Shown: in pieces, positions 1-64,000 of the stretch | Layout of the letters: each line of letters begins with the position of its first letter | Position numbering within the stretch: the stretch's first letter is position 1 | Made by a program: the position numbers and the translations under genes | Source of the DNA: a virus | Reading direction: 5' to 3' (one strand) | Virus record (IMG/VR): IMGVR_UViG_3300017917_003866 | Location: 1-64,000 of that record | DNA length: 64,000 nt | Notes under the pieces: generated by a model | What the model saw: only the letters and a program-made list of their open reading frames with translations | The model's database searches: none | What the model was told of the DNA's origin: nothing

Positions 1-302
1 AAAACTATAACCCTAAGGTGGTTGTTGTAGAATATAATTGTGATGCCGATCCAGAATCTAGTCTTACTATAAAATATGATCCATCTCATAGATTTTGTGA
101 AAATAATTACTACGGTGCTACTGCAGGTGCTTTTAATAAATTAGCAAAAGAGAAGGGATATAAATTAGTTGCTTCTACGGATGGATTAAATCTTTTTTAT
201 TGTAGAGAGGATCTAGCATCAGATTTTAAAGAGATGGATTTAAGTTTAGTTTATAGAGGTAAGGTATGGCCTTTTTCTAACAGGGAAATGATTGAATATT
301 AA
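1..302 (+). CDS. FkbM-like methyltransferase, C-terminal part (5' end outside window)
   Basis: The reading frame is open from base 3 to a TAA at 300-302, so the gene begins before the window. A GTG at 18 is not the real start, because the frame continues upstream as N-Y-N-P-K. The visible 100 or so residues contain the pattern V-V-V-E-Y-N, then Y-D-P, then N-Y-Y-G-A-T-A-G-A and K-E-K-G-Y-K-L-V. From memory this fits the C-terminal half of FkbM-type SAM methyltransferases common in phage glycan clusters. The SAM-binding part is not in view. It lies directly before sugar-nucleotide genes, which suits methylation of a glycan. The next gene overlaps its last 11 bases. Confidence 0.5.
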   Translation, partial: NYNPKVVVVEYNCDADPESSLTIKYDPSHRFCENNYYGATAGAFNKLAKEKGYKLVASTDGLNLFYCREDLASDFKEMDLSLVYRGKVWPFSNREMIEY

Positions 303-1983
303 GAATATTAATACTGGTAAGTTAAGGAAGGATGTTATTATAAATATTCCTTTAATAGGGGAAAAAAGTATAGAAAATAGACATCTTAATTTTTTATCAT
401 GCTTTAGAAAATTAGAATATAGAAAATTCATAAAGGAGATAAAAAAATATCCCACGGATAAACATTTCCTCGATATTAATATAAGAATAGCAATATATCT
501 TTGTTTTTTAGAAGACTATGAAAAAGCTAAGGATTTTTTTATAAAAATATTCTATATAGATAGCGGAATTCAAGTGACACAATCTCTACAAGTATTTTCA
601 CACAGAATATATGAAAGGGAGGGATTTTCAAAAGATCTAGAAAAAATCATAGGATTTACAATAAAAAGATCCGATGATTTAAGATTGGATAAATGGAGGA
701 TAAGTGGTAAATTCTTTTTAGGACTGTATTCTAAAGACGATTCAAAAATATTCAAAAATTTTATAGATTGCTTAAATATCAACAGGATAGAGGTTGATAT
801 GGATTGTTATTACGATAAAATATGCTATATAGTATCATGGCTAAGATATAAATATCCAAAACAATCGGATACTTATTTGAAAAAATTGTATGATAGATTG
901 GACGGAATGGGATATTCTTATAGCCAAATACTCTATCCTCTGATTAAATTTCATAAGCCTAATCATTTAGGGAAGCATGTAAGCGGGTATAATTCAGGAA
1001 GCTTATGGGAATATGTAAACGAAAATAGAAAAAATATGAAGTACAAAAGAATATGTATTTTAGGATCAACCGGATTGGTTGGATCTAGCGTATATAAAAA
1101 ATACATCGATAAGTATCCTGCAGCTATTATTCTTTCACCAAAAAGGTATAATTTAGATCTTGAAAATAGAGAGCAGGTAATTGGTTATTTTCTTAAGAAT
1201 AAGCCAGACCTTGTTTTTATGTGTGCAGCAAAGGTTGGAGGAATAAAGGCAAATAATGATTATAAAGCTGATTTTATAACGTCTAATTTAAAAATTCAAA
1301 CTAATGTCATAGAAGCTTGCCATTTATCAGATGTTAATAAATTAGTTTTTTTAGGATCTTCCTGCATATATCCCAAGAATTCACAGATTCCTATAAAAGA
1401 GGAATATCTAATGACAGGACATCTGGAGGAAACTAATGATGCCTATGCAATTGCTAAAATTGCGGGGATTAAAATGTGTCAGTCTTACAATCAACAATAC
1501 GGAAGGGATTTCATATCTGTAATGCCTTGTAACCTTTACGGACCTGGTGATAACTTTGATCTTAATAACAGTCATGTACTTCCTGCTTTAATTAGAAAGT
1601 TTCATGAAGCTAAAGAGGAGAATTTACCTGAGGTAGAAATATGGGGAACAGGAAAACCTATGAGAGAATTTTTATATGCTGAAGATTTGGCTGATGCCCT
1701 CATATACCTTTCAGAAAACTACTCTTCTCCTGAAATAATAAATGTGGGTACAGGTGATGATATATCGATACTAGATCTTGCTGAAATAATATCAAAAGAA
1801 GTTGGCTATAAAGGGAATATAAGATTTAATTCTGGATACCCTGATGGGACATATAGAAAAGTCATGGATGTTTCTAAGATTTTTGAAACTGGATGGAGAC
1901 CTTTAACTACAATAGAGGAGGGAATTAAAAAAACCTATGAATACTATAAAAAAGTAAAATGCCAAATAAAACCGCTATTATAA
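292..1983 (+). CDS. fcl: GDP-L-fucose synthase with extra N-terminal helical domain
   Basis: Residues 249-563 form a full-length GDP-L-fucose synthase, an epimerase/reductase converting GDP-4-keto-6-deoxymannose to GDP-L-fucose. The NADPH-binding loop G-S-T-G-L-V-G is at 258-264 and the catalytic Tyr-x3-Lys at Y385/K389, with the family segment N-L-Y-G-P-G-D-N-F further on. Residues 1-248 are extra: lysine-rich, predicted helical, perhaps TPR-like, and not recognised. Met249 would start a normal-length enzyme, so internal initiation is possible. The proposed start is a TTG at 292 inside the preceding gene, which is uncertain. The next gene (gmd) supplies its substrate and overlaps by 25 bases, so the two are probably co-translated. 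Confidence 0.88.
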
Positions 1984-2972
1984 CAGGAGTAAATGGACAG
2001 GATGGAAGTTATCTTGCTGAACTTTTATTAGAAAAAGGATATGAAGTACATGGTACTATAAGAAGATCCTCGTCTTTTAATACATGGAGAATAGACCATA
2101 TTAGATCTCATGAAAATTTTCATTGGCATTACGTTGACGTAACAGATCCAGTATCTATTAGTAATCTTATATCTAAGATTCAGCCACACGAATTTTATAA
2201 TTTAGCAGCGCAGAGCCATGTTAAGATTTCTTTTGAAATTCCTTATTATACAGGACAAGTAGATGCTATAGGAACTCTTAATGTATTAGAAGCAATAAGA
2301 ACACATTCACCCGCTACTAAGCTTTATCAAGCATCAACATCTGAACTCTACGGAAAGGTTCAAGAAATACCTCAAACAGAAATCACTCCATTTTATCCGA
2401 GAAGTCCCTATGGAGTTGCTAAGCTTTATGGATTTTGGATAATAAAAAACTACAGAGAAGCATACAATATTTTTGCATGTAATGGAATTCTTTTTAATCA
2501 TACATCTCCAAGAAGAGGGGAGAACTTTATGGAGAAAAAGATTGTGGATTCGCTTGTAGCTATTCATAAAGGAAGCAAAGAAACTCTTAATCTTGGAAAT
2601 CTAGATGCTAAAAGAGATATAGGACATGCTAAAGAATATGTTGAGGGTATGTGGAGGATGCTTCAACAAGAGACACCAGAGGATTTTGTTCTTTCTACTG
2701 GTATTTGTTTTTCTGTAAGAGATATAGTTGAGACCGTTTATCAAATTTTAGGTAATAGTATAAAATGGGTTGGTGAAGGACTAGATGAGAAAGGTATAGA
2801 CGTAGAAACTGGAAGATTAGTTGTTACTATAGATCCTAAATATTTTAGGCCATCTGAAGTTGATCTACTAATTGGTAATGCTAAAAAAGCTAAGGAGATT
2901 TTAGGATGGGAAAGTAAATCTACTATTAGAGAAATATTGGAGGAGATGGTTTATGATCAAATGAAAAAATAA
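1959..2972 (+). CDS. gmd: GDP-mannose 4,6-dehydratase
   Basis: This short-chain dehydrogenase-fold enzyme converts GDP-D-mannose to GDP-4-keto-6-deoxy-D-mannose, the step before fucose synthase. The nucleotide-binding motif G10-x2-G13-x2-G16 (G-V-N-G-Q-D-G) is followed by the family sequence R-R-S-S-S-F. The catalytic elements are T127/E129 (S-T-S-E-L-Y-G) and Y151-x3-K155 (Y-G-V-A-K). At 337 residues it is slightly shorter than typical bacterial Gmd but looks complete. Its ATG lies inside fcl and its TAA shares a base with the next ATG (TAATG), so translation is coupled on both sides. With fcl it gives a two-enzyme route from host GDP-mannose to GDP-L-fucose. Confidence 0.95.
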
Positions 2973-3550
2973 TGAACTATAAATCATTAATAGAGAAAGA
3001 AATAGAGGGAATCAGAAATATACCAACTGATAGGATAGATGAAGTTGTTAATCAGATACACTGGAATCTAACCACAGGGAGAATAATAACTTCTGGCATG
3101 GGAAAAGCTGGGCAAATAGCTAACACTTTTGCAACTACACTTTCTTCTACAGGAACACCCGCTTTTTTTCTTCATCCTTCGGAAGCTCAACATGGTGATT
3201 TAGGAGTTGTACAAAACGGGGATATTATTATAGTTTTTTCTAATTCAGGAGAAACTAGAGAAGTTATAGAATTAATAGAGTTGGTACACGGGTTAAACTA
3301 TCATAATTTAATTTTTGCTATTGTAGGAAAAAGTAACTCACATATAGAAGCAAGATGTGCTGATTATATAGAATTCGGGCCTGTTGAAGAAATATGTCCC
3401 TTAGGTTTAACCCCTACCACATCTACTACATGTATGTCCGTTATATCTGATTTGATAGTGGTAGGTCTTATGAAGAGAAACGGATTTACTAAAGAAAAAT
3501 ATTCAAAATTACATCATGGAGGATACCTTGGTAAGAAATCAAAAAACTAG
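2972..3550 (+). CDS. SIS-domain sugar-phosphate isomerase, D-arabinose-5-phosphate isomerase type
   Basis: A single SIS domain of 192 residues. The loop S-G-M-G-K-A-G is at 41-47 (K45), H-G-D at 74-76, S-N-S-G-E-T at 90-95, and the C-terminal L-H-H-G-G-Y-L-G matches the H-P-G-G-x-L-G motif of KdsD/KpsF/GutQ enzymes. These isomerise ribulose-5-phosphate to arabinose-5-phosphate, the first committed step to Kdo. Cellular KdsD is about 330 residues with two C-terminal CBS domains. Those are absent here, so this is a minimal form. The kdsA gene that uses its product follows at once, overlapping by 35 bases, which strongly supports the pathway assignment. Confidence 0.85.
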   Translation: MNYKSLIEKEIEGIRNIPTDRIDEVVNQIHWNLTTGRIITSGMGKAGQIANTFATTLSSTGTPAFFLHPSEAQHGDLGVVQNGDIIIVFSNSGETREVIELIELVHGLNYHNLIFAIVGKSNSHIEARCADYIEFGPVEEICPLGLTPTTSTTCMSVISDLIVVGLMKRNGFTKEKYSKLHHGGYLGKKSKN

Positions 3551-4319
3551 GATTCTTATAGCGGGTCCTTGTGTTATACAAAGTTGGGATACCTGTTATG
3601 AAATAGCTACTGAAGTTAGAAGATGTGGACTTCTATATAATTTTGATCCGATATTTAAAGCTAGCTTTGATAAAGCAAATAGAACGTCTGTAGACGGATT
3701 TAGAGGCATTGGTATAGATAAAGGATTGGATATACTAAGAAAGATAAGAGAAAGGCTAAATATGTCGGTAATAACTGATGTACACGAAGTTTCTCAGGTT
3801 GAAAAAGTATCTAAGGTCGTTGATTATTTACAGATCCCTGCTTTTCTTTGTAGACAGACAGATTTAATCGAAGCATGCGCTAAAACTGGATTACCTGTTC
3901 TAATTAAGAAAGGTCAATTCTTATCTCCTGAATCTTGTAAATTTATAGAGAATAAATTTTATAAGTTTGGTGGAAATAATTTAATGATAGGAGAAAGAGG
4001 AAATAGCTTTGGGTATAACGATTTAATAGTTGATGCTACATCTATCTCTAGATTAAAAAAAGGGTGTAACAATTCAAAGATTATAATGGACTGCACTCAT
4101 AGTTTACAAAGACCGAATATGTCATCTGGCAAAACTGAAGGCAGAGGCGATATGATAGAGGATATGGTTAAATTTGCATCCGTTATGAATGCTGATGGAT
4201 TATTTATAGAAACCCATCCGTATCCCGAACTTTCTCCTTCTGATTCTGAAAACATGTTGGAGCTTAGAAAATTTGAATATGTTATAAAAAAATCAAGAGC
4301 TATCTATGATGCAATCTAA
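3516..4319 (+). CDS. kdsA: 3-deoxy-D-manno-octulosonate 8-phosphate synthase
   Basis: KdsA condenses arabinose-5-phosphate with phosphoenolpyruvate to Kdo-8-phosphate. Family signatures are I-A-G-P-C-V at 15-20, K-A-S-F-D-K-A-N-R-T-S, L-I-K-K-G-Q-F, G-E-R-G-N-S-F-G-Y and D-C-T-H-S-L-Q-R-P. Length (267) is close to cellular KdsA. Cys19 in G-P-C-V is the residue that marks the metal-dependent class; the E. coli metal-independent enzyme has Asn there. The chosen ATG is inside the isomerase gene, and a TTG a few codons later would remove the overlap. KdsC phosphatase and KdsB cytidylyltransferase are not in the window, so the host or upstream phage genes must supply them. Confidence 0.93.
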   Translation: MEDTLVRNQKTRILIAGPCVIQSWDTCYEIATEVRRCGLLYNFDPIFKASFDKANRTSVDGFRGIGIDKGLDILRKIRERLNMSVITDVHEVSQVEKVSKVVDYLQIPAFLCRQTDLIEACAKTGLPVLIKKGQFLSPESCKFIENKFYKFGGNNLMIGERGNSFGYNDLIVDATSISRLKKGCNNSKIIMDCTHSLQRPNMSSGKTEGRGDMIEDMVKFASVMNADGLFIETHPYPELSPSDSENMLELRKFEYVIKKSRAIYDAI

Positions 4320-5016
4320 ATTACTCGATGTTGTTATAATAAGTTATGCTAAAGATGATTATTGCAGAACCTTAACAATTAATTGTATACTTTCTTTGAT
4401 GTCTTCAGAAGATAATGCTAATGATATTTTTAATATCATAGTTGTTGAATCCGAACCGGGAATAACTTGGAATCATTTATCAGAAAATGTAAAAACTTTT
4501 CCCGCTCCTCTACCTTATGGATATCACAAATTTCTAAATTTTGGAAGAAAGATGGGAAATTCTCCTTGGGTTGCTTTGTGTAACAATGATTTGATATTTA
4601 GAAAAAATTGGTTTTCTAGCATTATAGAGGCTTCTGAACAACTCCCTGATTTTATGTCATTTTCTCCGATGTGCCCAATGACTCAGACACTTTACGGAAT
4701 AAACGAAAATATGGGAGTACTTGAGGGATACGAAATAAGAAAGCAAATATCAGGATGGTGTATAGTTCATAAAAGGGATATCTATGATATAATAGGAGAT
4801 CTAGATGAAAGATTTCATCATTGGTTTTGTGATAATGATTATGCTATGGAGTTAATTTCGAAAAAAGTAAGACATGCTTTAGTTACAAAATCTATAGTAG
4901 AGCACCACGATAATAACATAGGAAAAACAACAGAGAGGGTTGTTAAGGATTATGATCTAATGTACAAAATGACTAGCGGATCCTATCCTATATTTAAAGA
5001 AAAATGGAACTTATAA
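4306..5016 (+). CDS. Glycosyltransferase, GT2/GT-A-like
   Basis: The protein opens with a V-V-I-I-S-Y-A strand typical of GT-A nucleotide-sugar-binding folds. It has I-V-V-E-S-E-P near residue 45, then W-V-A-L-C-N-N-D-L, where N-N-D takes the position of the DxD metal and nucleotide site. Later come S-G-W-C-I-V-H-K-R and F-H-H-W-F-C-D-N-D-Y, resembling the acceptor-side E/D-D motif. Length is 236 residues, with no membrane segment. Donor and acceptor cannot be read from sequence; GDP-fucose or CMP-Kdo are natural guesses from the neighbours. It overlaps kdsA by 14 bases, and two tandem ATGs at 4306 and 4309 are equally possible starts. Confidence 0.72.
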   Translation: MMQSKLLDVVIISYAKDDYCRTLTINCILSLMSSEDNANDIFNIIVVESEPGITWNHLSENVKTFPAPLPYGYHKFLNFGRKMGNSPWVALCNNDLIFRKNWFSSIIEASEQLPDFMSFSPMCPMTQTLYGINENMGVLEGYEIRKQISGWCIVHKRDIYDIIGDLDERFHHWFCDNDYAMELISKKVRHALVTKSIVEHHDNNIGKTTERVVKDYDLMYKMTSGSYPIFKEKWNL

Positions 5017-5025
5017 AAAATAGTT

Positions 5026-5646
5026 ATGACTAGATACGATATAATAAACAAGATTATAGAAAGTAAAGGATATAAGAATTACCTTGAAATAGGAGTAAGG
5101 GACGGAGAATGTTTTAAAGAGATATGCTGCGAAAATAAGACTGGAGTAGATCCTGCTCCTGTTTCTTCTGACACAACTCATATAATGACTTCTGATTCTT
5201 TTTTTGAATCCCTGGAGGATGATTATAAATTCGATATCATTTTTATTGATGGACTTCATTTAGATCGCCAGGTTGACAGAGACATAGAGAATTCTTTAAA
5301 ACATCTTTCAGAGAATGGTACTATTGTTTTACACGACTGTAATCCACCAACTAGATATCACGCTGAAGAAACTCCCGTTTTTACTGCACCAGCAAACGGT
5401 AATTGGAACGGTACTGTATATCTTTCTTTAATAAAATTAAGATTATATAGAAATGATTTAAAATTAACTACTGTTGATACTGATTGGGGAGTGGGAATTT
5501 TAACTAGAAATCTAAGTGAAACTATAAATGTTTTTCCTAGTGACGCAACTAATTGGGAATTTTTCAATGAAAACAGGCAAGAAATTTTAGATTTAGTAAC
5601 TCCTTCGGAATTTTTAGAATTATACGCGTCTTATAAAACTGTATAA
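5026..5646 (+). CDS. Class I SAM-dependent methyltransferase (Methyltransf_24-like)
   Basis: A 206-residue protein with motif I as Y-L-E-I-G-V-R-D-G near residue 20, an acidic strand end at G-V-D-P (ribose binding), I-I-F-I-D-G-L-H (motif IV region) and I-V-L-H-D-C-N-P-P. This order matches small class I methyltransferases frequent in phage and bacterial glycan clusters. Substrate is unknown; methylation of a sugar made by the preceding genes is an inference. The start follows the glycosyltransferase by 9 bases with no Shine-Dalgarno sequence. It is the last gene of the glycan module. Confidence 0.72.
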   Translation: MTRYDIINKIIESKGYKNYLEIGVRDGECFKEICCENKTGVDPAPVSSDTTHIMTSDSFFESLEDDYKFDIIFIDGLHLDRQVDRDIENSLKHLSENGTIVLHDCNPPTRYHAEETPVFTAPANGNWNGTVYLSLIKLRLYRNDLKLTTVDTDWGVGILTRNLSETINVFPSDATNWEFFNENRQEILDLVTPSEFLELYASYKTV

Positions 5647-5651
5647 TTTTG
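5644..5651 (+). promoter_or_regulatory. Possible Bacteroidota-type -7 element (weak)
   Basis: The octamer TAATTTTG matches the TAnnTTTG -7 consensus of Bacteroidota promoters and lies about 35 bases before the next ATG. No clear -33 TTG element is seen at the right distance. In such AT-rich DNA the match could be chance. Confidence 0.2.
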
Positions 5652-5686
5652 AAATTATTTACTATTAATCTCATATAAATTATATT

Positions 5687-5947
5687 ATGACTATAGAGAA
5701 GGGTTATAAAATTGTTATTTCTAAGGAGAAAGGTAAATCATACATAGAAATAACAAGACATAAAACCTCCTATATGGATAATATACTTATAATTAATAGT
5801 ATAGGTAGTACAAAATATGATGATACTTGGATAATAGAGAAGGATTTAGAGGTTTGGATTTCATCTATTAAAAGGGATGGATACGAAATAATTAAAACAG
5901 TGGAAGATGTGGAATCTCCTAAAAAGAATACTAAAAAGAAAAAATAA
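5687..5947 (+). CDS. Hypothetical protein, 86 aa
   Basis: Not recognised. The protein begins with alternating polar and hydrophobic strands (Y-K-I-V-I-S, S-Y-I-E-I-T), has a central W-I-I-E and ends in a lysine-rich tail P-K-K-N-T-K-K-K-K. It looks like a small beta-rich protein with a basic, perhaps nucleic-acid-binding, end. It follows a 40-base gap after the methyltransferase gene, the first break in the glycan operon, and stops five bases before the next ATG. Confidence 0.6.
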   Translation: MTIEKGYKIVISKEKGKSYIEITRHKTSYMDNILIINSIGSTKYDDTWIIEKDLEVWISSIKRDGYEIIKTVEDVESPKKNTKKKK

Positions 5948-5951
5948 TAAT

Positions 5952-6530
5952 ATGGAAAACATAGAAGAAATAGATGTTGAGATTCTTGATAGAGAGCTTA
6001 AACCTTTTCTCTATAAATGGACTAAGGGAGATAATTCTGGTACCGTTTGTGAATATGAAAGTGTTTTTAAAGATCCTACCAGTGGAATATTATGGATAAA
6101 CTTTAAAGGAGGTACTAGAATAAATTATTCCTTGTTGAACGAGTATATGATGCAGATAGACTCTTCCTCTATAGTTCATAACGAACCGGTAGTCCAAACT
6201 AATCTTCCTATTAAAAATGTAATGCTTTCTGAATCTAAAGCTAAGGTTCCAGATTTAGAAAATCCCATAGTTTCTCTTTTACAAAAACAAAAACCAAATT
6301 GGGTTGAGGTTGGTATTAATCTTAAACTAAATCTACCTACTAAGAATCTTTATAATGTTCTTTCGTCGTCTTTTGATGATGCAGAAGAGGAGATTATAGA
6401 ATTCGTTGTTAGAGATTTAGACATCGAATTAATAAAAGAGAGTCTAAGGATAAATATAAAGGATATATATAAATCAAATGGAACTTTACGAAAAAGCGGA
6501 ACAAGCGGTAATACAAAAAACGAAGAATAG
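5952..6530 (+). CDS. Hypothetical protein, 192 aa
   Basis: Not recognised. A longer frame opens at 5907, but that start would overlap the previous gene with a K/R-rich segment that looks like out-of-frame lysine codons. The ATG at 5952 just after the upstream stop gives M-E-N-I-E-E-I-D and is preferred. The protein has a beta-rich first half (Y-K-W-T-K-G-D-N-S-G-T-V, G-I-L-W-I-N-F-K-G-G-T-R) and an acidic helical second half. No catalytic motif or membrane segment was seen. Its last 53 bases overlap the Nudix-like gene. Confidence 0.6.
   Translation: MENIEEIDVEILDRELKPFLYKWTKGDNSGTVCEYESVFKDPTSGILWINFKGGTRINYSLLNEYMMQIDSSSIVHNEPVVQTNLPIKNVMLSESKAKVPDLENPIVSLLQKQKPNWVEVGINLKLNLPTKNLYNVLSSSFDDAEEEIIEFVVRDLDIELIKESLRINIKDIYKSNGTLRKSGTSGNTKNEE
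6462..6475 (+). promoter_or_regulatory. GATATATA-type box, candidate late promoter
   Basis: GATATATATAAATC sits two bases before the Nudix ATG and is nearly identical to the box before the gene at 49540. It lies inside the end of the preceding coding region, so it is less certain than the intergenic copies. Confidence 0.3.
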
Positions 6531-7041
6531 AGAAGTCGTAGATATAGACGGACATCTATTTATCAGACAGATAAATCCTGGCGTTATAATAATGCCATAC
6601 ACTTTAAACGAGGAGGGGTTTCCTTCTAAAATAGGTATAATATCTGAAGTATTAGATCAAAGACCAGGTGGGATGTCCAAGACATTAATAACTGGTTCAC
6701 AAGACGACAAAGATTCCAACATATATCAAACAGCAGTTAGAGAGATGGAAGAGGAGTCGGGGTTCTTAGTAGAGGATCTTAAAAGATGGAATTTTTTAGG
6801 GAGTCTATATACATCAAAGATGGTCATTAATTCTAATCCATGTTTTGCAGTAAATATTACTGGGCTAGTTTCAGGAGAGAAAAAAACAGATGGATCTAAG
6901 TCCGAGAAGGATACCAAATTCGAATTAGTTTCAGTGGACGAGGCACTAAATCTAGAGGATTCTTTAGTTAGTACATTATTCATAAAAACTTTTAAAGATA
7001 TTTTTAACAGTAAAGAGGAAGAAGATGAATCTACCAAATAG
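6478..7041 (+). CDS. Nudix hydrolase-like protein
   Basis: Nudix enzymes hydrolyse nucleoside diphosphates linked to another moiety. The core box R-E-x-x-E-E-x-G is present as R88-E-M-E-E-E-S-G-F96, with a glycine at 73 near the box start. The usual upstream Glu is a Ser at 80, so the box is slightly degenerate but the metal-binding glutamates are kept. The flanking domain has the expected strands (G-H-L-F-I-R-Q, N-P-C-F-A-V-N-I-T-G-L). Length is 187 residues, with an acidic C-terminal tail E-E-E-D-E-S. Substrate is unknown; capped RNA, ADP-ribose and dinucleotides are all plausible. It overlaps both neighbours, suggesting coupled translation. Confidence 0.72.
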   Translation: MELYEKAEQAVIQKTKNREVVDIDGHLFIRQINPGVIIMPYTLNEEGFPSKIGIISEVLDQRPGGMSKTLITGSQDDKDSNIYQTAVREMEEESGFLVEDLKRWNFLGSLYTSKMVINSNPCFAVNITGLVSGEKKTDGSKSEKDTKFELVSVDEALNLEDSLVSTLFIKTFKDIFNSKEEEDESTK

Positions 7042-7192
7042 AAAAGAAAGAAGAAAGGCTGCTAAGCAGATGGGTCTTCTTGGAAAGAAAAAAGAAATTA
7101 GCGAAGAGTCTAAAGAAAGAGCTAAGGCAATGGGAAATCTCATCAGACTTAGAAATTTGACTGAGCAAAGAAATAGAAAAAAAGATAATTGA
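7025..7192 (+). CDS. Very basic 55-aa small protein
   Basis: An ATG at 7025, inside the end of the Nudix gene, opens 55 codons to TGA at 7190-7192. The product starts M-N-L-P-N-R-K-E-R-R-K-A-A-K, is packed with Lys/Arg and Glu and is predicted to be one long helix. Two copies of a short pattern (A-K-Q-M-G-L-L and A-K-A-M-G-N-L) are visible. It fills the otherwise empty space between the Nudix gene and the next one, which supports it being real. A nucleic-acid or ribosome-binding role is a guess from charge alone. Confidence 0.6.
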   Translation: MNLPNRKERRKAAKQMGLLGKKKEISEESKERAKAMGNLIRLRNLTEQRNRKKDN

Positions 7193-7198
7193 TTTATA

Positions 7199-7525
7199 GT
7201 GTCTAATAAATCTTTTATAATTCCTAAAGCAGATAAGGTAAAAACCTTTAATCAGGGTTCTTGTGAAAATTTTCATGTGATAGATGTTAACCTGTGGTTT
7301 AAGAATAATAATCTTACGCCTTCTTCAATGAATGAAATAAGACAGTATATTTTTGAAGAATGGTTACAGAAAAAAATAACTAGTTCTAAATCTAAAGTCT
7401 CTACTGGATATAAACTTGTTATAGTGTATGATAGTCCTACTGATCCTTTTGTTGATCTCTTAAAACAAAAAATCATAGAAATTTTAGATTACGATTTTTG
7501 TGATATTGTTTTAATAGAGGAATAA
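7199..7525 (+). CDS. Hypothetical protein, 108 aa (GTG start)
   Basis: Not recognised. It begins with GTG at 7199, seven bases after the preceding stop; no nearer ATG fits. It has an N-terminal basic stretch, a central amphipathic segment (M-N-E-I-R-Q-Y-I-F-E-E-W) and strands Y-K-L-V-I-V-Y-D and D-I-V-L-I-E-E at the end, suggesting a small alpha/beta domain. No membrane segment. It is the last gene before the virion structural region. Confidence 0.55.
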   Translation: MSNKSFIIPKADKVKTFNQGSCENFHVIDVNLWFKNNNLTPSSMNEIRQYIFEEWLQKKITSSKSKVSTGYKLVIVYDSPTDPFVDLLKQKIIEILDYDFCDIVLIEE

Positions 7526-7532
7526 AAAAGTA

Positions 7533-7540
7533 GGTATATA
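7533..7540 (+). promoter_or_regulatory. GGTATATA box, candidate late promoter
   Basis: A variant of the GATATATA box in the 19-base gap before the first large virion gene, with the ATG four bases beyond it. It belongs to the recurring set described in the findings. Confidence 0.35.
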
Positions 7541-7544
7541 CTAT

Positions 7545-9443
7545 ATGGCAGATCCTAAAGTATTTAGAGAGGGTACATTAAATAATTTACAGAACCCTGG
7601 TGAATCGATATCAGGTGTACAGTATTATAACCAGAATGGTATATATGCTTTTCCTAGCGATAAAGTATTTGCTACTTACGAGCTTTCTGAGCTAAGATAT
7701 CTTCCAAAAAGTTTATTTTACGATGCAGCAACATCTGATGGCGTTTATAGGGGTCTTTTTGCTTATTATGTTTTAGGAACGGGTGCAAATAAAGCTAAGT
7801 ATCACAAATCTGAATTAAAAGAAAGTCTAGAATTAATAACATCTAAGGCATCTAGAAACCCAACAGCAAAACAAATAATAGATGTTGTTACCAAAGGGGC
7901 TGGAGGAATCCCTAACTATTTAAATCCTAATAGCCAATTTAGAGGGCAAATATACAACGTAAAGGATTTTATTTTTTGTAAGTACTATGGAGTTATTCCT
8001 AATAATAGAATGCTTACTCTTAGAAGATTTGCACACCCTACTTTAGATTCTTTAAGAGTTATTGCTAATGATAAAGTAGGAGACTTTACTGGATCTGCTG
8101 GTAAGGACGGAAAGATAAAGGTAAAATATGAAGTTCCTAAAGATGGTATACCGGATCTAGGAAAACTACAGGATCTTACTGGAACATATAACACATCATT
8201 ACCTGTTGCTCAGTTGGTTACATTTTTTGGAGGAGATACAGGAAATAATCTTAGCACTATATTAGGAATAGATACGGGGTTAAATTTTTCCTTACAGACA
8301 CAAGAGCCTACGAAGAATGAACAAACAGGAGATCCAGGCCTTATGAATACACCATACGGGGATCTAATAAAAGCTGCTATAACTAGTGGTGGAAATGATA
8401 TATCAACCGAGGATATTACTGCTTTTGATAATCTAATAGGAACACTAATAGCTCCTGAAAAAAATATAAAAAGGTTAGAAAGGGCTCTTTTAGACGAAGC
8501 TGTAACTGCCGATGGACCGCTATCAAAGAAAATATTTGTTAACCTAAATACAGTAAATCAAGTAGCAGTTAGACAACAAGGATTTAGTGGAGGAACAAAT
8601 AGTTTTACCTTAAATTTTCATTATACTCTCAGCTCAGCAGGTGAGGTGAATTCTAAATTATTATTTCTAGATCTTATGACAAATGTATTGTCGGTAGGTT
8701 CCGACTATGGACAATTTTTAACGCCTGAAATAAGAGTACAGCAAACTTCTGTTGGTATGGGATTTCCCGGAGGTCCTGCGGGATATGCCAAATCTATAAC
8801 TGATCCGATTAATTATATAAGAGATATTGTTTCTAGAATGCTATCAGCAGGATCTGTAAATAAATTAAAAGAACAGGAGGACCTAGTTAAATCAAAAACT
8901 AGTGAAATATATCAGGATGTACAAAAGTTTATTAATGATCCTGACAAGGGATTAGATCCTAATTCAAGTTTTTATAAGTCTATATCAGTCATGATATCTG
9001 AGGCTTTTTTGAAAAAAATATACTACAGTCCAATTATGCTTAGTGGATATCCTACTGGAGAATGGCATTTAACGGTAGGGAATCCTTTGAATCCTATAGC
9101 CATGATGGGTAATCTTGTTTGTAATAATGTTAAGATAAACTTTAATGACGAGTTGGGTCCTGATGATTTTCCGACAGAAATGACCGTACAGATTCAACTT
9201 ATGCCAGGAAGACAAAGACACAGGGGGGATTGGGAATCTATGCTTAACAGAGGTAATGGAAGATTATATTTAGGACAACTTATATCTAGCAAAGAATCTA
9301 CACAAGCATGGGTTAATACTAAGGGTAATTTTGTTAATGACACAGAAGGTAAGGATATTTATAATATAGTTAACGAAAATATAGATCCCCTTACTGGAAG
9401 AGAACCTTTAGGATTAACTGGAGCCACTGGTACTAATCAATAA
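7545..9443 (+). CDS. Virion structural protein, 632 aa, probably baseplate
   Basis: No certain family match. It is a long soluble protein with low cysteine content and no signal peptide, opening the structural region and followed 11 bases later by a gp53-like baseplate gene. Visible features are an N-terminal region rich in aromatic residues, a central mixed segment with D-T-G-N-N-L-S-T, and a C-terminal beta-rich part (S-G-Y-P-T-G-E-W-H-L-T-V-G-N-P, V-Q-I-Q-L-M-P-G-R-Q-R-H-R). That part resembles the end of a tail-tube or hub-associated domain. The last residues are G-L-T-G-A-T-G-T-N-Q. Baseplate location is inferred from neighbours. Confidence 0.55.
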   Translation: MADPKVFREGTLNNLQNPGESISGVQYYNQNGIYAFPSDKVFATYELSELRYLPKSLFYDAATSDGVYRGLFAYYVLGTGANKAKYHKSELKESLELITSKASRNPTAKQIIDVVTKGAGGIPNYLNPNSQFRGQIYNVKDFIFCKYYGVIPNNRMLTLRRFAHPTLDSLRVIANDKVGDFTGSAGKDGKIKVKYEVPKDGIPDLGKLQDLTGTYNTSLPVAQLVTFFGGDTGNNLSTILGIDTGLNFSLQTQEPTKNEQTGDPGLMNTPYGDLIKAAITSGGNDISTEDITAFDNLIGTLIAPEKNIKRLERALLDEAVTADGPLSKKIFVNLNTVNQVAVRQQGFSGGTNSFTLNFHYTLSSAGEVNSKLLFLDLMTNVLSVGSDYGQFLTPEIRVQQTSVGMGFPGGPAGYAKSITDPINYIRDIVSRMLSAGSVNKLKEQEDLVKSKTSEIYQDVQKFINDPDKGLDPNSSFYKSISVMISEAFLKKIYYSPIMLSGYPTGEWHLTVGNPLNPIAMMGNLVCNNVKINFNDELGPDDFPTEMTVQIQLMPGRQRHRGDWESMLNRGNGRLYLGQLISSKESTQAWVNTKGNFVNDTEGKDIYNIVNENIDPLTGREPLGLTGATGTNQ

Positions 9444-9454
9444 AATATAATATT

Positions 9455-10060
9455 ATGCTATTAATAGATATTATAAACAATAAGCCATTTTTTACTAATC
9501 CTAATAATCAGGAAAGATTTTTAGATTTATTAGCTCCTTCTTGGTCTCCTAGAAATGTTAATTATACTATAAAAGCGATAGCATTTGTTACTGATGAAAC
9601 TAAAATGAGACCTGATTTGGTGTCTATGCAATATCTTTCTGATACATCTAAACTTGGGACATTATTAAAACTTAATAATATATCTAATCCCCTAAGTGTG
9701 AATACAGGTGAGGTTTTACTTGTGCCTGGCGAACAAATGATAAATGATTTATTTCAGAGTGGGAAGGCTATAACCAACCAAAAACAAAAAGCAAGATCTT
9801 TTAGAAAAGAATTGCAGGAAAAAATATCTCAGATAAGTAAAGATAGACTAGAATATTTAAATTCTAAAAATGTTTCTAATCTAGCAGAAACTCCGCTTCC
9901 TCCTAATTTATTACAAGAAGGGCAGCAACAAATTCTTGTTACTGAGGGCAGACTAATATTTGGTCCTGATATTGGACAATGTAGGAGTAGAGCTAAGAAA
10001 AATGTTTCTGTTACTGACATAAAAACAAAATTAGCTCAAAAGAACATTTTTAAAAGATAA
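9455..10060 (+). CDS. gp53: Baseplate wedge protein, gp53-like with LysM-type segment
   Basis: T4 gp53 helps join wedges during baseplate assembly and has a LysM-like fold. Residues about 52-94 here show its pattern: R-P-D-L-V-S, then L-S-D-T-S-K-L-G-T-L-L-K-L-N-N-I, then N-P-L-S-V-N-T-G-E-V-L-L-V-P. The usual aromatic cluster in the middle (W-W in T4 relatives) is reduced. The C-terminal half is helical and basic and may be peculiar to this phage. Length (201) is near T4 gp53. It lies between the 632-aa virion protein and the hub gene. Confidence 0.65.
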   Translation: MLLIDIINNKPFFTNPNNQERFLDLLAPSWSPRNVNYTIKAIAFVTDETKMRPDLVSMQYLSDTSKLGTLLKLNNISNPLSVNTGEVLLVPGEQMINDLFQSGKAITNQKQKARSFRKELQEKISQISKDRLEYLNSKNVSNLAETPLPPNLLQEGQQQILVTEGRLIFGPDIGQCRSRAKKNVSVTDIKTKLAQKNIFKR

Positions 10061-10063
10061 AAA

Positions 10064-11686
10064 ATGGCTGCAGATATAAATATAAGAAAATCTATATTAC
10101 AATATAGAAATACTGATATATTTCTGGATGAGTTGAGTGTTATTGATACCTCTTCGCAGAGTGGAGACATACAAGCTAACGATCAAAAATCCGGGAATGT
10201 TCAGAAAAAATATTTCGGTACTGTAACACCCTTAGTTAGAATAAACACTGAGATAATAAGCGGTATAAAATACTTTAAATTGGATCTTACTGGATTTAAA
10301 CCTACATTAATTTTTAGATTTGAAACTATAGATGAAAGATTTATATCTACTTCATATCCAAAAGATGGTGATATAGTATCAATTTATATAAGACCATTTG
10401 GTGAAATGTTTAAGCCAATAAGAATGGATTTTATAATAAATGAGGTAATAGCTCCTTTTAACGGTGGGCCTTATACAGATTATACACCATCTACTGGTAA
10501 ATATCAATCTTACACTATTATGGCTGAGGTTAGAATACCTAAGCTTTATAAACACATATCTAAAAGCTTTAAAGGAAACAGCTCTGATGCTTTATTGAAA
10601 ATATCGGAGGATCTAAACTTAGGATATGCTTCTAATGAGACTAAAACTAAGGATTCTATGAATTGGCTATCTCCTAATTTGGATTACCAGACTTTAATAA
10701 GAGATATAGTAAATAATGCTTGGCTAGGGGAGGAGGATTATTTTGATTGCTGGATAGATCAATATTATAATATAAATTTAGTAAATCTAAAAAAACAATT
10801 CGATGATGTAAATCCTAGCATAGATACCATGAGGGTAGCATATGGTGCTGACTCTTTTGGTGATGTATTTCCTGGAGGAGGTGCTCCTGAAACATATGAG
10901 GTAGAATTTCCACTTCTTCTTACCAACTCAACTGAATTTAGTAAATCCCCTCTTTTTATTAGTGATATGTCATTAGAACAAAATGCGGGAAGTATAAATA
11001 AAGATCTTGGATATTTTCAGAAGATACAGTTTTATGACACCAAATTAGTTTCTGATAAACCGAAAAATAAGTTTGTAGAGTATGACGTAGAATCAGTTAC
11101 TAATAAAAATCTAGGATCTAGGGATACTATAAACAAGGGTAGATTGGGAGAAAATATTTATAAAGAGGAAATAAAAAAGACGTACGTTGGAACAATGTAT
11201 TTCGATAACGTTCATGAAAATTTTCAACAAGCTTCTACCCAAAATATTTTAAATAGAAATGATTCTTATAAAATAATACTTAGAGTTAAAAATAGAGCAT
11301 GGACTCCTTTTTTGTACAGAGGACAAACTTTCCCAGTAGCTATTTTTTCCGAGGGCAGCACTACTGCTAGTTCTTCCTCTACCTACAATCCAGTAGGAAA
11401 ACAAAACTCATCCTTAGCAAACAACCCAGAAAAAAGAAATATTAACGCATTTCTTTCCGGTAATTATGTTGTATTAGGATTTACTATAGAATACGAAGGT
11501 CAAGGAATATACCAGACGATGATCTTAGGCAAAAAACAATGGGCCCTTAATCCTGGTCTTGATTCTGAACCAATAGCTCTAGATCCTAAGATATTTGATG
11601 CTGATTTTAACGATCTTGCTAAAAACGTTTCGTTTACAGTTCAACAAAATACCCAAAATCTTAAAAGCGACATATATAATACTTAA
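10064..11686 (+). CDS. Baseplate hub protein, gp27/gpD-like
   Basis: Residues about 170-245 give the best clue: S-S-D-A-L-L-K-I-S-E-D-L-N-L-G, M-N-W-L-S-P, and a D-Y-F-D-C-W-I-D-Q-Y-Y-N-I-N-L segment. These resemble the hub subdomain of T4 gp27 and related late-control (gpD) proteins, which form the ring linking tube and spike. N-terminal beta-rich parts carry a D-G-D-I-V-S-I-Y-I-R-P segment as in hub barrels. The C-terminal third has V-L-G-F-T-I-E-Y-E-G-Q-G, also typical of hubs. A gp5-like OB-fold protein, the usual partner, is two genes on. Assignment rests on motif memory and context. Confidence 0.55.
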   Translation: MAADINIRKSILQYRNTDIFLDELSVIDTSSQSGDIQANDQKSGNVQKKYFGTVTPLVRINTEIISGIKYFKLDLTGFKPTLIFRFETIDERFISTSYPKDGDIVSIYIRPFGEMFKPIRMDFIINEVIAPFNGGPYTDYTPSTGKYQSYTIMAEVRIPKLYKHISKSFKGNSSDALLKISEDLNLGYASNETKTKDSMNWLSPNLDYQTLIRDIVNNAWLGEEDYFDCWIDQYYNINLVNLKKQFDDVNPSIDTMRVAYGADSFGDVFPGGGAPETYEVEFPLLLTNSTEFSKSPLFISDMSLEQNAGSINKDLGYFQKIQFYDTKLVSDKPKNKFVEYDVESVTNKNLGSRDTINKGRLGENIYKEEIKKTYVGTMYFDNVHENFQQASTQNILNRNDSYKIILRVKNRAWTPFLYRGQTFPVAIFSEGSTTASSSSTYNPVGKQNSSLANNPEKRNINAFLSGNYVVLGFTIEYEGQGIYQTMILGKKQWALNPGLDSEPIALDPKIFDADFNDLAKNVSFTVQQNTQNLKSDIYNT

Positions 11687-11692
11687 AGGGAT

Positions 11693-14176
11693 ATGGCAGA
11701 TTTTTTATCAGATTTTAAAAGTGGTCCCTTAGGGAGTAAAATATTACCTAACGGAGATGCACTTAAAAGAAAAATAGACTCTAAGAGAGAAACGTGGTTA
11801 AAGGGTGTATCCTCTACTAAATTCGGAAAAAAGGAAGATCCTACATATCTTCATTTTAGATTTATTTTTGATTTTGCCGAAAGCTCCGACATGGATCCAG
11901 AGACTTTTCTTGCACCTTCTCCACTTTTTAAATCAGCATCTGCTGATGGTATAGGAGCGGCTTCCTCCGCAGCAACATCAGCTTTTACCTCTGGCGGTAC
12001 TCTTGAACAACAACAGGAAGCAATAAAAAATGCGGGAGTGAATGCTTCTAATTTTAACTTTTCATCTAGTACTGATTTTTTTTATGGTAGTAAATTTGTT
12101 ATAAATTCTATAGCACAGCAGGGGGCTTTTAATATAAATGGTGGTGGTGTAGGATATATGGGTGCCCAGAATTTTCTTGCACAAAGATCCACCAAAAGGA
12201 AACAAATGTTAGAGGCATTTAAGAAAGGATTGAGGTACATAAACGAAAAATGTCCTTATTATTTCCAATCCATCTCTGGATTAGATCAGATACTAAAGGT
12301 TGATATAAAGAACCTTCATAAAGCTGCTGGAAAGCCGCAAAGAATGGGTACATTATCTATAGATTGTTTAGAGTCTATAGATATGAGAATATTTGGATTA
12401 GCTGAGCTATATAGAAAAGCAATATATGATTACACTTATCATAGAGTAATGCTTCCTGAGAATCTTAGAAAGTTTAGGATGTGGCTAGTTATATCTGAGA
12501 TAAGAAACATACAGTTAACATATGGAATAAATGACGTATTGAATCCCTTTACTATACCATCAGTAGCGCAAGGTGCTAATTTTCTAGAGAGTTTTAATTC
12601 TCAAACAGGATTATTAGATAATGCTGCTGGATTATTACAAAAAAGTACAAACCAGGAAGAGGACCAAAATGGATCTTATGAATTAGGACCTTATGCTTTT
12701 ATTTATCAGTTTGATCAATGTGAGTTTGATTTTGATGAATCTTATCCTTCTTTTGGTACGATAGACAATAAGGGAGGAAGTGCAGTTACAAACAAGTTTA
12801 AAATCCATGTAGGACGGGTTAAAGATTATAAAATACAATTTAATTCTCTTTCCGATATAATGCAAAAGGATGATAACATAAAATCTATGGTTTTATCTGA
12901 TGTTTGGGGATCATTGAAAGAGGATTATGAGAATTATGATTATAAAGAAACGTCCGGTATAGAAAGTGCGACTTTTGATGATAAAGCAAACCCAGCTGAA
13001 TATTTTGCTCAATTAGCTTCTAACTTTATAACAAATAGTGTTGCGGATCTTAAGGATCAAGGAGTGCAGGTATTGCAAGGAGCTTTACTAGGAAATATTT
13101 ACGGATTGGGGGGATTTGATCCTAGAAGTCAATTTAGAAGCTATACTAATTTTGACGATATAAATGCTAAAGCTAGTCCTTTAAAAATACCCGATCCCCG
13201 TAAAGATAATAGTCCTCAAGGATCTGGATTAGGTGGGCCAGGCCAAAGACAATATCCGGAAATCAATGAAGATGCTTACACTGGAGTACCAAGTACGACC
13301 CAACAAAATCTAGGTACTGCATACAGTGGTACACCAGGCAACCCTGGGACTGCTAGTGGCGATGTTTATTCTAACAATCCTGGATCTGATTTAGGTTTAC
13401 CGGATAGACAATATCCTGCACCTGGGGGTGACGAATATAAGAATGTCCCTGGTTCTGATTCTGGTGTTCCTGGAAGAGTTTATCCCCTAGTAAAAGGAGA
13501 CGCTTATCCTACAAATCCTGGATCAGACTCAGGATTACCGGATAGACAATATCCTATACCAGGAGGAGATGAATACAACAATGTCCCTGGATCTAGTCTA
13601 GGAGTACCTAATAGAGTCTATCCTGAGCCTAATGATGATGCTTATCCAACTAATCCGGGAGCTGATCTAGGATTACCTGATAGACAATATCCGCCTATAA
13701 ATGAGGATGTTTATCCAGATTCACAATCGGTAGAAACTGATAATATAGGAAAGGTTTATTCTGATCCTAGCAATAGCTATGGTAATATAAACGAGAAGGA
13801 ATACGACGATTCACAGGTTGCTTCTTCAAATGAAAATATAGGTGACGTATATCCTGATACAGTAAGCAGGTATCCTGAAATAAACGAAAAGGTTTATAAA
13901 GAATCAAATGAGATAATAGATGAATCTCTAGGAGAAGTATATAAGGAAGTTAGGAATGTTTATCCTAGTGTTAATGATGCTCAATACGGAGATTCTATAA
14001 TACCTAACAACTCTTTAAATGAGGATGTTTATAGAAGAGTTCCTGGAAGAGATTTAGGAGCTCCTGGAAGAAATTATGAATCTATAAACGACGATCAATA
14101 TAATATTTCAAATAGACCTGTTAATATAGCTAATATAGGGAGAGTATATCCCTCATCAAAAAATGAAAACAATTAG
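11693..14176 (+). CDS. Tail/baseplate-associated protein, 827 aa, with repetitive C-terminal third
   Basis: Residues 1 to about 515 form a globular part with an Ala/Ser-rich stretch (about 80-110), a basic helix K-R-K-Q-M-L-E-A-F and strands R-K-F-R-M-W-L-V-I-S-E-I-R-N. That last pattern recalls tail-tube-fold proteins, but no family is certain. Residues 520-825 are a repeat array whose unit is about 23 residues, [QV]-Y-P, then D-x-Y, then P-G-S-D-x-G-x-P-x-R. Such Gly/Pro/Tyr/Asp repeats suggest an extended or fibrous arm. It lies between the hub and the OB-fold spike gene, so a place at the tail tip or tube is likely. Confidence 0.5.
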   Translation: MADFLSDFKSGPLGSKILPNGDALKRKIDSKRETWLKGVSSTKFGKKEDPTYLHFRFIFDFAESSDMDPETFLAPSPLFKSASADGIGAASSAATSAFTSGGTLEQQQEAIKNAGVNASNFNFSSSTDFFYGSKFVINSIAQQGAFNINGGGVGYMGAQNFLAQRSTKRKQMLEAFKKGLRYINEKCPYYFQSISGLDQILKVDIKNLHKAAGKPQRMGTLSIDCLESIDMRIFGLAELYRKAIYDYTYHRVMLPENLRKFRMWLVISEIRNIQLTYGINDVLNPFTIPSVAQGANFLESFNSQTGLLDNAAGLLQKSTNQEEDQNGSYELGPYAFIYQFDQCEFDFDESYPSFGTIDNKGGSAVTNKFKIHVGRVKDYKIQFNSLSDIMQKDDNIKSMVLSDVWGSLKEDYENYDYKETSGIESATFDDKANPAEYFAQLASNFITNSVADLKDQGVQVLQGALLGNIYGLGGFDPRSQFRSYTNFDDINAKASPLKIPDPRKDNSPQGSGLGGPGQRQYPEINEDAYTGVPSTTQQNLGTAYSGTPGNPGTASGDVYSNNPGSDLGLPDRQYPAPGGDEYKNVPGSDSGVPGRVYPLVKGDAYPTNPGSDSGLPDRQYPIPGGDEYNNVPGSSLGVPNRVYPEPNDDAYPTNPGADLGLPDRQYPPINEDVYPDSQSVETDNIGKVYSDPSNSYGNINEKEYDDSQVASSNENIGDVYPDTVSRYPEINEKVYKESNEIIDESLGEVYKEVRNVYPSVNDAQYGDSIIPNNSLNEDVYRRVPGRDLGAPGRNYESINDDQYNISNRPVNIANIGRVYPSSKNENN
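13250..14166 (+). repeat. Coding repeat array, about 69-bp unit
   Basis: About a dozen imperfect units encode [QV]-Y-P-x(3-4)-D-x-Y-x2-N-P-G-S-D-x-G-x-P-x-R. The central units (about 13370-13690) are most alike and alternate between a Q-Y-P type ending G-V-P-x-R and a V-Y-P type ending G-L-P-D-R. This suggests duplication of a two-unit block. Later units drift and lose the P-G-S core. The array stays in frame, so it is protein repeat rather than CRISPR or a replication iteron. Confidence 0.85.
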
Positions 14177-14198
14177 TAATATTTAGGTACAATTAAAA

Positions 14199-15104
14199 AT
14201 GGGATTAGTAGACAGAAATAAATTAGAGAAACCCAATACTGAGATATCTCATTATCTTGGTGTTGTTGTAGATAATAAAGACCCTGAGTTTAAAGGGAGA
14301 GCTAAGATTAGAGTTTTTGGTATTTTTGACGAAATAGCTGACGCAGATCTTCCTTGGGCTTATCAGAGATTCGAGCAGAGTTATGGACTCGGAGGTGGAT
14401 CTGGTAGGATATCTGTTCCTAAGCTTGGATCTGTAGTACACGTTCAGTTTAATAATGGGAACTATTATAGTCCCGAATATAAAGCTGTTCAGGAATTGTC
14501 TCCTGATTTAATAGACGAGATTAGAGCTAGCTATGACGGTGCTCATTCATTAATATATGACGGTATAGAAAGACTTAAAATGTATTATACTGTAGAGAAA
14601 GGATTAGTTATAGATCTGAAGGAATCTAAAATTATTATAAGAAATGATAATTCTATATTAATAACCCATGCTGATGATACTGCATCTATAGAATTAAAAG
14701 GAGGAAAAATAACCAAGTATGCGGATCAGGAAATAGAAAATACTGCAGTAACGAGGATAAAACATAGTTCAGAAGAAGTTTGGATGGACGGAAAAACTAC
14801 CAATCTAGGACACTCTCCTCTATTTTCTGCAGTATGTGCTGAGCCATTATGGGATTTTTTAAAAAAACTAGCTATATCAGTAGATAGCAAAATGCCAGCA
14901 ACCCCGGGAGTTAATTCAACATTAGCATCTAGTTTTGAACAATTGGCTACAAGTCAAACCGTAAGGGTTACTCGAGAGAATGCACCAGAATTTCCTGTAG
15001 TACCTCTTGACGCTAATTCCCCTGTAGGTATACCTAATTCGGGAACTAGTGGTACATCGGGAACTAGTGGTACATCAGGAACTAGCGGAATAACAGGAGT
15101 ATAA
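14199..15104 (+). CDS. gp5: Baseplate spike/hub protein, gp5-like OB-fold, no lysozyme domain
   Basis: Residues about 17-95 match the OB-fold of gp5/gpV/VgrG spikes: Y-L-G-V-V-V-D-N-K-D-P, K-G-R-A-K-I-R-V-F-G-I, D-L-P-W-A, G-S-V-V-H-V-Q-F, Y-Y-S-P-E-Y. A short repetitive beta stretch follows (I-D-L-K-E-S-K-I-I-I, S-I-E-L-K-G-G-K-I) that could form a small triple-stranded helix. T4 gp5 carries a lysozyme domain between these parts; none is present here. The C-terminus is a G-T-S repeat tail ending T-G-V. The gene lies next to the hub-type gene and the 1700-aa protein. Confidence 0.78.
   Translation: MGLVDRNKLEKPNTEISHYLGVVVDNKDPEFKGRAKIRVFGIFDEIADADLPWAYQRFEQSYGLGGGSGRISVPKLGSVVHVQFNNGNYYSPEYKAVQELSPDLIDEIRASYDGAHSLIYDGIERLKMYYTVEKGLVIDLKESKIIIRNDNSILITHADDTASIELKGGKITKYADQEIENTAVTRIKHSSEEVWMDGKTTNLGHSPLFSAVCAEPLWDFLKKLAISVDSKMPATPGVNSTLASSFEQLATSQTVRVTRENAPEFPVVPLDANSPVGIPNSGTSGTSGTSGTSGTSGITGV
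15042..15089 (+). repeat. 18-bp tandem repeat encoding Gly-Thr-Ser tail
   Basis: Two full copies and one partial copy of an 18-base unit (ggaactagtggtacatc plus g or a) encode six G-T-S triplets at the end of the spike protein. Probably a flexible linker; copy number may vary between relatives. Confidence 0.8.
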
Positions 15105-15105
15105 T

Positions 15106-18100
15106 ATGGCCGGGGATATAGGATCTAGAATAGATGATTTATTAGGGAAGGATTTTTCACAAATGTCTACCGAAGAGATATTAGGTATAATATCAGGTGG
15201 ACAAGATTTTAATATTCCTTATGAGGATTTACAATCAAAAGAGGGATTTGAAAAAGAATTAGAAAAGAGTCAAAAAGAAGTAGATTCTATAATAGAAAGT
15301 TTAAAACCACAGCCCCTTCCTATATCAATAAAAGACGTAGAGGATCTTTCTTGTAAATATGAGGGAGACGATTTATATAGCAGGATATTAATAGAATCTG
15401 TAAAAAAAGAAGATCCTAAATTATATAATGATCTTTTAAGATCTGATGAATATAGAAAGAATTTACCTATATCAGAGAACGATTTAGGTGTAAAAATACA
15501 AGGAGGAAGGGACTTAGGATTTTCTAAAAAAATACCATCTGAAGGGATTACTAAATATTTAAAAAAAAGAAAGCCTGATCTTTTACAAAAATTAAACGAG
15601 AAAATATTTGATAACCTTGATCCATTATTGTTAGGGAAACCTTCTAACTCTGGTTCTCGAAAAAAGAGAAAAATGAAAATATTGGGATTCGAGATCCCAT
15701 TAGAATTCATAATGAATAAAACTCAAATAGTACACGTTAAAATTGGTGGTGATGAGATAAGTATAGACGGGGCTTTAGAAAGAATAAATAGTCTTTTAAA
15801 AAAACAGAACGAAAATTCAAATCCTTGTGATTTTAAAGATATAGATGAAAATACACAATCCGAAAGGATAGATGGATTTGACTCTAATTTTTATCCTGAC
15901 GGGGATGATCCTATAATAGATGATGACTGTTTACCAGGAATCCCTGAAGATCCTATAACTGGAGATCCTATTTTAACTAAATCTAGTTTTGATGAATCTT
16001 TAGATGAATTTTGTGACCCTCCTATTTATGAATTTAAGAGAGAGGAAGTAAAAGATCCAGAACCCCCTTCTGTTGATGTAAATGCTATAGATGCTTGCGT
16101 TAATTCCGCTTTAGAGAAGAGTAAAAAACTAGAGGATGATGTAAAGGTATTAGCAAGGTGGCAAATGATAGAGAGAAACTTGGAAGAGATTCTTTATCAT
16201 TACGAAGCAATATACGAATATCAAAAATCATTATATGATAATTGGTTATCGAGAGTACCTAAAAACGAAGGAGGAGATCCTTCAGATTTTCAAATAGGTA
16301 TATCAATATTAACATACAACGATCAAATTTTGATATATCAGAAGGAGCTGATAAATCAAATACAAAATTACAATAACGATAAGACGGTATTTCTTAATAA
16401 CAATAATATATTTACCGAAAATCTTTTTCTTTTAGATGTTTATGATACGGAATTAAGCGATCCTGAACTTGAACAGCTTTTTAATGATCAGATAAATGCT
16501 GGTTTATCTCCTATTAATTACGATAATCTTTCACAATCATGGCCAATTAATGATGGTATTATTAAATTCAAGGAGAATGTAGAGGATATAAGATCTATAA
16601 TGATAGAGGGCAATTTTATATCTGTTATAGAAAATAAAATACAAGAAACGCAAGATTTACTTGATTCAGCAATATCTTCATTATCTGAAAAAAAAGGATC
16701 TCCAGTTTCTGTAGAAGATGTAGAAAAATCTTTTATTCCATCAAATACTGCAACATCTGATGTTTATGGGCAAGGCAATACAGCTCTTGACATAAACGCT
16801 AGGGTTTTTAAAAGTCCTTTAGAAATAACTTTAACCGGAACATCTTATACTTATGATTCGTACGGATACGATTTCTTAAAAGCATTAGAAGATTTTTCAG
16901 TAAGATATAAGACTAAATTTAATAAAGAATTAGGAGAGCTTCAGTTTGAATTATCTTTTGTTACTGATTATGGATCTCCTCTTCCGTATAAGAAAACAAA
17001 GAAACCATCTAAGATAAGCTTCACTGGGGCAAGCTCTGAACCATTATCAGAAGTAAATGAACCGGACGAGCAGAAGATAAAGATAGGAAATGAGCATGCT
17101 GATAATGGCGGATTACTAAGTGATTATTTTCCAGAGTATTTAAAGAGCTATCAATTCTTAAAGATAAAAAATATAAAAACTGGATTTCCTGACGTTGCTA
17201 AGTTTTATGATTTTATAGAAAAAATAATAAACACAAACGATTCTAAAGAAAGTATAATAGCTAAAATAGTAGAAGATAGAGGGATACTTTACGGGAATCT
17301 GATAGAGAAGTCCGCATCTAATTGGCTTTTTTTTACAGCTGAGGAAAGAGGCGATAATGATGCTAGGGATCCTTCTAAAACAAGACCTGCTAGTTTTACT
17401 GAAGATAGTGAACCTACTCCGGTATTTACAGATTTCTATAGTAACTTTAAAAATAAATGGAATTCTAAATATTTAGAAAATAAAAATGCCTATATAAAAC
17501 CAGCTTTAGATAATCTTAAGAATCAAGCTAGAAAAGCTGGAGAAGGGTTAGCAAAAACATTACCAGCTTCTGATGTTATAGGAATTAGAATTCTTGAAAA
17601 TTACCTGGACGTAAAGAAGAAATACGAGCAGATAAAAGAGATAATGCTTTTAGCTGCGCAAAAAATAAATGATGTAAATGAATCATTAAGTCCTGAGAAT
17701 GTAGAAAAAAGATTTTCTGATATAAAATGCGCAGGTGCAGATTCTCCACCAGCAGAAGATGATAAAGAAAATTGTCCACCTGTTTGTTGTGGTGAACCAG
17801 GCTCCGATTTTAAAAATGGTAATTATCTTATGTCTTCCCCTCCTAGCTCAGACTGTCCAACTATGTTTCAGAGATGCTGGTGGAAGCAGTTTTGTGAGGA
17901 CGTTACTAAAGTAGGTCTTTTGCCTTATCCTAATGGTTTACCTCCCATAGAGGATCCGAAGTATTTTTTATCTGCTGGACCTAGCGTTAGGTTGGGACTT
18001 AAATATTGGCCTGTTGGATATTTACCACCAGCTTTTATACCTATACCTTTTCCTAATCCTATAGATGGTAATCCTTACATAAGAATACCCCTTCCTATGA

Positions 18101-20208
18101 TTTGGACTATAGTTCCACCTATACTTATACCGCTTCCTTTTAATTTAGGTATGCTTGTTATTTTTATACCATTCATAGGTGGATTTATGCCTACACCTTT
18201 AGTTTACATAAAGGAATTTATAACGGGGAGTTCTTTATTTTTAACAGGTATTAGAGGTCCTAGATTTATCCCTAGAAAATCTGATCCTAAAATAAAAGAT
18301 CCATTAGAGAAAATAAAACAAGCTTTATCTTTCGGTATACCAGATAAACTAATACCTCTACCGGGATTCGGATTAGATAATTTAGATTCTGCTCCTAGAG
18401 TTCTAGGAGATATTAAAGCTAATCTTACAAAAATATTTGATAGCGTTCCCCCTCCTGGTAATTTACAACAGCTTAGGGATTTACAGAATAATGAAAGAGA
18501 ACTGAAAAGAAGAATAAAAGAAAAGGAAAGAGACTATAAAAGTAAATCTGCTTTATTAGATGTTCCTGAACCAGATATTTCTGCTGAGACTGAAGAATTA
18601 AAAAATATTATAAAACAGAGAAAGGATACTTTAAAATCTGTAATTAAAGACTATTTAAATAACAGTATACCAGATCCTAAATCTATATACTTTCCTAAGG
18701 ACAAAGATAAATTAAAAATAGACATTCCTGGTATAATAAAATCTCTTAGGATATTAAAAGAAATGAGAGCAAGCCTAGTTCCTGTTGATTGTCCCGATTT
18801 TATAAATTTCAAAGATGAAATGAGGGAGGTTTTAAAACTTATGCGTATAGTTTGTCCTCCTAAATACTTTTTAGAGAACTTTGAGGTAGCTAATTCTAGC
18901 AAAATATTCATGAGAAAGGATAAGGATCCGAGACTTATGACTGATGATGAATTTAGCGATCTAGTAAAACAGATAAGAGGTGTATCCCTTGTAATAACGA
19001 AAGTTATTCTTTGGGGAAATAAATTTTCAGTAATAAAGAAAGTAAGAGAGGGAGCTTTCTCGCCTATTGAAAATAGCGAATATGAGGGTGTTTTTAAATT
19101 TCCTGAAATAAAAATAACAAATTCAGCTCCCAAAGCACTTAAGTTTTTAAGAAAGAAAAATCCTATAATAGAGGCTATTAAAATAAGGATAATGGATGGA
19201 TTATCTAAAATAGAATATATCCCGGAGGATTTCTCTAGATATGTTAGATATGAAGGGGAAAATCCTATATTAGTTATAAGGGTTAAAGATCTAAAGAAAT
19301 TAGTTTCTAAAAAATTAGGATTAAGTAGAATAGGACCTTTTGATCCAATTAGACCACTAGACGAAGAAGAGCCATTAATATCTAGTTTCCCTTATCCCAA
19401 AGGACCTTTATCTTGTCTAGGTTCACTTAACGGAGGATTTGGTAATGCTGTAGCTGCTTTTGAGCTTCCTACGGTTTTTCCTTTGAAACAGGATCAGCTA
19501 ACACAAACTCCTGGGCTAGGCGGTATTATACAGGTTACTATTCCTGGATCTAAAGTAAAATCTTTTCTAACTGAATCTTTAATTAAGTCTTTAGACTCAG
19601 GAGCTCTTGAAGCTGCTTTCCCTGAGATAAATGATGTAAATTCTCCTAAGTTTTTAAATTTAGATCCTAATGATATACAAAAATTAAGTAAAACATTAGT
19701 TACTAATTTAATAAATCCGGAATCCCCTGATATACCTCCTTTCTTAAATATATTGAAGACACCTGTGTTTCCCCCTGCAAGGCCAACTGATATGATAGAG
19801 CAGGCTTTAATAGGATTAGGAGCACCTCCTCCTGCTAGGATAGTCTATAGTTTGTTCTGGGAATACTTTAAAAGTCTACCAAAAACTCCACTAGGAGATA
19901 AAATAGTGCTTCCAAAAATTAGTGCTTCCTCTGAATTACTAGCCAGAATACCTTGGCCTCTTGCGGTTCTTATAGGTAGAAATGTTTTAAATATATTAAA
20001 TCCTATAGCAATGAATGACGATCATCCCGTATGGAGAAGAATGAGTTTAAAGAATACATACTATGTTGTTTATATAGATGAATTTTTAAGAAGTGCAGCG
20101 GATGTTTCTGGATTGTTTAAGTTCTTTCTTGGATCTGCAGATCCGGTATATCCTATACCAGAACTCCCTTCTGAACTTAAAAAAGCTTTTAATATAAAAA
20201 AATATTAA
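15106..20208 (+). CDS. Very large virion protein, 1700 aa, with proline-rich hydrophobic block
   Basis: No family recognised. Residues 1-120 are acidic and helical. About 345-560 is coiled-coil-like, and about 800-870 is helical. Residues about 875-925 hold a cysteine cluster (C-P-P-V-C-C-G, D-C-P-T-M-F-Q-R-C-W-W, F-C). Residues about 935-1060 are unusually hydrophobic and proline-rich, alternating Pro with Ile/Leu/Phe (I-P-I-P-F-P-N-P, V-P-P-I-L-I-P-L-P-F). A charged coiled coil follows at about 1115-1165. Its place after the spike gene suggests a baseplate or tail-tip role. A tape-measure role is possible but the composition is not typical. It begins one base after the gp5-like stop. Confidence 0.6.
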   Translation: MAGDIGSRIDDLLGKDFSQMSTEEILGIISGGQDFNIPYEDLQSKEGFEKELEKSQKEVDSIIESLKPQPLPISIKDVEDLSCKYEGDDLYSRILIESVKKEDPKLYNDLLRSDEYRKNLPISENDLGVKIQGGRDLGFSKKIPSEGITKYLKKRKPDLLQKLNEKIFDNLDPLLLGKPSNSGSRKKRKMKILGFEIPLEFIMNKTQIVHVKIGGDEISIDGALERINSLLKKQNENSNPCDFKDIDENTQSERIDGFDSNFYPDGDDPIIDDDCLPGIPEDPITGDPILTKSSFDESLDEFCDPPIYEFKREEVKDPEPPSVDVNAIDACVNSALEKSKKLEDDVKVLARWQMIERNLEEILYHYEAIYEYQKSLYDNWLSRVPKNEGGDPSDFQIGISILTYNDQILIYQKELINQIQNYNNDKTVFLNNNNIFTENLFLLDVYDTELSDPELEQLFNDQINAGLSPINYDNLSQSWPINDGIIKFKENVEDIRSIMIEGNFISVIENKIQETQDLLDSAISSLSEKKGSPVSVEDVEKSFIPSNTATSDVYGQGNTALDINARVFKSPLEITLTGTSYTYDSYGYDFLKALEDFSVRYKTKFNKELGELQFELSFVTDYGSPLPYKKTKKPSKISFTGASSEPLSEVNEPDEQKIKIGNEHADNGGLLSDYFPEYLKSYQFLKIKNIKTGFPDVAKFYDFIEKIINTNDSKESIIAKIVEDRGILYGNLIEKSASNWLFFTAEERGDNDARDPSKTRPASFTEDSEPTPVFTDFYSNFKNKWNSKYLENKNAYIKPALDNLKNQARKAGEGLAKTLPASDVIGIRILENYLDVKKKYEQIKEIMLLAAQKINDVNESLSPENVEKRFSDIKCAGADSPPAEDDKENCPPVCCGEPGSDFKNGNYLMSSPPSSDCPTMFQRCWWKQFCEDVTKVGLLPYPNGLPPIEDPKYFLSAGPSVRLGLKYWPVGYLPPAFIPIPFPNPIDGNPYIRIPLPMIWTIVPPILIPLPFNLGMLVIFIPFIGGFMPTPLVYIKEFITGSSLFLTGIRGPRFIPRKSDPKIKDPLEKIKQALSFGIPDKLIPLPGFGLDNLDSAPRVLGDIKANLTKIFDSVPPPGNLQQLRDLQNNERELKRRIKEKERDYKSKSALLDVPEPDISAETEELKNIIKQRKDTLKSVIKDYLNNSIPDPKSIYFPKDKDKLKIDIPGIIKSLRILKEMRASLVPVDCPDFINFKDEMREVLKLMRIVCPPKYFLENFEVANSSKIFMRKDKDPRLMTDDEFSDLVKQIRGVSLVITKVILWGNKFSVIKKVREGAFSPIENSEYEGVFKFPEIKITNSAPKALKFLRKKNPIIEAIKIRIMDGLSKIEYIPEDFSRYVRYEGENPILVIRVKDLKKLVSKKLGLSRIGPFDPIRPLDEEEPLISSFPYPKGPLSCLGSLNGGFGNAVAAFELPTVFPLKQDQLTQTPGLGGIIQVTIPGSKVKSFLTESLIKSLDSGALEAAFPEINDVNSPKFLNLDPNDIQKLSKTLVTNLINPESPDIPPFLNILKTPVFPPARPTDMIEQALIGLGAPPPARIVYSLFWEYFKSLPKTPLGDKIVLPKISASSELLARIPWPLAVLIGRNVLNILNPIAMNDDHPVWRRMSLKNTYYVVYIDEFLRSAADVSGLFKFFLGSADPVYPIPELPSELKKAFNIKKY

Positions 20209-20228
20209 TTTCTTGGAAATTTTAATGC
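20207..20228 (+). terminator. Weak hairpin after the 1700-aa gene
   Basis: AATTTC and GAAATT form a 6-bp stem with a 3-base loop, starting inside the stop codon and followed by TTAATG. The stem is short and AT-rich, so termination activity is uncertain. It is placed where a boundary is expected, before the S1 gene and a 56-base gap. Confidence 0.2.
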
Positions 20229-20264
20229 AATTTTACACTACAAACAAAGATAAACCCAAATAAC

Positions 20265-21374
20265 ATGAAAAACAAAAATTTTAGTTCCTTCGATTATGAT
20301 ACAGCTGAAAGAGAAAGACTTGAAGCTATTTATAGTGGAACCTTTCCGGAGGAAAATAAAAAAATAACAGGAAAGGACATACAGAACAATTCTTCTGAAA
20401 GAATAACAGTAACATCGATTGATTTCGAAAAAGGAGTTGCCCTAGGCGAGACATCCTTTGGACAAACAATTATAATTGATACGAAGAAGGAAGAAAAAAA
20501 TATGAGAAAGCTAGGATATCCTTCTATAGAAATAAGTGAAGGACAAGTACTAGATGTTGTTATACAAAAAGATTCTTCTGGTTCTTTTAATGGATCTGTT
20601 TCTGCTGGATATGAAAAAGCACTTAAGAGTGAGCTTCATAGATCTATTAAAGATGAGGATTGTGCATTTAAAGTTAAAGTTAAGAATGTTTGTAACGGTG
20701 GATTCATGGTTGATCTATCAGGAATCGAATGCTTCCTACCTGGAAGTCTTGCTGCAGCAAACAGAATTATGAACTTTGCAGACTACGTAGGTAAAGAATT
20801 AACAGTAATGGTTGAAATCTATGATCAGAAGAGAGATATTTTTGTTGTATCGTTCAAAAAATATCTTAGAAAAATTATTGATAGAGAGGTTCAAAATCTT
20901 TCGTTTGCTACTAAATACCAAGGAACAGTTACTGGATTATCCAATAATGGTGTATTTGTTGAATGGGATGAGATCTATACAGGAATAATCTCTATTGATG
21001 ATTCTAACCGTGGATCGCTAGAAAAATACCAAGCAGGGGATACTGTAGAGTTCTATGTAATTGATATAAAAAATCCACAAAGAATCAATTTATCAGTTTC
21101 AGAGCCAAACGAAAAAATGAAAGCTGTCCAAGAAATGAAGGATAGTTCTTCCGAAGTTTTAGGGGAAAATACCAATTTGAAAATATATAAAGGAGAGGTT
21201 ACTAAAATTAAAACTTTCGGTATTTTCGTAAAAATGGAAAACGGATTGAACGGTCTTATCGAAAAAGAGAAATTAGTAAGTTCTATTAAAGAATATGAGG
21301 TTGGGCAATCGGTTGATTTCTCGATCTTGAGTGTGGATAGTTCCTCTCTCAAAATACAATTAATAGAGAAATAA
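20265..21374 (+). CDS. S1-domain RNA-binding protein, ribosomal protein S1-like
   Basis: Three clear S1/OB RNA-binding domains are seen at about 133-198, 215-280 and 306-368. Each has the V-x-G-x-V/F-V core (K-N-V-C-N-G-G-F-M-V-D, V-T-G-L-S-N-N-G-V-F-V-E, V-T-K-I-K-T-F-G-I-F-V-K) and a return strand. A degenerate copy lies at about 45-115. The N-terminus F-D-Y-D-T-A-E-R-E-R-L-E-A-I-Y resembles, from memory, the start of Bacteroidota ribosomal S1. The protein could bind the ribosome or phage mRNA and steer translation, replacing or competing with host S1. The 56-base leader lacks the GATATATA box found before several virion genes, suggesting separate timing. Confidence 0.85.
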   Translation: MKNKNFSSFDYDTAERERLEAIYSGTFPEENKKITGKDIQNNSSERITVTSIDFEKGVALGETSFGQTIIIDTKKEEKNMRKLGYPSIEISEGQVLDVVIQKDSSGSFNGSVSAGYEKALKSELHRSIKDEDCAFKVKVKNVCNGGFMVDLSGIECFLPGSLAAANRIMNFADYVGKELTVMVEIYDQKRDIFVVSFKKYLRKIIDREVQNLSFATKYQGTVTGLSNNGVFVEWDEIYTGIISIDDSNRGSLEKYQAGDTVEFYVIDIKNPQRINLSVSEPNEKMKAVQEMKDSSSEVLGENTNLKIYKGEVTKIKTFGIFVKMENGLNGLIEKEKLVSSIKEYEVGQSVDFSILSVDSSSLKIQLIEK

Positions 21375-21377
21375 AAA

Positions 21378-22820
21378 TTGGCTAATTTACTTACTAATGA
21401 TTTTTTCTACTCTTCTAAATTGGGTTTCGAATTTGAGTTTTATAGCAACTTAAATAGGAATGAGATTGCCAATGAATTAGGAAAAGTATTAGGAAAAAAG
21501 GTATTACTTTTTAATAAATATCACTCTAATTTTAAACCTACTAAGGACATTTTTAAGTTAGAGCCAGATTACTCAGGAGGATCCAAGATGGTTGAATTCA
21601 TCACGGGTCCTCTTCCTTATTTTGAGGCCATAGTAATACTAATTAAGACTTTAAAATGGATAGACGAAAATGGATACACGGATAAAAAATGTGCTTTCCA
21701 ATTTGGTGTGAGTATCGATACTTCAATTTATCCTGAAGTTCCCCCTATGGGCCAAATAAACACTCTCAAATATATTCTTGGATTTGATGAGAACTTCATA
21801 TATAAAAGATTTCCTGAGAGAATGGGATCACTATATGCTAAATCCATTAAGAGAATATTACCCATTAACAAATTTGTAGATCCTACTAACATTTCATTTA
21901 TAGATAAAAATCTATTTGAAGTACCTCTAGAAAAAAACATGGGAATTAATTTTCTAAAACTTCCTGAGGGGTATTTTGAAGTTAGATATCTAGGAGGTAA
22001 AGATTATCAAAAAAGATATACTGCGGTAAAAGAAGTAATTGATCATATAATCACTTATACTGTTGGTGTCTTAAGATACAATAACGGATTCACTGAAAAT
22101 GACTTAAAAGTGTTAAGAATGTTCTTAAATGAGATTTATAAGAACTCCTCAACATTTATAGATCCAGATACTTTCCAAAAGAATTATCCCCATATGAATA
22201 TAATGGTAGATCTTAGATCTGACCCACAGATATTAAGATCTTTCTTTATTAATATCAGGGAGGTTCTCTATGATTTAATAGTAGAGAATAATATTAAAGA
22301 GGGTATAATAAATTACGATAGCTCGCTAGGTAAATTTCAGCTTAAGGATATAAAAACAACTAGGGCTTACCTACTTAAAGATTATGATATACTCGAGGGT
22401 GAAATCTCCGGTAATGTATTAAATTGTAGAATGTTTAACTGTAAATTAAATGATTCTACTATAGAAGAATGTGATCTTATAACTAATAACGAAATAAACA
22501 GATCCAAGGTAATGATATCAGATCTTTACTTTACTAATTCTGTACATGACAGCTATATTGATAATAAAGACAAAGAAATAAACTGCGAGGTATTTGGAGG
22601 TATAATAAGATCTGGATTCATAGGAAAATTAGCTACGATATCACCAGAAACTGAGGTTGTTAAGGATGCTGAAGACGACAAGAAGTTAAAAGGAAGTTTA
22701 AAAAAGAAACAGTTTCCTAATAGGAATGAAGGAGATCAACCTTCTCAGCCTACTAGATTCTCTGATAACAATTCTAAACCTTCAGGTATACCTGGTATAA
22801 ACTTCAAATCAAATAATTAA
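21378..22820 (+). CDS. Amidoligase-like protein (GCS/ATP-grasp-type superfamily), 480 aa
   Basis: Residues 14-22 read K-L-G-F-E-F-E-F-Y, the metal-binding strand of the glutamine-synthetase-like carboxylate-amine ligases. L-E-P-D-Y-S, E-F-I-T-G-P-L-P and C-A-F-Q-F-G-V-S-I-D follow in the order seen in putative phage amidoligases. Residues about 340-430 contain pentapeptide-like beta steps (C-R-M-F-N-C-K-L-N-D-S-T-I-E-E-C-D-L), suggesting a beta-helix, and the tail is basic and Pro/Ser-rich. Such enzymes may form peptide-like bonds; a substrate cannot be named. The start is TTG at 21378, three bases after the S1 stop. The assignment is moderate because catalytic residues were matched by eye only. 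Confidence 0.45.
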   Translation: MANLLTNDFFYSSKLGFEFEFYSNLNRNEIANELGKVLGKKVLLFNKYHSNFKPTKDIFKLEPDYSGGSKMVEFITGPLPYFEAIVILIKTLKWIDENGYTDKKCAFQFGVSIDTSIYPEVPPMGQINTLKYILGFDENFIYKRFPERMGSLYAKSIKRILPINKFVDPTNISFIDKNLFEVPLEKNMGINFLKLPEGYFEVRYLGGKDYQKRYTAVKEVIDHIITYTVGVLRYNNGFTENDLKVLRMFLNEIYKNSSTFIDPDTFQKNYPHMNIMVDLRSDPQILRSFFINIREVLYDLIVENNIKEGIINYDSSLGKFQLKDIKTTRAYLLKDYDILEGEISGNVLNCRMFNCKLNDSTIEECDLITNNEINRSKVMISDLYFTNSVHDSYIDNKDKEINCEVFGGIIRSGFIGKLATISPETEVVKDAEDDKKLKGSLKKKQFPNRNEGDQPSQPTRFSDNNSKPSGIPGINFKSNN

Positions 22821-22826
22821 ATTGGT

Positions 22827-23606
22827 ATGACAGAAGCAGATCTAATACAGGAAATAAGAGACGATATATCTCATTCTTGTGCCTTACCTTATAACCTAAA
22901 TGAACAGGAGATAAAAAGGATTATAAAAAGAGCTAGAGCTTATTTTTACGATAATTATCAATATGCTGTAGAGGATAGAATATTTGTTTTAGGAAGGGAA
23001 TTATTTTCTACCCCTGCTTTTAGAGCAACTAGACAGATACAATTACCACAGTGTGTTAGATCTATATATGAAGTTAGGGAGGTAAACGGATCGGGATTAA
23101 TAGGAACACCGGATAAAGATTTTGGAGATTCTAAGTTATTAGGATCAGAACTTATGCTTTCTCCTTTTGCAGGAGATAACTTGGTTTATAGAACGGTTCT
23201 TTATTCTTTCTTTGATCTTGCTAAAGCATATTTATTAGAGACCTATGCTTTTAATTACAACAAAAATACTAAGAGACTTACAATACTTGGTAGAGATCCA
23301 AATAGAACATATCAAACTGATGGAGGAAGCTCATCTACTCTATTCACTGGTACTGATGTAGGTGTTAGAGCTTATATAGATATACCAGAAGAAAACCTAT
23401 ATGATGATGAGCTATTTGTTAGATTCTGTCTAGCAGAAGCTAAAATAAACATCGGTAGATTGCTAGGAACATTCGAATATAATCTTCCTGGTGGTGTAAG
23501 AGTTAACTATAATAATATACAAACTCTAGGAACCACAGAAAAACAGGAGATTATACAAATGATAAAAGACGAGAACACACCTTCATACTTCTTGCAGTGG
23601 AATTAA
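22827..23606 (+). CDS. Virion structural protein, 259 aa, possible neck or tail-completion protein
   Basis: Soluble protein with an N-terminal helical domain (L-I-Q-E-I-R-D-D-I-S, Q-E-I-K-R-I-I-K-R-A-R-A-Y-F-Y-D-N-Y) followed by a beta-rich domain (I-Q-L-P-Q-C-V-R-S-I-Y-E-V-R-E-V). This resembles small head-tail connector or tail-completion proteins, but no family is certain. It ends near D-E-N-T-P-S-Y-F-L-Q-W-N. It sits six bases after the amidoligase-like gene and directly before the gp25 and gp6 genes. Confidence 0.5.
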   Translation: MTEADLIQEIRDDISHSCALPYNLNEQEIKRIIKRARAYFYDNYQYAVEDRIFVLGRELFSTPAFRATRQIQLPQCVRSIYEVREVNGSGLIGTPDKDFGDSKLLGSELMLSPFAGDNLVYRTVLYSFFDLAKAYLLETYAFNYNKNTKRLTILGRDPNRTYQTDGGSSSTLFTGTDVGVRAYIDIPEENLYDDELFVRFCLAEAKINIGRLLGTFEYNLPGGVRVNYNNIQTLGTTEKQEIIQMIKDENTPSYFLQWN

Positions 23607-23627
23607 TTTATTGTGTTATTAATCCTT

Positions 23628-23638
23628 GGAATATATAG
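23628..23638 (+). promoter_or_regulatory. GGAATATATAG box, candidate late promoter
   Basis: A one-base variant of the recurring GATATATA box, in the 38-base gap before the gp25-like gene, six bases upstream of its ATG. Confidence 0.35.
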
Positions 23639-23644
23639 AACAAG

Positions 23645-24016
23645 ATGGCAAGATATTCTGAAATTTATCCAAGGAATCCTGATGATCCAAATTACAAAGA
23701 GGGACTTTTACATACTGATGACCAAGTAGAAATACTTATTGGTATGATTAAGAATTGTATGATGACTCGTCCTGGAGAGGTTCTTGGAGATCCTTATTTT
23801 GGTATAGATCTGGAGGGACTTATTTTCGATTTGGAAGTAGATCAAAACACTTTGACTAGAGCGATAGATTTACATCTACTTACTTATGTTCCTTTAGCAT
23901 ATTCTGTATTTAATGTGGAATTTCAGGTAGGTTTTATACAAGGAGAAACTAGAGATGCTTGTATTATAGATTTTGCAATAAAAGGAAACCCTATATTAGG
24001 AATTAAAATATTATAA
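23645..24016 (+). CDS. gp25: Baseplate wedge protein, gp25/GPW-like
   Basis: gp25 is the lysozyme-like-fold wedge protein conserved in contractile tails, type VI secretion and related systems. The family core is present: I-K-N-C-M-M-T-R-P-G-E-V at about 38-49, then D-P-Y-F-G-I-D-L, I-F-D-L, and the terminal strands F-N-V-E-F and C-I-I-D-F-A-I-K-G. The usual E-P-R near T-x-P-G-E appears as R-P-G-E-V. Length (123) is typical. The gp6-like gene follows two bases later, the same order as many contractile-tail operons. Confidence 0.85.
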   Translation: MARYSEIYPRNPDDPNYKEGLLHTDDQVEILIGMIKNCMMTRPGEVLGDPYFGIDLEGLIFDLEVDQNTLTRAIDLHLLTYVPLAYSVFNVEFQVGFIQGETRDACIIDFAIKGNPILGIKIL

Positions 24017-24018
24017 AG

Positions 24019-25716
24019 ATGGATTTATTATCAAAGAATAGAGCAAAAATATCAGATCTAATATCTCAAACTTTTGAGCTAATACAAGCAAGATATGGGA
24101 TGTCAAATCAGTTATTTACTGTTGCATCTGTATGGGGACAAATAATATTTGTACTAGACAACCTTTCGCAGTTTGTATTATTTTTTATTGAGGATTCTAT
24201 AACTGAATTAAACATAAATACTGCTACTCGTGAATCTTCTATATATGGTTTAGCTACATTAGCAGGGCATAACCCAACCAGAAATATATCTGCAAAAGGA
24301 GAAGTTTCAATTAAATGGAACGGAAAAAATGTAGAATCAATTGGTGGAAGTGCTGTACTTATACCAAGGAATTCTCAGATCAAATGCGTAAACAACGGTA
24401 AAACCTATCTATTAAAATTTCCTCAGGAATATACGAGATTAAATTTAGACGGAACGTCAAAGTTAATTTGTTCTATAATGGAAGGATCTCTCTCGATTAA
24501 TCAATATACAGGGAGTGGGGATTTTCTACAGAGTTTTAATGTATCGTCGAGAGGTACTTCAGGTATAGAAAACTTTGAAGTTTATGTTAAAGTTAATGGG
24601 GTAGAGTGGAAAAGGTATGATTCATTATATGATATACCTAGAAATGGTTTAGGCTATCTAGTAAAAAGCTCACTTATTTCTGGTATAGATATATTCTTTG
24701 GAAATAGAGATTTTGGATTACCTCCTGCTGCAGGTTCCAATATAGAGGTTACTTATTTAGAATCAGCGGGAAGCGGTGGAAATCTTTTATTAGATGATTC
24801 CTCTCAAGCAATCTTTAATTTTGATTCTGAGGGTACTGATTTATTCGGTAATACCGTTAGCTTATCTGAGATTCTTCAGGTATCTTGTACTATAGCTCCT
24901 CAAATGGGTGCTAATCAAGAATCTGTTGATTTAACAAGATTAATAGCTCCTAAAACATCTAGAAGTTTTGTTTTGGCTAATCCAACTAATTATATAACAT
25001 TCTTTGAAAAATTTGGACAGTTCTCTATAATAGAAGCTTTTACAACTTTTGATGACCAATATATTGATGATGATAATATTATTTATTTAATTCTTGTACC
25101 TGATATTCAGTTAACTTTAAAAAGTAATGAAACATATTTCGATATTCCTATTTCAAGATTTAAACTTACCCAACCTCAAAGGGATAGAATATATCAATTA
25201 TTAGACGAGAGCGGACAAAAAATAGTTACCACAGAGGTTAAGATATTAGACCCTGTTATAAAAAGGTATGTGGTAAATATAGCTTTAACTATGTTTGAAG
25301 GAAACGACCCGGATACACTAAAAACAACTATAACAAATACTTTGAGCGATTATTTTCTTAACATCCGAAGAAGAGATAAAATACCTAGATCTGATTTAAT
25401 TGCTGCAGTGGAAGAAATAGAGGGGGTTGACTCGGTATCTCTTTATTTTGTTGGTGAGGAAAACGAAGCAGCAAAAGCTCAAAATCCTAATTCTCCTGAA
25501 ATAGGATTCGATGAATTCGGAGATATAGTAATAGGCAAGGATGAGATAGTTGTTATATCGGGAGGATGGGAAGATAGAAACGGTATATTTTACGATCTAG
25601 GTGCAGGTATGGAAACTCTTTCTTCTATAAATATAGATATTAGAGCAATTGTTCCTTATACTTATAACTCAAGAGTAAATGGATTATTAAAGAGTTCTTT
25701 AAAAACAGGTAATTAA
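24019..25716 (+). CDS. gp6: Baseplate wedge protein, gp6/gpJ-like
   Basis: gp6 forms the ring that joins the wedges of the baseplate. This 565-residue protein has the Baseplate_J-type layout: an N-terminal helical region with R-E-S-S-I-Y-G-L-A-T-L-A-G-H (about 74-87), a beta domain with G-S-A-V-L-I-P-R-N-S-Q-I (about 111-122), and G-N-L-L-L-D near the middle. The C-terminal part carries I-P-R-S-D-L-I-A-A-V-E-E-I-E-G-V (about 453-468), the conserved J-protein alpha/beta segment. It starts two bases after gp25 and is followed by a small gene and gp7, matching T4 order 25-6-7 loosely. Confidence 0.82.
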   Translation: MDLLSKNRAKISDLISQTFELIQARYGMSNQLFTVASVWGQIIFVLDNLSQFVLFFIEDSITELNINTATRESSIYGLATLAGHNPTRNISAKGEVSIKWNGKNVESIGGSAVLIPRNSQIKCVNNGKTYLLKFPQEYTRLNLDGTSKLICSIMEGSLSINQYTGSGDFLQSFNVSSRGTSGIENFEVYVKVNGVEWKRYDSLYDIPRNGLGYLVKSSLISGIDIFFGNRDFGLPPAAGSNIEVTYLESAGSGGNLLLDDSSQAIFNFDSEGTDLFGNTVSLSEILQVSCTIAPQMGANQESVDLTRLIAPKTSRSFVLANPTNYITFFEKFGQFSIIEAFTTFDDQYIDDDNIIYLILVPDIQLTLKSNETYFDIPISRFKLTQPQRDRIYQLLDESGQKIVTTEVKILDPVIKRYVVNIALTMFEGNDPDTLKTTITNTLSDYFLNIRRRDKIPRSDLIAAVEEIEGVDSVSLYFVGEENEAAKAQNPNSPEIGFDEFGDIVIGKDEIVVISGGWEDRNGIFYDLGAGMETLSSINIDIRAIVPYTYNSRVNGLLKSSLKTGN

Positions 25717-25717
25717 G

Positions 25718-25963
25718 ATGGAAAAGAAAAGCTGGTATGAATTTATAAAATCTCAAAATGACGTTAGATCTAACGTTGGTTTTGATTACGAAAATAAGAT
25801 ATTTGAAAATACTCTTTCAAATCCTATATTACAAGGTGATGCCAATAGAATGGATATATTAGCCAGTATCGAGAGGGTAGTTTACTATTGGTTTGAAACT
25901 GCTAAGTATATAAAGAACTATATTAATTATACAGTTCCTAAGAACAATAAATACGTGAGATAG
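25718..25963 (+). CDS. Small baseplate-region protein, 81 aa
   Basis: Not recognised. It is squeezed between gp6 and gp7 with one base on either side, so it is almost certainly translated. It has W-Y-E-F-I-K at the start, a middle helix R-M-D-I-L-A-S-I-E-R-V-V-Y-Y-W-F-E-T-A and a basic end K-N-N-K-Y-V-R. A wedge accessory role is suggested only by position. Confidence 0.6.
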   Translation: MEKKSWYEFIKSQNDVRSNVGFDYENKIFENTLSNPILQGDANRMDILASIERVVYYWFETAKYIKNYINYTVPKNNKYVR

Positions 25964-25964
25964 A

Positions 25965-28900
25965 ATGACTCTTCAAAATCTTTTATTCTTTGATAAAAAA
26001 GGAGACCAATATATTTTTAAATGGAATGGAAATTATTGGGAAGGCTCGGTTCTTTTTCCTGTAGTTTCCGAAAAACTATTCGAGGTGCAACACATCTTCG
26101 TAATAGAAAAATTTTTAAATACTTCAGCTGAGATAGAATATGGGTTTCCACATTCATACGGTACAAGTCCAGGAACACCAGTGTGGAGAACAAGATGGGA
26201 ATCAAATTATGACGGGAAAACCGATGTATCTAATATAATATACACTTATGAATTAGGTGTAGACGGGGAATTAGATTCACCGGTTCTAGTTAAGACCAAT
26301 AGCGTAGAATTTTATCCCGAGGTAGTTCCTGGAGACATTGTAGATTCTCCTAGTGGTATTGTAGTTACCAGCGATATTAATTCTTCTTCGATGCAAATTA
26401 ATATAGCATTGAACTCTGAAAACGAAGGGATATACGATAGGACTTTTATATTAGAGGATTATACAGATCCAAACAATCCTATTACTATTTTAAAAGTAGG
26501 GTTCCATGGTGAAGTAGAGGGAGAAGACAGTAGGCTCTCAGTATTATTAGGAAACTTTGGTAGAGAATTTAATCCACCTGACGCTTTAATAGTAAGAGAA
26601 GGTGATATAAAAGAAGAATTTCCAGATTATGAAATAATCAACAAGAAAAGAAAAGAGTTATTACTTGCAGGAGAGAGCATATTTCCATATTTAGGATCTT
26701 ACAAATCTCTATTTAATGCTATAAAATTCTTTGGATATTATGATTTAAGGGTTAAAGAATATTGGCTTAATATTAAAAAAGATGACGCTGACACTTTAAC
26801 ACCATTACAACAGAATCAAAAGATATTAAATCAATTAAGTCAGCCTAATATTGAGGGTCAAAGTAAATTGGAACTTATAAGTAGTTTAATAAAAGACGAA
26901 AATGAGGGTAAATTTAAACAAGTAGAAATATACGGGAAAAGAAAAGACGGGACATTCGGATTGAAAAAACAATTCGAGCAATTATTTCCATCCAAGTCTT
27001 TTAAAAAGACCGCTTTATTTGGACTTTTCTATGATATAAATAGGGTGGTAGAAGATCAGGACGAGGATCAATATGGATATCCTATAGTTGAAGATTCTTT
27101 TGCTTTTAGCCCTGAAGAAGTCCTTATAAAACTTTTTGGATTAAAAGAAAGATTAAAAAGGGATTACCTTCCACTTAATGCTAGAATAATTGATATTACC
27201 GGTGAGGGTGTATATTTTAATATCTATAAAACAAGAGGGTGGACAGACCAGGTAGATATAAGTGAAATAAAAGGTGGGATAAAGGTAGACTTTACAGTCT
27301 TTCCTGAAAATGGATACGTTGAAGATCTTAGACCTTTTTATACTAAACCAAATCAATCTGGTATATTATATCCAGCAATAAATGGTGCAGAACCAGGAAT
27401 AAGCTATTATGGAAACACAGTGGATCCTTATTCTTATTTTCAAGAGTACCCAATATCTACTATTCCTACATGGGAGACTGCTATACAATCTTTTTATGAT
27501 GACGTAAAAAGTGGTACAATGCCTAAATTTTTAGGCGATGGTGATTACGATTATCCTGGATATAAATTATTCTCAAACGGTACTGAATACGTATTCCCTG
27601 CGGGATGTCCAATAATAATTAAGGATAATACATTTACCCTTCCTTGGGACGATGTAAGTGCAACATGGAATTCTTTTGATACAACAGTAACTACCACACC
27701 ATTACAAATAGCAAGTTACAACAGTACTACTGTAAGCAATCCAGGTACACCTATTCAAACAGTTAATAGTACTAGTACTTTTACATTACCTACAACATTT
27801 CCATCGAATGTTACTATTAATATAGGTCCAGGAAATGATTGGTTTGATACAACATTTCCTGAGGTTATATTTGTTAGAGTAGAATCTGTAAGTTCTCCTG
27901 GAAATTTGGTTCTTGGGTATTGTAGTGCGGGAGATTATAATACTGTTACTGGTGATCTCTATATACAGATGATGTATACTAGAGGATCTGGTGAGTATTC
28001 AAACTGGAAAGTAACACCTACTAATTTAGGATTTAGTAGCTATACTTTTGAATATTACGAAAACTTTGTACAGTCCAACGGATTTTATTCTTGGGATAGA
28101 ATACCTTACCTAGATTTCTATGAAATAGAATGGACCATATACAAGAATGATGATATTAGTCCTTACTTCTTCCAGATAAGAGGAGGATTACCAGATTTAG
28201 AGACATTAGTACATTTTGTTCCTTATGTAGGGGAATACAATATTAAATGTAGAGTTTGGGACACTCTAAATTCTATATCATTAGGAATAAAGAGATCTGT
28301 TTTAAAAGTTGATAAAAGATCTATAGAATTAAATACGATAACTAGATTTAGAGAATCTGAGATCTATGATTGGAATAATGTTCCTTTGAAATGGGAAAGT
28401 TACCCATCTCAATGGATTTTCCCAGTAGAAAACACAAATAAGATCTTAGATATTTCTGATATGATAGAAAATTATCCGGAGTATTCTAATAATTTTAATG
28501 AGGGACAACAGTGCGAGGTACTGGCTAAAGTTCCAGAGGTTAAAGCAACTATCGATTTTGAAATAGGAGTTAATCAAATAGATATTAACAACATTGTTAG
28601 TACTTATAACGGATCAGGTTATTCACTGGCTATCGTAACAACAAATACCCCTCATGGATATTCTTCAGGTAATACTGTTTGGATATATGATTCTTTAGGA
28701 TCTCCTTATGGTCAATATCCGATAACAGTAACTGGACCCAATACTTTTGAAATACCCGAGATAATTATTACTGCTATAATTGGAGGATACGTTTACGGAT
28801 CTGGTAATGTTAAGATAACTGCTGATTCATTATTAATAGCTGATTGTAATTTTCAAGGGGATATAAATTCAACAACTAGTTTAGTTTATAGTACAATAAA

Positions 28901-31900
28901 TTCTTCTCCCCTAACTCCTAAGTATAAGGTTATAAATCTAATAGATTCTACAACTCCTGGGTATAAGAAATTTACTTTACAGGCTCCTAATAATAGCGGT
29001 GCTTTATGGAATGGCAAGATTCTTTCGATTCAAGTTACTGGATCTATTTTAAGTAATATAACAACAGGAACTTTCTCTGGTGGTGTAAACGAAACTGAAG
29101 AGTATTTAGAATACAATTTCAATACACTACCTAAAAAAGAAATGAGATTCTGGGGTACTAAGGGTCTTTCTTGGGATACTTTTGAAGACTTTCAATTCGA
29201 AAAGGCTTATGCTCATACATGGGATATGTATGACTATCATAATGACTGGCTTGGCGGATTTGATCTCTATTCTCTCCAATATGGAGATCTGGTTAGAGTA
29301 ACAAAAGACTCATTAGGAGTAGTATTTGGTGAAACTGATTCACCTGGAAATAGTTATTTGGATTTAAGTGAAGCTGCTGATCAATTAAATGATTCTATTG
29401 ATGATAACGTAAAAAGATTTGATTATACTGTTAGAGGATTTTCTGAACTTCCAAATAACTTTTATATAAATAGTAATCCTATATCTCCTGATCTTAGTAC
29501 TAATCCTGGACCTAAAAATATAAACTCAACTTTCTTTAAAGTTCCTACATATTCTCCAGTTCTTTTCCAACCTACTGGTATAGCTTGGGACGCAGATGGT
29601 GATATTTGGGTTACTGGGGAGGATGTTATTAGATTTGATGGTGCTAATTACACCGTTTATGATTCCTCTAATAGCGTTATGCCTGGGCTTTCTATTCTTA
29701 CTAATTGTATAAAGATAGACAGAAACGATGTTAAATGGATAGGAATAGAAAACAATTTAACTCCTCTTGTAAAAATAAACGAGAAAGATCCCGCACAAAG
29801 CTTTGCATATTCGGTTAGCGATTTTGTAGATAACGGAGGAAATCCCATTTCACCTGTAATAGCATCGAGTATACATGCAATTGAAATAAATCCTCAGACC
29901 GGAGATATCTTTGCTGCATTTGTTTGTAATTCTTCGCCTTCATATGATGGACTTTTGTTCTATGATTCACATGCTAAATCATGGGGACTTTACACGACAT
30001 TAAATTCTGAAATACCTTCCGATAATATTAGGGACCTTAGATTAGAATATTACGGAATCAACAAATGGTATCTATGGATAGCAACAGATGCTGGACTATC
30101 TAGATTCGATGGAGTAGGATTTAAAAATTATACATCAACAAACTCAGGACTTCCTGATGATGATGTTTATTCTATAGAAATAGATAAATTAAAGCATAAA
30201 TGGATAGGCACTGCATCTGGATTAGCATATTGGGATCATATAAGATGGGCAGTATGGAATTCATCTACTAATCCTGAAATATCTTCAGGAAGATTTGGTA
30301 ATATAGTAGAAACAGGGAATGCTAATATATGGTTTACCATAGATCCTTCTTCCTCTCCTGGTGATACTGAATTATATTTCTTTGATGGATATTTCTTTAC
30401 TAAGGTTTTATATAGGAATGACGGAACTACTTTGATTAATCCTTGTAATGTATTCCACGGAAAAACTATGCTTTCGGCTCCTTGGAAAACTATTAAAAAT
30501 GGGCAAACAACTTATCCTAAGAATTTATTATTTGTTACTGATGATGGAGAAATAGGAAAGCTTGACTATGTTATACCACATATACACGCAACAGCTAAAT
30601 CTCCTGGTACGGATGGATGGGATTTTGTCTATCACGACACGTCAACACCTTTACCTTCAGTAGAGAATATTCATAATTCTGGTATTGGTTCATCACAATT
30701 AGGATTTAGCTTTATAGTTGGACCTTTTAGTGATAACATAACTTTAAATTCGGATTATACTAGGCCTATCATGCCTAATGTCGATAGATATTCGTGGTAC
30801 AAGCCTATTTGGCAGCGTTATAGCATCGATCGTCTTAAAGATCAATTTCCATCTTTAAACGTTGACGATGTCTTCTTATACGCTCCATTACGCGATATTA
30901 TAAACGGTAAAGCAAACAAAGAACCGTATTGGAAAAATTCACAGATTGAAAGAATAGCACAGAAAAAATCTAGAGACCTATTTGATAATTTTGAATGGGT
31001 TATAACATTAGGTAACAGTAGTCCCGATCAAGGGGTTAAGGTTACTGTAGATAATGAGGGAGATATTATAGCTATCGGAGATTTTACAGGTACTATATTT
31101 ATGGGAGAGGTAAACAACATCGGATCTCAGGATATTTATTTAAATAGCCCAGATCAAGGTGTTTATATTGCTAAATATAATAAAGGAGGAGTTATACAAT
31201 GGGCTACTTCTATATCTTCTGCATCTCCTCAAGGTCCAATATATGCTAGATCTGTTATAACTGATGCTAATGGAAATATCTATGTAGCTTGTGATAATAA
31301 CCTTTCAGGATTTATAGAAATAAACAAATATAATTCTGATGGTATTTTATTAAACACTATAAGCGTACCTATTACACCAGATCAATTCCTCGGAGATATA
31401 AAAGTGGATAAGTATGAAAATATTTATATATGTGGATCCTTTGAAGGAAATCTTACATTAGGATTATACAATCTTTCCTCCGTTGGTCAGGATTCCGCTT
31501 TTATTGCAAAAATAGATCCGTCACTAACTTTTGTTTGGGCTAAACAATTAACAACTACTACATATTCAAAAGCTTATGAATTAGCGGTTCTAAAGGAGGA
31601 ATATTTATATTTAACTGGAGTTTTTGATACTCAGATTGATCTCGGTCCTGTAACACTGAATGGCGTAGGAAATCCTGATATGTTTGTAGCTAAATTCTCA
31701 ACAGGGGATGGATCATGTTTATGGGCAGATAGCTTTGCATACGACTCCTTTACATCTTTTGGTTCGACTTCTATATGTATAGATCCTAAAGGACATGTTT
31801 TGGTTACTGGATCATACGAGGGAACTATAGAAATAGAAGGAGAAAAAATATCATCTTTCCCTGGAACAACCGATATATTTGTACTTAAACTTCTTTCTAC

Positions 31901-32741
31901 GGGAAAATTAATGTGGCTGAAAATGTGTGGAGGACAAGGAGGAGATACATCTCATGATATAGAAAGTGATTCAGAGGAGAATGTTTATATAACAGGTTCT
32001 TATACTTCACCAGCATATTTTTCGCCCGATGAAATAGAATCTAGAGGAGGAACAGACATATATTTAACTAAGTTCAATAAAGATGGATTATTAGTTGATA
32101 TAGTTACTGCAGGAGGATTAAACAATGACTCTGGAGCGGATTTAGTATTAGATAGTGAGGAGAATCTTTATATAACGGGATATTTTGAGGGTGAATCCGA
32201 TTTTTCTCCTTACGTTGTGCTTTCCCCTCCTGGAGGATCTCTGGATGCTTTCTTAGGAAAAATACCTAAGCAAAGATTCCAAAGCGGATTAAAGATAGGC
32301 GGGGTTCAATCCTGGTTAGGATCTCATTCTTGGTCTTGGAAGGAAGAAAAACTATACAATAAGGAATTTGAAATTCCTTTAGCTACAACTATATTTATAA
32401 ATCCGATAGATTCGTTAATTCCAGGAAAAAAGAATCATATATGGACTCTTATAGATACAGAGACCGGAGAAACCATAGTAAAAATAAGAAGAACACCATA
32501 CTTTATATGGACTTTCTTAAAGCCTGGATTCTACACCATCTCGTGTGAACTACAAGATGCTAACGGAAACATATATGAAACAGAGCATAAAGGTATGATA
32601 AGAGTAATAGATCATAAAGAAGCTTTTGCAGGAGATCTAAAACCAGAGGTTGTAAACCCTGATGATTACTTATTAAGAACTATTTACTACGATAGGAAGG
32701 AATTAGGATTCCCTCCTTTATCTAGATTTGAAATAGATTAA
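25965..32741 (+). CDS. gp7: Giant baseplate wedge protein, gp7-like, with beta-propeller insertions, 2258 aa
   Basis: The N-terminus (N-L-L-F-F-D-K-K-G-D, then Y-W-E-G-S-V-L-F-P) resembles T4-type gp7, which starts wedge assembly; position after gp6 agrees. A PKD-like fold is suggested at about 725-785. Residues about 1195-1510 show WIG-type propeller repeats (V-K-W-I-G-I, H-K-W-I-G-T, G-L-S-R-F-D-G). Residues about 1675-2085 show seven SBBP-type blades with a [DN]-x-x-G-[DN]-[IV]-x-[IV]-x-G core, enough for a complete seven-bladed propeller. A PKD-like beta domain (about 2140-2240) ends the protein. T4 gp7 is about 1030 residues, so this one is roughly doubled. The propellers may bind glycans or partner fibres. 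Confidence 0.65.
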   Translation: MTLQNLLFFDKKGDQYIFKWNGNYWEGSVLFPVVSEKLFEVQHIFVIEKFLNTSAEIEYGFPHSYGTSPGTPVWRTRWESNYDGKTDVSNIIYTYELGVDGELDSPVLVKTNSVEFYPEVVPGDIVDSPSGIVVTSDINSSSMQINIALNSENEGIYDRTFILEDYTDPNNPITILKVGFHGEVEGEDSRLSVLLGNFGREFNPPDALIVREGDIKEEFPDYEIINKKRKELLLAGESIFPYLGSYKSLFNAIKFFGYYDLRVKEYWLNIKKDDADTLTPLQQNQKILNQLSQPNIEGQSKLELISSLIKDENEGKFKQVEIYGKRKDGTFGLKKQFEQLFPSKSFKKTALFGLFYDINRVVEDQDEDQYGYPIVEDSFAFSPEEVLIKLFGLKERLKRDYLPLNARIIDITGEGVYFNIYKTRGWTDQVDISEIKGGIKVDFTVFPENGYVEDLRPFYTKPNQSGILYPAINGAEPGISYYGNTVDPYSYFQEYPISTIPTWETAIQSFYDDVKSGTMPKFLGDGDYDYPGYKLFSNGTEYVFPAGCPIIIKDNTFTLPWDDVSATWNSFDTTVTTTPLQIASYNSTTVSNPGTPIQTVNSTSTFTLPTTFPSNVTINIGPGNDWFDTTFPEVIFVRVESVSSPGNLVLGYCSAGDYNTVTGDLYIQMMYTRGSGEYSNWKVTPTNLGFSSYTFEYYENFVQSNGFYSWDRIPYLDFYEIEWTIYKNDDISPYFFQIRGGLPDLETLVHFVPYVGEYNIKCRVWDTLNSISLGIKRSVLKVDKRSIELNTITRFRESEIYDWNNVPLKWESYPSQWIFPVENTNKILDISDMIENYPEYSNNFNEGQQCEVLAKVPEVKATIDFEIGVNQIDINNIVSTYNGSGYSLAIVTTNTPHGYSSGNTVWIYDSLGSPYGQYPITVTGPNTFEIPEIIITAIIGGYVYGSGNVKITADSLLIADCNFQGDINSTTSLVYSTINSSPLTPKYKVINLIDSTTPGYKKFTLQAPNNSGALWNGKILSIQVTGSILSNITTGTFSGGVNETEEYLEYNFNTLPKKEMRFWGTKGLSWDTFEDFQFEKAYAHTWDMYDYHNDWLGGFDLYSLQYGDLVRVTKDSLGVVFGETDSPGNSYLDLSEAADQLNDSIDDNVKRFDYTVRGFSELPNNFYINSNPISPDLSTNPGPKNINSTFFKVPTYSPVLFQPTGIAWDADGDIWVTGEDVIRFDGANYTVYDSSNSVMPGLSILTNCIKIDRNDVKWIGIENNLTPLVKINEKDPAQSFAYSVSDFVDNGGNPISPVIASSIHAIEINPQTGDIFAAFVCNSSPSYDGLLFYDSHAKSWGLYTTLNSEIPSDNIRDLRLEYYGINKWYLWIATDAGLSRFDGVGFKNYTSTNSGLPDDDVYSIEIDKLKHKWIGTASGLAYWDHIRWAVWNSSTNPEISSGRFGNIVETGNANIWFTIDPSSSPGDTELYFFDGYFFTKVLYRNDGTTLINPCNVFHGKTMLSAPWKTIKNGQTTYPKNLLFVTDDGEIGKLDYVIPHIHATAKSPGTDGWDFVYHDTSTPLPSVENIHNSGIGSSQLGFSFIVGPFSDNITLNSDYTRPIMPNVDRYSWYKPIWQRYSIDRLKDQFPSLNVDDVFLYAPLRDIINGKANKEPYWKNSQIERIAQKKSRDLFDNFEWVITLGNSSPDQGVKVTVDNEGDIIAIGDFTGTIFMGEVNNIGSQDIYLNSPDQGVYIAKYNKGGVIQWATSISSASPQGPIYARSVITDANGNIYVACDNNLSGFIEINKYNSDGILLNTISVPITPDQFLGDIKVDKYENIYICGSFEGNLTLGLYNLSSVGQDSAFIAKIDPSLTFVWAKQLTTTTYSKAYELAVLKEEYLYLTGVFDTQIDLGPVTLNGVGNPDMFVAKFSTGDGSCLWADSFAYDSFTSFGSTSICIDPKGHVLVTGSYEGTIEIEGEKISSFPGTTDIFVLKLLSTGKLMWLKMCGGQGGDTSHDIESDSEENVYITGSYTSPAYFSPDEIESRGGTDIYLTKFNKDGLLVDIVTAGGLNNDSGADLVLDSEENLYITGYFEGESDFSPYVVLSPPGGSLDAFLGKIPKQRFQSGLKIGGVQSWLGSHSWSWKEEKLYNKEFEIPLATTIFINPIDSLIPGKKNHIWTLIDTETGETIVKIRRTPYFIWTFLKPGFYTISCELQDANGNIYETEHKGMIRVIDHKEAFAGDLKPEVVNPDDYLLRTIYYDRKELGFPPLSRFEID

Positions 32742-32760
32742 ACTACTAATCTTAAGTAGT
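32742..32760. terminator. Small hairpin between convergent genes
   Basis: ACTACT and AGTAGT form a 6-bp stem around a 7-base loop, between the gp7 stop and the phoH-like stop, which face each other only 10 bases apart. It could serve both strands, but no clear U-run follows on the plus strand. Confidence 0.3.
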
Positions 32761-33423
32761 GTATTCTCTATAAACGTCTAATATATCTGGAACTATAGGA
32801 TGTCTATGGTTTTTCTTTAATGTGATAACCTTAACTCCTGGAACCCTTGCTGATAATGTGTTCATAAAATCAAGCCCGGATTCTTTCTTGTTTTTTAAAT
32901 CTATCTGAGATGTGTCACCACATATCATTATTTTAGATCCTATACCAAGTCTTCCTAGAACCATCTCCATCTGACTCATAGTTACGTTTTGAGCTTCATC
33001 TACGATTACGCAAGAATTAACTAATGTTCTACCTCTCATAAAAGGGAAAGGAAGTATCTCAATGATACCTTCACTCATTAATTTTTCTATTTTGGTTTTA
33101 TCATAGACCATTTCTAAATTAGCATAAATAGGAGCTAACCATGGGTCCATTTTCTCTTTTAAATCTCCTGGAAGAAATCCTATATCTTCCTTTGCAACAG
33201 TTGGTCTAGTAATAACTAGCTTTTCTATTTCTCTATTGAATAGCATATCCAAAGCTATCTGGACTGCTAATAGAGTTTTACCCGATCCTGCTGCTCCTTT
33301 TAGAACATTAACCGGGTTTTCCAATATGATGGCTTTAGCATCTTTTTGTTCCTCGTTTAAATTGATTTTGAATTTAATGGGATTTTTCGGCTTTCTTTTC
33401 TGAGTCCAATTGCTTCCTGTCAT
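32752..33423 (-). CDS. phoH: PhoH-like ATPase
   Basis: PhoH-like P-loop ATPases are common in large phages, with an uncertain role in RNA or nucleic acid metabolism. With the start at Met (33423) the protein is 223 residues, close to phage relatives. Walker A G-A-A-G-S-G-K-T is at 43-50, I-T-R-P at 71-74, G-F-L-P-G-D-L-K-E-K-M at 82-92, Walker B V-I-V-D-E-A-Q-N at 139-146, and C-G-D-T-S-Q-I-D (sensor region) at about 168-175. The frame is open further upstream to 33546, but that would cover a hairpin and the next promoter region. It is the only minus-strand gene seen. Confidence 0.9.
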   Translation of the reverse strand: MTGSNWTQKRKPKNPIKFKINLNEEQKDAKAIILENPVNVLKGAAGSGKTLLAVQIALDMLFNREIEKLVITRPTVAKEDIGFLPGDLKEKMDPWLAPIYANLEMVYDKTKIEKLMSEGIIEILPFPFMRGRTLVNSCVIVDEAQNVTMSQMEMVLGRLGIGSKIMICGDTSQIDLKNKKESGLDFMNTLSARVPGVKVITLKKNHRHPIVPDILDVYREYTT

Positions 33424-33439
33424 AAGATTTTTTTTATTT

Positions 33440-33464
33440 TGAGAAACATATTCGATGTTTCTCA
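33440..33464. promoter_or_regulatory. Perfect 10-bp inverted repeat in phoH leader
   Basis: T-GAGAAACAT, a 5-base loop, then ATGTTTCTC-A. It lies about 17 bases upstream of the phoH-like ATG (minus strand) and about 70 bases upstream of the fibre gene on the other strand. It could be an operator or an mRNA leader hairpin. Intrinsic termination is unlikely because no U-run follows on either strand. Confidence 0.5.
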
Positions 33465-33505
33465 GTTTAATAATTAGCCTGTCTTTTCTTAAAGTAATAA
33501 ATACA

Positions 33506-33516
33506 GGATATATATC
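33506..33516. promoter_or_regulatory. GGATATATATC box, candidate (possibly bidirectional) promoter
   Basis: A clear intergenic copy of the recurring box, 17 bases before the fibre-type ATG. GATATATATC is its own reverse complement, so it could also serve the divergent phoH-like gene. Confidence 0.45.
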
Positions 33517-33533
33517 AAAAAAAGAAAAATCAA

Positions 33534-34454
33534 ATGGCAATAACAATTACCGAAATCCTTGGAACGGATTCTATTTCAGGATCAAGATTAACTATTAATG
33601 CTAACTTTTTGCTATTAGAGAACGCTTACAACGATTTAGAGAACACTTTTAATATTAATGTGTTAACTGGATCATTGGACGTTTCTAGTGCATCCAGCGG
33701 GCAAATAAAATCTAAATCTCTTTTAACTAACAGCTTGGTGATGCCAGCTTCTGGATCTCCTACGATTCAGATATACGGAACTGGAGCAAGCGGGGGATCA
33801 ATTATATTTACAAATACTGTTGCAGGAGCTACTGGTATTTTTTCGAATGTTCTTCAAGCTAATGCACTTTCTGCTTCTGGAGCAGCGAATTTTGGAGCAA
33901 CAGCAACTTTCCAAAGCGTTGCTAATTTAGAAGGGAGAGTGAGCATAGGAGCTTCTGGTAATTTCGTCAATACAAATAGAAAGTCTATAGTAGGTTCTAC
34001 TACAGCGTTTCCTTCTGCTCCGGGAGCAGGTGTAACCGGAACATTCTCTACACCTTATCAATTAAATTTAACTGAAAATGTTATCTATATACAATCAGAC
34101 TATGTTTCAAGTGCGCCGGCTGATGCTGGATTCGCCACTGGATTTTTCTTTTATGCAACAACAGGTTCTGGAGCAACTGCTTCTACTATCCCTGCAGGTT
34201 ACACAGTAACATTAATTGATACTGCTACTACTGCAGGATTAATAGCTACAGGAGTAACTGGACCTGGTGGATCTGAATACTACACAGGATTCTCAACTGG
34301 TGATGCTTCATATTCTGATCCTTCTATACAAACACCGGGAAATCCTTATAAATCTTCTCTTACTCTTATGTGGGAGCCAAGAATTGATCAAGGATCTCCA
34401 ACACAAAAAGGATCTTGGGTGGTTGTAAACGATACTCAAGGATTTACATACTAA
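33534..34454 (+). CDS. Fibre-type virion protein, 306 aa
   Basis: Not assigned to a family. The opening (I-T-I-T-E-I-L-G-T-D-S-I-S-G-S-R-L-T-I-N-A-N-F-L-L-L-E) resembles that of the 904-aa fibre farther on, suggesting a shared attachment segment. The middle (about 60-130) is rich in Gly/Ala/Ser/Thr as in trimeric fibres, and the end is a beta-rich domain with a conserved-looking W-E-P-R. No cysteine. It is the first gene of the appendage region and is preceded by a promoter-like box. Confidence 0.6.
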   Translation: MAITITEILGTDSISGSRLTINANFLLLENAYNDLENTFNINVLTGSLDVSSASSGQIKSKSLLTNSLVMPASGSPTIQIYGTGASGGSIIFTNTVAGATGIFSNVLQANALSASGAANFGATATFQSVANLEGRVSIGASGNFVNTNRKSIVGSTTAFPSAPGAGVTGTFSTPYQLNLTENVIYIQSDYVSSAPADAGFATGFFFYATTGSGATASTIPAGYTVTLIDTATTAGLIATGVTGPGGSEYYTGFSTGDASYSDPSIQTPGNPYKSSLTLMWEPRIDQGSPTQKGSWVVVNDTQGFTY

Positions 34455-34468
34455 TTAAGGATTAATAA

Positions 34469-36652
34469 ATGGCAAAGACACCTTATATAAGACCCATAGC
34501 AGTACAAGGGGGTACATTTTATACATTTTCTTCTGCTGCGGAAGATTTATCTTTAACCTTTAATAACTCATTAAAGAAATTTACATTCTCTAAATATGCT
34601 TTATTAAAGCTTCCTGAATTTGGATCTCCTACATATGGTGAAAACACATTACAGTTTAATGCCATTGATACTACTTTCTTAGATGCTGCTTATGGCGATT
34701 TCATACTTACAAATCCTAATAATCTAAGTCCTTCGCCTGAGATATCTTTTCAGAACTATTGTTTAAATTTAGAATCTACTATTATATCAGATCCTAACTA
34801 TAATCAGGATTTAAAAAGGAATGTCTCCGAGAGAGTTTTTTGGAAATGGGTTAAAGAATTAGGAGGCGTTAGATATAGGGCAGCAAATACAAATGAAGTG
34901 GTTGCTTCACTAAATCAAACATTAACAACAACAAAAGACGGATATCCATATTCAGATAAAAGATGGGTAGAGGAGGATACGCTTTTAACTGGTAGCGGAA
35001 GTCCTAATCCAAGATACGAGAGAATAGTTCAATATATCGGTGATATCGACGTTGTAAATTCTGTACAAAATTCAGATAACGCATATTCTGAAGTTTATAT
35101 ACACATCCCTACTGGAGATGGCGGTACTCCTTATGTTTTATTTAAAACAGTAGCAGACGAGAACTACTACCCAGATAGAACGTTTACACACTTACCTCCA
35201 GATCCTACCGATACTGAATACCTACAAGGAAGAGATTCTGCTTCAGGATTATATGGACCAAACGGACTTCCTAAATTGGCAATATTTGACCAAGACGTTT
35301 TAGGAGAGCCTGGGGTTAGTGGAACTTCTGCAACTGGATCTTTTACAAATAACTGGTATTCTCCAAGGGATGAAGCTAACTCATATTTTACTGAGGCTAG
35401 TTTTTTTGATAGTAGCAATTTAGAAATACAAAAATATGTAGCTGCATCTGGACCTAGTAGTTATTCAGTAACTTACAACAGGAGTAATCTTGATGGAGTT
35501 CAAATAGATTTTGATCCTGCTTCTTATAAAGCTATTCAAAATTATGTTGGTATTTCAACTATAGAGGAATGGAACGGTACACCCGTTACTACTTCATTTG
35601 AATTTAATGCAGTTTTAGTTTATTATGATGTTTATGATCCTAATAACCCAACAGATTCTGAAACAAATTTATACGGAATTCTTTTCTTAAATGATCCAGA
35701 ACCAGTTTCAACTAATTCTGCTAAATTACCTTCATTTAAGAAATTTAAACCAGATCCGATTACCAAACTTAATGGTAATTCTTACGGATTCAAAATAAAT
35801 TTAAAATTCGATACTGATGTAGAAAGTACAGGAGTAGAGCAAGCGATAAACGATTATTCTTCATTCTCTCTTTCTATATTCATGGATGCTGCTACTGTCC
35901 TTCAAGACGCTGCTAAAAATCTTAACGATAGAACGTTACAGATAGCTGCTATGCAGGAAGAGATTAATTATCTTAAGGATCTAATAATAAACACTGACGA
36001 TAGTACAGAAATAAAAGCAAGATTGGATGTAGTAGAAGCTTCTTTACAAGCAAATCAGGCTCTTTTTGATAATACTCAAGATATACTAAGTCTTATCGAA
36101 AGTAACAGTGATACGATTAATAATATATTACAGAATCAGACTTCTATTAATATGTCATACAATCTTGATTTATTAAAAGATGGCGACGGAACATCTGTGG
36201 ATAGAAGCACTCCTAATATATTAAAAGTTAATGTAACTCAGCAAGACTATAACATATCAGGTAATTCTTTATTTACTATAAATCCTGTAGCTGGTAACAC
36301 TGTACCTCTTTCAATTTATACTAATTATTTAAAGCATAAAAATAATGGTATCTCTATAACAGCAAACAATGATATTGTTATAAAAATAGACGATAGTATA
36401 AATAAATGGCAAAAAGGACAGGTACTAAGACTCGTTATTGGTGACGAGATAGATTTAGGTAATTATTCATTGGTTATATTAACTGATGCTCTAGGAGAGT
36501 TTCCTAAAGATGCTCCTTCAGGAGTTCCTTATTCTTCCGTTGTTGCAGGATTTTTAAATGTGCAGTTCTCTGGATCTGGATATAAACCTATATTTGATAT
36601 AGTTTGTATAGATGCTAAAAACCTAATATTTGAAGTTGATCAAATAAAATAA
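34469..36652 (+). CDS. Baseplate/fibre protein, 727 aa, with coiled coil
   Basis: Family unknown. Residues 1-460 are globular, with F-W-K-W-V-K-E-L-G-G-V-R-Y-R-A-A near 125-140. A helical heptad-like stretch at about 474-554 (L-Q-I-A-A-M-Q-E-E-I-N-Y-L-K-D-L-I) is a likely trimeric coiled coil. The C-terminal 170 residues are beta-rich. It starts 14 bases after the preceding gene. This arrangement fits a baseplate-attached fibre or a baseplate outer protein. No signal peptide. Confidence 0.55.
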   Translation: MAKTPYIRPIAVQGGTFYTFSSAAEDLSLTFNNSLKKFTFSKYALLKLPEFGSPTYGENTLQFNAIDTTFLDAAYGDFILTNPNNLSPSPEISFQNYCLNLESTIISDPNYNQDLKRNVSERVFWKWVKELGGVRYRAANTNEVVASLNQTLTTTKDGYPYSDKRWVEEDTLLTGSGSPNPRYERIVQYIGDIDVVNSVQNSDNAYSEVYIHIPTGDGGTPYVLFKTVADENYYPDRTFTHLPPDPTDTEYLQGRDSASGLYGPNGLPKLAIFDQDVLGEPGVSGTSATGSFTNNWYSPRDEANSYFTEASFFDSSNLEIQKYVAASGPSSYSVTYNRSNLDGVQIDFDPASYKAIQNYVGISTIEEWNGTPVTTSFEFNAVLVYYDVYDPNNPTDSETNLYGILFLNDPEPVSTNSAKLPSFKKFKPDPITKLNGNSYGFKINLKFDTDVESTGVEQAINDYSSFSLSIFMDAATVLQDAAKNLNDRTLQIAAMQEEINYLKDLIINTDDSTEIKARLDVVEASLQANQALFDNTQDILSLIESNSDTINNILQNQTSINMSYNLDLLKDGDGTSVDRSTPNILKVNVTQQDYNISGNSLFTINPVAGNTVPLSIYTNYLKHKNNGISITANNDIVIKIDDSINKWQKGQVLRLVIGDEIDLGNYSLVILTDALGEFPKDAPSGVPYSSVVAGFLNVQFSGSGYKPIFDIVCIDAKNLIFEVDQIK

Positions 36653-36657
36653 AAAAA

Positions 36658-39600
36658 ATGTCGAATACTAAAAATTCATTTTCATCACTAATAGCACAAT
36701 TCCTTAGGCTTCAAAAGAATTCTTTGGAGATTATAAATAAGCTAAATGATGTTACAACATCATCTAAAGATTCAGTTGAGATTGAATTCTTAATGGATGA
36801 TAACACTTCAGAAAATATACAGGTTCCTTCCTTTGGATTTTTAAAAACTGAGATCAATAGATTAGATGAAAATATAAAAGCATTATCTGGATTGGAAGAC
36901 AATAAAGCTAATGTTAGAAATGCGGATGGTACTGTTGCTAAAATATATCAAGCTAAAACTTTAAAAGATCCCTCATCTCCTTCTAGCTTACAGGTTCCTG
37001 GAACTTTCCAAGCTAGAAACAATTGGTTTTTTGAATCTTTCTTAAATCCTCTTCTTTATATAGAAATTGATGTAGAGAACCAAATACCAGAAAATTCAGA
37101 AAGTGTTTACGTAAAAAGAATTATTGCTAATACCCAATCAGATGTACAAAAGCAATACTTCGACAACAATCTTAAAGGAAGGAATGATATTACAGATGCT
37201 GACTTTATAGCTTCTTTAGAAAGTCAGGGAATTCAATATTTTGTTGATGAACAAATAAACAGTCTAGATCTAAGAACAATAAGATATACTGGATCTTTCG
37301 GGGTTTTAAGAATATTTGACGAAGAATTACAGACAACAGTAAATGGAGTAACAACAACTAATACCGTTAGAAAATATAAACTCAACACATTAAAATATAA
37401 TGATGTTCTTTCAGATACTGAAAATTCTAGAACGCTAACAAAAGGAGATCTTTTAATAACAAACGGCGGTACTAAATATGAAATAACTGCTATTGATATT
37501 ACAAACCAGACAATAGTATTAAAAAGATTATTCGGATTTGAAGCAATACAACTAGGTGATTCATCCTTAACAATATATTCAAACGTTCTATCTAACAGAC
37601 AGGTAGAAGTAAATGTTGGATTCGATGAGAGACAAGGGGTATTTATTAAATCAATCGACGGAGATTTTAACGTAGCTTCTAGTAAGTATAGCCCTGGTAT
37701 TTGTTTCTGGTCTAACGAATTACAGATAACAACATCTGATGGTGTAAAAACATTAGAGGCATTTTACAATTCACAAGTTTCTGATTTTGGTAAAATATTT
37801 ATAGCTTCTGCAAAAGATAATACTATTCCTGCTATATACGGACAAACGCCTTCTGCTCCGGTGGTTTCTCCCGGTAATTTTAAGGTAGTAAGAGTAAATT
37901 CACAGATTACTAATTCTAAGGAAAGCGTTTCTTTTAAAGACAAGATAAAAATAAAGAACACCCTTAAGAATGAGATAGATTCTATCGATAGAGCTATAGA
38001 TCAAACTAGGAAACAAATATCTGAGTTAACTACTACTTCTGCAGGAAGCACTCCAACAGCAGAATACAAAAAACTTAATGATAAAATAAGTTCACTTACT
38101 AAGGATAAGGCATCTAAAACTGAATTGGTCTCTACCACGATATCTGAGATAAACAATTTAATTATAACCGTTCCTGAAATCACAGAATCTCCTAAATACA
38201 GAGTAAGAGGATTCTGGCCTATACCTGAGCCTATAATCGATCCTAAAACAGGAGAGCAAAATATAGTTCAATTTAATGTAAGATATAGATATCTTTCCAC
38301 TACTGGAAATCCTAACGGGGTAGATCAGATTGATTATATTGATAATAATGGGGTTGCAAAAACTGGACAGTTTACTAACTGGACTCAATTTAAAAGCGAC
38401 GTAAGAAAGAAAATATATGACATTAATACTGGAACATATGTTTGGCAAATAGAAGACGTTAGCGATGCTAATACGGTAAATATAAACCAGTTAGATATTC
38501 CTATTACAAAGGGAGAGAAGGTAGAAATACAGGTACAGTCTATATCTGAAGCTGGATGGCCAACTAATCCACTTACTTCCGATTGGTCAACCTCAGCGAT
38601 AGTTGATTTTCCACCTGATCTTGTTGTTCAAGTTGACAATTCTGCTTTTGCTGTACAAAATAATACTGATACTGCTGTTGCTAGAGTTCAGAGCGATTTA
38701 CAAGCTAAGGGGTTAGATCAGCATTTATCGACACAGTTTACTTCAGGTGATAAATTTTTTGCACATAATTCATCTGTTATAGCATCTGGATTTTTTGATG
38801 CAACAGGTAAAGCATTAGATCTATTCCAGAAATTAACTCAAATTGATAATGAACTTCAATCTCTAAGAGCTCTTATAGCTAAAGCAAAAGGAACTCTTGG
38901 AGTTTATTTAAGAAGCGGAAATACTTCTAACAAAGTAAATCCAGGAAGCACTGTAAACTTATTTGCTGGATACTATGATCAAATTATAGATCTATCGAAT
39001 CCAAGTAATAAGGGTAAAATTGCTAGTACAGTTTATTATATAGAATTAAGAAACGAAGCAGCAACTCCTTTAGAGCTTTCTTCTTTAATACCTGGAGGAC
39101 AGGGAGTAAAAGCTCCTAATTCTATTTCAGGACAAGCAGATTACAACAACAATAGAAAGTATGGAAATACTCCAGTCCAACTTTCAGGAATAGTTAGTGG
39201 TGATGTTAATGTTTCAAATCCTGGATCTTTCGTACAAGCTTCGGGATATCAAAGTGCTAATGCTTATTCACAGTTTGTATATAACAGATATAAGAGCGTT
39301 GGATTAGATGAGGATCTTTATTTTGCTCCACCTACTTCTCTAACATGGAACCCTACTACAGGTAACACCGTTAATGGATCCCCGGTAAATAATGATGGTA
39401 TAATTATGCCTTATGATCCCTCAGGATCTCCTATAGGAGCTGGACCTAATGCTAACGTTTGGATTGGAACTTATGCAGGTACAACTCCAAATGGTAATGG
39501 AAATCTTAATGAATTCTGTATACACATATCACATCCTGATATAAATGATGGAACCTCTCCTCTTTTTGGATCTTTAGTTAGACCTTCTGTTTTACCTACT

Positions 39601-40149
39601 GGTCCTATGGAATATCCTTCATTTAGACACGCTTTAGGATTTGAAACTGATACTAATATTAATAGTACTATTCCAGGATTCCAGAGCGCTTCATATCAAC
39701 AACTTGAATATTATTCAGCTAATCCTGCATCTTCATTTGGTACTGACGATAACGCATATCCTAATAAATTGGGATTTGTAGAATCTGACGAATTCTTATG
39801 TGGTAAATTTTCTTGCGGATCCTATCTATTTTTAGCTCCTACTAATCATACTGCGGTACAGATAGAAGGATCTACACAATTAGCAAAAAAGACGCTAGAT
39901 TTTGGCCAGGAGAATGCTATAACGATACCACTTGTTTTTCAAATGAGAGCACAAGATAAGCTTGGATATGTTGGAGGATGGAGATCTGCAGGTAACCTAA
40001 AGAATATTACCTATACTAAGAAAATAGGAATAGATATACAGGTAAAGAATGAGGATCTTTTTTCTTTCGATGTTCTAGTAACAGGAAGTTACACTAAGAC
40101 CTCATTAGTTTCACCAGCTTATTCTCAAAGTAAGAAAACAACTATCTAG
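36658..40149 (+). CDS. Large tail appendage protein, 1163 aa, with coiled coil and FN3-like segment
   Basis: Family unknown. A helical N-terminus (about 1-85) is followed by beta-rich domains. A heptad-type coiled coil spans about 427-500. A segment at about 512-652 resembles a fibronectin type III pair (F-N-V-R-Y-R-Y-L-S, Y-V-W-Q-I-E-D-V, V-E-I-Q-V-Q-S-I-S-E-A-G-W) as in host-recognition tail-tip proteins. The C-terminal 350 residues hold several G/S/P-rich loops. It starts six bases after the previous gene. Confidence 0.55.
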   Translation: MSNTKNSFSSLIAQFLRLQKNSLEIINKLNDVTTSSKDSVEIEFLMDDNTSENIQVPSFGFLKTEINRLDENIKALSGLEDNKANVRNADGTVAKIYQAKTLKDPSSPSSLQVPGTFQARNNWFFESFLNPLLYIEIDVENQIPENSESVYVKRIIANTQSDVQKQYFDNNLKGRNDITDADFIASLESQGIQYFVDEQINSLDLRTIRYTGSFGVLRIFDEELQTTVNGVTTTNTVRKYKLNTLKYNDVLSDTENSRTLTKGDLLITNGGTKYEITAIDITNQTIVLKRLFGFEAIQLGDSSLTIYSNVLSNRQVEVNVGFDERQGVFIKSIDGDFNVASSKYSPGICFWSNELQITTSDGVKTLEAFYNSQVSDFGKIFIASAKDNTIPAIYGQTPSAPVVSPGNFKVVRVNSQITNSKESVSFKDKIKIKNTLKNEIDSIDRAIDQTRKQISELTTTSAGSTPTAEYKKLNDKISSLTKDKASKTELVSTTISEINNLIITVPEITESPKYRVRGFWPIPEPIIDPKTGEQNIVQFNVRYRYLSTTGNPNGVDQIDYIDNNGVAKTGQFTNWTQFKSDVRKKIYDINTGTYVWQIEDVSDANTVNINQLDIPITKGEKVEIQVQSISEAGWPTNPLTSDWSTSAIVDFPPDLVVQVDNSAFAVQNNTDTAVARVQSDLQAKGLDQHLSTQFTSGDKFFAHNSSVIASGFFDATGKALDLFQKLTQIDNELQSLRALIAKAKGTLGVYLRSGNTSNKVNPGSTVNLFAGYYDQIIDLSNPSNKGKIASTVYYIELRNEAATPLELSSLIPGGQGVKAPNSISGQADYNNNRKYGNTPVQLSGIVSGDVNVSNPGSFVQASGYQSANAYSQFVYNRYKSVGLDEDLYFAPPTSLTWNPTTGNTVNGSPVNNDGIIMPYDPSGSPIGAGPNANVWIGTYAGTTPNGNGNLNEFCIHISHPDINDGTSPLFGSLVRPSVLPTGPMEYPSFRHALGFETDTNINSTIPGFQSASYQQLEYYSANPASSFGTDDNAYPNKLGFVESDEFLCGKFSCGSYLFLAPTNHTAVQIEGSTQLAKKTLDFGQENAITIPLVFQMRAQDKLGYVGGWRSAGNLKNITYTKKIGIDIQVKNEDLFSFDVLVTGSYTKTSLVSPAYSQSKKTTI

Positions 40150-40152
40150 TAA

Positions 40153-43100
40153 GTGGCAAGGAAAATAATTAAACAAAATTCGTCTTTCGGGGTTCTTAGA
40201 GCCAATCCAAAGATATCTGGGAATATAAAGATCACTGTAGATTCTAGTAGTGATATATGGCTTAATTCTATAGATTCTAATGCTGAGATGTCTAACAGTT
40301 ATTATAAAGGATTTAGGATATCCCCAGAGACATCTTATGATAAGGATCTTTATAAATTTTTAAGAGAGGGTAAAACTCCATCACAGTTTGTTTTCGGGTT
40401 AATTGGTGAGGGAGATCCGGTTCAGAACCAAATAAAGGATTTATCCGATAGCTATAATTTCTTTTATAGCTCAGGTGTTTCTCCTTTAATCTCTGATAAG
40501 TACAGTGAGGATTTTTCTTATTTAGCACCGCTTTGGCTTGGCGATGATATACCGGATCACTTTGTAATATTTAAACTTAATGATCCTATAGATTATTCAT
40601 ATAAGATTCCAGTAACATCATTAGACGTTGGTAAAACATATAAAGTATTACAGGACACTACAGTAAATCCGCAAGATCCTAACTATCTTCCTTTTATTGT
40701 TTCTTCAGGATCTCAGACTTATGTTGACGGAAACGTATTTACTGCAACTGCTTTTAATTTTACCGTTGTACAAGGGCAAGGATCTGTAATTCTTTTAGAT
40801 CCCCTTTACAACATAGGTAATGTTGAAGACACTGAGAATCATTTTTATGATAAGATACTACCTAAATCTACAGTAGTAGCTAGTTTTGATTTAACTGCGG
40901 ATTCTAATATAGGTAAGTATTTAAGAAAAATAAAAACAACTCCTGGATATACAGACAGTTTAATCGATGTAAGATTCGAGGATGATCAGTTAACCACTTT
41001 TAATGGTGTTAATTATGAGGTTGGTATATTTGATAAGAGAGGTGATTTTTTAATTGACTATTACAAAAATCCAGAGACACAGATAGGATTTGAAGATTTT
41101 ATAACTAGCGGATTTAGTAATAATAGAGTAATAAGTTATAAGCTATTAAATCTTGAATTCTTATTTAATGATAATGATTCTTCAAACTACACTATAAACA
41201 GATATTTTGGACTTTATGTTAATGCTCCGGAGATAGCTAAGTTTAAATTAGACGGAAATGCACTTTATAGGAGTCAAGGAGAATCTGGAAACACCCCAAT
41301 TCCTGAAAAAAATAATAAGGGATATTACGATCAGGAGACTACATATTTTCAATATAATGATAATGGAGTTAGGCTTTATTTAGATCCTTCTAAAATATCT
41401 GGTATAATACCAAATTCTGATGACGTAAATATAGTGGAGGAAACCAAACTTTTCTGGATAAAGGACAAGAAAGGTAACTTTCATTCTCTAAAAAGATTCG
41501 AAGGATATGGCACATCGTCTCCCGATCCAATATATTCTGTATATGGATTACCAGGATACGAGAACCAATTAGTGATACAGGATACTTCGATAGATTTATC
41601 ATTATTTACTGGTAAGGATGTAGATACTAAAAAACAATATCCAGCAACAACAACAGGTGAAAAAGGAAGAGGATATAGTGTAATCAGAATCGGAAAAGAA
41701 CTTAATAACTATAACGAGAATGCTTTTATATTCTATAACCCTCTGGGATATCACGGAGTACCTGGAGCTAAATATGATATAATAAAAGCATCGGATCTTT
41801 CTTTCACTATTGATGAGTGGGGACCAGGAAGTTTTTATGCTCAGGACGGTGTTTATTATTATCATCCTTTCGGTAGCAACGAGAAAATTGCGGAAGCTTT
41901 AACAGGAATATTTAATAGCTTCAATTACAACTCATTTGAATCATTTAATTCGGGAGACGAGGTTATAATAAGAACCAATGCCACTGGAATCCAGGAGAAC
42001 AATAAATATTATCTAGACTTTTTCCAAAACTTCTCGACACTTCAGAGAATGCCTGATTCAGAGAGAGGAGCAGTTTTCATAAACGAAAAAGATGCTTGTG
42101 ATATAAATCAAAGACAATCTTTCTTAGGAGGTTCTAATTATGCTAATACTAGGGTTAAAGTTAAAATAGAAGACGCGAATAAAATAGAGATAGGCAAAAC
42201 TTTTATAGAGACAGTAAAAAATACTTCTACTGATTCTTTTAGTAATTTGCCAGAGTATTCAAATAAAGGTGCATCTGTAGTAGTTGGTAAGTATAGGTTC
42301 GTAGATCAATATGCTAAAGACTCAAAAGGAGAAATAGTAGGACTTAAGGATTTTGAAACTCATGCAACACTCGAGATAGCTAATTTTACGGAATCAATAG
42401 CTTTTGGTACGTCGGGAACAATATCAGCATTCAATACTTATGATGCCACTTTAGGTATATTTTCTTTCTATGGATTAAGAGAAATTGATATGGACTTCTG
42501 GTACAGCCAGTATGGATATACACCTACTAAAGAGTATTATAAACATTTAGATACACAACCAGAGGGAACCACTAAAATAATACAAGGTAAAACTTACTTT
42601 GTATCATCAGGGGCTGTTATAGAATATAATTCTAATAATATAACAGGACCTGATTTCTTTGAGGGTGTACCAGGAGAGGATCAATACTTATTAGTTACCG
42701 CATCATCCACAGGTGAATCAAACGTATTCCCAACTTTATCTTCTAGAGGGAATGTAACAACAGGAGTTAATCCGAGTAATTTTGATTACTCCTTTTATCC
42801 AGATCTTGATGCTTTCCCAGGATTTTATGGAATTCAATCTCTACAATATATAGATAATCAAATAGGGATTGATACAAAATATAAGCAATTAAATTTTGGT
42901 AAGCTAGATTCCGAATATGATTATACACAGGACAATTATAATCCTGCTTATGCAACAAATAGTAGAGTTAGTCCTTATATAACTAAATGGGTTTATAGAG
43001 GTGGAACTGATGTTAGAGGAAATGGATATAGATTAAATTCTAATATAGCTTTTAGTCCTTTAAACTTTTCACCTAGCTTTTTTAGAAGATCTCAAGATCC

Positions 43101-45771
43101 TCAGTATTTTACACATGAATGGTATCATTTACAAAAACCACCATATTCTTTACCAGAGGAAAGTTTACATATCGATAAAAGTTACCTTGCTGATGAGATA
43201 GATTTAAATTATCTAAGCGATGCAAATCCTGCACTAAGAGATTACTTTTTAGATTATTTTTCTATAGAGGGAGGAGATTTTGGTACTTACTATCCAGGAA
43301 GCGATACAATAAGGGATATCGATCTTACTGAAAGATATTCAATATTTGATTTTAATAGTGGAAGTAAATTCTGCGAAACACTTTATAGGGGAGCTAAAAT
43401 AAGGATAAAGAGAACATTTACTGACTATGCTCAAGGTGAATCTATAAATTACATAGAGGATGATAGATTCTACGACGATTATAAATTCTCATGTGTTATA
43501 GTTCCAATAAGAAATATAATTGATGAGATACAATCACCGGTTAAAGTTAAGATCGTAGAGAATAGGACATTTAAAAACATCACATTTGTAATTGAGGTTT
43601 TAATAGATGATTCGAGAGTTTTAAATTTCGAAGATATAAGTCCAGAAAAACAATATTTAGATCTTGATTATTTCCTTTTATATTCATTAAAAGATAAACT
43701 AGATAGCTCATATTTCCCAACTACTTCAAGTACTTGGCTTCCTTCTGGATCAATAGAACTTCCTGTTGTTGGTGACATAAAATTATCATCCGCTCTTAAT
43801 ATATCATCAACTCCTAATTCACAGGGTTTATTTTCTGCTGTAAATAGTGGAACAGTTGGTGCTGAGGGTGAAATTTATATAATACCTAATCCAGATTATG
43901 AAACAGACCTAAGAGATGAAATAAACTTCACGTATCTTCCTAGCGTAGTTCCTTCTTTATCTGGTCCTAACTCAACAAGTCCTGGATCTTTTTATGGAAT
44001 TGCTGGACCTGCACCTTACAATGGTTATACTCTACCTTTCCCTACAGGGGTAGGACAGGACGTAGTTAATTTTACAAATGTCATGACTACAGGAAATGTT
44101 TATATCTTTAATTTTAGCGATATAGGTGTACCTGGACCTGTAGATATACCTACAATAGCAAATTATTTTTCCGTAGCTAATACACCAATATATCAAAGAC
44201 AAGGTGGTATATCATACTGGCAAAATATCTTAGAAAAAATATCTTTTGCTAATCTTTCTCTTTGGGTAAATACTGGATATCCTTATATAGATTATTTAAC
44301 CTATGAATGGGACGAAACAACTAACACTACAAAATTATTAGAGGATCAATTTGTACTTGAATTTATAAGACCTTCATTCTTTGAGCAGAATTCTGTTATT
44401 GTAACTAAGGAAATAACTGATAAGCCACAGGAGCTTAATGTTTTTAATGTGGGATATGAAACTGAAGATATTAATGGTGAGAGTGAACTTTATAGATACG
44501 GGGGTGAATATGTTCCTAGCTTTAGAGAGGTACTAAAATTCGAGAATGTAAAATATGATGCTCCTATATGGGTAATTCCAGAATCTAATACATTCTATGT
44601 AAAAGTTATCGAAAAAACAACCGAATCGATAAATTATGATTTAGGATCAATTTATTGCTTAGAAATAAATGGCGTATCACAGGATGAGATAAATCTAGTA
44701 AAAGGTATTACATATTATTTTGATCTAAGTGATTCAAGCAATACTGGATATCAGCTCTATTTCTCGGAAGAAAAATTAGGTAATAATATATCATCGGATT
44801 CATTATCTCAGGGATATACTTTATTTGGAACACCAGGGACACCAGGATCTTATATAGAATTAGTAGTTCCTTATGATTTTCCAGAAACTGTTTATTATGT
44901 AGCAGAGGGTGGAAAATATATGGGAGGAAATACCAAGATAATAGATTCGATAGAATATTCTTATTGTTCTTTCGGTCCTTATAAGGATGGATTCGGTGTT
45001 TCTAAAAATGTTAATTACTATAAATATTCTCCACAGTGGATATTTAGAATCGGACAAAATTCACCTTATAATCCAGTATATACTATAATAGGAGAAACCC
45101 CAGTTGATAAGAGGAATCTTTCAATTTTTGAAAGTTCTTGGGATCCTGGATTTTATAGAGAATATTCAGGTCCTACTGGTTATACTAATCTACCAGGAAC
45201 TAGAGTAATGAAGGAACAGAAATCCTTCTTTGGTAGTAAATTTATGCAAACTCCAGATCTAATAAATTCTCAGAAGCAATTAATATATCCGCAATCTTTA
45301 AAAGATGTCTTAGATCTAAACTACAACAACTATCCTAACTACGAAATATTATGGGAGAACAATCCTAGTGAATTAAAAGGAGTTATCTTAATGGATAGGG
45401 TATTGAATAGATATTTTTTAGAAGATGGAGGTAAACAATCGTTTAATAAATTTATCGTTCCTGAATTTGGATTTGGAAGTACTTCTGATGTTGACGATGA
45501 TTTTAAAGAATATATGACTCAGAATATAATTCCTATATTCCAGTCTAAATTAAACAAAGGATATCTTAAAAAAGTTCCTATCACTGCTAATCAGACACTA
45601 ACTCCAGTGATAGGAGATCTAGCAGATTATCAGAAATTGATCAATGGTTATTTTAATTCAGATGAGATTAGATACACTAAAGTTAATGATCTGAGATATG
45701 AATTTAGAATACCTAAAGATCCTTCTTTTAACTATTCTGTTTGTTTTTCTTTAGATATAGGAAAAATTTAA
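40153..45771 (+). CDS. Very large virion protein, 1872 aa (GTG start)
   Basis: Family unknown. The start is GTG at 40153, three bases after the upstream stop. The sequence is rich in Tyr, Phe, Asn, Ser and Asp with frequent Y-x-Y and F-x-F strand patterns, and no membrane segment, so it is probably a chain of beta domains. Recognisable pieces include W-L-G-D-D-I-P-D-H-F-V-I-F-K-L near 125 and repeated glycine/proline loops. Its length and place among appendage genes suggest a large distal or whisker-like part, or a baseplate periphery protein. Confidence 0.55.
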   Translation: MARKIIKQNSSFGVLRANPKISGNIKITVDSSSDIWLNSIDSNAEMSNSYYKGFRISPETSYDKDLYKFLREGKTPSQFVFGLIGEGDPVQNQIKDLSDSYNFFYSSGVSPLISDKYSEDFSYLAPLWLGDDIPDHFVIFKLNDPIDYSYKIPVTSLDVGKTYKVLQDTTVNPQDPNYLPFIVSSGSQTYVDGNVFTATAFNFTVVQGQGSVILLDPLYNIGNVEDTENHFYDKILPKSTVVASFDLTADSNIGKYLRKIKTTPGYTDSLIDVRFEDDQLTTFNGVNYEVGIFDKRGDFLIDYYKNPETQIGFEDFITSGFSNNRVISYKLLNLEFLFNDNDSSNYTINRYFGLYVNAPEIAKFKLDGNALYRSQGESGNTPIPEKNNKGYYDQETTYFQYNDNGVRLYLDPSKISGIIPNSDDVNIVEETKLFWIKDKKGNFHSLKRFEGYGTSSPDPIYSVYGLPGYENQLVIQDTSIDLSLFTGKDVDTKKQYPATTTGEKGRGYSVIRIGKELNNYNENAFIFYNPLGYHGVPGAKYDIIKASDLSFTIDEWGPGSFYAQDGVYYYHPFGSNEKIAEALTGIFNSFNYNSFESFNSGDEVIIRTNATGIQENNKYYLDFFQNFSTLQRMPDSERGAVFINEKDACDINQRQSFLGGSNYANTRVKVKIEDANKIEIGKTFIETVKNTSTDSFSNLPEYSNKGASVVVGKYRFVDQYAKDSKGEIVGLKDFETHATLEIANFTESIAFGTSGTISAFNTYDATLGIFSFYGLREIDMDFWYSQYGYTPTKEYYKHLDTQPEGTTKIIQGKTYFVSSGAVIEYNSNNITGPDFFEGVPGEDQYLLVTASSTGESNVFPTLSSRGNVTTGVNPSNFDYSFYPDLDAFPGFYGIQSLQYIDNQIGIDTKYKQLNFGKLDSEYDYTQDNYNPAYATNSRVSPYITKWVYRGGTDVRGNGYRLNSNIAFSPLNFSPSFFRRSQDPQYFTHEWYHLQKPPYSLPEESLHIDKSYLADEIDLNYLSDANPALRDYFLDYFSIEGGDFGTYYPGSDTIRDIDLTERYSIFDFNSGSKFCETLYRGAKIRIKRTFTDYAQGESINYIEDDRFYDDYKFSCVIVPIRNIIDEIQSPVKVKIVENRTFKNITFVIEVLIDDSRVLNFEDISPEKQYLDLDYFLLYSLKDKLDSSYFPTTSSTWLPSGSIELPVVGDIKLSSALNISSTPNSQGLFSAVNSGTVGAEGEIYIIPNPDYETDLRDEINFTYLPSVVPSLSGPNSTSPGSFYGIAGPAPYNGYTLPFPTGVGQDVVNFTNVMTTGNVYIFNFSDIGVPGPVDIPTIANYFSVANTPIYQRQGGISYWQNILEKISFANLSLWVNTGYPYIDYLTYEWDETTNTTKLLEDQFVLEFIRPSFFEQNSVIVTKEITDKPQELNVFNVGYETEDINGESELYRYGGEYVPSFREVLKFENVKYDAPIWVIPESNTFYVKVIEKTTESINYDLGSIYCLEINGVSQDEINLVKGITYYFDLSDSSNTGYQLYFSEEKLGNNISSDSLSQGYTLFGTPGTPGSYIELVVPYDFPETVYYVAEGGKYMGGNTKIIDSIEYSYCSFGPYKDGFGVSKNVNYYKYSPQWIFRIGQNSPYNPVYTIIGETPVDKRNLSIFESSWDPGFYREYSGPTGYTNLPGTRVMKEQKSFFGSKFMQTPDLINSQKQLIYPQSLKDVLDLNYNNYPNYEILWENNPSELKGVILMDRVLNRYFLEDGGKQSFNKFIVPEFGFGSTSDVDDDFKEYMTQNIIPIFQSKLNKGYLKKVPITANQTLTPVIGDLADYQKLINGYFNSDEIRYTKVNDLRYEFRIPKDPSFNYSVCFSLDIGKI

Positions 45772-45788
45772 TAGAGGGATGAATTTTT

Positions 45789-45797
45789 GATATATAA
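45789..45797 (+). promoter_or_regulatory. GATATATAA box, candidate late promoter
   Basis: An exact box in the 43-base gap before the collagen-like fibre gene, 17 bases upstream of the ATG. Confidence 0.45.
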
Positions 45798-45814
45798 TAC
45801 AACTATAATAAGCG

Positions 45815-48529
45815 ATGCCACAGATTAATATATTAAACATTCTACAGGGAGACAACCAATCCACTATAGTTGACAAATTAAATTATAATTTTGATCAGAT
45901 ACTTAGTGCTGGTGGTGGACCTCAAGGAGCACAGGGATTAATAGGACCAACTGGACCTATCGGACCTCAAGGGCCACAAGGAGTTCAGGGAGCTCAAGGA
46001 CCTTCTGGAACTAAATGGTTTGTTCAAGATGCACAACCAGCATCTGGAGGAATTACTGGATCAAATCCATGGACTTATCCAACCCTCGGAGACTATTGGT
46101 TAGATCCAGATTCAGCAAATCAGGATGTTTATGTATTTACTGCTACTGGATGGGTTAATACTGGATACGGATTAAATGCCGGTGATTTATTTCAAAAAGT
46201 AACCCCTATAAATATAAACGGGGGTGCTACAGCCCAAGCTATTTTAATTGCTGGTGCTACCGCTGATGATAAGAGCTTAGTACTATCAGATTCTTCTGTT
46301 TCTGGATATACACCAGGAGGTACTGCTATAGATAATCTAAATTTTGAGAATTCTAAACTAAAAATAGCAACTAAGGATGATCGAACTAAATTAATAAGTT
46401 TTGGTAGATCAACCTACGATGTAACCCCAGGGGGATCTGGTTCTTCTAGTAGTTCTTATAATCCATACTTTGCTTGGGATTTTTCTTTTAATCCCTCAGG
46501 AGCTTCTGGAGCAGGGGCAGGATTTTATGGAATTAATTTTACTAACCCTAAGGGATCTATAGGTATAGTATCTAATGGTGCAACTGCAGAATCTGGAATA
46601 AATCTTTCAAGTACAAGCGAGATATCTGCAGCATCTACTAATGATAATATATTACTTAAGACCTCTTCGATTAATAAAGGTACTTTTGTAGATGCTAGTA
46701 GCAACGGAGGATTTTTTGAATTTTCTAATCAACCTGCAGGAACCCCTTCAAATTTATCTAATGCACCGATCTTTGCAAATTCTACTGGTTTAGGAGTAGG
46801 TTTGGGTACTGGTCAGTTTAAACAATCTGGAGATGATTCAAGAAGATTGGCAGTTAATGGAAACTTAAGTCTCGGAAAAACAGCTACAACACACACAGGA
46901 AATCTTTTTGTCGGCGATCCATCTGCACCTAATAATAATAAAGGTGTATTATTTGTAGAGGGCCATTCGATGTTTGGATATAATAATCCAACTGGAGATA
47001 ATTCGGGTGGTATACAAACTACTGGACCTGCGGAAAGAAGTGGTAGATATCCACAGCTTTTTGTTACTTCACCTAACTTTGGACCTGGTATACAAATAAA
47101 AACAGGGGGATCTAATTATTCTCCGAGAACTGTTATAGGAGATGGTATATTTGATACTAGTGCTCCTACTAATATAACCTCAGCGGGTACTGGTCCAGAT
47201 ATATCTCAAGAATTTTTTGCTGGAACTGGATACAATTTTTCAGCTAACAAGGCATTGATAAGTTATCATCATAAGATAACTAATGTTTCTAATACTGGAG
47301 TAACAGGACCGGTTTTCTCTATTTCTACTTTTACTAATTCAGGTGTTTATAATCCTACTAGTACTGCTAGAAGAACATTGATACAAACCACCAATTCTAA
47401 TAAGCTTTTAGAAATAATGGCTAATGGTACGGGAGGGACAAACATAATAAATATAGGATTTTCGAATCAGCCTTTATTTAGTTTGTATGGTACTTCTGGA
47501 TCAGCTACAGGAAGTGTTACTATCGGAGCTTCAGCATCGAATTTTCCAGGATTGGCAGGAAGCTTAACATCATTAGCTAATTTCCAATCTGGTAAAGCAA
47601 ACCATAGTTTAGTTGTGACGGGGGTTCAAACCATAGGAACGGTTAGCCCTTTATCTCTATTTAATGTTAATGGATCTGGCTCTGGTGGACTTGTTAGTTC
47701 TGCCAGTCATTTAAAAATATATAGGCAATTATATACAACGACATCAACTAAGGGATCTATTATAAGTGCTGCGGGACCTGGTGTAAATAATTATCCTAAC
47801 GGATTAGAGATAACTTCTCATATACCTGCTTCGGCATCGACGGGTGCAGGATCTCCTAATCAATCGGTAGCGATAGCAGTAGGAGGTAGCAGTCAGATAT
47901 ACAACACCTCGACCGACAGCGATATACCTCTTCCTGCTACAGGATTTTTTGTTAGTAACACTGGACAAAATATAGCAGTTGGTCAGTATATTGATTACGC
48001 TGCTGCTATAGGAGTATCTGGAGCGGGATCGGATGCAGCTATAAGTGCAAAGGGTGCTATTAATGGTATAGGTAATCTTTCTATAAGCGGAACAGGTACT
48101 TTTGGTGGAAATGTTAACGCATCAGGTGGAAACATAACAAACTCCTTAAATGTTGGGGATAGTCTTTTCCAAGGAGGATCTCTAGCATTAAATGCAGGTA
48201 CTATTATAAATGGTATGATAGTGGGAAGAATAATAATTCCAGTAAATGGATCATCTAACCCTACTATAAAAGCAGGATCTGGATTTAGCGCTGTTACGAC
48301 CGCTTCAGGAGCTTCTTTAGCAGCTAGAATTGATTTATCAGCTCCTTTCCCTGGAATAACTCCAGGATCCAATCCCGATGGAGTGGTTGTTTTATGTCAG
48401 GCGATATCTGGAGCCTCCACATCATATTTTTATTGCTCCTCATGGACAGAGGATTCATTTACACTTAGAGGGATTGGATTTAGCTCAGGTAGTGTACAAG
48501 TTCATTTTACGGCTTATGCTGTTTCTTAA
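45815..48529 (+). CDS. Tail fibre with collagen-like Gly-X-Y stretch, 904 aa
   Basis: The N-terminus (I-N-I-L-N-I-L-Q-G-D-N-Q, V-D-K-L-N-Y-N-F-D-Q-I) is a likely attachment segment. Residues about 35-62 are nine or ten Gly-X-Y triplets (G-P-T-G-P-I-G-P-Q-G-P-Q), a collagen-like trimerising stem. Then W-F-V-Q-D-A-Q-P and Y-W-L-D-P-D form a domain often seen in phage fibres after such stems. The long remainder is Gly/Ser/Thr/Asn-rich repeats typical of beta-structured trimeric fibres. No C-terminal chaperone domain was recognised. Receptor-binding role is inferred. Confidence 0.75.
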   Translation: MPQINILNILQGDNQSTIVDKLNYNFDQILSAGGGPQGAQGLIGPTGPIGPQGPQGVQGAQGPSGTKWFVQDAQPASGGITGSNPWTYPTLGDYWLDPDSANQDVYVFTATGWVNTGYGLNAGDLFQKVTPININGGATAQAILIAGATADDKSLVLSDSSVSGYTPGGTAIDNLNFENSKLKIATKDDRTKLISFGRSTYDVTPGGSGSSSSSYNPYFAWDFSFNPSGASGAGAGFYGINFTNPKGSIGIVSNGATAESGINLSSTSEISAASTNDNILLKTSSINKGTFVDASSNGGFFEFSNQPAGTPSNLSNAPIFANSTGLGVGLGTGQFKQSGDDSRRLAVNGNLSLGKTATTHTGNLFVGDPSAPNNNKGVLFVEGHSMFGYNNPTGDNSGGIQTTGPAERSGRYPQLFVTSPNFGPGIQIKTGGSNYSPRTVIGDGIFDTSAPTNITSAGTGPDISQEFFAGTGYNFSANKALISYHHKITNVSNTGVTGPVFSISTFTNSGVYNPTSTARRTLIQTTNSNKLLEIMANGTGGTNIINIGFSNQPLFSLYGTSGSATGSVTIGASASNFPGLAGSLTSLANFQSGKANHSLVVTGVQTIGTVSPLSLFNVNGSGSGGLVSSASHLKIYRQLYTTTSTKGSIISAAGPGVNNYPNGLEITSHIPASASTGAGSPNQSVAIAVGGSSQIYNTSTDSDIPLPATGFFVSNTGQNIAVGQYIDYAAAIGVSGAGSDAAISAKGAINGIGNLSISGTGTFGGNVNASGGNITNSLNVGDSLFQGGSLALNAGTIINGMIVGRIIIPVNGSSNPTIKAGSGFSAVTTASGASLAARIDLSAPFPGITPGSNPDGVVVLCQAISGASTSYFYCSSWTEDSFTLRGIGFSSGSVQVHFTAYAVS

Positions 48530-48546
48530 AAATAAAAATATAAAAA

Positions 48547-48753
48547 TTGGATAAAAATTGGTTCATACAAAAATACTCTGATATACATTCTGATTTGAAT
48601 AAATTAGAAACCGAAATAGAGGAGCATTTAAAAAATAAAAAAGATCTTATATCAGAAGATAAAAAGCTGGAAGATCTAAAAAGAAGAACTATAGAAACTA
48701 TAGATCTTCTAAATAAAACAAGAGAAGATGAAAGAAGAATCTTTAATTACTAA
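48547..48753 (+). CDS. Small coiled-coil protein, 68 aa (TTG start)
   Basis: TTG at 48547 opens M-D-K-N-W-F-I-Q-K-Y. Nearly the whole protein is a charged heptad-rich helix (L-N-K-L-E-T-E-I-E-E-H-L). No membrane segment. Its end overlaps the membrane-anchored gene that follows by 26 bases, which suggests coupled translation and a possible partnership through coiled coils. Confidence 0.55.
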   Translation: MDKNWFIQKYSDIHSDLNKLETEIEEHLKNKKDLISEDKKLEDLKRRTIETIDLLNKTREDERRIFNY

Positions 48754-49525
48754 ATTTTCAAAAAGAAAAGATATTTTACTTATAGCAGTGATAGCTATTC
48801 TTTGTTTATTGCTGTTTAGACAGTGTGATAGCAACTTAGATCTTAAATCCCAGATTGAGATACAGAATATGAATTTAGATGCGTTAAAAGACACAGTACG
48901 CATACAAAAGAATAAAGCTGGAGAAGCAACTTACGTCAGAAAAACCCTTTTAGCTGATAAGAAAAGCTTGGAGAAATTGAATAAAGATTTAAAGGATGAG
49001 CTTGATAAACAAAAAGGTAAAGTAATAGTGATTGAAAGAGTTGTAACAGAAACTAAAGTAGACACACAATATGTTAATAATTATTTAAGCTCTTATGGCA
49101 ATAATAAGTTTAGTTTAGATTGGAAATATGATTCAACATTCTCTGTCAACAATTACAGAAAGTTTTCTGGTAAGAGCTTCTTTATTGTTGATACTATAAA
49201 TAATAAAGTCTTACCTGGTATTACTAGAATAGATCAGGATGAAATGGGATTCTCTTTTGTTACTGGACTTAGAGAAAAAGATAAAGCTCTAGAAATTTTT
49301 GTAACTCCAAAATATCCAGGAATGACAGTTACCCAAATAGAAGGAGCTGTTATAGATCCTTATAAATCTGAGGTTCTTAAGAAAATGTTTCCTAATAAGA
49401 AATTTTCAGTTGGACCTTATGTAGGTGTAGGTATAGGAGCTGGTGTAGGTCTAAATGGAAGTCCTATATTTGGTCCAGTTTTCAATATAGGGGTAGGTCT
49501 TCAATATTCTATCATTAAATTCTAA
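48728..49525 (+). CDS. Membrane-anchored coiled-coil protein, spanin-like candidate, 265 aa
   Basis: One N-terminal membrane segment (about 16-30, I-L-L-I-A-V-I-A-I-L-C-L-L-L-F) follows basic residues, so the body is probably outside the inner membrane. A coiled coil spans about 35-110. The end (230-265) is glycine-rich with alternating strands (G-P-Y-V-G-V-G-I-G-A-G-V-G) and a terminal Phe, as in outer-membrane beta hairpins. Cys33 is not in a good lipobox. Inner-membrane anchor, periplasmic coil and outer-membrane-like end fit a unimolecular spanin, but a virion role is equally possible because it sits among fibre genes. Confidence 0.5.
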   Translation: MKEESLITKFSKRKDILLIAVIAILCLLLFRQCDSNLDLKSQIEIQNMNLDALKDTVRIQKNKAGEATYVRKTLLADKKSLEKLNKDLKDELDKQKGKVIVIERVVTETKVDTQYVNNYLSSYGNNKFSLDWKYDSTFSVNNYRKFSGKSFFIVDTINNKVLPGITRIDQDEMGFSFVTGLREKDKALEIFVTPKYPGMTVTQIEGAVIDPYKSEVLKKMFPNKKFSVGPYVGVGIGAGVGLNGSPIFGPVFNIGVGLQYSIIKF

Positions 49526-49538
49526 GGGATATATAAAT
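49526..49538 (+). promoter_or_regulatory. GGGATATATAAAT box, candidate late promoter
   Basis: An exact GATATATA box in the 14-base gap before the next virion gene, overlapping the region where a ribosome-binding site would sit. Confidence 0.45.
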
Positions 49539-49539
49539 C

Positions 49540-51867
49540 ATGGCTTACACATCTACAGAAAGATTCATAAAATTTGGTAGTTATCTACTAATGGAGTATG
49601 ACTATACTACTGCTCCAACACCTGAGCTTTATTACGTAAATACAGGTAATCCTGCAATAGGATTTGAGAAAATAGTCAATGGATACTTTAATAATTCTGT
49701 ACAGATATTAAATAATCCAGCAGCAGAATCCACAACAGGAAACGTAAGAGATCTGAGTGTTGTACAGATAGACAAGAATAGATTTGTAACTCTAGATCAA
49801 GATTATCTTGTTCCTTATTTAGATACAGATTCGAAATTAACTCCGGTAAATAATCTTCCGGTAGTTTTCCCTTCAAATATCGGAGTTTATTATGATACGA
49901 TAAAATTCCATATAGTAGCAGGATACAATTTCGAGAATATAGATGGTATTATATTAAAAGGAGAATTTCAAGAAAGGACCGGGAAAAAAGCAACTATCTT
50001 TCAAAGATTAATAACAAAATCTGATACATCTTCGGTAGTTCTTAATCCTAATCCTATTTATTTAGGAGGTGCTCTTTATGATCACTATATAGAGATTAAG
50101 ATCCCTGCTTATGCTAATATGGTTTATGAATTTGATATATTAGCAAACACACCAGCACAAGCTAGTACTTTAGCAGCTAAAATATCTTCAGACGGAAACG
50201 GATTTCTAAAAGACGCACCGGTAAATATAAGCTTATATGAAATAACCCAGAGTCTACTTAAAAATGGATACGAGAATTATATAGCTCAGTCTAGAAATTC
50301 TTTGTCTGTAATACCTAAGGATAATTTTTCATCTTTATCTGCAGTAATACAACAGAATCAATTTTACAATTACTTAGAATTTTATCCAACTTGGGATGGA
50401 AACTTCTTAGAAGATTTCTTAAATGCTGAAGGTAAGGTAGGAAATGTTTATTATGTAATAAATGAAATAGAAGTAAAAGAACAAGTTGGATTATCATATA
50501 TTACAACGTACAATTTTACTAGTACACAAACACAGGATTTTAATGCCCCTAGCATATTTAGACCTGTCCTTATAAATCCTTTAACTACATCATTCTTGGT
50601 TAATTATACTATGAGACTAGTTAACAAAGGAAATCAGAATCAGATAATTAGAAGATCTTCTTTTAGCTCTTTTGACGTAAACAAATATGGAAGAGAAAAT
50701 AACATTATATCACTTACAACTGGTGCTTACTCACAGAAGGTTTATAATAAGATAGTACAAGCACCAAATGTTATATCAGGTGGCGTTATTCCTAATCCAG
50801 CAACTCCTATCGAGAAGAGAATACCTGTATTTTACAAGGATAACAATATCTCAATAACAAAAGAAACATTGGTTGTTGATAAAAATGGAAATTTAATATC
50901 TGAGACATCCGTTCCTGGAGCAACTCAAATATTCGGACAGGGTAAAGCAAAAATAGTCGTGGATCCTTTTGACAACTTCTATAAGTTTACTGTCTATAAT
51001 TATAAAGAGGGTACTTCGCCAGAAATATTAGATCTTGGAACTTCACTTAGCTATTTTATAGTTTTTCTAGATAGCAGTGGTCAGAGTGTAAGAGTTGAAA
51101 ATATAAAAAATAAGAATGCGGTATCCAATCCTTCTGCAGGACAAATAGCATTTAAAGTAGTAGATACTAATTCCAAAAAGATACTAGGATTTATCTCTAG
51201 GGATTTTTATATTATAACAAAAACACAAGACGGAACAGAGACTAAATTATATTCAGGATCTTGGGAGACACAAGCTGAATATGTAGCAAGAACAACGGTA
51301 ACTACGACTACAACATCTGCTACTGGAGTTACTGGAGCAGCGGTTGTTACAACTACAGAAGTTGCAGTTACAGGAGCAAGTGGATCTACTGGAGCTAGTA
51401 TAAATAAAGGTAATCAGATAGCTTCTAAAGTTCCTTTAACTAAAGTTATAAAAAATATTAAGCCTTATACATTAGGAAGCAGTTCTATCCTGAGTGTTAA
51501 ACCTGCATCAATGCTTAACACAACGGGAGGATTTGTAAAAACCGGTAAAGGGGAAAGTACTACTCCTTTAAAAAGTAGTAGTCAAGTTAACAATATAAAC
51601 ATAGATGCTTTAGCAGATTCTATCTCCGGAAGAGAATCCCAAGGATTGGATGTACAAAAAGTAGTTAACTATTACTTTACACCTGGAGCACCTGGATCTA
51701 ATCTATTTAAAGGACTTAAAGCAAGCCAGTTCTTAACTGCAGCTCTTCAGGTCCATCCTAAATTAGAAAATGGAGCATTTGATAAAAAATATATACAATA
51801 TTGTAATGCTTTAGGATTCCCTGTTACTGATAATCCTAATTCGGCAAAAAATAATCCTAATAAATGA
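49540..51867 (+). CDS. Virion protein, 775 aa, with Thr/Gly low-complexity segment
   Basis: Family unknown. Residues 1-560 appear to be several beta domains (F-I-K-F-G-S-Y-L-L-M-E-Y, F-V-T-L-D-Q-D-Y). Residues about 585-625 are low-complexity Thr/Ala/Gly/Val (T-T-T-T-S-A-T-G-V-T-G-A), probably a flexible linker. The last 80 residues form a separate small domain (V-Q-K-V-V-N-Y-Y-F-T-P-G, F-L-T-A-A-L-Q-V-H-P). The stop overlaps the next start as ATGA. Fibre or baseplate role is inferred from neighbours. Confidence 0.55.
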   Translation: MAYTSTERFIKFGSYLLMEYDYTTAPTPELYYVNTGNPAIGFEKIVNGYFNNSVQILNNPAAESTTGNVRDLSVVQIDKNRFVTLDQDYLVPYLDTDSKLTPVNNLPVVFPSNIGVYYDTIKFHIVAGYNFENIDGIILKGEFQERTGKKATIFQRLITKSDTSSVVLNPNPIYLGGALYDHYIEIKIPAYANMVYEFDILANTPAQASTLAAKISSDGNGFLKDAPVNISLYEITQSLLKNGYENYIAQSRNSLSVIPKDNFSSLSAVIQQNQFYNYLEFYPTWDGNFLEDFLNAEGKVGNVYYVINEIEVKEQVGLSYITTYNFTSTQTQDFNAPSIFRPVLINPLTTSFLVNYTMRLVNKGNQNQIIRRSSFSSFDVNKYGRENNIISLTTGAYSQKVYNKIVQAPNVISGGVIPNPATPIEKRIPVFYKDNNISITKETLVVDKNGNLISETSVPGATQIFGQGKAKIVVDPFDNFYKFTVYNYKEGTSPEILDLGTSLSYFIVFLDSSGQSVRVENIKNKNAVSNPSAGQIAFKVVDTNSKKILGFISRDFYIITKTQDGTETKLYSGSWETQAEYVARTTVTTTTTSATGVTGAAVVTTTEVAVTGASGSTGASINKGNQIASKVPLTKVIKNIKPYTLGSSSILSVKPASMLNTTGGFVKTGKGESTTPLKSSSQVNNINIDALADSISGRESQGLDVQKVVNYYFTPGAPGSNLFKGLKASQFLTAALQVHPKLENGAFDKKYIQYCNALGFPVTDNPNSAKNNPNK

Positions 51868-52415
51868 TTTTAAATGCCAGGCAGAACGGCTTTATATTTA
51901 ACTTCCCAAAGGGATTTATTATACCAGAGGTCGTTCAGAAATATGAAAAATATATCAATAGGATGCCAATTCCTTATGATACTGTAGATACTTTTATAAA
52001 CTCTACTATACAGCAGGTAAATTTTCCTACGCTGAGAACTATAGATAGCGTTGAGCAAATAAGACCCGGTGGTTTTAAGCAGTCTTATAAAAGTGCTACA
52101 ACTCTTCAAAATTTAATTCAAAGGGATTTTACAGTCACTTTTAAATTAGGTGAGGGTTTTATAAACTATTGGGTCCTTTATGAAAATATAATAAAATTCT
52201 TAGATTTCCAGAATCCTAACGAGTACCTTCCGGACTTTAGATTACTAATGCTAGATAATGATGGTGTAGTTATGACTAGTGTTCTTTTACAACAGCCGAT
52301 ATATACATCACTGTCGGAGATACAATTAAACTATGCTAGTACTACTCCGCAATTTTCAACATTCAGCATAGGATTTAAATGTAATTATGTTAATGTCAAA
52401 CTTGAAATTGGATAG
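51864..52415 (+). CDS. Virion protein, 183 aa, possible tail-tube-fold protein
   Basis: Family not certain. The pattern I-Q-Q-V-N-F-P, then R-D-F-T-V-T-F-K-L, then Y-W-V-L-Y-E-N-I-I-K-F, then F-R-L-L-M-L-D-N-D-G and a final long strand F-S-T-F-S-I-G-F-K-C resembles the tube-fold proteins of contractile tails (gp19/gp48/gp54 types). The size is about that of a tube subunit. ATGA overlap with the upstream gene and a 29-base overlap with the downstream RuvC-like gene show tight coupling. It is the last structural gene before the replication block. Confidence 0.45.
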   Translation: MILNARQNGFIFNFPKGFIIPEVVQKYEKYINRMPIPYDTVDTFINSTIQQVNFPTLRTIDSVEQIRPGGFKQSYKSATTLQNLIQRDFTVTFKLGEGFINYWVLYENIIKFLDFQNPNEYLPDFRLLMLDNDGVVMTSVLLQQPIYTSLSEIQLNYASTTPQFSTFSIGFKCNYVNVKLEIG

Positions 52416-53088
52416 GATAATAGGAATAGATTTCTCTTTAAATAGTCCAGGCTTTTGTATTTTAGAATCTGATAGCTGTAAATGGATTAGTCTACATCGA
52501 ACAAAAAACATAATAGACAAGATGTTAAAAAAGGAGGGATCTCCTTTTAAAATCCTAAATGATAATTCTAGCGTAGACATAAATATTATAGAGAAGAAGG
52601 AATTCAAAGGCGAATATCACATAATAGAAAGGGATAAAATAGTTAATGCTGTTTATTTTTCAGAGGTAGTTATGGATCTATTAAATCCTTATTTAGATGG
52701 AAGCACCATAGTAGGAATGGAAGGATTATCTTTTGGATCTTCTGGTAATTCTTTAATTGATATCTCAATGACCACAGCATTAGTTAGATCATCTATAATT
52801 AAAAAGATAGATCCTAATAATTTTTTTGTTCTGTCCCCTACTACAATTAAAAAATATGCTCTAAAAGGCAATTCAAAAAAAGACGAGCTTTATAATACAT
52901 TAATAGAAAAAAGAATAGAAGATAATAGGCTTAAGCCATTTTTAAACGTTTTAAAAGAATATAGGGATTCATGGATTAAAGGATCTAACAAAGTTGAGGG
53001 TCCTTGTTCTGACTTAGTTGATGCAACATGGATATCTTTATTCGTTGAGGAGAATTTAGAGAAACTTTTACTTGGTAAGAAGGTATAA
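52387..53088 (+). CDS. RuvC-like Holliday-junction resolvase
   Basis: RNase-H-fold nuclease with the four acidic positions of RuvC: D15 in G-I-D-F-S-L-N-S-P-G, E112 in G-M-E-G-L-S-F-G, and D209/D212 in S-D-L-V-D-A. The segment S-P-T-T-I-K-K-Y-A-L-K-G-N-S-K-K-D-E (150-167) matches RuvC's Lys-rich DNA-contact loop. Length is 233 versus about 170 in bacterial RuvC; an insertion at about 35-85 explains the difference. It probably resolves branched DNA before packaging, the job of endonuclease VII in T4. Two starts, 52387 and 52393, are possible. Confidence 0.78.
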   Translation: MLMSNLKLDRIIGIDFSLNSPGFCILESDSCKWISLHRTKNIIDKMLKKEGSPFKILNDNSSVDINIIEKKEFKGEYHIIERDKIVNAVYFSEVVMDLLNPYLDGSTIVGMEGLSFGSSGNSLIDISMTTALVRSSIIKKIDPNNFFVLSPTTIKKYALKGNSKKDELYNTLIEKRIEDNRLKPFLNVLKEYRDSWIKGSNKVEGPCSDLVDATWISLFVEENLEKLLLGKKV

Positions 53089-53128
53089 GTATTAAATAAT
53101 AAGTAATAATTTAAATAATTTAAGAATC
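53089..53128 (+). promoter_or_regulatory. AT-only leader upstream of SSB gene
   Basis: The 40 bases before the gp32-like ATG are almost entirely A and T with no GATATATA box and no obvious hairpin. In T4, gp32 represses its own mRNA by binding an unstructured AT-rich leader; this region is a natural candidate for the same control. Confidence 0.35.
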
Positions 53129-54088
53129 ATGGAAGAAAATTTTGACATTTTTAATCTGGACAATGAGGCATTTGTTAAACAAGAAGTTAAAAGAGATGAG
53201 GATGAGTTTATCTATAAACCTTATCCTGAATTAGGAAAAGATGGTGTTTATAAATCTTTGGTTAGATTTTTACCAAACATCACTAATCCAAAAAAATCAA
53301 AAATTCACCAATATTATGTTTGGTTGAAAGATCCAGTAGATGGTGCAAATCACAAAGCTATTTGTCCTTCTACAGTAGGTAAGAAATCAGTTCTTAAAGA
53401 CCTATACTGGAAGCTAAAAAATTCTGCTTCTGCTAAAGATCAGGAAATTTCTAAAGCTTTCTCAAGAAAAGAAGATTTCTATTCATTAATTCAAGTAGTT
53501 AAAGATGCTAATAGACCTGATTTAGAAGGGAAAATTATGATCTTTAAATTCGGTCGAAAAGTTAATGATATGATCGAACAACAAATTAAACCAGAATTCG
53601 GTAATCCTTCTAACCCTTACGATTTATTCGAAGGTAAAAACTTTGGTATTCAAGTTAGAAAGGTTGGAGAATGGAACAACTATGACCTTTGTCAATTTGT
53701 TGGAGATAAAATGCCAATAATGATTAACGGGGAAGCGGTTGAAAAAACTGAAGAAGGTAGAGAAATAGTAACAAAATATCTAAAGACTGGACCTCTAGAT
53801 TTAGATAAGTATGATTACAACGATTGGAGTGACGAAGAGACTGAAAAGATCATGAGAATTATTAGAAACACTATTCCTGACGGAAGAATGGTTTCTGAAA
53901 TTATCGGTTCTAGTGTAGATTCTAAATCTTCTCCTGCAACTTCTGTTGAGGATTTTTACGAGCAAGCTAATACCTCACAGACTACCGGATATGCTGAAGA
54001 CGAAGAGACTTCTGCTCCTTCCAAACCAGCTAAAACCGCTACTAAAAAATCAGCACCATCTTTGGACGATCTTTATAATGATCTATAA
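53129..54088 (+). CDS. gp32: Single-stranded DNA-binding protein, gp32-like
   Basis: Residues about 30-230 match the T4 gp32 core: V-Y-K-S-L-V-R-F-L-P-N near 40, V-W-L-K-D-P near 64, and K-I-M-I-F-K-F-G-R-K-V-N-D near 135, followed by F-G-I-Q-V-R-K-V-G-E-W-N-N-Y. The acidic tail ends L-D-D-L-Y-N-D-L after an Ala/Lys/Pro linker, as in gp32, and would recruit partners. Only two cysteines exist in the whole protein, so the zinc site of T4 gp32 (His plus three Cys) is missing. Length (319) is close to T4's 301. It leads the primase, UvsY and UvsW genes. Confidence 0.85.
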   Translation: MEENFDIFNLDNEAFVKQEVKRDEDEFIYKPYPELGKDGVYKSLVRFLPNITNPKKSKIHQYYVWLKDPVDGANHKAICPSTVGKKSVLKDLYWKLKNSASAKDQEISKAFSRKEDFYSLIQVVKDANRPDLEGKIMIFKFGRKVNDMIEQQIKPEFGNPSNPYDLFEGKNFGIQVRKVGEWNNYDLCQFVGDKMPIMINGEAVEKTEEGREIVTKYLKTGPLDLDKYDYNDWSDEETEKIMRIIRNTIPDGRMVSEIIGSSVDSKSSPATSVEDFYEQANTSQTTGYAEDEETSAPSKPAKTATKKSAPSLDDLYNDL

Positions 54089-54102
54089 AAAAATAGATTA
54101 TT

Positions 54103-55176
54103 ATGGAAACAAAGGATATAAGTGGACTATCTGTAGATAGGGTAAAAGGAATAGTATCTTCCGCTCTACTTAAGTTCTTTGGAAATGATCCTCAAAGATT
54201 AAAAATCTACCAAGGGGGCAACAGATTAAACTTCTGTTGCCCTTATTGTGGAGATTCGAAAGATCCAAAGAAAAAGAGAGGAAACCTATACACAGACACA
54301 TTAACGTATAAATGCTATAACGGAGGATGTGGAGTTTTTAAAAATTTAAATCAATTTACAAGGGATTTTGAAATCCAATCGATGCTAACTTCTGACGAGA
54401 TATCAGAGATAGCAACAATTTCTAGAGATTCTACAATAAGGAAAAAAATAAGGAACTCTTTGGATTATTTCTTCGCAGAAAATTATAAAGACATATTAAT
54501 TGACAGGGAAGAATTTAAAGAAAAATTAGGTCTAATAGAATTAGAAGGAACATACGGAGAAAAATGGTTAAAAGAAAGAAATCATTTTCCCGATTCTAAG
54601 TTCTTGTGGGATCCTTACAGAAGGAATCTTTATCTTTTAAACCTTTCAGGAGACGAGAAAAAAATCCTAGGAATACAAATACGGCCAGTAGTTAAAAAGA
54701 ATGGAGGTAGCAAATACTATACATATAAGTTAAGTGGTATTTATAAAAATCTATTAAAGATAACAGATTCGGAGATTATATTAAAGGCAGAGGAAGTAGA
54801 TCCTATATCAAATGTATTCGGATTTTCAACAGTTGACCTAGATAGTATGATTACGACTTTCGAAGGTCCTTTAGATGCTTGGCTTTGTCCTAATTCCATA
54901 GCTCTCTGTTCTATAAACAATCCATTCCCTTTTGAAGTTACAAATAAAAGATGGATGTTAGATGGGGATGATGTTGGTAGACAAAAAGCTAGAGAATTTC
55001 TAGAGAATGGGGAACAGGTTTTTCTTTGGGGTAGATTTATAAAAGAATGTGATTTACCAGAAAGAGATAAATGGGATCTTAATGATGTTGTTAATTACGT
55101 TAGATCCACTGGAAAGAAGATAAAGAGACTTGATAATTTCTTTTCTTCCGACAAATGGGATATTATAGATGTATGA
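54103..55176 (+). CDS. DNA primase with zinc ribbon and TOPRIM domain
   Basis: An N-terminal zinc ribbon uses C46/C49 and C71/C76 (C-P-Y-C and C-Y-N-G-G-C). The TOPRIM catalytic residues are E254 in T-F-E-G-P-L-D-A and D287/D289 in L-D-G-D-D-V-G. Together these are the DnaG-type primase layout, shared with T4 gp61. At 357 residues it is close to gp61 (342). It would make RNA primers for lagging-strand synthesis with a replicative helicase that is not in the window. It follows the SSB gene by 14 bases and overlaps the next gene as ATGA. Confidence 0.85.
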   Translation: METKDISGLSVDRVKGIVSSALLKFFGNDPQRLKIYQGGNRLNFCCPYCGDSKDPKKKRGNLYTDTLTYKCYNGGCGVFKNLNQFTRDFEIQSMLTSDEISEIATISRDSTIRKKIRNSLDYFFAENYKDILIDREEFKEKLGLIELEGTYGEKWLKERNHFPDSKFLWDPYRRNLYLLNLSGDEKKILGIQIRPVVKKNGGSKYYTYKLSGIYKNLLKITDSEIILKAEEVDPISNVFGFSTVDLDSMITTFEGPLDAWLCPNSIALCSINNPFPFEVTNKRWMLDGDDVGRQKAREFLENGEQVFLWGRFIKECDLPERDKWDLNDVVNYVRSTGKKIKRLDNFFSSDKWDIIDV

Positions 55177-55361
55177 GAAAGAAAAAGGAGAACAATAATA
55201 AGATAAAATTTCCAGTAGAAATCAAAGGTGATTTTGAGCTTCCTGATTTTGATGTTTCTGAAAACTTTTCAGTACCTAAACTAAAAAATAAGATAAGTTC
55301 GGAAGTTAAAGAAGTAACTAAAATAAAGAAAAATAAATGTCAGAGCAACAGTCTAATGTAG
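55173..55361 (+). CDS. Small basic protein, 62 aa
   Basis: ATGA overlap with primase gives the start at 55173; a longer frame from 55155 is less likely. The sequence begins M-R-K-K-K-E-N-N-N-K and alternates basic and acidic patches (F-E-L-P-D-F-D-V-S-E-N-F-S-V-P) with a Lys-rich end. No family recognised. Overlaps with genes on both sides suggest a real product, possibly a replication accessory. Confidence 0.5.
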   Translation: MRKKKENNNKIKFPVEIKGDFELPDFDVSENFSVPKLKNKISSEVKEVTKIKKNKCQSNSLM

Positions 55362-55804
55362 AGAAAAAAGATTTCGCTAGGGATTTCCAACTAGATAGAG
55401 AAGAGTGGACTGAAAAAATAAGAACCCTTTCTATCAGGATGAAAAATATTAGAGAACTTGCGGAGGTTCAAGTTGATCTTTATTCTAGTAGACAGATTCT
55501 TTTAGAAATGTATTCTAAACTTGGTCAGGTGATGGTTAAACTTAATGCTAAGTATAGGAAGGATAAAGCTGAAAGACTTAGATATTATTCTGAATCAGTT
55601 CAGGTTAAATACGGAGCTAACGAGAAGACGCCTTTAATTGAAGGAGACTTATCAGAATTAAAAGAAAGAATGGATTTAGTAGATGGACAAATATCATTCT
55701 TTAATGAGACTATGAAAACCGTAGATCATATGCTATATGGTGTGAAGAGTCGAATAGCACTGGAGGAATATTTAAGATCCGGCGCGGTTAAAAATAATTA
55801 TTAA
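55337..55804 (+). CDS. uvsY: UvsY-like recombination mediator
   Basis: T4 UvsY loads UvsX recombinase onto SSB-covered DNA. This 155-residue all-helical protein has the same general pattern: L-Y-S-S-R-Q-I-L-L, R-L-R-Y-Y-S-E, and a C-terminal helix V-K-S-R-I-A-L-E-E-Y-L-R-S-G that parallels the end of UvsY (I-K-S-R-G-F-A-I). The neighbouring uvsW gene, as in T4, supports the call. No UvsX gene is in view. Sequence similarity is modest and judged by eye. Confidence 0.65.
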   Translation: MSEQQSNVEKKDFARDFQLDREEWTEKIRTLSIRMKNIRELAEVQVDLYSSRQILLEMYSKLGQVMVKLNAKYRKDKAERLRYYSESVQVKYGANEKTPLIEGDLSELKERMDLVDGQISFFNETMKTVDHMLYGVKSRIALEEYLRSGAVKNNY

Positions 55805-55806
55805 TA

Positions 55807-57348
55807 ATGTTAATATTTAGAGTAAGTGAGGACAACAACTGGCTAAGTTTAATAGATTATTCAGAAGAATTTGAAAGGAAACAGATAGACATATCCTTAA
55901 CTAAAAAAATACATAATCACTTTTTTCATCCCCTTGTTAAGAAAAAACATTGGGATGGGTCTATATGTTTCGTAGACAAAAAGCTTCCTGTATGGAGAGT
56001 TCCTATAGGATTATGGTCTGAAATTTATCAGATATGCGAAAAATATAAGATAGAGGTAAAGATTGAAGGACTCGAGAGATTAATAGATCAGAATTTTACA
56101 TTAGAAATCTTTACTGATTGGTGTAATAATTTCTTTAAAGGAGGAGTTGGTGGGGATCCTAATAAAATGCCTAGAGACTATCAGATAGAAACTGCATGGA
56201 AAATAATAAAATTTAAACTTTCGGTTTCTGAGGTTGCTACTAGCTCAGGAAAAACACTGATTGCTTTTATTGTTATGGCTTATCTTAAGGAAGTAATGAA
56301 AGTTAAAAAATTCCTTATGATAGTTCCTAATACTAATCTAGTTCTCCAAGGTTCCGAAGATTTTGAAGAATACGGATTAGAGAAACTGGAAGATTGCGAG
56401 ATTCAGCAGATCCATGGATCTAACAAGAAAAAAATATCGGGAGGGCTAATGATAGGTACTTATCAATCTTTGGTTAAGATGGAGCCTGAGTTCTTTGACG
56501 ACGTGGAAGCGGTTTTTGTTGACGAGTGTCACCAAGCTCAAAGTGCATCGATTAAAAAAGTAGTAGCACTTTGTAAAGATTCTAAATGGAGATTTGGGTT
56601 ATCAGGAACTTTAGCAAATAAAAACACTGCGGAGTATTTAACTATTCAGCAATTCTTGGGTCCACTAATAATGGAAATATCCCCTAAGTTCCTATTTGAT
56701 AATAAGTATGCTACCCCGGTTTCTATCAAGATTGTAAAGATGGATTGGATGGATCCTGAAGTAAAACAAAAACTATCATCTCTAAAGGAAAATAAAACCG
56801 AAATGGAGGGTAATGATCTATTTAATCTGGAAAGAAAATTAGTAGTAGCATCAGATAAAAGACTTAATTATATAATAGATTTCGTTCTTAAGACCTCTAA
56901 AAATTCATTAATACTTTTCCAGTCAGTAGGAGAAGGATACGGTAAAAAGATATATGACGGAATAAAAGAAAAATCTAATGATAGAGAAGTTTATTATATA
57001 GATGGGGATACTGATCCTGATAAGAGGGATATTTTTACTAAAAGAATGGAAGATGGTACTAATAAAATAATGGTTGCTTCTTTCGGTACAATGTCTACTG
57101 GTATTTCTGTAAAAAATATACATAACATATTTCTAACAGAGTCTTATAAATCGGAGGTTTTGATAAAACAAAGTTTGGGTAGGGGAATGAGATTATTTGA
57201 GGGAAAGGAGAAAGTTAATATAATAGACTTTGTTGATGATTTTGCATGGGAGGGAAAGGAAAACTATTTATTAAAGCATTCTAAAGAGAGAATAGAAATT
57301 TATAAGAGAGAGCATTTTGATTATAAGATCTATAACGTCAAAATTTAG
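55807..57348 (+). CDS. uvsW: UvsW-type SF2 DNA helicase
   Basis: UvsW unwinds branched DNA and R-loops and helps switch T4 from origin- to recombination-dependent replication. Length (513) is near T4 UvsW (503). The N-terminal about 110 residues carry the UvsW-type small domain. Helicase motifs are P-R-D-Y-Q (122-126), Walker A A-T-S-S-G-K-T (144-150), D-E-C-H (239-242), S-G-T (266-268) and motif VI Q-S-L-G-R-G-M-R (455-462). It starts two bases after the UvsY-like gene. It is the last of the replication block; a promoter-like box follows it. Confidence 0.9.
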   Translation: MLIFRVSEDNNWLSLIDYSEEFERKQIDISLTKKIHNHFFHPLVKKKHWDGSICFVDKKLPVWRVPIGLWSEIYQICEKYKIEVKIEGLERLIDQNFTLEIFTDWCNNFFKGGVGGDPNKMPRDYQIETAWKIIKFKLSVSEVATSSGKTLIAFIVMAYLKEVMKVKKFLMIVPNTNLVLQGSEDFEEYGLEKLEDCEIQQIHGSNKKKISGGLMIGTYQSLVKMEPEFFDDVEAVFVDECHQAQSASIKKVVALCKDSKWRFGLSGTLANKNTAEYLTIQQFLGPLIMEISPKFLFDNKYATPVSIKIVKMDWMDPEVKQKLSSLKENKTEMEGNDLFNLERKLVVASDKRLNYIIDFVLKTSKNSLILFQSVGEGYGKKIYDGIKEKSNDREVYYIDGDTDPDKRDIFTKRMEDGTNKIMVASFGTMSTGISVKNIHNIFLTESYKSEVLIKQSLGRGMRLFEGKEKVNIIDFVDDFAWEGKENYLLKHSKERIEIYKREHFDYKIYNVKI

Positions 57349-57354
57349 GAAATA

Positions 57355-57364
57355 GGATATATAG
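57355..57364 (+). promoter_or_regulatory. GGATATATAG box, candidate late promoter
   Basis: An exact GATATATA box in the 36-base gap between uvsW and the next gene, about 21 bases before its ATG. It marks a probable change of transcription unit. Confidence 0.45.
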
Positions 57365-57384
57365 AGTAGAAATAAAGTACTTTG

Positions 57385-57990
57385 ATGCAAAAAATTAAAA
57401 ACTTTAAGGATTTTTGTCAAATTAATGAGTCTAACGAGGAGCTTTTTTTTAGAAGGCATCTTGGTAATAACGCTTCAAGCTATGATGATCGTGCTAAAAA
57501 TCATTATGATTTAGGTGATAATCCTTCAGTGTTACAAAAAACTAAAAACTTCTTCCAAAAAATGGAAGATAGAATCAATAGAGCTGCTGAAATAGGTAAA
57601 CAACAAGTTAGACAAAATAGAGCAAGCAGAACTCACGGAGGTCCTGATACAGGATTCGAAATTCTTTTCGGATCCTTATCTGTGGTTCCTAATGTGTTAA
57701 AAAGAGTATTTGCCCCTACTAAATATGAGTTTACTAAGAAAGCACCTAGTGAAGATAAGGTAGATCTAGAATTTATGAGGCATACAAATGAAGATTTTGC
57801 TCAAAACGAACTTCCTAATATCAAAACTGAGGATCAGTTAGCTGATCATATAGGTGATTTATATAATAGAGGTGATGTTGTAATGGGCCAAGTACCAGTA
57901 TTAGATGATATAGCTAGAAATAGGGTAAATCTTTATTACCAACATCAGGCAAATCCATCCCAACCTATATTCCAAACAAATAATGTATAA
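57385..57990 (+). CDS. Unknown protein, 201 aa, with F-x-D-F N-terminal signature
   Basis: ATG at 57385 is preferred to the TTG just before it. The protein begins M-Q-K-I-K-N-F-K-D-F and has I-N-E at 13-15, the signature shared with two other genes in this window. After it the body is polar and helical (F-F-Q-K-M-E-D-R-I-N-R-A, Q-Q-V-R-Q-N-R-A-S-R). No enzymatic motif was seen. If the signature is a capsid-targeting peptide, this would be an internal head protein. Length and basic middle are compatible with that. Confidence 0.6.
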   Translation: MQKIKNFKDFCQINESNEELFFRRHLGNNASSYDDRAKNHYDLGDNPSVLQKTKNFFQKMEDRINRAAEIGKQQVRQNRASRTHGGPDTGFEILFGSLSVVPNVLKRVFAPTKYEFTKKAPSEDKVDLEFMRHTNEDFAQNELPNIKTEDQLADHIGDLYNRGDVVMGQVPVLDDIARNRVNLYYQHQANPSQPIFQTNNV

Positions 57991-57993
57991 AAA

Positions 57994-58830
57994 ATGAAAA
58001 AATTCTCTTTAGCAGTAGAAAAAAAGAAAGAAGAACTAAAAGAAAGTCAGATAGTTAATGAAAGAAACATGTATCTTGAGTTCTCAAAGAAATATCATAA
58101 AAAACATGGTGTTTCTGGTCCTTTTGATAAAAAATTTAATGGGGACGAAAAAGAACAAGAAAAATACATGGATGGTCTATCAAAAGCTTGGACTGAGTAC
58201 AAAAAAGAGAAAGGTATAAAACCTAAATCTAGCGGATCCAAGTTTGATTTTGCAAAGAAGAAGGTTAACGAATCTAAAGCACTTGAAATGGCTAAAAGCA
58301 TGATAGGTGACGGAGGAGATCCTAACTATCACTTTGTAACAATGTGCGACGATTTCTATTTTGATAAAACCGGAGAGATGGTAAGATATAGCAAAGATAT
58401 GCTTTCGTCTCCTCTTAAAGTAAAAACAACTCCCGACCTAGGAGCTTATACTTTTGGTCCTTTTGCAAATTTAGAAGAATCAAAAATGTTTGCTGCAAGT
58501 ATAGAATTAGACGAGATCAACGGTCCTAGAATGGTAACAATAGAGGATAGAAAAACTGGTGAGGTTTATACTAGATATTTGACTTGTAAAATGCAACCAG
58601 TTTGGAATGAAATTGAAGAGGAAGAGGATATCGAAGACGAGGAGGAAGAATACGAAGATCCTAATTCTGAATATACTTACGGAGAAGAACACGAGGAGGA
58701 TCACGACGAGACTGAGGATGAGGAAGATGAGGACGAAGAAGATGGTGATGAATATACTGCTACTATACCTCAAGGAGACGATGATGAAGTCGAAGACGAA
58801 ATTGAAGACGAATACGACGAAGAAGAATAA
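57994..58830 (+). CDS. Protein with long Asp/Glu-rich C-terminal tail, 278 aa
   Basis: The first third is Lys/Glu-rich and helical (K-K-F-S-L-A-V-E-K-K-K-E, with V-N-E at about 21-23). The middle (about 100-205) is a small globular domain with Y-H-F-V-T-M-C-D-D-F-Y-F. The last 75 residues are almost all Asp and Glu with scattered Tyr and Thr. The tail resembles acidic DNA-mimic or chaperone tails, but its partner is unknown. It lies three bases after the preceding gene and three before the next. Confidence 0.6.
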   Translation: MKKFSLAVEKKKEELKESQIVNERNMYLEFSKKYHKKHGVSGPFDKKFNGDEKEQEKYMDGLSKAWTEYKKEKGIKPKSSGSKFDFAKKKVNESKALEMAKSMIGDGGDPNYHFVTMCDDFYFDKTGEMVRYSKDMLSSPLKVKTTPDLGAYTFGPFANLEESKMFAASIELDEINGPRMVTIEDRKTGEVYTRYLTCKMQPVWNEIEEEEDIEDEEEEYEDPNSEYTYGEEHEEDHDETEDEEDEDEEDGDEYTATIPQGDDDEVEDEIEDEYDEEE

Positions 58831-58832
58831 AA

Positions 58833-59276
58833 ATGTTTAATCCTATACAGAGTACAGCACTTTATCCAGTTTTACAGCATTATACAGGATGTAAGATATC
58901 TTCAATATCTTTAGAGGGAGATGATTTTATATTCAAAACACTTTTAGGAGAAAATGGTATACTCAAGGAGGATATTACGGGAAACTGGAGTATTAAAATA
59001 GGACAAGAGCTTGTTTATACGATAGAAAAAGATATTTTCAATGTATTGATCAATCCGGACAAAAAAAGCTCTTTAGAAGACTACATAGATATACTAAATG
59101 ATCTATTTAATAATAAGGATATAAGTTATAGATCTAGACTTTTAGTAGTAAATATCATGAAATTTTTAGAGGAATATATAATAAGTTCAGATTTCGTCCC
59201 TAAGAAAAGCTTAAGGATAGGACCTCTTTTAATTTATAATTTAAAAGGTAGAAAAATTATTAATTGTTTAAACTGA
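58833..59276 (+). CDS. Hypothetical protein, 147 aa
   Basis: Not recognised. It begins M-F-N-P-I-Q-S-T-A-L-Y-P-V-L-Q-H-Y. The N-terminal half is beta-rich (S-S-I-S-L-E-G-D-D-F-I-F-K-T) and the C-terminal half helical (S-L-E-D-Y-I-D-I-L-N-D-L-F). It ends basic (K-G-R-K-I-I). Its stop overlaps the ATG of the next gene by one base, so coupled translation is likely. Confidence 0.6.
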   Translation: MFNPIQSTALYPVLQHYTGCKISSISLEGDDFIFKTLLGENGILKEDITGNWSIKIGQELVYTIEKDIFNVLINPDKKSSLEDYIDILNDLFNNKDISYRSRLLVVNIMKFLEEYIISSDFVPKKSLRIGPLLIYNLKGRKIINCLN

Positions 59277-61294
59277 TGCCTGGAATAAAATATTTATCGG
59301 ACATATACGAGAAAAAAGGAAAGTCCTTTATTGAGAATCTTTTCAATAAAAATTTAACAGTAACTGAAAATTTGGATGGTCCATCTTTTTCTTTCGAGCG
59401 AGATTTTACTGGAGACAATATATCTTTTTATAAAAAAGATCAAGATAATCCTATAACTAAGGTTGATAGGATTTTAATGAGATATTACGAAAAACCTATA
59501 AGTTATATAGAATCTATATCTCCTGAAATTATGAATCAGCTTCCTAAGGGATGGAGATTCGGAATGATTTATTTTCCGAATACTAAGCCTGTTAGAATAG
59601 AGTATGATAGAATACCAAAAAACCATTTAATACTAACACATGTAATGGTTAGGGATGAGTTTGGTGAAATTATAGATAATATCCAAGACAAAAGTGAATT
59701 GGACGAATGGGCTGATAAATTAGGCGTTGAAAGATCTCCTATTATTTTTCAAGGGAAGTTAAATAGAGATCAGAAGATATCCATAATGGATTTTCTTTCT
59801 ACCCCTCTTATGGATTTAAAAAATAAATTTAAAACCGAGAGTTTTACCAAATATCTAATATCTATTTTAAATAAAAATGTTGAATCCACCACATTAGGAA
59901 AGGATTTACAGGGTGAAATAGATTCTCTAGTTTTTAGATTTGAAGACGAGGAGGGAAAGGAAGAGACTGTTTTAGCAAAAATGGTAGATCCGGTTTTCCA
60001 TGAAATAAATAAAAGCAGAAAGGTTACTCAGACCTCTTATTTTCCTAGTGATGTTTATTCTTTATGTCTTATAGACGTAATGAATTTTATATTAGAGACT
60101 GGAGTAGAAAATTTTATAGCTTATGGAAATGACCCAGAGGAAAGATACATTGGTTTTGTTTTCGATGTATTTAAAAAATTCATATACGAGGAGGGAGAAA
60201 AATACGTAGGCGCAGATTTTCAAAAACCAGAGTATTTAAAAAGCGAGGGGTTTGAAATAAATAAGGATCTAATAAAAGATGATGAGGTATTAAAGTTTAT
60301 TGAGGATGACGAAGTTTATATAGACATACTTCAAATGATACTTAATTCATTTAGAAAGCTCAAAAGAAAACCTCATGGATTTTTCACAGAAGGCCTAATA
60401 CAGCAGTTTAATATGTTAGTAGAAGAAATAGCTAATTATATAAATGCTAAGAAAAAAGAGCTTGTAGAGGAATCTTTAGGGGTTCCAAGTTTTGTATGGT
60501 TTAAAAAAGTTGGAGCTAGATTTAATCCTATATTAAATGAAGAAGAGAGCGAAGATGAATATGAAGAATTGGAGGAGATAATAGATGGTACACTTCCTGA
60601 TAATATCGTTCCACTTAACGAGTCTGAAGATAATTCTCTTCTAAAAAAAGAGGATGATTCAGATAATAAAGACACCTCAGAATTTTTCTCGTTTAAAGAT
60701 TTTAAAAAAGTAGTATCTACTCATAAGGAAAAAAGAAAAATAAAGATATTGAACGAAAATAATAGTAAGGTAAATATAGTAATTGGGAAATTTCAACCAT
60801 TTAATAATGGGCACTTAAAAATGTGTACAAGATTAAAGAAAGAAAACAATTTACCAGTTTTTCTTTGTGTAGTACATCCAGGAAGCGAGCCTGGTTCTAA
60901 ATATCCCTTCTCGGAGGATTTGATAAAAAAATCAATAGGATCTTTAACATCAGAGAATAATAAATTATTTGCTGGGTACGAAATAATACCATCTAATCTT
61001 TTGGAGGATGCCATAAATTCAGTTGCAAAACATGCTAATCCTGCTTCAATTTGCATAGGGGAAAGAGATTTTGAAAATATGGTTTTACAGAGAGAATGGG
61101 TAAGAAACAAATACGATTTAGAAGGAGGAGATATAGAAATATACAAAACCCCCCAATGGTCTAATAATAATGATATTAGAAAATCTATAAAAGATGGTGA
61201 CTTTCAACAATTTAAAAGCAAAGTACCTAAATCTATAGCAGTTCTTTTCAATGAATTTACTAAACAAATAAACGGTTCTGAGGAGGATATATAA
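59276..61294 (+). CDS. Fusion: ligase-like nucleotidyltransferase plus NMN-adenylyltransferase-like domain, 672 aa
   Basis: ATG at 59276 overlaps the previous stop and is preferred to TTG at 59264. Residues about 25-240 follow the RNA-ligase-2-type order: T-E-N-L-D-G at 30-35 (motif I, normally E-K-x-D-G), R-F-G-M-I-Y-F-P, D-S-L-V-F-R-F and L-A-K-M-V-D-P (motifs IV/V). Asn32 takes the place of the catalytic Lys. The middle is helical and acidic. Residues 499-672 form an adenylyltransferase-like Rossmann domain with G-K-F-Q-P-F-N-N-G-H (504-513), where Asn510 replaces the first His of HxGH, and N-D-I-R near the end. Activity of either half is uncertain. Confidence 0.68.
   Translation: MPGIKYLSDIYEKKGKSFIENLFNKNLTVTENLDGPSFSFERDFTGDNISFYKKDQDNPITKVDRILMRYYEKPISYIESISPEIMNQLPKGWRFGMIYFPNTKPVRIEYDRIPKNHLILTHVMVRDEFGEIIDNIQDKSELDEWADKLGVERSPIIFQGKLNRDQKISIMDFLSTPLMDLKNKFKTESFTKYLISILNKNVESTTLGKDLQGEIDSLVFRFEDEEGKEETVLAKMVDPVFHEINKSRKVTQTSYFPSDVYSLCLIDVMNFILETGVENFIAYGNDPEERYIGFVFDVFKKFIYEEGEKYVGADFQKPEYLKSEGFEINKDLIKDDEVLKFIEDDEVYIDILQMILNSFRKLKRKPHGFFTEGLIQQFNMLVEEIANYINAKKKELVEESLGVPSFVWFKKVGARFNPILNEEESEDEYEELEEIIDGTLPDNIVPLNESEDNSLLKKEDDSDNKDTSEFFSFKDFKKVVSTHKEKRKIKILNENNSKVNIVIGKFQPFNNGHLKMCTRLKKENNLPVFLCVVHPGSEPGSKYPFSEDLIKKSIGSLTSENNKLFAGYEIIPSNLLEDAINSVAKHANPASICIGERDFENMVLQREWVRNKYDLEGGDIEIYKTPQWSNNNDIRKSIKDGDFQQFKSKVPKSIAVLFNEFTKQINGSEEDI
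61285..61293 (+). promoter_or_regulatory. GGATATATA box, candidate late promoter
   Basis: An exact box overlapping the last codons and stop of the fusion gene, 18 bases before the metallopeptidase ATG. Because it encodes D-I-stop it could be partly coincidental. Confidence 0.3.
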
Positions 61295-61311
61295 AATAAT
61301 TAAATGGAGAA

Positions 61312-62169
61312 ATGAAAAGAATATTATCCTTCAGCGATTTTGCTATTTTTGAATATAACGGTTTTGGATACTCAGCTAATAATTTAAATGAAGCTGTTTA
61401 TCTAGACGAGAGAAATAAAACTCCACATAATCCAGATGCTCTTAAAAAAATGAGGGCGTGTGTTTTTTTACTTAATGCTTCATATCCGTTTTTTGCTTCT
61501 ATGTTATCTAGATTATTAATCAGAGAAAATAGAAATCTTAGATTTAAAACAATGGCAACCGACGGGGTTAGTATACATTACGACCCGGATTTTGTTCTTG
61601 CCCATACAGACGAAGAAATAATATGGGTAATCGCACACGAAGTTTTACATAACACCCTAGTTCACTTTCTAAGATGTCCTAAGGATAAAACAAAAGCTGG
61701 TGTATGGAATGTCGCTGCAGATTATGCTCTGAATCAACTCTTAACCCCAATAGATCCAGCAACAGCGGATACTACTAAGCCCACACCTGCTGGAAAAGGA
61801 GGGATAGGAAAAATGGTAGAGGGATCACTTTATCCTGGATGTGGACACGTTCCTTATGATTATGAGTTTGTAAATAGGACTGCGGAATGGATATACAACA
61901 AACTCCTGGAAAATGGATATGTACCGGAACCTGGTGATGATCCTAAACCTACACCACCACCACCGCCACCACCAAAAGATCCCATAGTTGGAGATATTAT
62001 ATACGATCCAGGAAATCAATCTTATGGGATAGTTAAATCTATAGACGAAAATTCTGGAGATCTTGAATATGACCCGATACCTAAAGAAAAAGTAAAAGAA
62101 TATTTAAAAAGAAAATCTAAAGGTGAAAATATCTTAGGTGATGACATAGAAAAAGAACTAGACTTCTAA
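61312..62169 (+). CDS. Putative metallopeptidase, DUF2201 N-terminal type
   Basis: Zinc-site motif H109-E-V-L-H113 is followed by H118 and by W-N-V-A-A-D-Y-A-L-N-Q, the pattern of DUF2201-type metallopeptidase domains. These are usually fused to a VWA domain. Here the VWA part is the separate next gene. The N-terminus (M-K-R-I-L-S-F-S-D-F, then L-N-E at 25-27) carries the signature shared with other genes nearby. A Pro-rich linker (T-P-P-P-P-P-P-P-K) precedes a small C-terminal domain (I-I-Y-D-P-G-N-Q-S-Y-G). Protease activity and substrate are unproven. Confidence 0.75.
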   Translation: MKRILSFSDFAIFEYNGFGYSANNLNEAVYLDERNKTPHNPDALKKMRACVFLLNASYPFFASMLSRLLIRENRNLRFKTMATDGVSIHYDPDFVLAHTDEEIIWVIAHEVLHNTLVHFLRCPKDKTKAGVWNVAADYALNQLLTPIDPATADTTKPTPAGKGGIGKMVEGSLYPGCGHVPYDYEFVNRTAEWIYNKLLENGYVPEPGDDPKPTPPPPPPPKDPIVGDIIYDPGNQSYGIVKSIDENSGDLEYDPIPKEKVKEYLKRKSKGENILGDDIEKELDF

Positions 62170-62178
62170 TTTACCAAT

Positions 62179-63150
62179 ATGAAAGCTAAAATAACAGATA
62201 TAAGAATACAGGAATTACCGGAATCAGGTACAGGTACAGGTACAGGAACTCCATCTCCAGAAAATGTTGATCGATGGGGAGAAGACGTACAGGATAATGA
62301 TGTACCAGAAAGAAATCCTGATGGTACATTAGAGGATTCAGAATTTAAAAGAGTCGATAGCCCAGGACCATCAGCTCCAGAGGGGTATAACCCAGGAGAA
62401 ATACTCAGACCTGGTGAACTTGGAGATCTTGGAGGTGATTCTGGATTAAACGGAGAAAGCTTAGCTGAGGAATGGGAGGATATTTCTAGATTAGCTGAGA
62501 AAACAGCAGGTAATATACCAGGATCTCTTAAAAGAGCTTTGGCTAAGATTAAGAAGCCAGTAGTAGATTGGAAAGCTGAACTAGCTAAGTATATAGACGA
62601 GGCTATATCTAAATCTAAATACACATTACCTGCTAGAAGATTCCTTGGAGCAGGAAAAGCTCAGTATGGATATAAGAGATACAAGGAGGATTTCGAAAAT
62701 GTGGTGGTTGCTATAGATACATCAGGGTCTATTACTAGGGATATGATAGAACAATTCCTTGGCGAGGTTATGAAAATAACTGATGTTTATACTCCACAAA
62801 AAACTGTAATATTATATTGTGATACTCAGGTTTATGAACCGGATATATTAGAGCCAGGAGATTTACCAGATCTTAATAAAATAGCTGGTGGGGGTGGGAC
62901 TTATTTTTGGCCTCCTTTTAAATGGGTTCAAAAAAATATGATGGAAGAGGGTGAAAAACCTACAATATTTATATACTTTACTGACGGGGAAGCTACATTC
63001 CCTTCTGAGCAGGATTATGATATTGCGGATTATTCTGATAGATGTATCTGGGTATTTGTTACATTCAACGATCAGCCTTACCCTAATCCACAGCCTTTCG
63101 GAGAAAGAATAGACATTGTTCTTGCTAATAAGAACGCGAAAAGAATATAA
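62179..63150 (+). CDS. VWA-domain protein with intact MIDAS
   Basis: Residues 1-140 are polar and disordered, with a G-T-G-T repeat (about 17-24) and many Pro/Glu/Asp. Residues about 170-320 form a von Willebrand factor A domain. The metal site has D180-T-S-G-S184 (DxSxS), T241 in G-G-G-G-T-Y and D269 in F-T-D-G-E, so all MIDAS ligands are kept. Such proteins act as adaptors for MoxR-type AAA+ chaperones, which is the gene that follows. It begins nine bases after the metallopeptidase gene, of which it is the natural other half. Confidence 0.85.
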   Translation: MKAKITDIRIQELPESGTGTGTGTPSPENVDRWGEDVQDNDVPERNPDGTLEDSEFKRVDSPGPSAPEGYNPGEILRPGELGDLGGDSGLNGESLAEEWEDISRLAEKTAGNIPGSLKRALAKIKKPVVDWKAELAKYIDEAISKSKYTLPARRFLGAGKAQYGYKRYKEDFENVVVAIDTSGSITRDMIEQFLGEVMKITDVYTPQKTVILYCDTQVYEPDILEPGDLPDLNKIAGGGGTYFWPPFKWVQKNMMEEGEKPTIFIYFTDGEATFPSEQDYDIADYSDRCIWVFVTFNDQPYPNPQPFGERIDIVLANKNAKRI

Positions 63151-63155
63151 AAATA

Positions 63156-63166
63156 GATATATAAAA
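63156..63166 (+). promoter_or_regulatory. GATATATAAAA box, candidate late promoter
   Basis: An exact box in the 27-base gap between the VWA and AAA+ genes, 11-14 bases before the ATG. Confidence 0.4.
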
Positions 63167-63177
63167 TAAAAAAAATA

Positions 63178-64000
63178 ATGGGAAAGAGAATTTATAATTT
63201 TGACGAGTTTGTAAATGAATCCTATATGAATGAGGGATTTTTCTCTGATCTAGGTTCAAAAATATCTACTTGGGCAAAAAATTTATATAACGCTGTTAAA
63301 TCTGGTATTGTTAGATTAATATCTTCAGGTCCTAAATCAGGAACCCCGAGAGTTGCTCTATTTGATGATTCAAAAAGTGAATCTATATTAGATCAGGTTA
63401 ATAATTTTTATAAAGGAACTGAGTACTATAATATGAATAACCTGCAAATTCCAGAGACTATGCAGGAGAGTTTCCTATGGGAAGATGCAGTTCCTCTAGA
63501 GTATCCTATGAAGGATGATATTCCTAATTATAGCGAAGCCGAAATAAAAACGGATATCAAGAGAAGCATGAGAGAAATCTTTAGGATAGCTGATGAAATG
63601 GATGCTGCCGCACAATCTGGAGCTAGCGAAGATGAGATAGATGATATTTACAGAGGTATATTAGATGTTAAGCCTATATTTATATACGGAGCTCCTGGAA
63701 TTGGTAAAACACAAATTGTAGCTCAAGTATGCGATGAACTAGGAAAAGAACTATATGGTCACAAGCTTTCATTAGTTAACGTAGATGGTGAAAACGCAGA
63801 GCCTGTAGATTTTGCTGGTGTACCTAGTGTAGTAGACATCGAAACTCCATCTGAAGAAAACCCTATCGGTAGAGGAGTTACAAGATCTAATATTAATGCA
63901 GATATATTACCTTACGATAACGGAAGAAACGGAAAAGGAGGTATAATATTTATTGACGAGCTAAATAGGATGCCGGAAGAGGTTATCAAAATATTTATGA
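63178..64000 (+). CDS. MoxR-type AAA+ ATPase (3' end outside window)
   Basis: The open frame runs from ATG at 63178 off the window edge (274 codons seen). Walker A G-A-P-G-I-G-K-T is at 171-178 and Walker B I-I-F-I-D-E at 256-261, followed by L-N-R as in MoxR proteins. About 170 residues precede the ATPase core, starting M-G-K-R-I-Y-N-F-D-E-F with V-N-E at 12-14. That start matches the signature of the 57385 and 61312 genes. The segment about 20-45 (F-F-S-D-L-G-S-K-I-S-T-W-A) is amphipathic. MoxR proteins remodel partner proteins together with VWA adaptors, encoded immediately upstream. Confidence 0.82.
   Translation, partial: MGKRIYNFDEFVNESYMNEGFFSDLGSKISTWAKNLYNAVKSGIVRLISSGPKSGTPRVALFDDSKSESILDQVNNFYKGTEYYNMNNLQIPETMQESFLWEDAVPLEYPMKDDIPNYSEAEIKTDIKRSMREIFRIADEMDAAAQSGASEDEIDDIYRGILDVKPIFIYGAPGIGKTQIVAQVCDELGKELYGHKLSLVNVDGENAEPVDFAGVPSVVDIETPSEENPIGRGVTRSNINADILPYDNGRNGKGGIIFIDELNRMPEEVIKIFM

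Follow-up and report, generated by a model that had tools for sequence, protein, structure and literature searches.

A repeated N-terminal peptide in a jumbo-type phage and its relatives, read as a probable T4-type capsid-targeting system

Three genes close to the end of the analysed stretch (the window, 64,000 nucleotides, part of a 72.5-kb contig fragment from a jumbo-type phage whose capsid, judged by its relatives, is of the gp23 type) begin with similar short peptides, which raises the question of whether these N-termini direct their proteins into the phage head. The likeness, pointed out in a sequence-only reading of this DNA, was found at all three starts (57385, 61312 and 63178). That the genes are of unrelated function, as also claimed there, held only in part: the metallopeptidase and the MoxR-type ATPase are, together with a vWA protein, partners of one known system (PMC7824862), and the 57385 protein belongs to no known family. 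The features are as follows, a slash marking the predicted cut.

57385..57429, + strand: predicted capsid-targeting peptide MQKIKNFKDFCQINE/S, N-terminus of the 57385-57990 gene
57385..57990, + strand: predicted cargo gene (201 aa), function unknown, not assigned to any known family
60683..60757, + strand: internal FFSFKDF...KIKILNE, candidate processing site between the N-terminal and cytidylyltransferase-like domains of the 59276-61294 gene
61312..61392, + strand: predicted capsid-targeting peptide MKRILSFSDFAIFEYNGFGYSANNLNE/A, i.e. MKRILSFSDFAIFE...NNLNE/A, N-terminus of the metallopeptidase gene
61312..62169, + strand: tagged DUF2201_N metallopeptidase with HEVLH zinc motif (PF13203, 4e-17)
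62179..63150, + strand: untagged vWA-like (DUF2201) protein that partners MoxR and the metallopeptidase (PF09967, 2.1e-18)
63178..63219, + strand: predicted capsid-targeting peptide MGKRIYNFDEFVNE/S, N-terminus of the MoxR ATPase gene
63178..64000, continuing to contig position 64785, + strand: tagged MoxR-type AAA+ ATPase, 535 aa in the full ORF

Tag sequences of the window are also written as MGKRIYNFDEFVNES and MKRILSFSDF...LNEA. Further copies lie downstream on the same contig, namely MRHIKLFEQFLLEE (L001:3062) and MINNILSYEEFINES, whose start falls within the ORF at L001:3516.

The phenylalanines F1 and F4 of the motif were conserved in 28 of 28 cases, compared with 85% elsewhere. F-KD-F..INE/S was unchanged among four orthologues of the 57385 gene, and F8, V12, N13 and E14 of the MoxR tag were invariant in five sequences, the farthest of which was 45% identical overall. 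Among close orthologues of the 61312 gene both ends were kept, and the middle, including the stretch preceding LNEA, differed in sequence and length, with indels. The predicted cut site directly follows the docking residues in the 63178 gene, where V replaces L/I, and is reached via a linker in the other two. Searches of Pfam and PHROG gave no match for the 57385 protein, whose orthologues are ~90% identical in G001-G003 and ~23% identical in a second lineage that keeps its own N-terminal version, M[RK]HLQS[YF]ELLES.

To quantify the motif, a strict pattern was modelled on the T4 capsid-targeting sequence, which has been mapped by experiment (Y4xxF7-I8xE10), and fixed beforehand as [YF]xxF[ILVM]xE within the first 35 residues. 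It replaced a first, loose pattern (any hydrophobic residue at most positions), which was dropped because it gave many chance matches, also in the controls PAU and pT24. Relatives were picked without regard to the motif, and their genome-wide counts were made from 20-kb pieces, so that genes spanning piece boundaries are missing. Observed matches versus the shuffled mean were 8 vs 0.20 in G001, 14 vs 0.45 in G002, 15 vs 0.91 in G003, 20 vs 1.77 in LR756500, 7 vs 0.97 in G007 and 7 vs 0.54 in G008. Against internal stretches, the four relatives with 8-20 matched genes gave P values of ~1e-10 to 1e-17. In T4, the same pattern matched IPII and IPIII only. Within the window's close lineage, 35 matches fell in the first 20 residues and no more than seven in any later 20-residue bin. 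Enrichment over shuffled N-termini, proposed earlier as a check, was thus decisive in the relatives; on the window's own contig the excess was modest, the relaxed pattern being found in 4 of 60 ORFs where shuffles gave 0.87, and six of 500 shuffles reaching as high.

Blind motif discovery recovered lineage versions, KH[IL]..[FY]E.FLN and [KE]Y[IL]KEYE.F[IL]N, as well as KT[LI]SKLYE in PAU; the window's own form was not shown by PAU, pT24, PTm1 or MaF61. That AT-rich genes, with N-termini rich in Lys, Phe, Glu and Asn, yield such peptides by chance or composition would be compatible with the small excess seen in the window alone, but shuffles and internal stretches lay ~7- to 40-fold lower in the relatives and no comparable motif emerged from blind discovery in shuffled or internal sequence; with these three controls, this explanation is ruled out and we give it practically no weight. 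Common descent of whole genes by recent duplication could be invoked for the paralogues among the tagged genes, the tag being present on a second MoxR and metallopeptidase pair too. It is nevertheless very improbable, as the tagged proteins come from different families (AAA+, metallopeptidase, adenylate kinase, OmpA-like, unknowns) and homologues elsewhere lack the tag: the metallopeptidase homologues of Munch, Vibrio 2.275.O, G7C, PA5oct, SCTP-2 and phage G have none and begin at the domain. Judged by such comparisons, the peptide is an add-on to its proteins.

The end of the peptide resembles the site at which the capsid protein is processed. Among 34 non-redundant tags, P2 was N in 20 (background 9%, P 4e-13) and P1' was S, A or G in 20 (background 23%, P 6e-6). 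The major capsid propeptide ends in LNE/S in 79 of 79 capsid proteins, identical to the cargo cut site; the capsid protein of the clade is of the gp23 type (PF07068, 5e-38, in relatives and not on the window's fragment). Absence of a prohead protease gene had been named as grounds for refutation. A gp21-type protease (PF03420) was detected in the close relative G002 (2.9e-12), in G006, G007 and G008 and in most clade phages with enough sequence. Neither protease nor capsid genes were found on the window's own 72.5-kb contig, because this contig is a fragment. In T4 IPIII, residues 4 and 7 serve targeting and residues 8 and 10 processing (PMC9026906), and the spacing of the clade tag equals that of these mapped residues.

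We consider it highly probable that the repeated peptide reflects large-scale use of a T4-type capsid-targeting system; that the proteins dock, are cut and stay in the virion is inferred, in the absence of virion data. The proposal of a T4-like targeting peptide is supported, at the level of sequence, by the N-terminal enrichment, the T4 spacing, the LNE/S site of the capsid and the protease in relatives. The tagging of a second MoxR and metallopeptidase pair also speaks for it. According to the proposed mechanism, an amphipathic helix with two aromatics three apart (FxxF) would dock the new protein on the prohead scaffold core. Once the shell is closed, the gp21-type prohead protease would cut after [LIV]-x-E, mostly as N-E/S or N-E/A, so that the tag is removed and the mature protein stays inside the head. 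That the MoxR ATPase and the metallopeptidase, both tagged, would be delivered into the host is less certain. Points against the T4-type reading include the lack of virion proteomics for the window's lineage, the resemblance of some tagged proteins (an adenylate kinase, a P-loop kinase) to cytoplasmic enzymes, the missing protease and capsid genes on the window's fragment, the poor structure models, the unstated basis of the PAU annotations and the absence of the window's form of the motif from PAU, pT24, PTm1 and MaF61.

The predicted structures of the 57385 and 61312 proteins were poor (AlphaFold, pLDDT ~51), the tag region being modelled as a short helix with pLDDT <50; this agrees with a detachable tag without proving it. 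Amphipathic N-terminal helices are a common type of signal, and direct head data are lacking for this lineage, both of which leave some room for another localisation signal (membrane, replication compartment or degron) with a coincidental N-E ending. We regard this as unlikely, given that the spacing matches the mapped T4 determinants (PMC9026906), that P2 and P1' are enriched for residues equal to the capsid site, and that PAU carries its lineage-specific version on annotated internal capsid proteins. More weight, although somewhat short of an even chance, is given to a role in assembly, in which the tag recruits proteins to the prohead core and these are then degraded or expelled, MoxR and the metallopeptidase acting as assembly chaperone and protease and not as injected effectors. 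In phages of this kind, a part for MoxR-vWA-metallopeptidase in virion assembly has been proposed by Iyer et al. (PMC7824862), related N-termini are dense in the head-gene region of G002, and T4 core proteins undergo digestion (PMC9026906). However, many of the tagged genes are located well away from the head cluster, several occur in only some close genomes, as would cargo, and a single cut near the N-terminus spares a protein rather than destroying it. That MoxR and the metallopeptidase are packaged and injected, as the sequence-only reading had suggested, is an inference that we hold to be evenly poised; the two could alternatively be prohead assembly factors.

A possible basis for docking was seen in the clade prohead protease, which is fused to 10-16 tandem, tag-like YxxYLAE units; this repeat-bearing protease-scaffold fusion is new here. 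The class pattern [YFW]xx[YF][ILVM]xE occurred in 15 copies in one protein and at most once in every other protein of the genome. On the cargo weight matrix the repeats score poorly, since their aromatic pair is Y..Y and not F..F, and their likeness to the tag rests on the class pattern. Given these tandem units, the tag on the cargo could be a mimic of the scaffold, docking as a single unit of it. A more far-reaching and tentative model, quite possible but not favoured, is one repeat code for the whole head: each unit of a YxxYLAE polymer would be a docking and cut site, and a protein with a single-unit N-terminus would be incorporated into the core and then freed by the same protease, remaining in the head, with dozens of proteins, including the MoxR-metallopeptidase machine, delivered to the host at infection. 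The repeats hint at the recognition mode of the tag and would be a natural source of packaging tags.

Compared with known systems, the clade shares with T4 IPI, IPII and IPIII, which are processed by gp21, a short N-terminal peptide with aromatics three apart and an [IL]xE cut site. This site follows the docking residues either immediately or, as in IPI (MKTFKEF...ITE/A), beyond a linker. A gp21-family protease and gp23-family shell within the same phages are a further shared feature, seen in relatives and not on the window's fragment. It differs in that roughly 15-35 genes per genome carry the tag, versus three or four in T4, in the lineage consensus F..F[LI]NE/S, in one copy inside a fused protein, in a scaffold fused to the protease and made of tag-like repeats, and in a cargo that includes AAA+ ATPases and metallopeptidases. 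Sphingomonas phage PAU, of the same broad phage group, has a repeated N-terminal MKT[IL]xxLYEAKLNEA-like peptide in 14 of 289 genes, among them four of its five 'internal capsid protein' genes (P 1.7e-5), and an AKLNES-like element near the N-terminus of its capsid protein, which by N-terminal sequencing loses ~65 residues, adjoining LME64 (PMC5646251). Its consensus is LYE..LNE and its scaffolding gene is separate, unlike the clade. The depositors' evidence for the 'internal capsid protein' annotations is not stated, and the motif is missing from one of these five proteins. The ejection proteins of SPN3US and phiKZ likewise comprise many proteins within the head of a giant phage, some of which a prohead protease cleaves after x-x-E, but with long propeptides (often >100 residues), no short shared tag, a different capsid group and, in phiKZ, the cut site [SAG]xE.

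Proteomics of cultured phages is the usual way to identify internal head proteins in jumbo phages. The clade consists of very large bacterial viruses that are mostly uncultured, the majority being known from metagenomes only. A readable tag would permit cargo prediction from sequence alone, with ~15-35 candidates per genome here, and the hidden protein cargo of uncultured viruses would become readable from DNA. As most of the tagged proteins have no known function, they are candidates for a role in early host takeover or counter-defence.

The internal copy that had been reported in the 59276 fusion was located at residues 470-494 (FFSFKDF...KIKILNEN). It was kept in four close genomes; in two distant lineages, FDQF and FKTF occupied the equivalent linker of the homologue and the cut site was not clearly conserved, for which reason it is left open whether the fusion is a polyprotein cleaved at this motif. 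The PF01467 match directly 3' of the copy (0.0033) was below the cut-off.

The MoxR ATPase matched phrog_1297 (6.2e-13), PF00004 (1.6e-5) and PF07728 (3.8e-5), and structural comparison showed a weak similarity of the 61312 protein to minigluzincin and SprT-type metallopeptidases. The motif was not found at the N-terminus of the 62179 vWA-like protein. Group 2.2 jumbo and N4-like phages have the same three domains (MoxR, vWA, metallopeptidase) side by side, as in the window. The window differs from them in that the metallopeptidase and MoxR are tagged and in that no metallopeptidase-vWA fusion is present, 61312 and 62179 being separate genes where Munch, G7C and PA5oct have a single longer ORF.

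The sequence-only reading had proposed that several window genes share an N-terminal Fx[DE]F peptide followed by an [IVL]NE cut site, like a T4 capsid-targeting peptide, and its four motif pieces were all found in the sequence exactly as described:

57385: gene of no known family, N-terminal copy
59276-61294: fusion gene, internal copy
61312: metallopeptidase (DUF2201_N), N-terminal copy
63178: MoxR ATPase, N-terminal copy

The viral record is 72,519 bases long; the window covers its first 64 kb, and the rest of the contig holds further copies (MRHIKLFEQFLLEE and MINNILSYEEFINES). Besides long tail and structural genes, the window encodes a primase, a UvsW-type helicase and a gp32-type ssDNA-binding protein (PF08804). 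A structural-region protein at 7545 has relatives only in the Tenacibaculum phages pT24 and PTm1/5, Chryseobacterium MA9V, Flavobacterium MaF61, Sphingomonas PAU, Lak phages and uncultured huge phages.

As the excess of the motif in this contig alone was modest (4/60 vs. 0.87 expected), relatives were tested with a T4-derived pattern. In the T4 internal head protein IPIII (MKTYQEFIAE/A, the slash marking the cut), targeting depends on residues 4 and 7 and processing on residues 8 and 10 (PMC9026906). Written as a pattern, these residues give [Y]xx[F][I]x[E], and the strict form used was [YF]xxF[ILVM]xE. The window's GKRIYNFDEFVNE, with S following the cut position, carries F-DE-FV-N-E at a spacing identical to that of IPIII, and T4 IPI (MKTFKEF...ITE/A) illustrates that a linker can separate docking and cut parts, likewise at 57385 and 61312. 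Among 251 T4 ORFs, the strict pattern matched IPII and IPIII only, and a relaxed pattern also matched IPI, with two chance matches.

The motif was never the criterion for choosing relatives; the close IMG/VR relatives G001 (84.5 kb), G002 (148 kb) and G003 (207 kb) were retrieved with the metallopeptidase as query (80-86% identical), and G007 and G008 via the capsid protein. Strict matches within the first 35 residues were compared with the mean of 500 shuffles, and the genome-wide enrichment on which the capsid-targeting proposal hinged was borne out in G001 (8 vs. 0.20), G002 (14 vs. 0.45) and G003 (15 vs. 0.91), with binomial P values against internal stretches of 6e-11, 5e-17 and 5e-12, respectively. 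The further relative LR756500 (462 kb) gave 20 vs. 1.77 (P 8e-11), G007 7 vs. 0.97 and G008 7 vs. 0.54. P values were left uncombined because the genomes are not fully independent. In PAU, pT24, PTm1 and MaF61, the strict form showed no excess over shuffles. A blind search of N-termini recovered the motif itself in both G002 and G003; from LR756500 it returned a Y-version and from PAU KT[LI]SKLYE, all scoring clearly higher than shuffled and internal controls. It revealed nothing convincing in pT24, PTm1, MA9V-1 and MaF61. A weight matrix built from the sites of the window's contig, G001 and G002 identified 18 N-termini in LR756500 vs. 0.4 expected.

Of the 34 non-redundant strict tags, 20 have N immediately before E (background 9%, P 4e-13), and 20 have S, A or G immediately after it (background 23%, P 6e-6). 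The clade's gp23-type capsid protein (PF07068, 5e-38) has a propeptide ending ...HSLNE/SAGAY, with LNES at that place in 79/79 capsid proteins; by comparison with T4 gp23, cut at FLTE/A, LNE/S would be the capsid cut site, the cutting itself being inferred. N-terminal sequencing of the PAU mature capsid protein gave 520/585 residues (PMC5646251). Its start adjoins LME64, one residue off by our count.

The annotation 'internal capsid protein' is attached to five PAU genes, four of which start with the PAU tag version MK[TSG]..xLYE, vs. 14/289 genes overall (P 1.7e-5). The PAU scaffolding gene has the same type of start, and AKLNES near the N-terminus of the PAU capsid protein matches AKLNEA of the tag. 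This support could be partly circular, since the depositors' evidence for the annotations is unstated.

A prohead protease gene, the absence of which would have spoken against the proposal, is missing from the window's own contig, a fragment, but was detected via PF03420 in relatives (G002 at 2.9e-12), above cut-off also in G006, LR756500, pT24, PTm1, MA9V-1, PAU and Lak-A2, and was present in G007 and G008, too; the MaF61 protease was missed by the family model and recognised as a homologue by direct comparison. The G002 protease (L031:405-2495) is fused to a long tail of 15 consecutive units that repeat every 14 residues exactly, typically as NISYSEYLAENLDK, and [YFW]xx[YF][ILVM]xE occurs at most once in every other G002 protein. 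Between 10 and 16 repeat copies were present in 59/59 protease genes adjoining the capsid gene in relatives, and just two were recognisable in LR756500. We infer that the array is presumably the scaffold, encoded in one gene with the protease, whereas the two genes are separate in T4, and that it is likely the docking partner of the tag. There is a resemblance between the repeat unit and the tag (NILSYKEFINES), but the unit has Y..Y and was not recognised by the weight matrix of the cargo tags; whether the tag imitates the scaffold repeats is, to us, an even call.

Metallopeptidase homologues in Munch, Vibrio 2.275.O, G7C, PA5oct, SCTP-2 and phage G begin at the domain, without the peptide, and 6/6 clade copies examined carry an N-terminal [FYW]xx[FY] peptide; on comparative sequence grounds, the tag is an add-on to the protein. 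In close 61312 orthologues, the F..F and LNEA parts are conserved and the intervening stretch varies in sequence and length. In MoxR, F8, V12, N13 and E14 are invariant despite 45% overall identity. G003 has a second, paralogous MoxR-metallopeptidase pair, likewise tagged. Tags were also found on an adenylate kinase, a P-loop kinase and an OmpA-like protein, among others, most of the further tagged proteins being without family. In the G003 adenylate kinase tag, E is replaced by D, a change which in T4 stops cutting and leaves targeting unaffected (PMC9026906). The tag MKKQVLSFNEFI[NF]EAY is common to L037:8808 (G002) and L042:2866 (G003), the downstream parts of which align poorly, as if tag or body had been exchanged.

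Taken together, we consider it highly probable that the tag system is capsid targeting of the T4 kind on a far larger scale, with no experimental data on head presence, cutting or injection. That the tagged MoxR and metallopeptidase are packaged and delivered, for which experimental data are equally lacking, has about even chances; their role could be that of cargo destined for the next host or of assembly factors acting inside the prohead, and an assembly role has been favoured for the MoxR-metallopeptidase system (PMC7824862). No short repeated tag in this clade was described in the searched literature, which included a 2026 review and excluded subscription papers.

In Munch, PA5oct and G7C, one gene encodes both the metallopeptidase and the vWA domain, whereas these are split into two neighbouring genes in the window (61312-63150); in one relative (L004), vWA occurs in two tandem copies (8875 and 9862). 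The 59276-61294 fusion has a cytidylyltransferase-like C-terminal part and an N-terminal part without a Pfam match, bearing the ligase-like motif ENLDG (EKLNG in G006). Downstream of the window, L001:4652-4984 and L001:4993-5460 carry tag-like pieces close to their C-termini (LSDYREFINRKK; LMDFKTFMNNSKANQ), neither having an obvious cut site; C-terminal processing is also known for T4 Alt (PMC9026906). A sugar-pathway block at 292-5646 encodes an epimerase, a GDP-mannose dehydratase, a SIS-domain isomerase, a methyltransferase and a DAHP-synthase-I family enzyme, possibly a KDO-8-phosphate synthase, together with a weak glycosyltransferase match. Gly-x-y collagen-like repeats were seen in phage proteins at 45815-48529 of the window and at L001:10191-10520.
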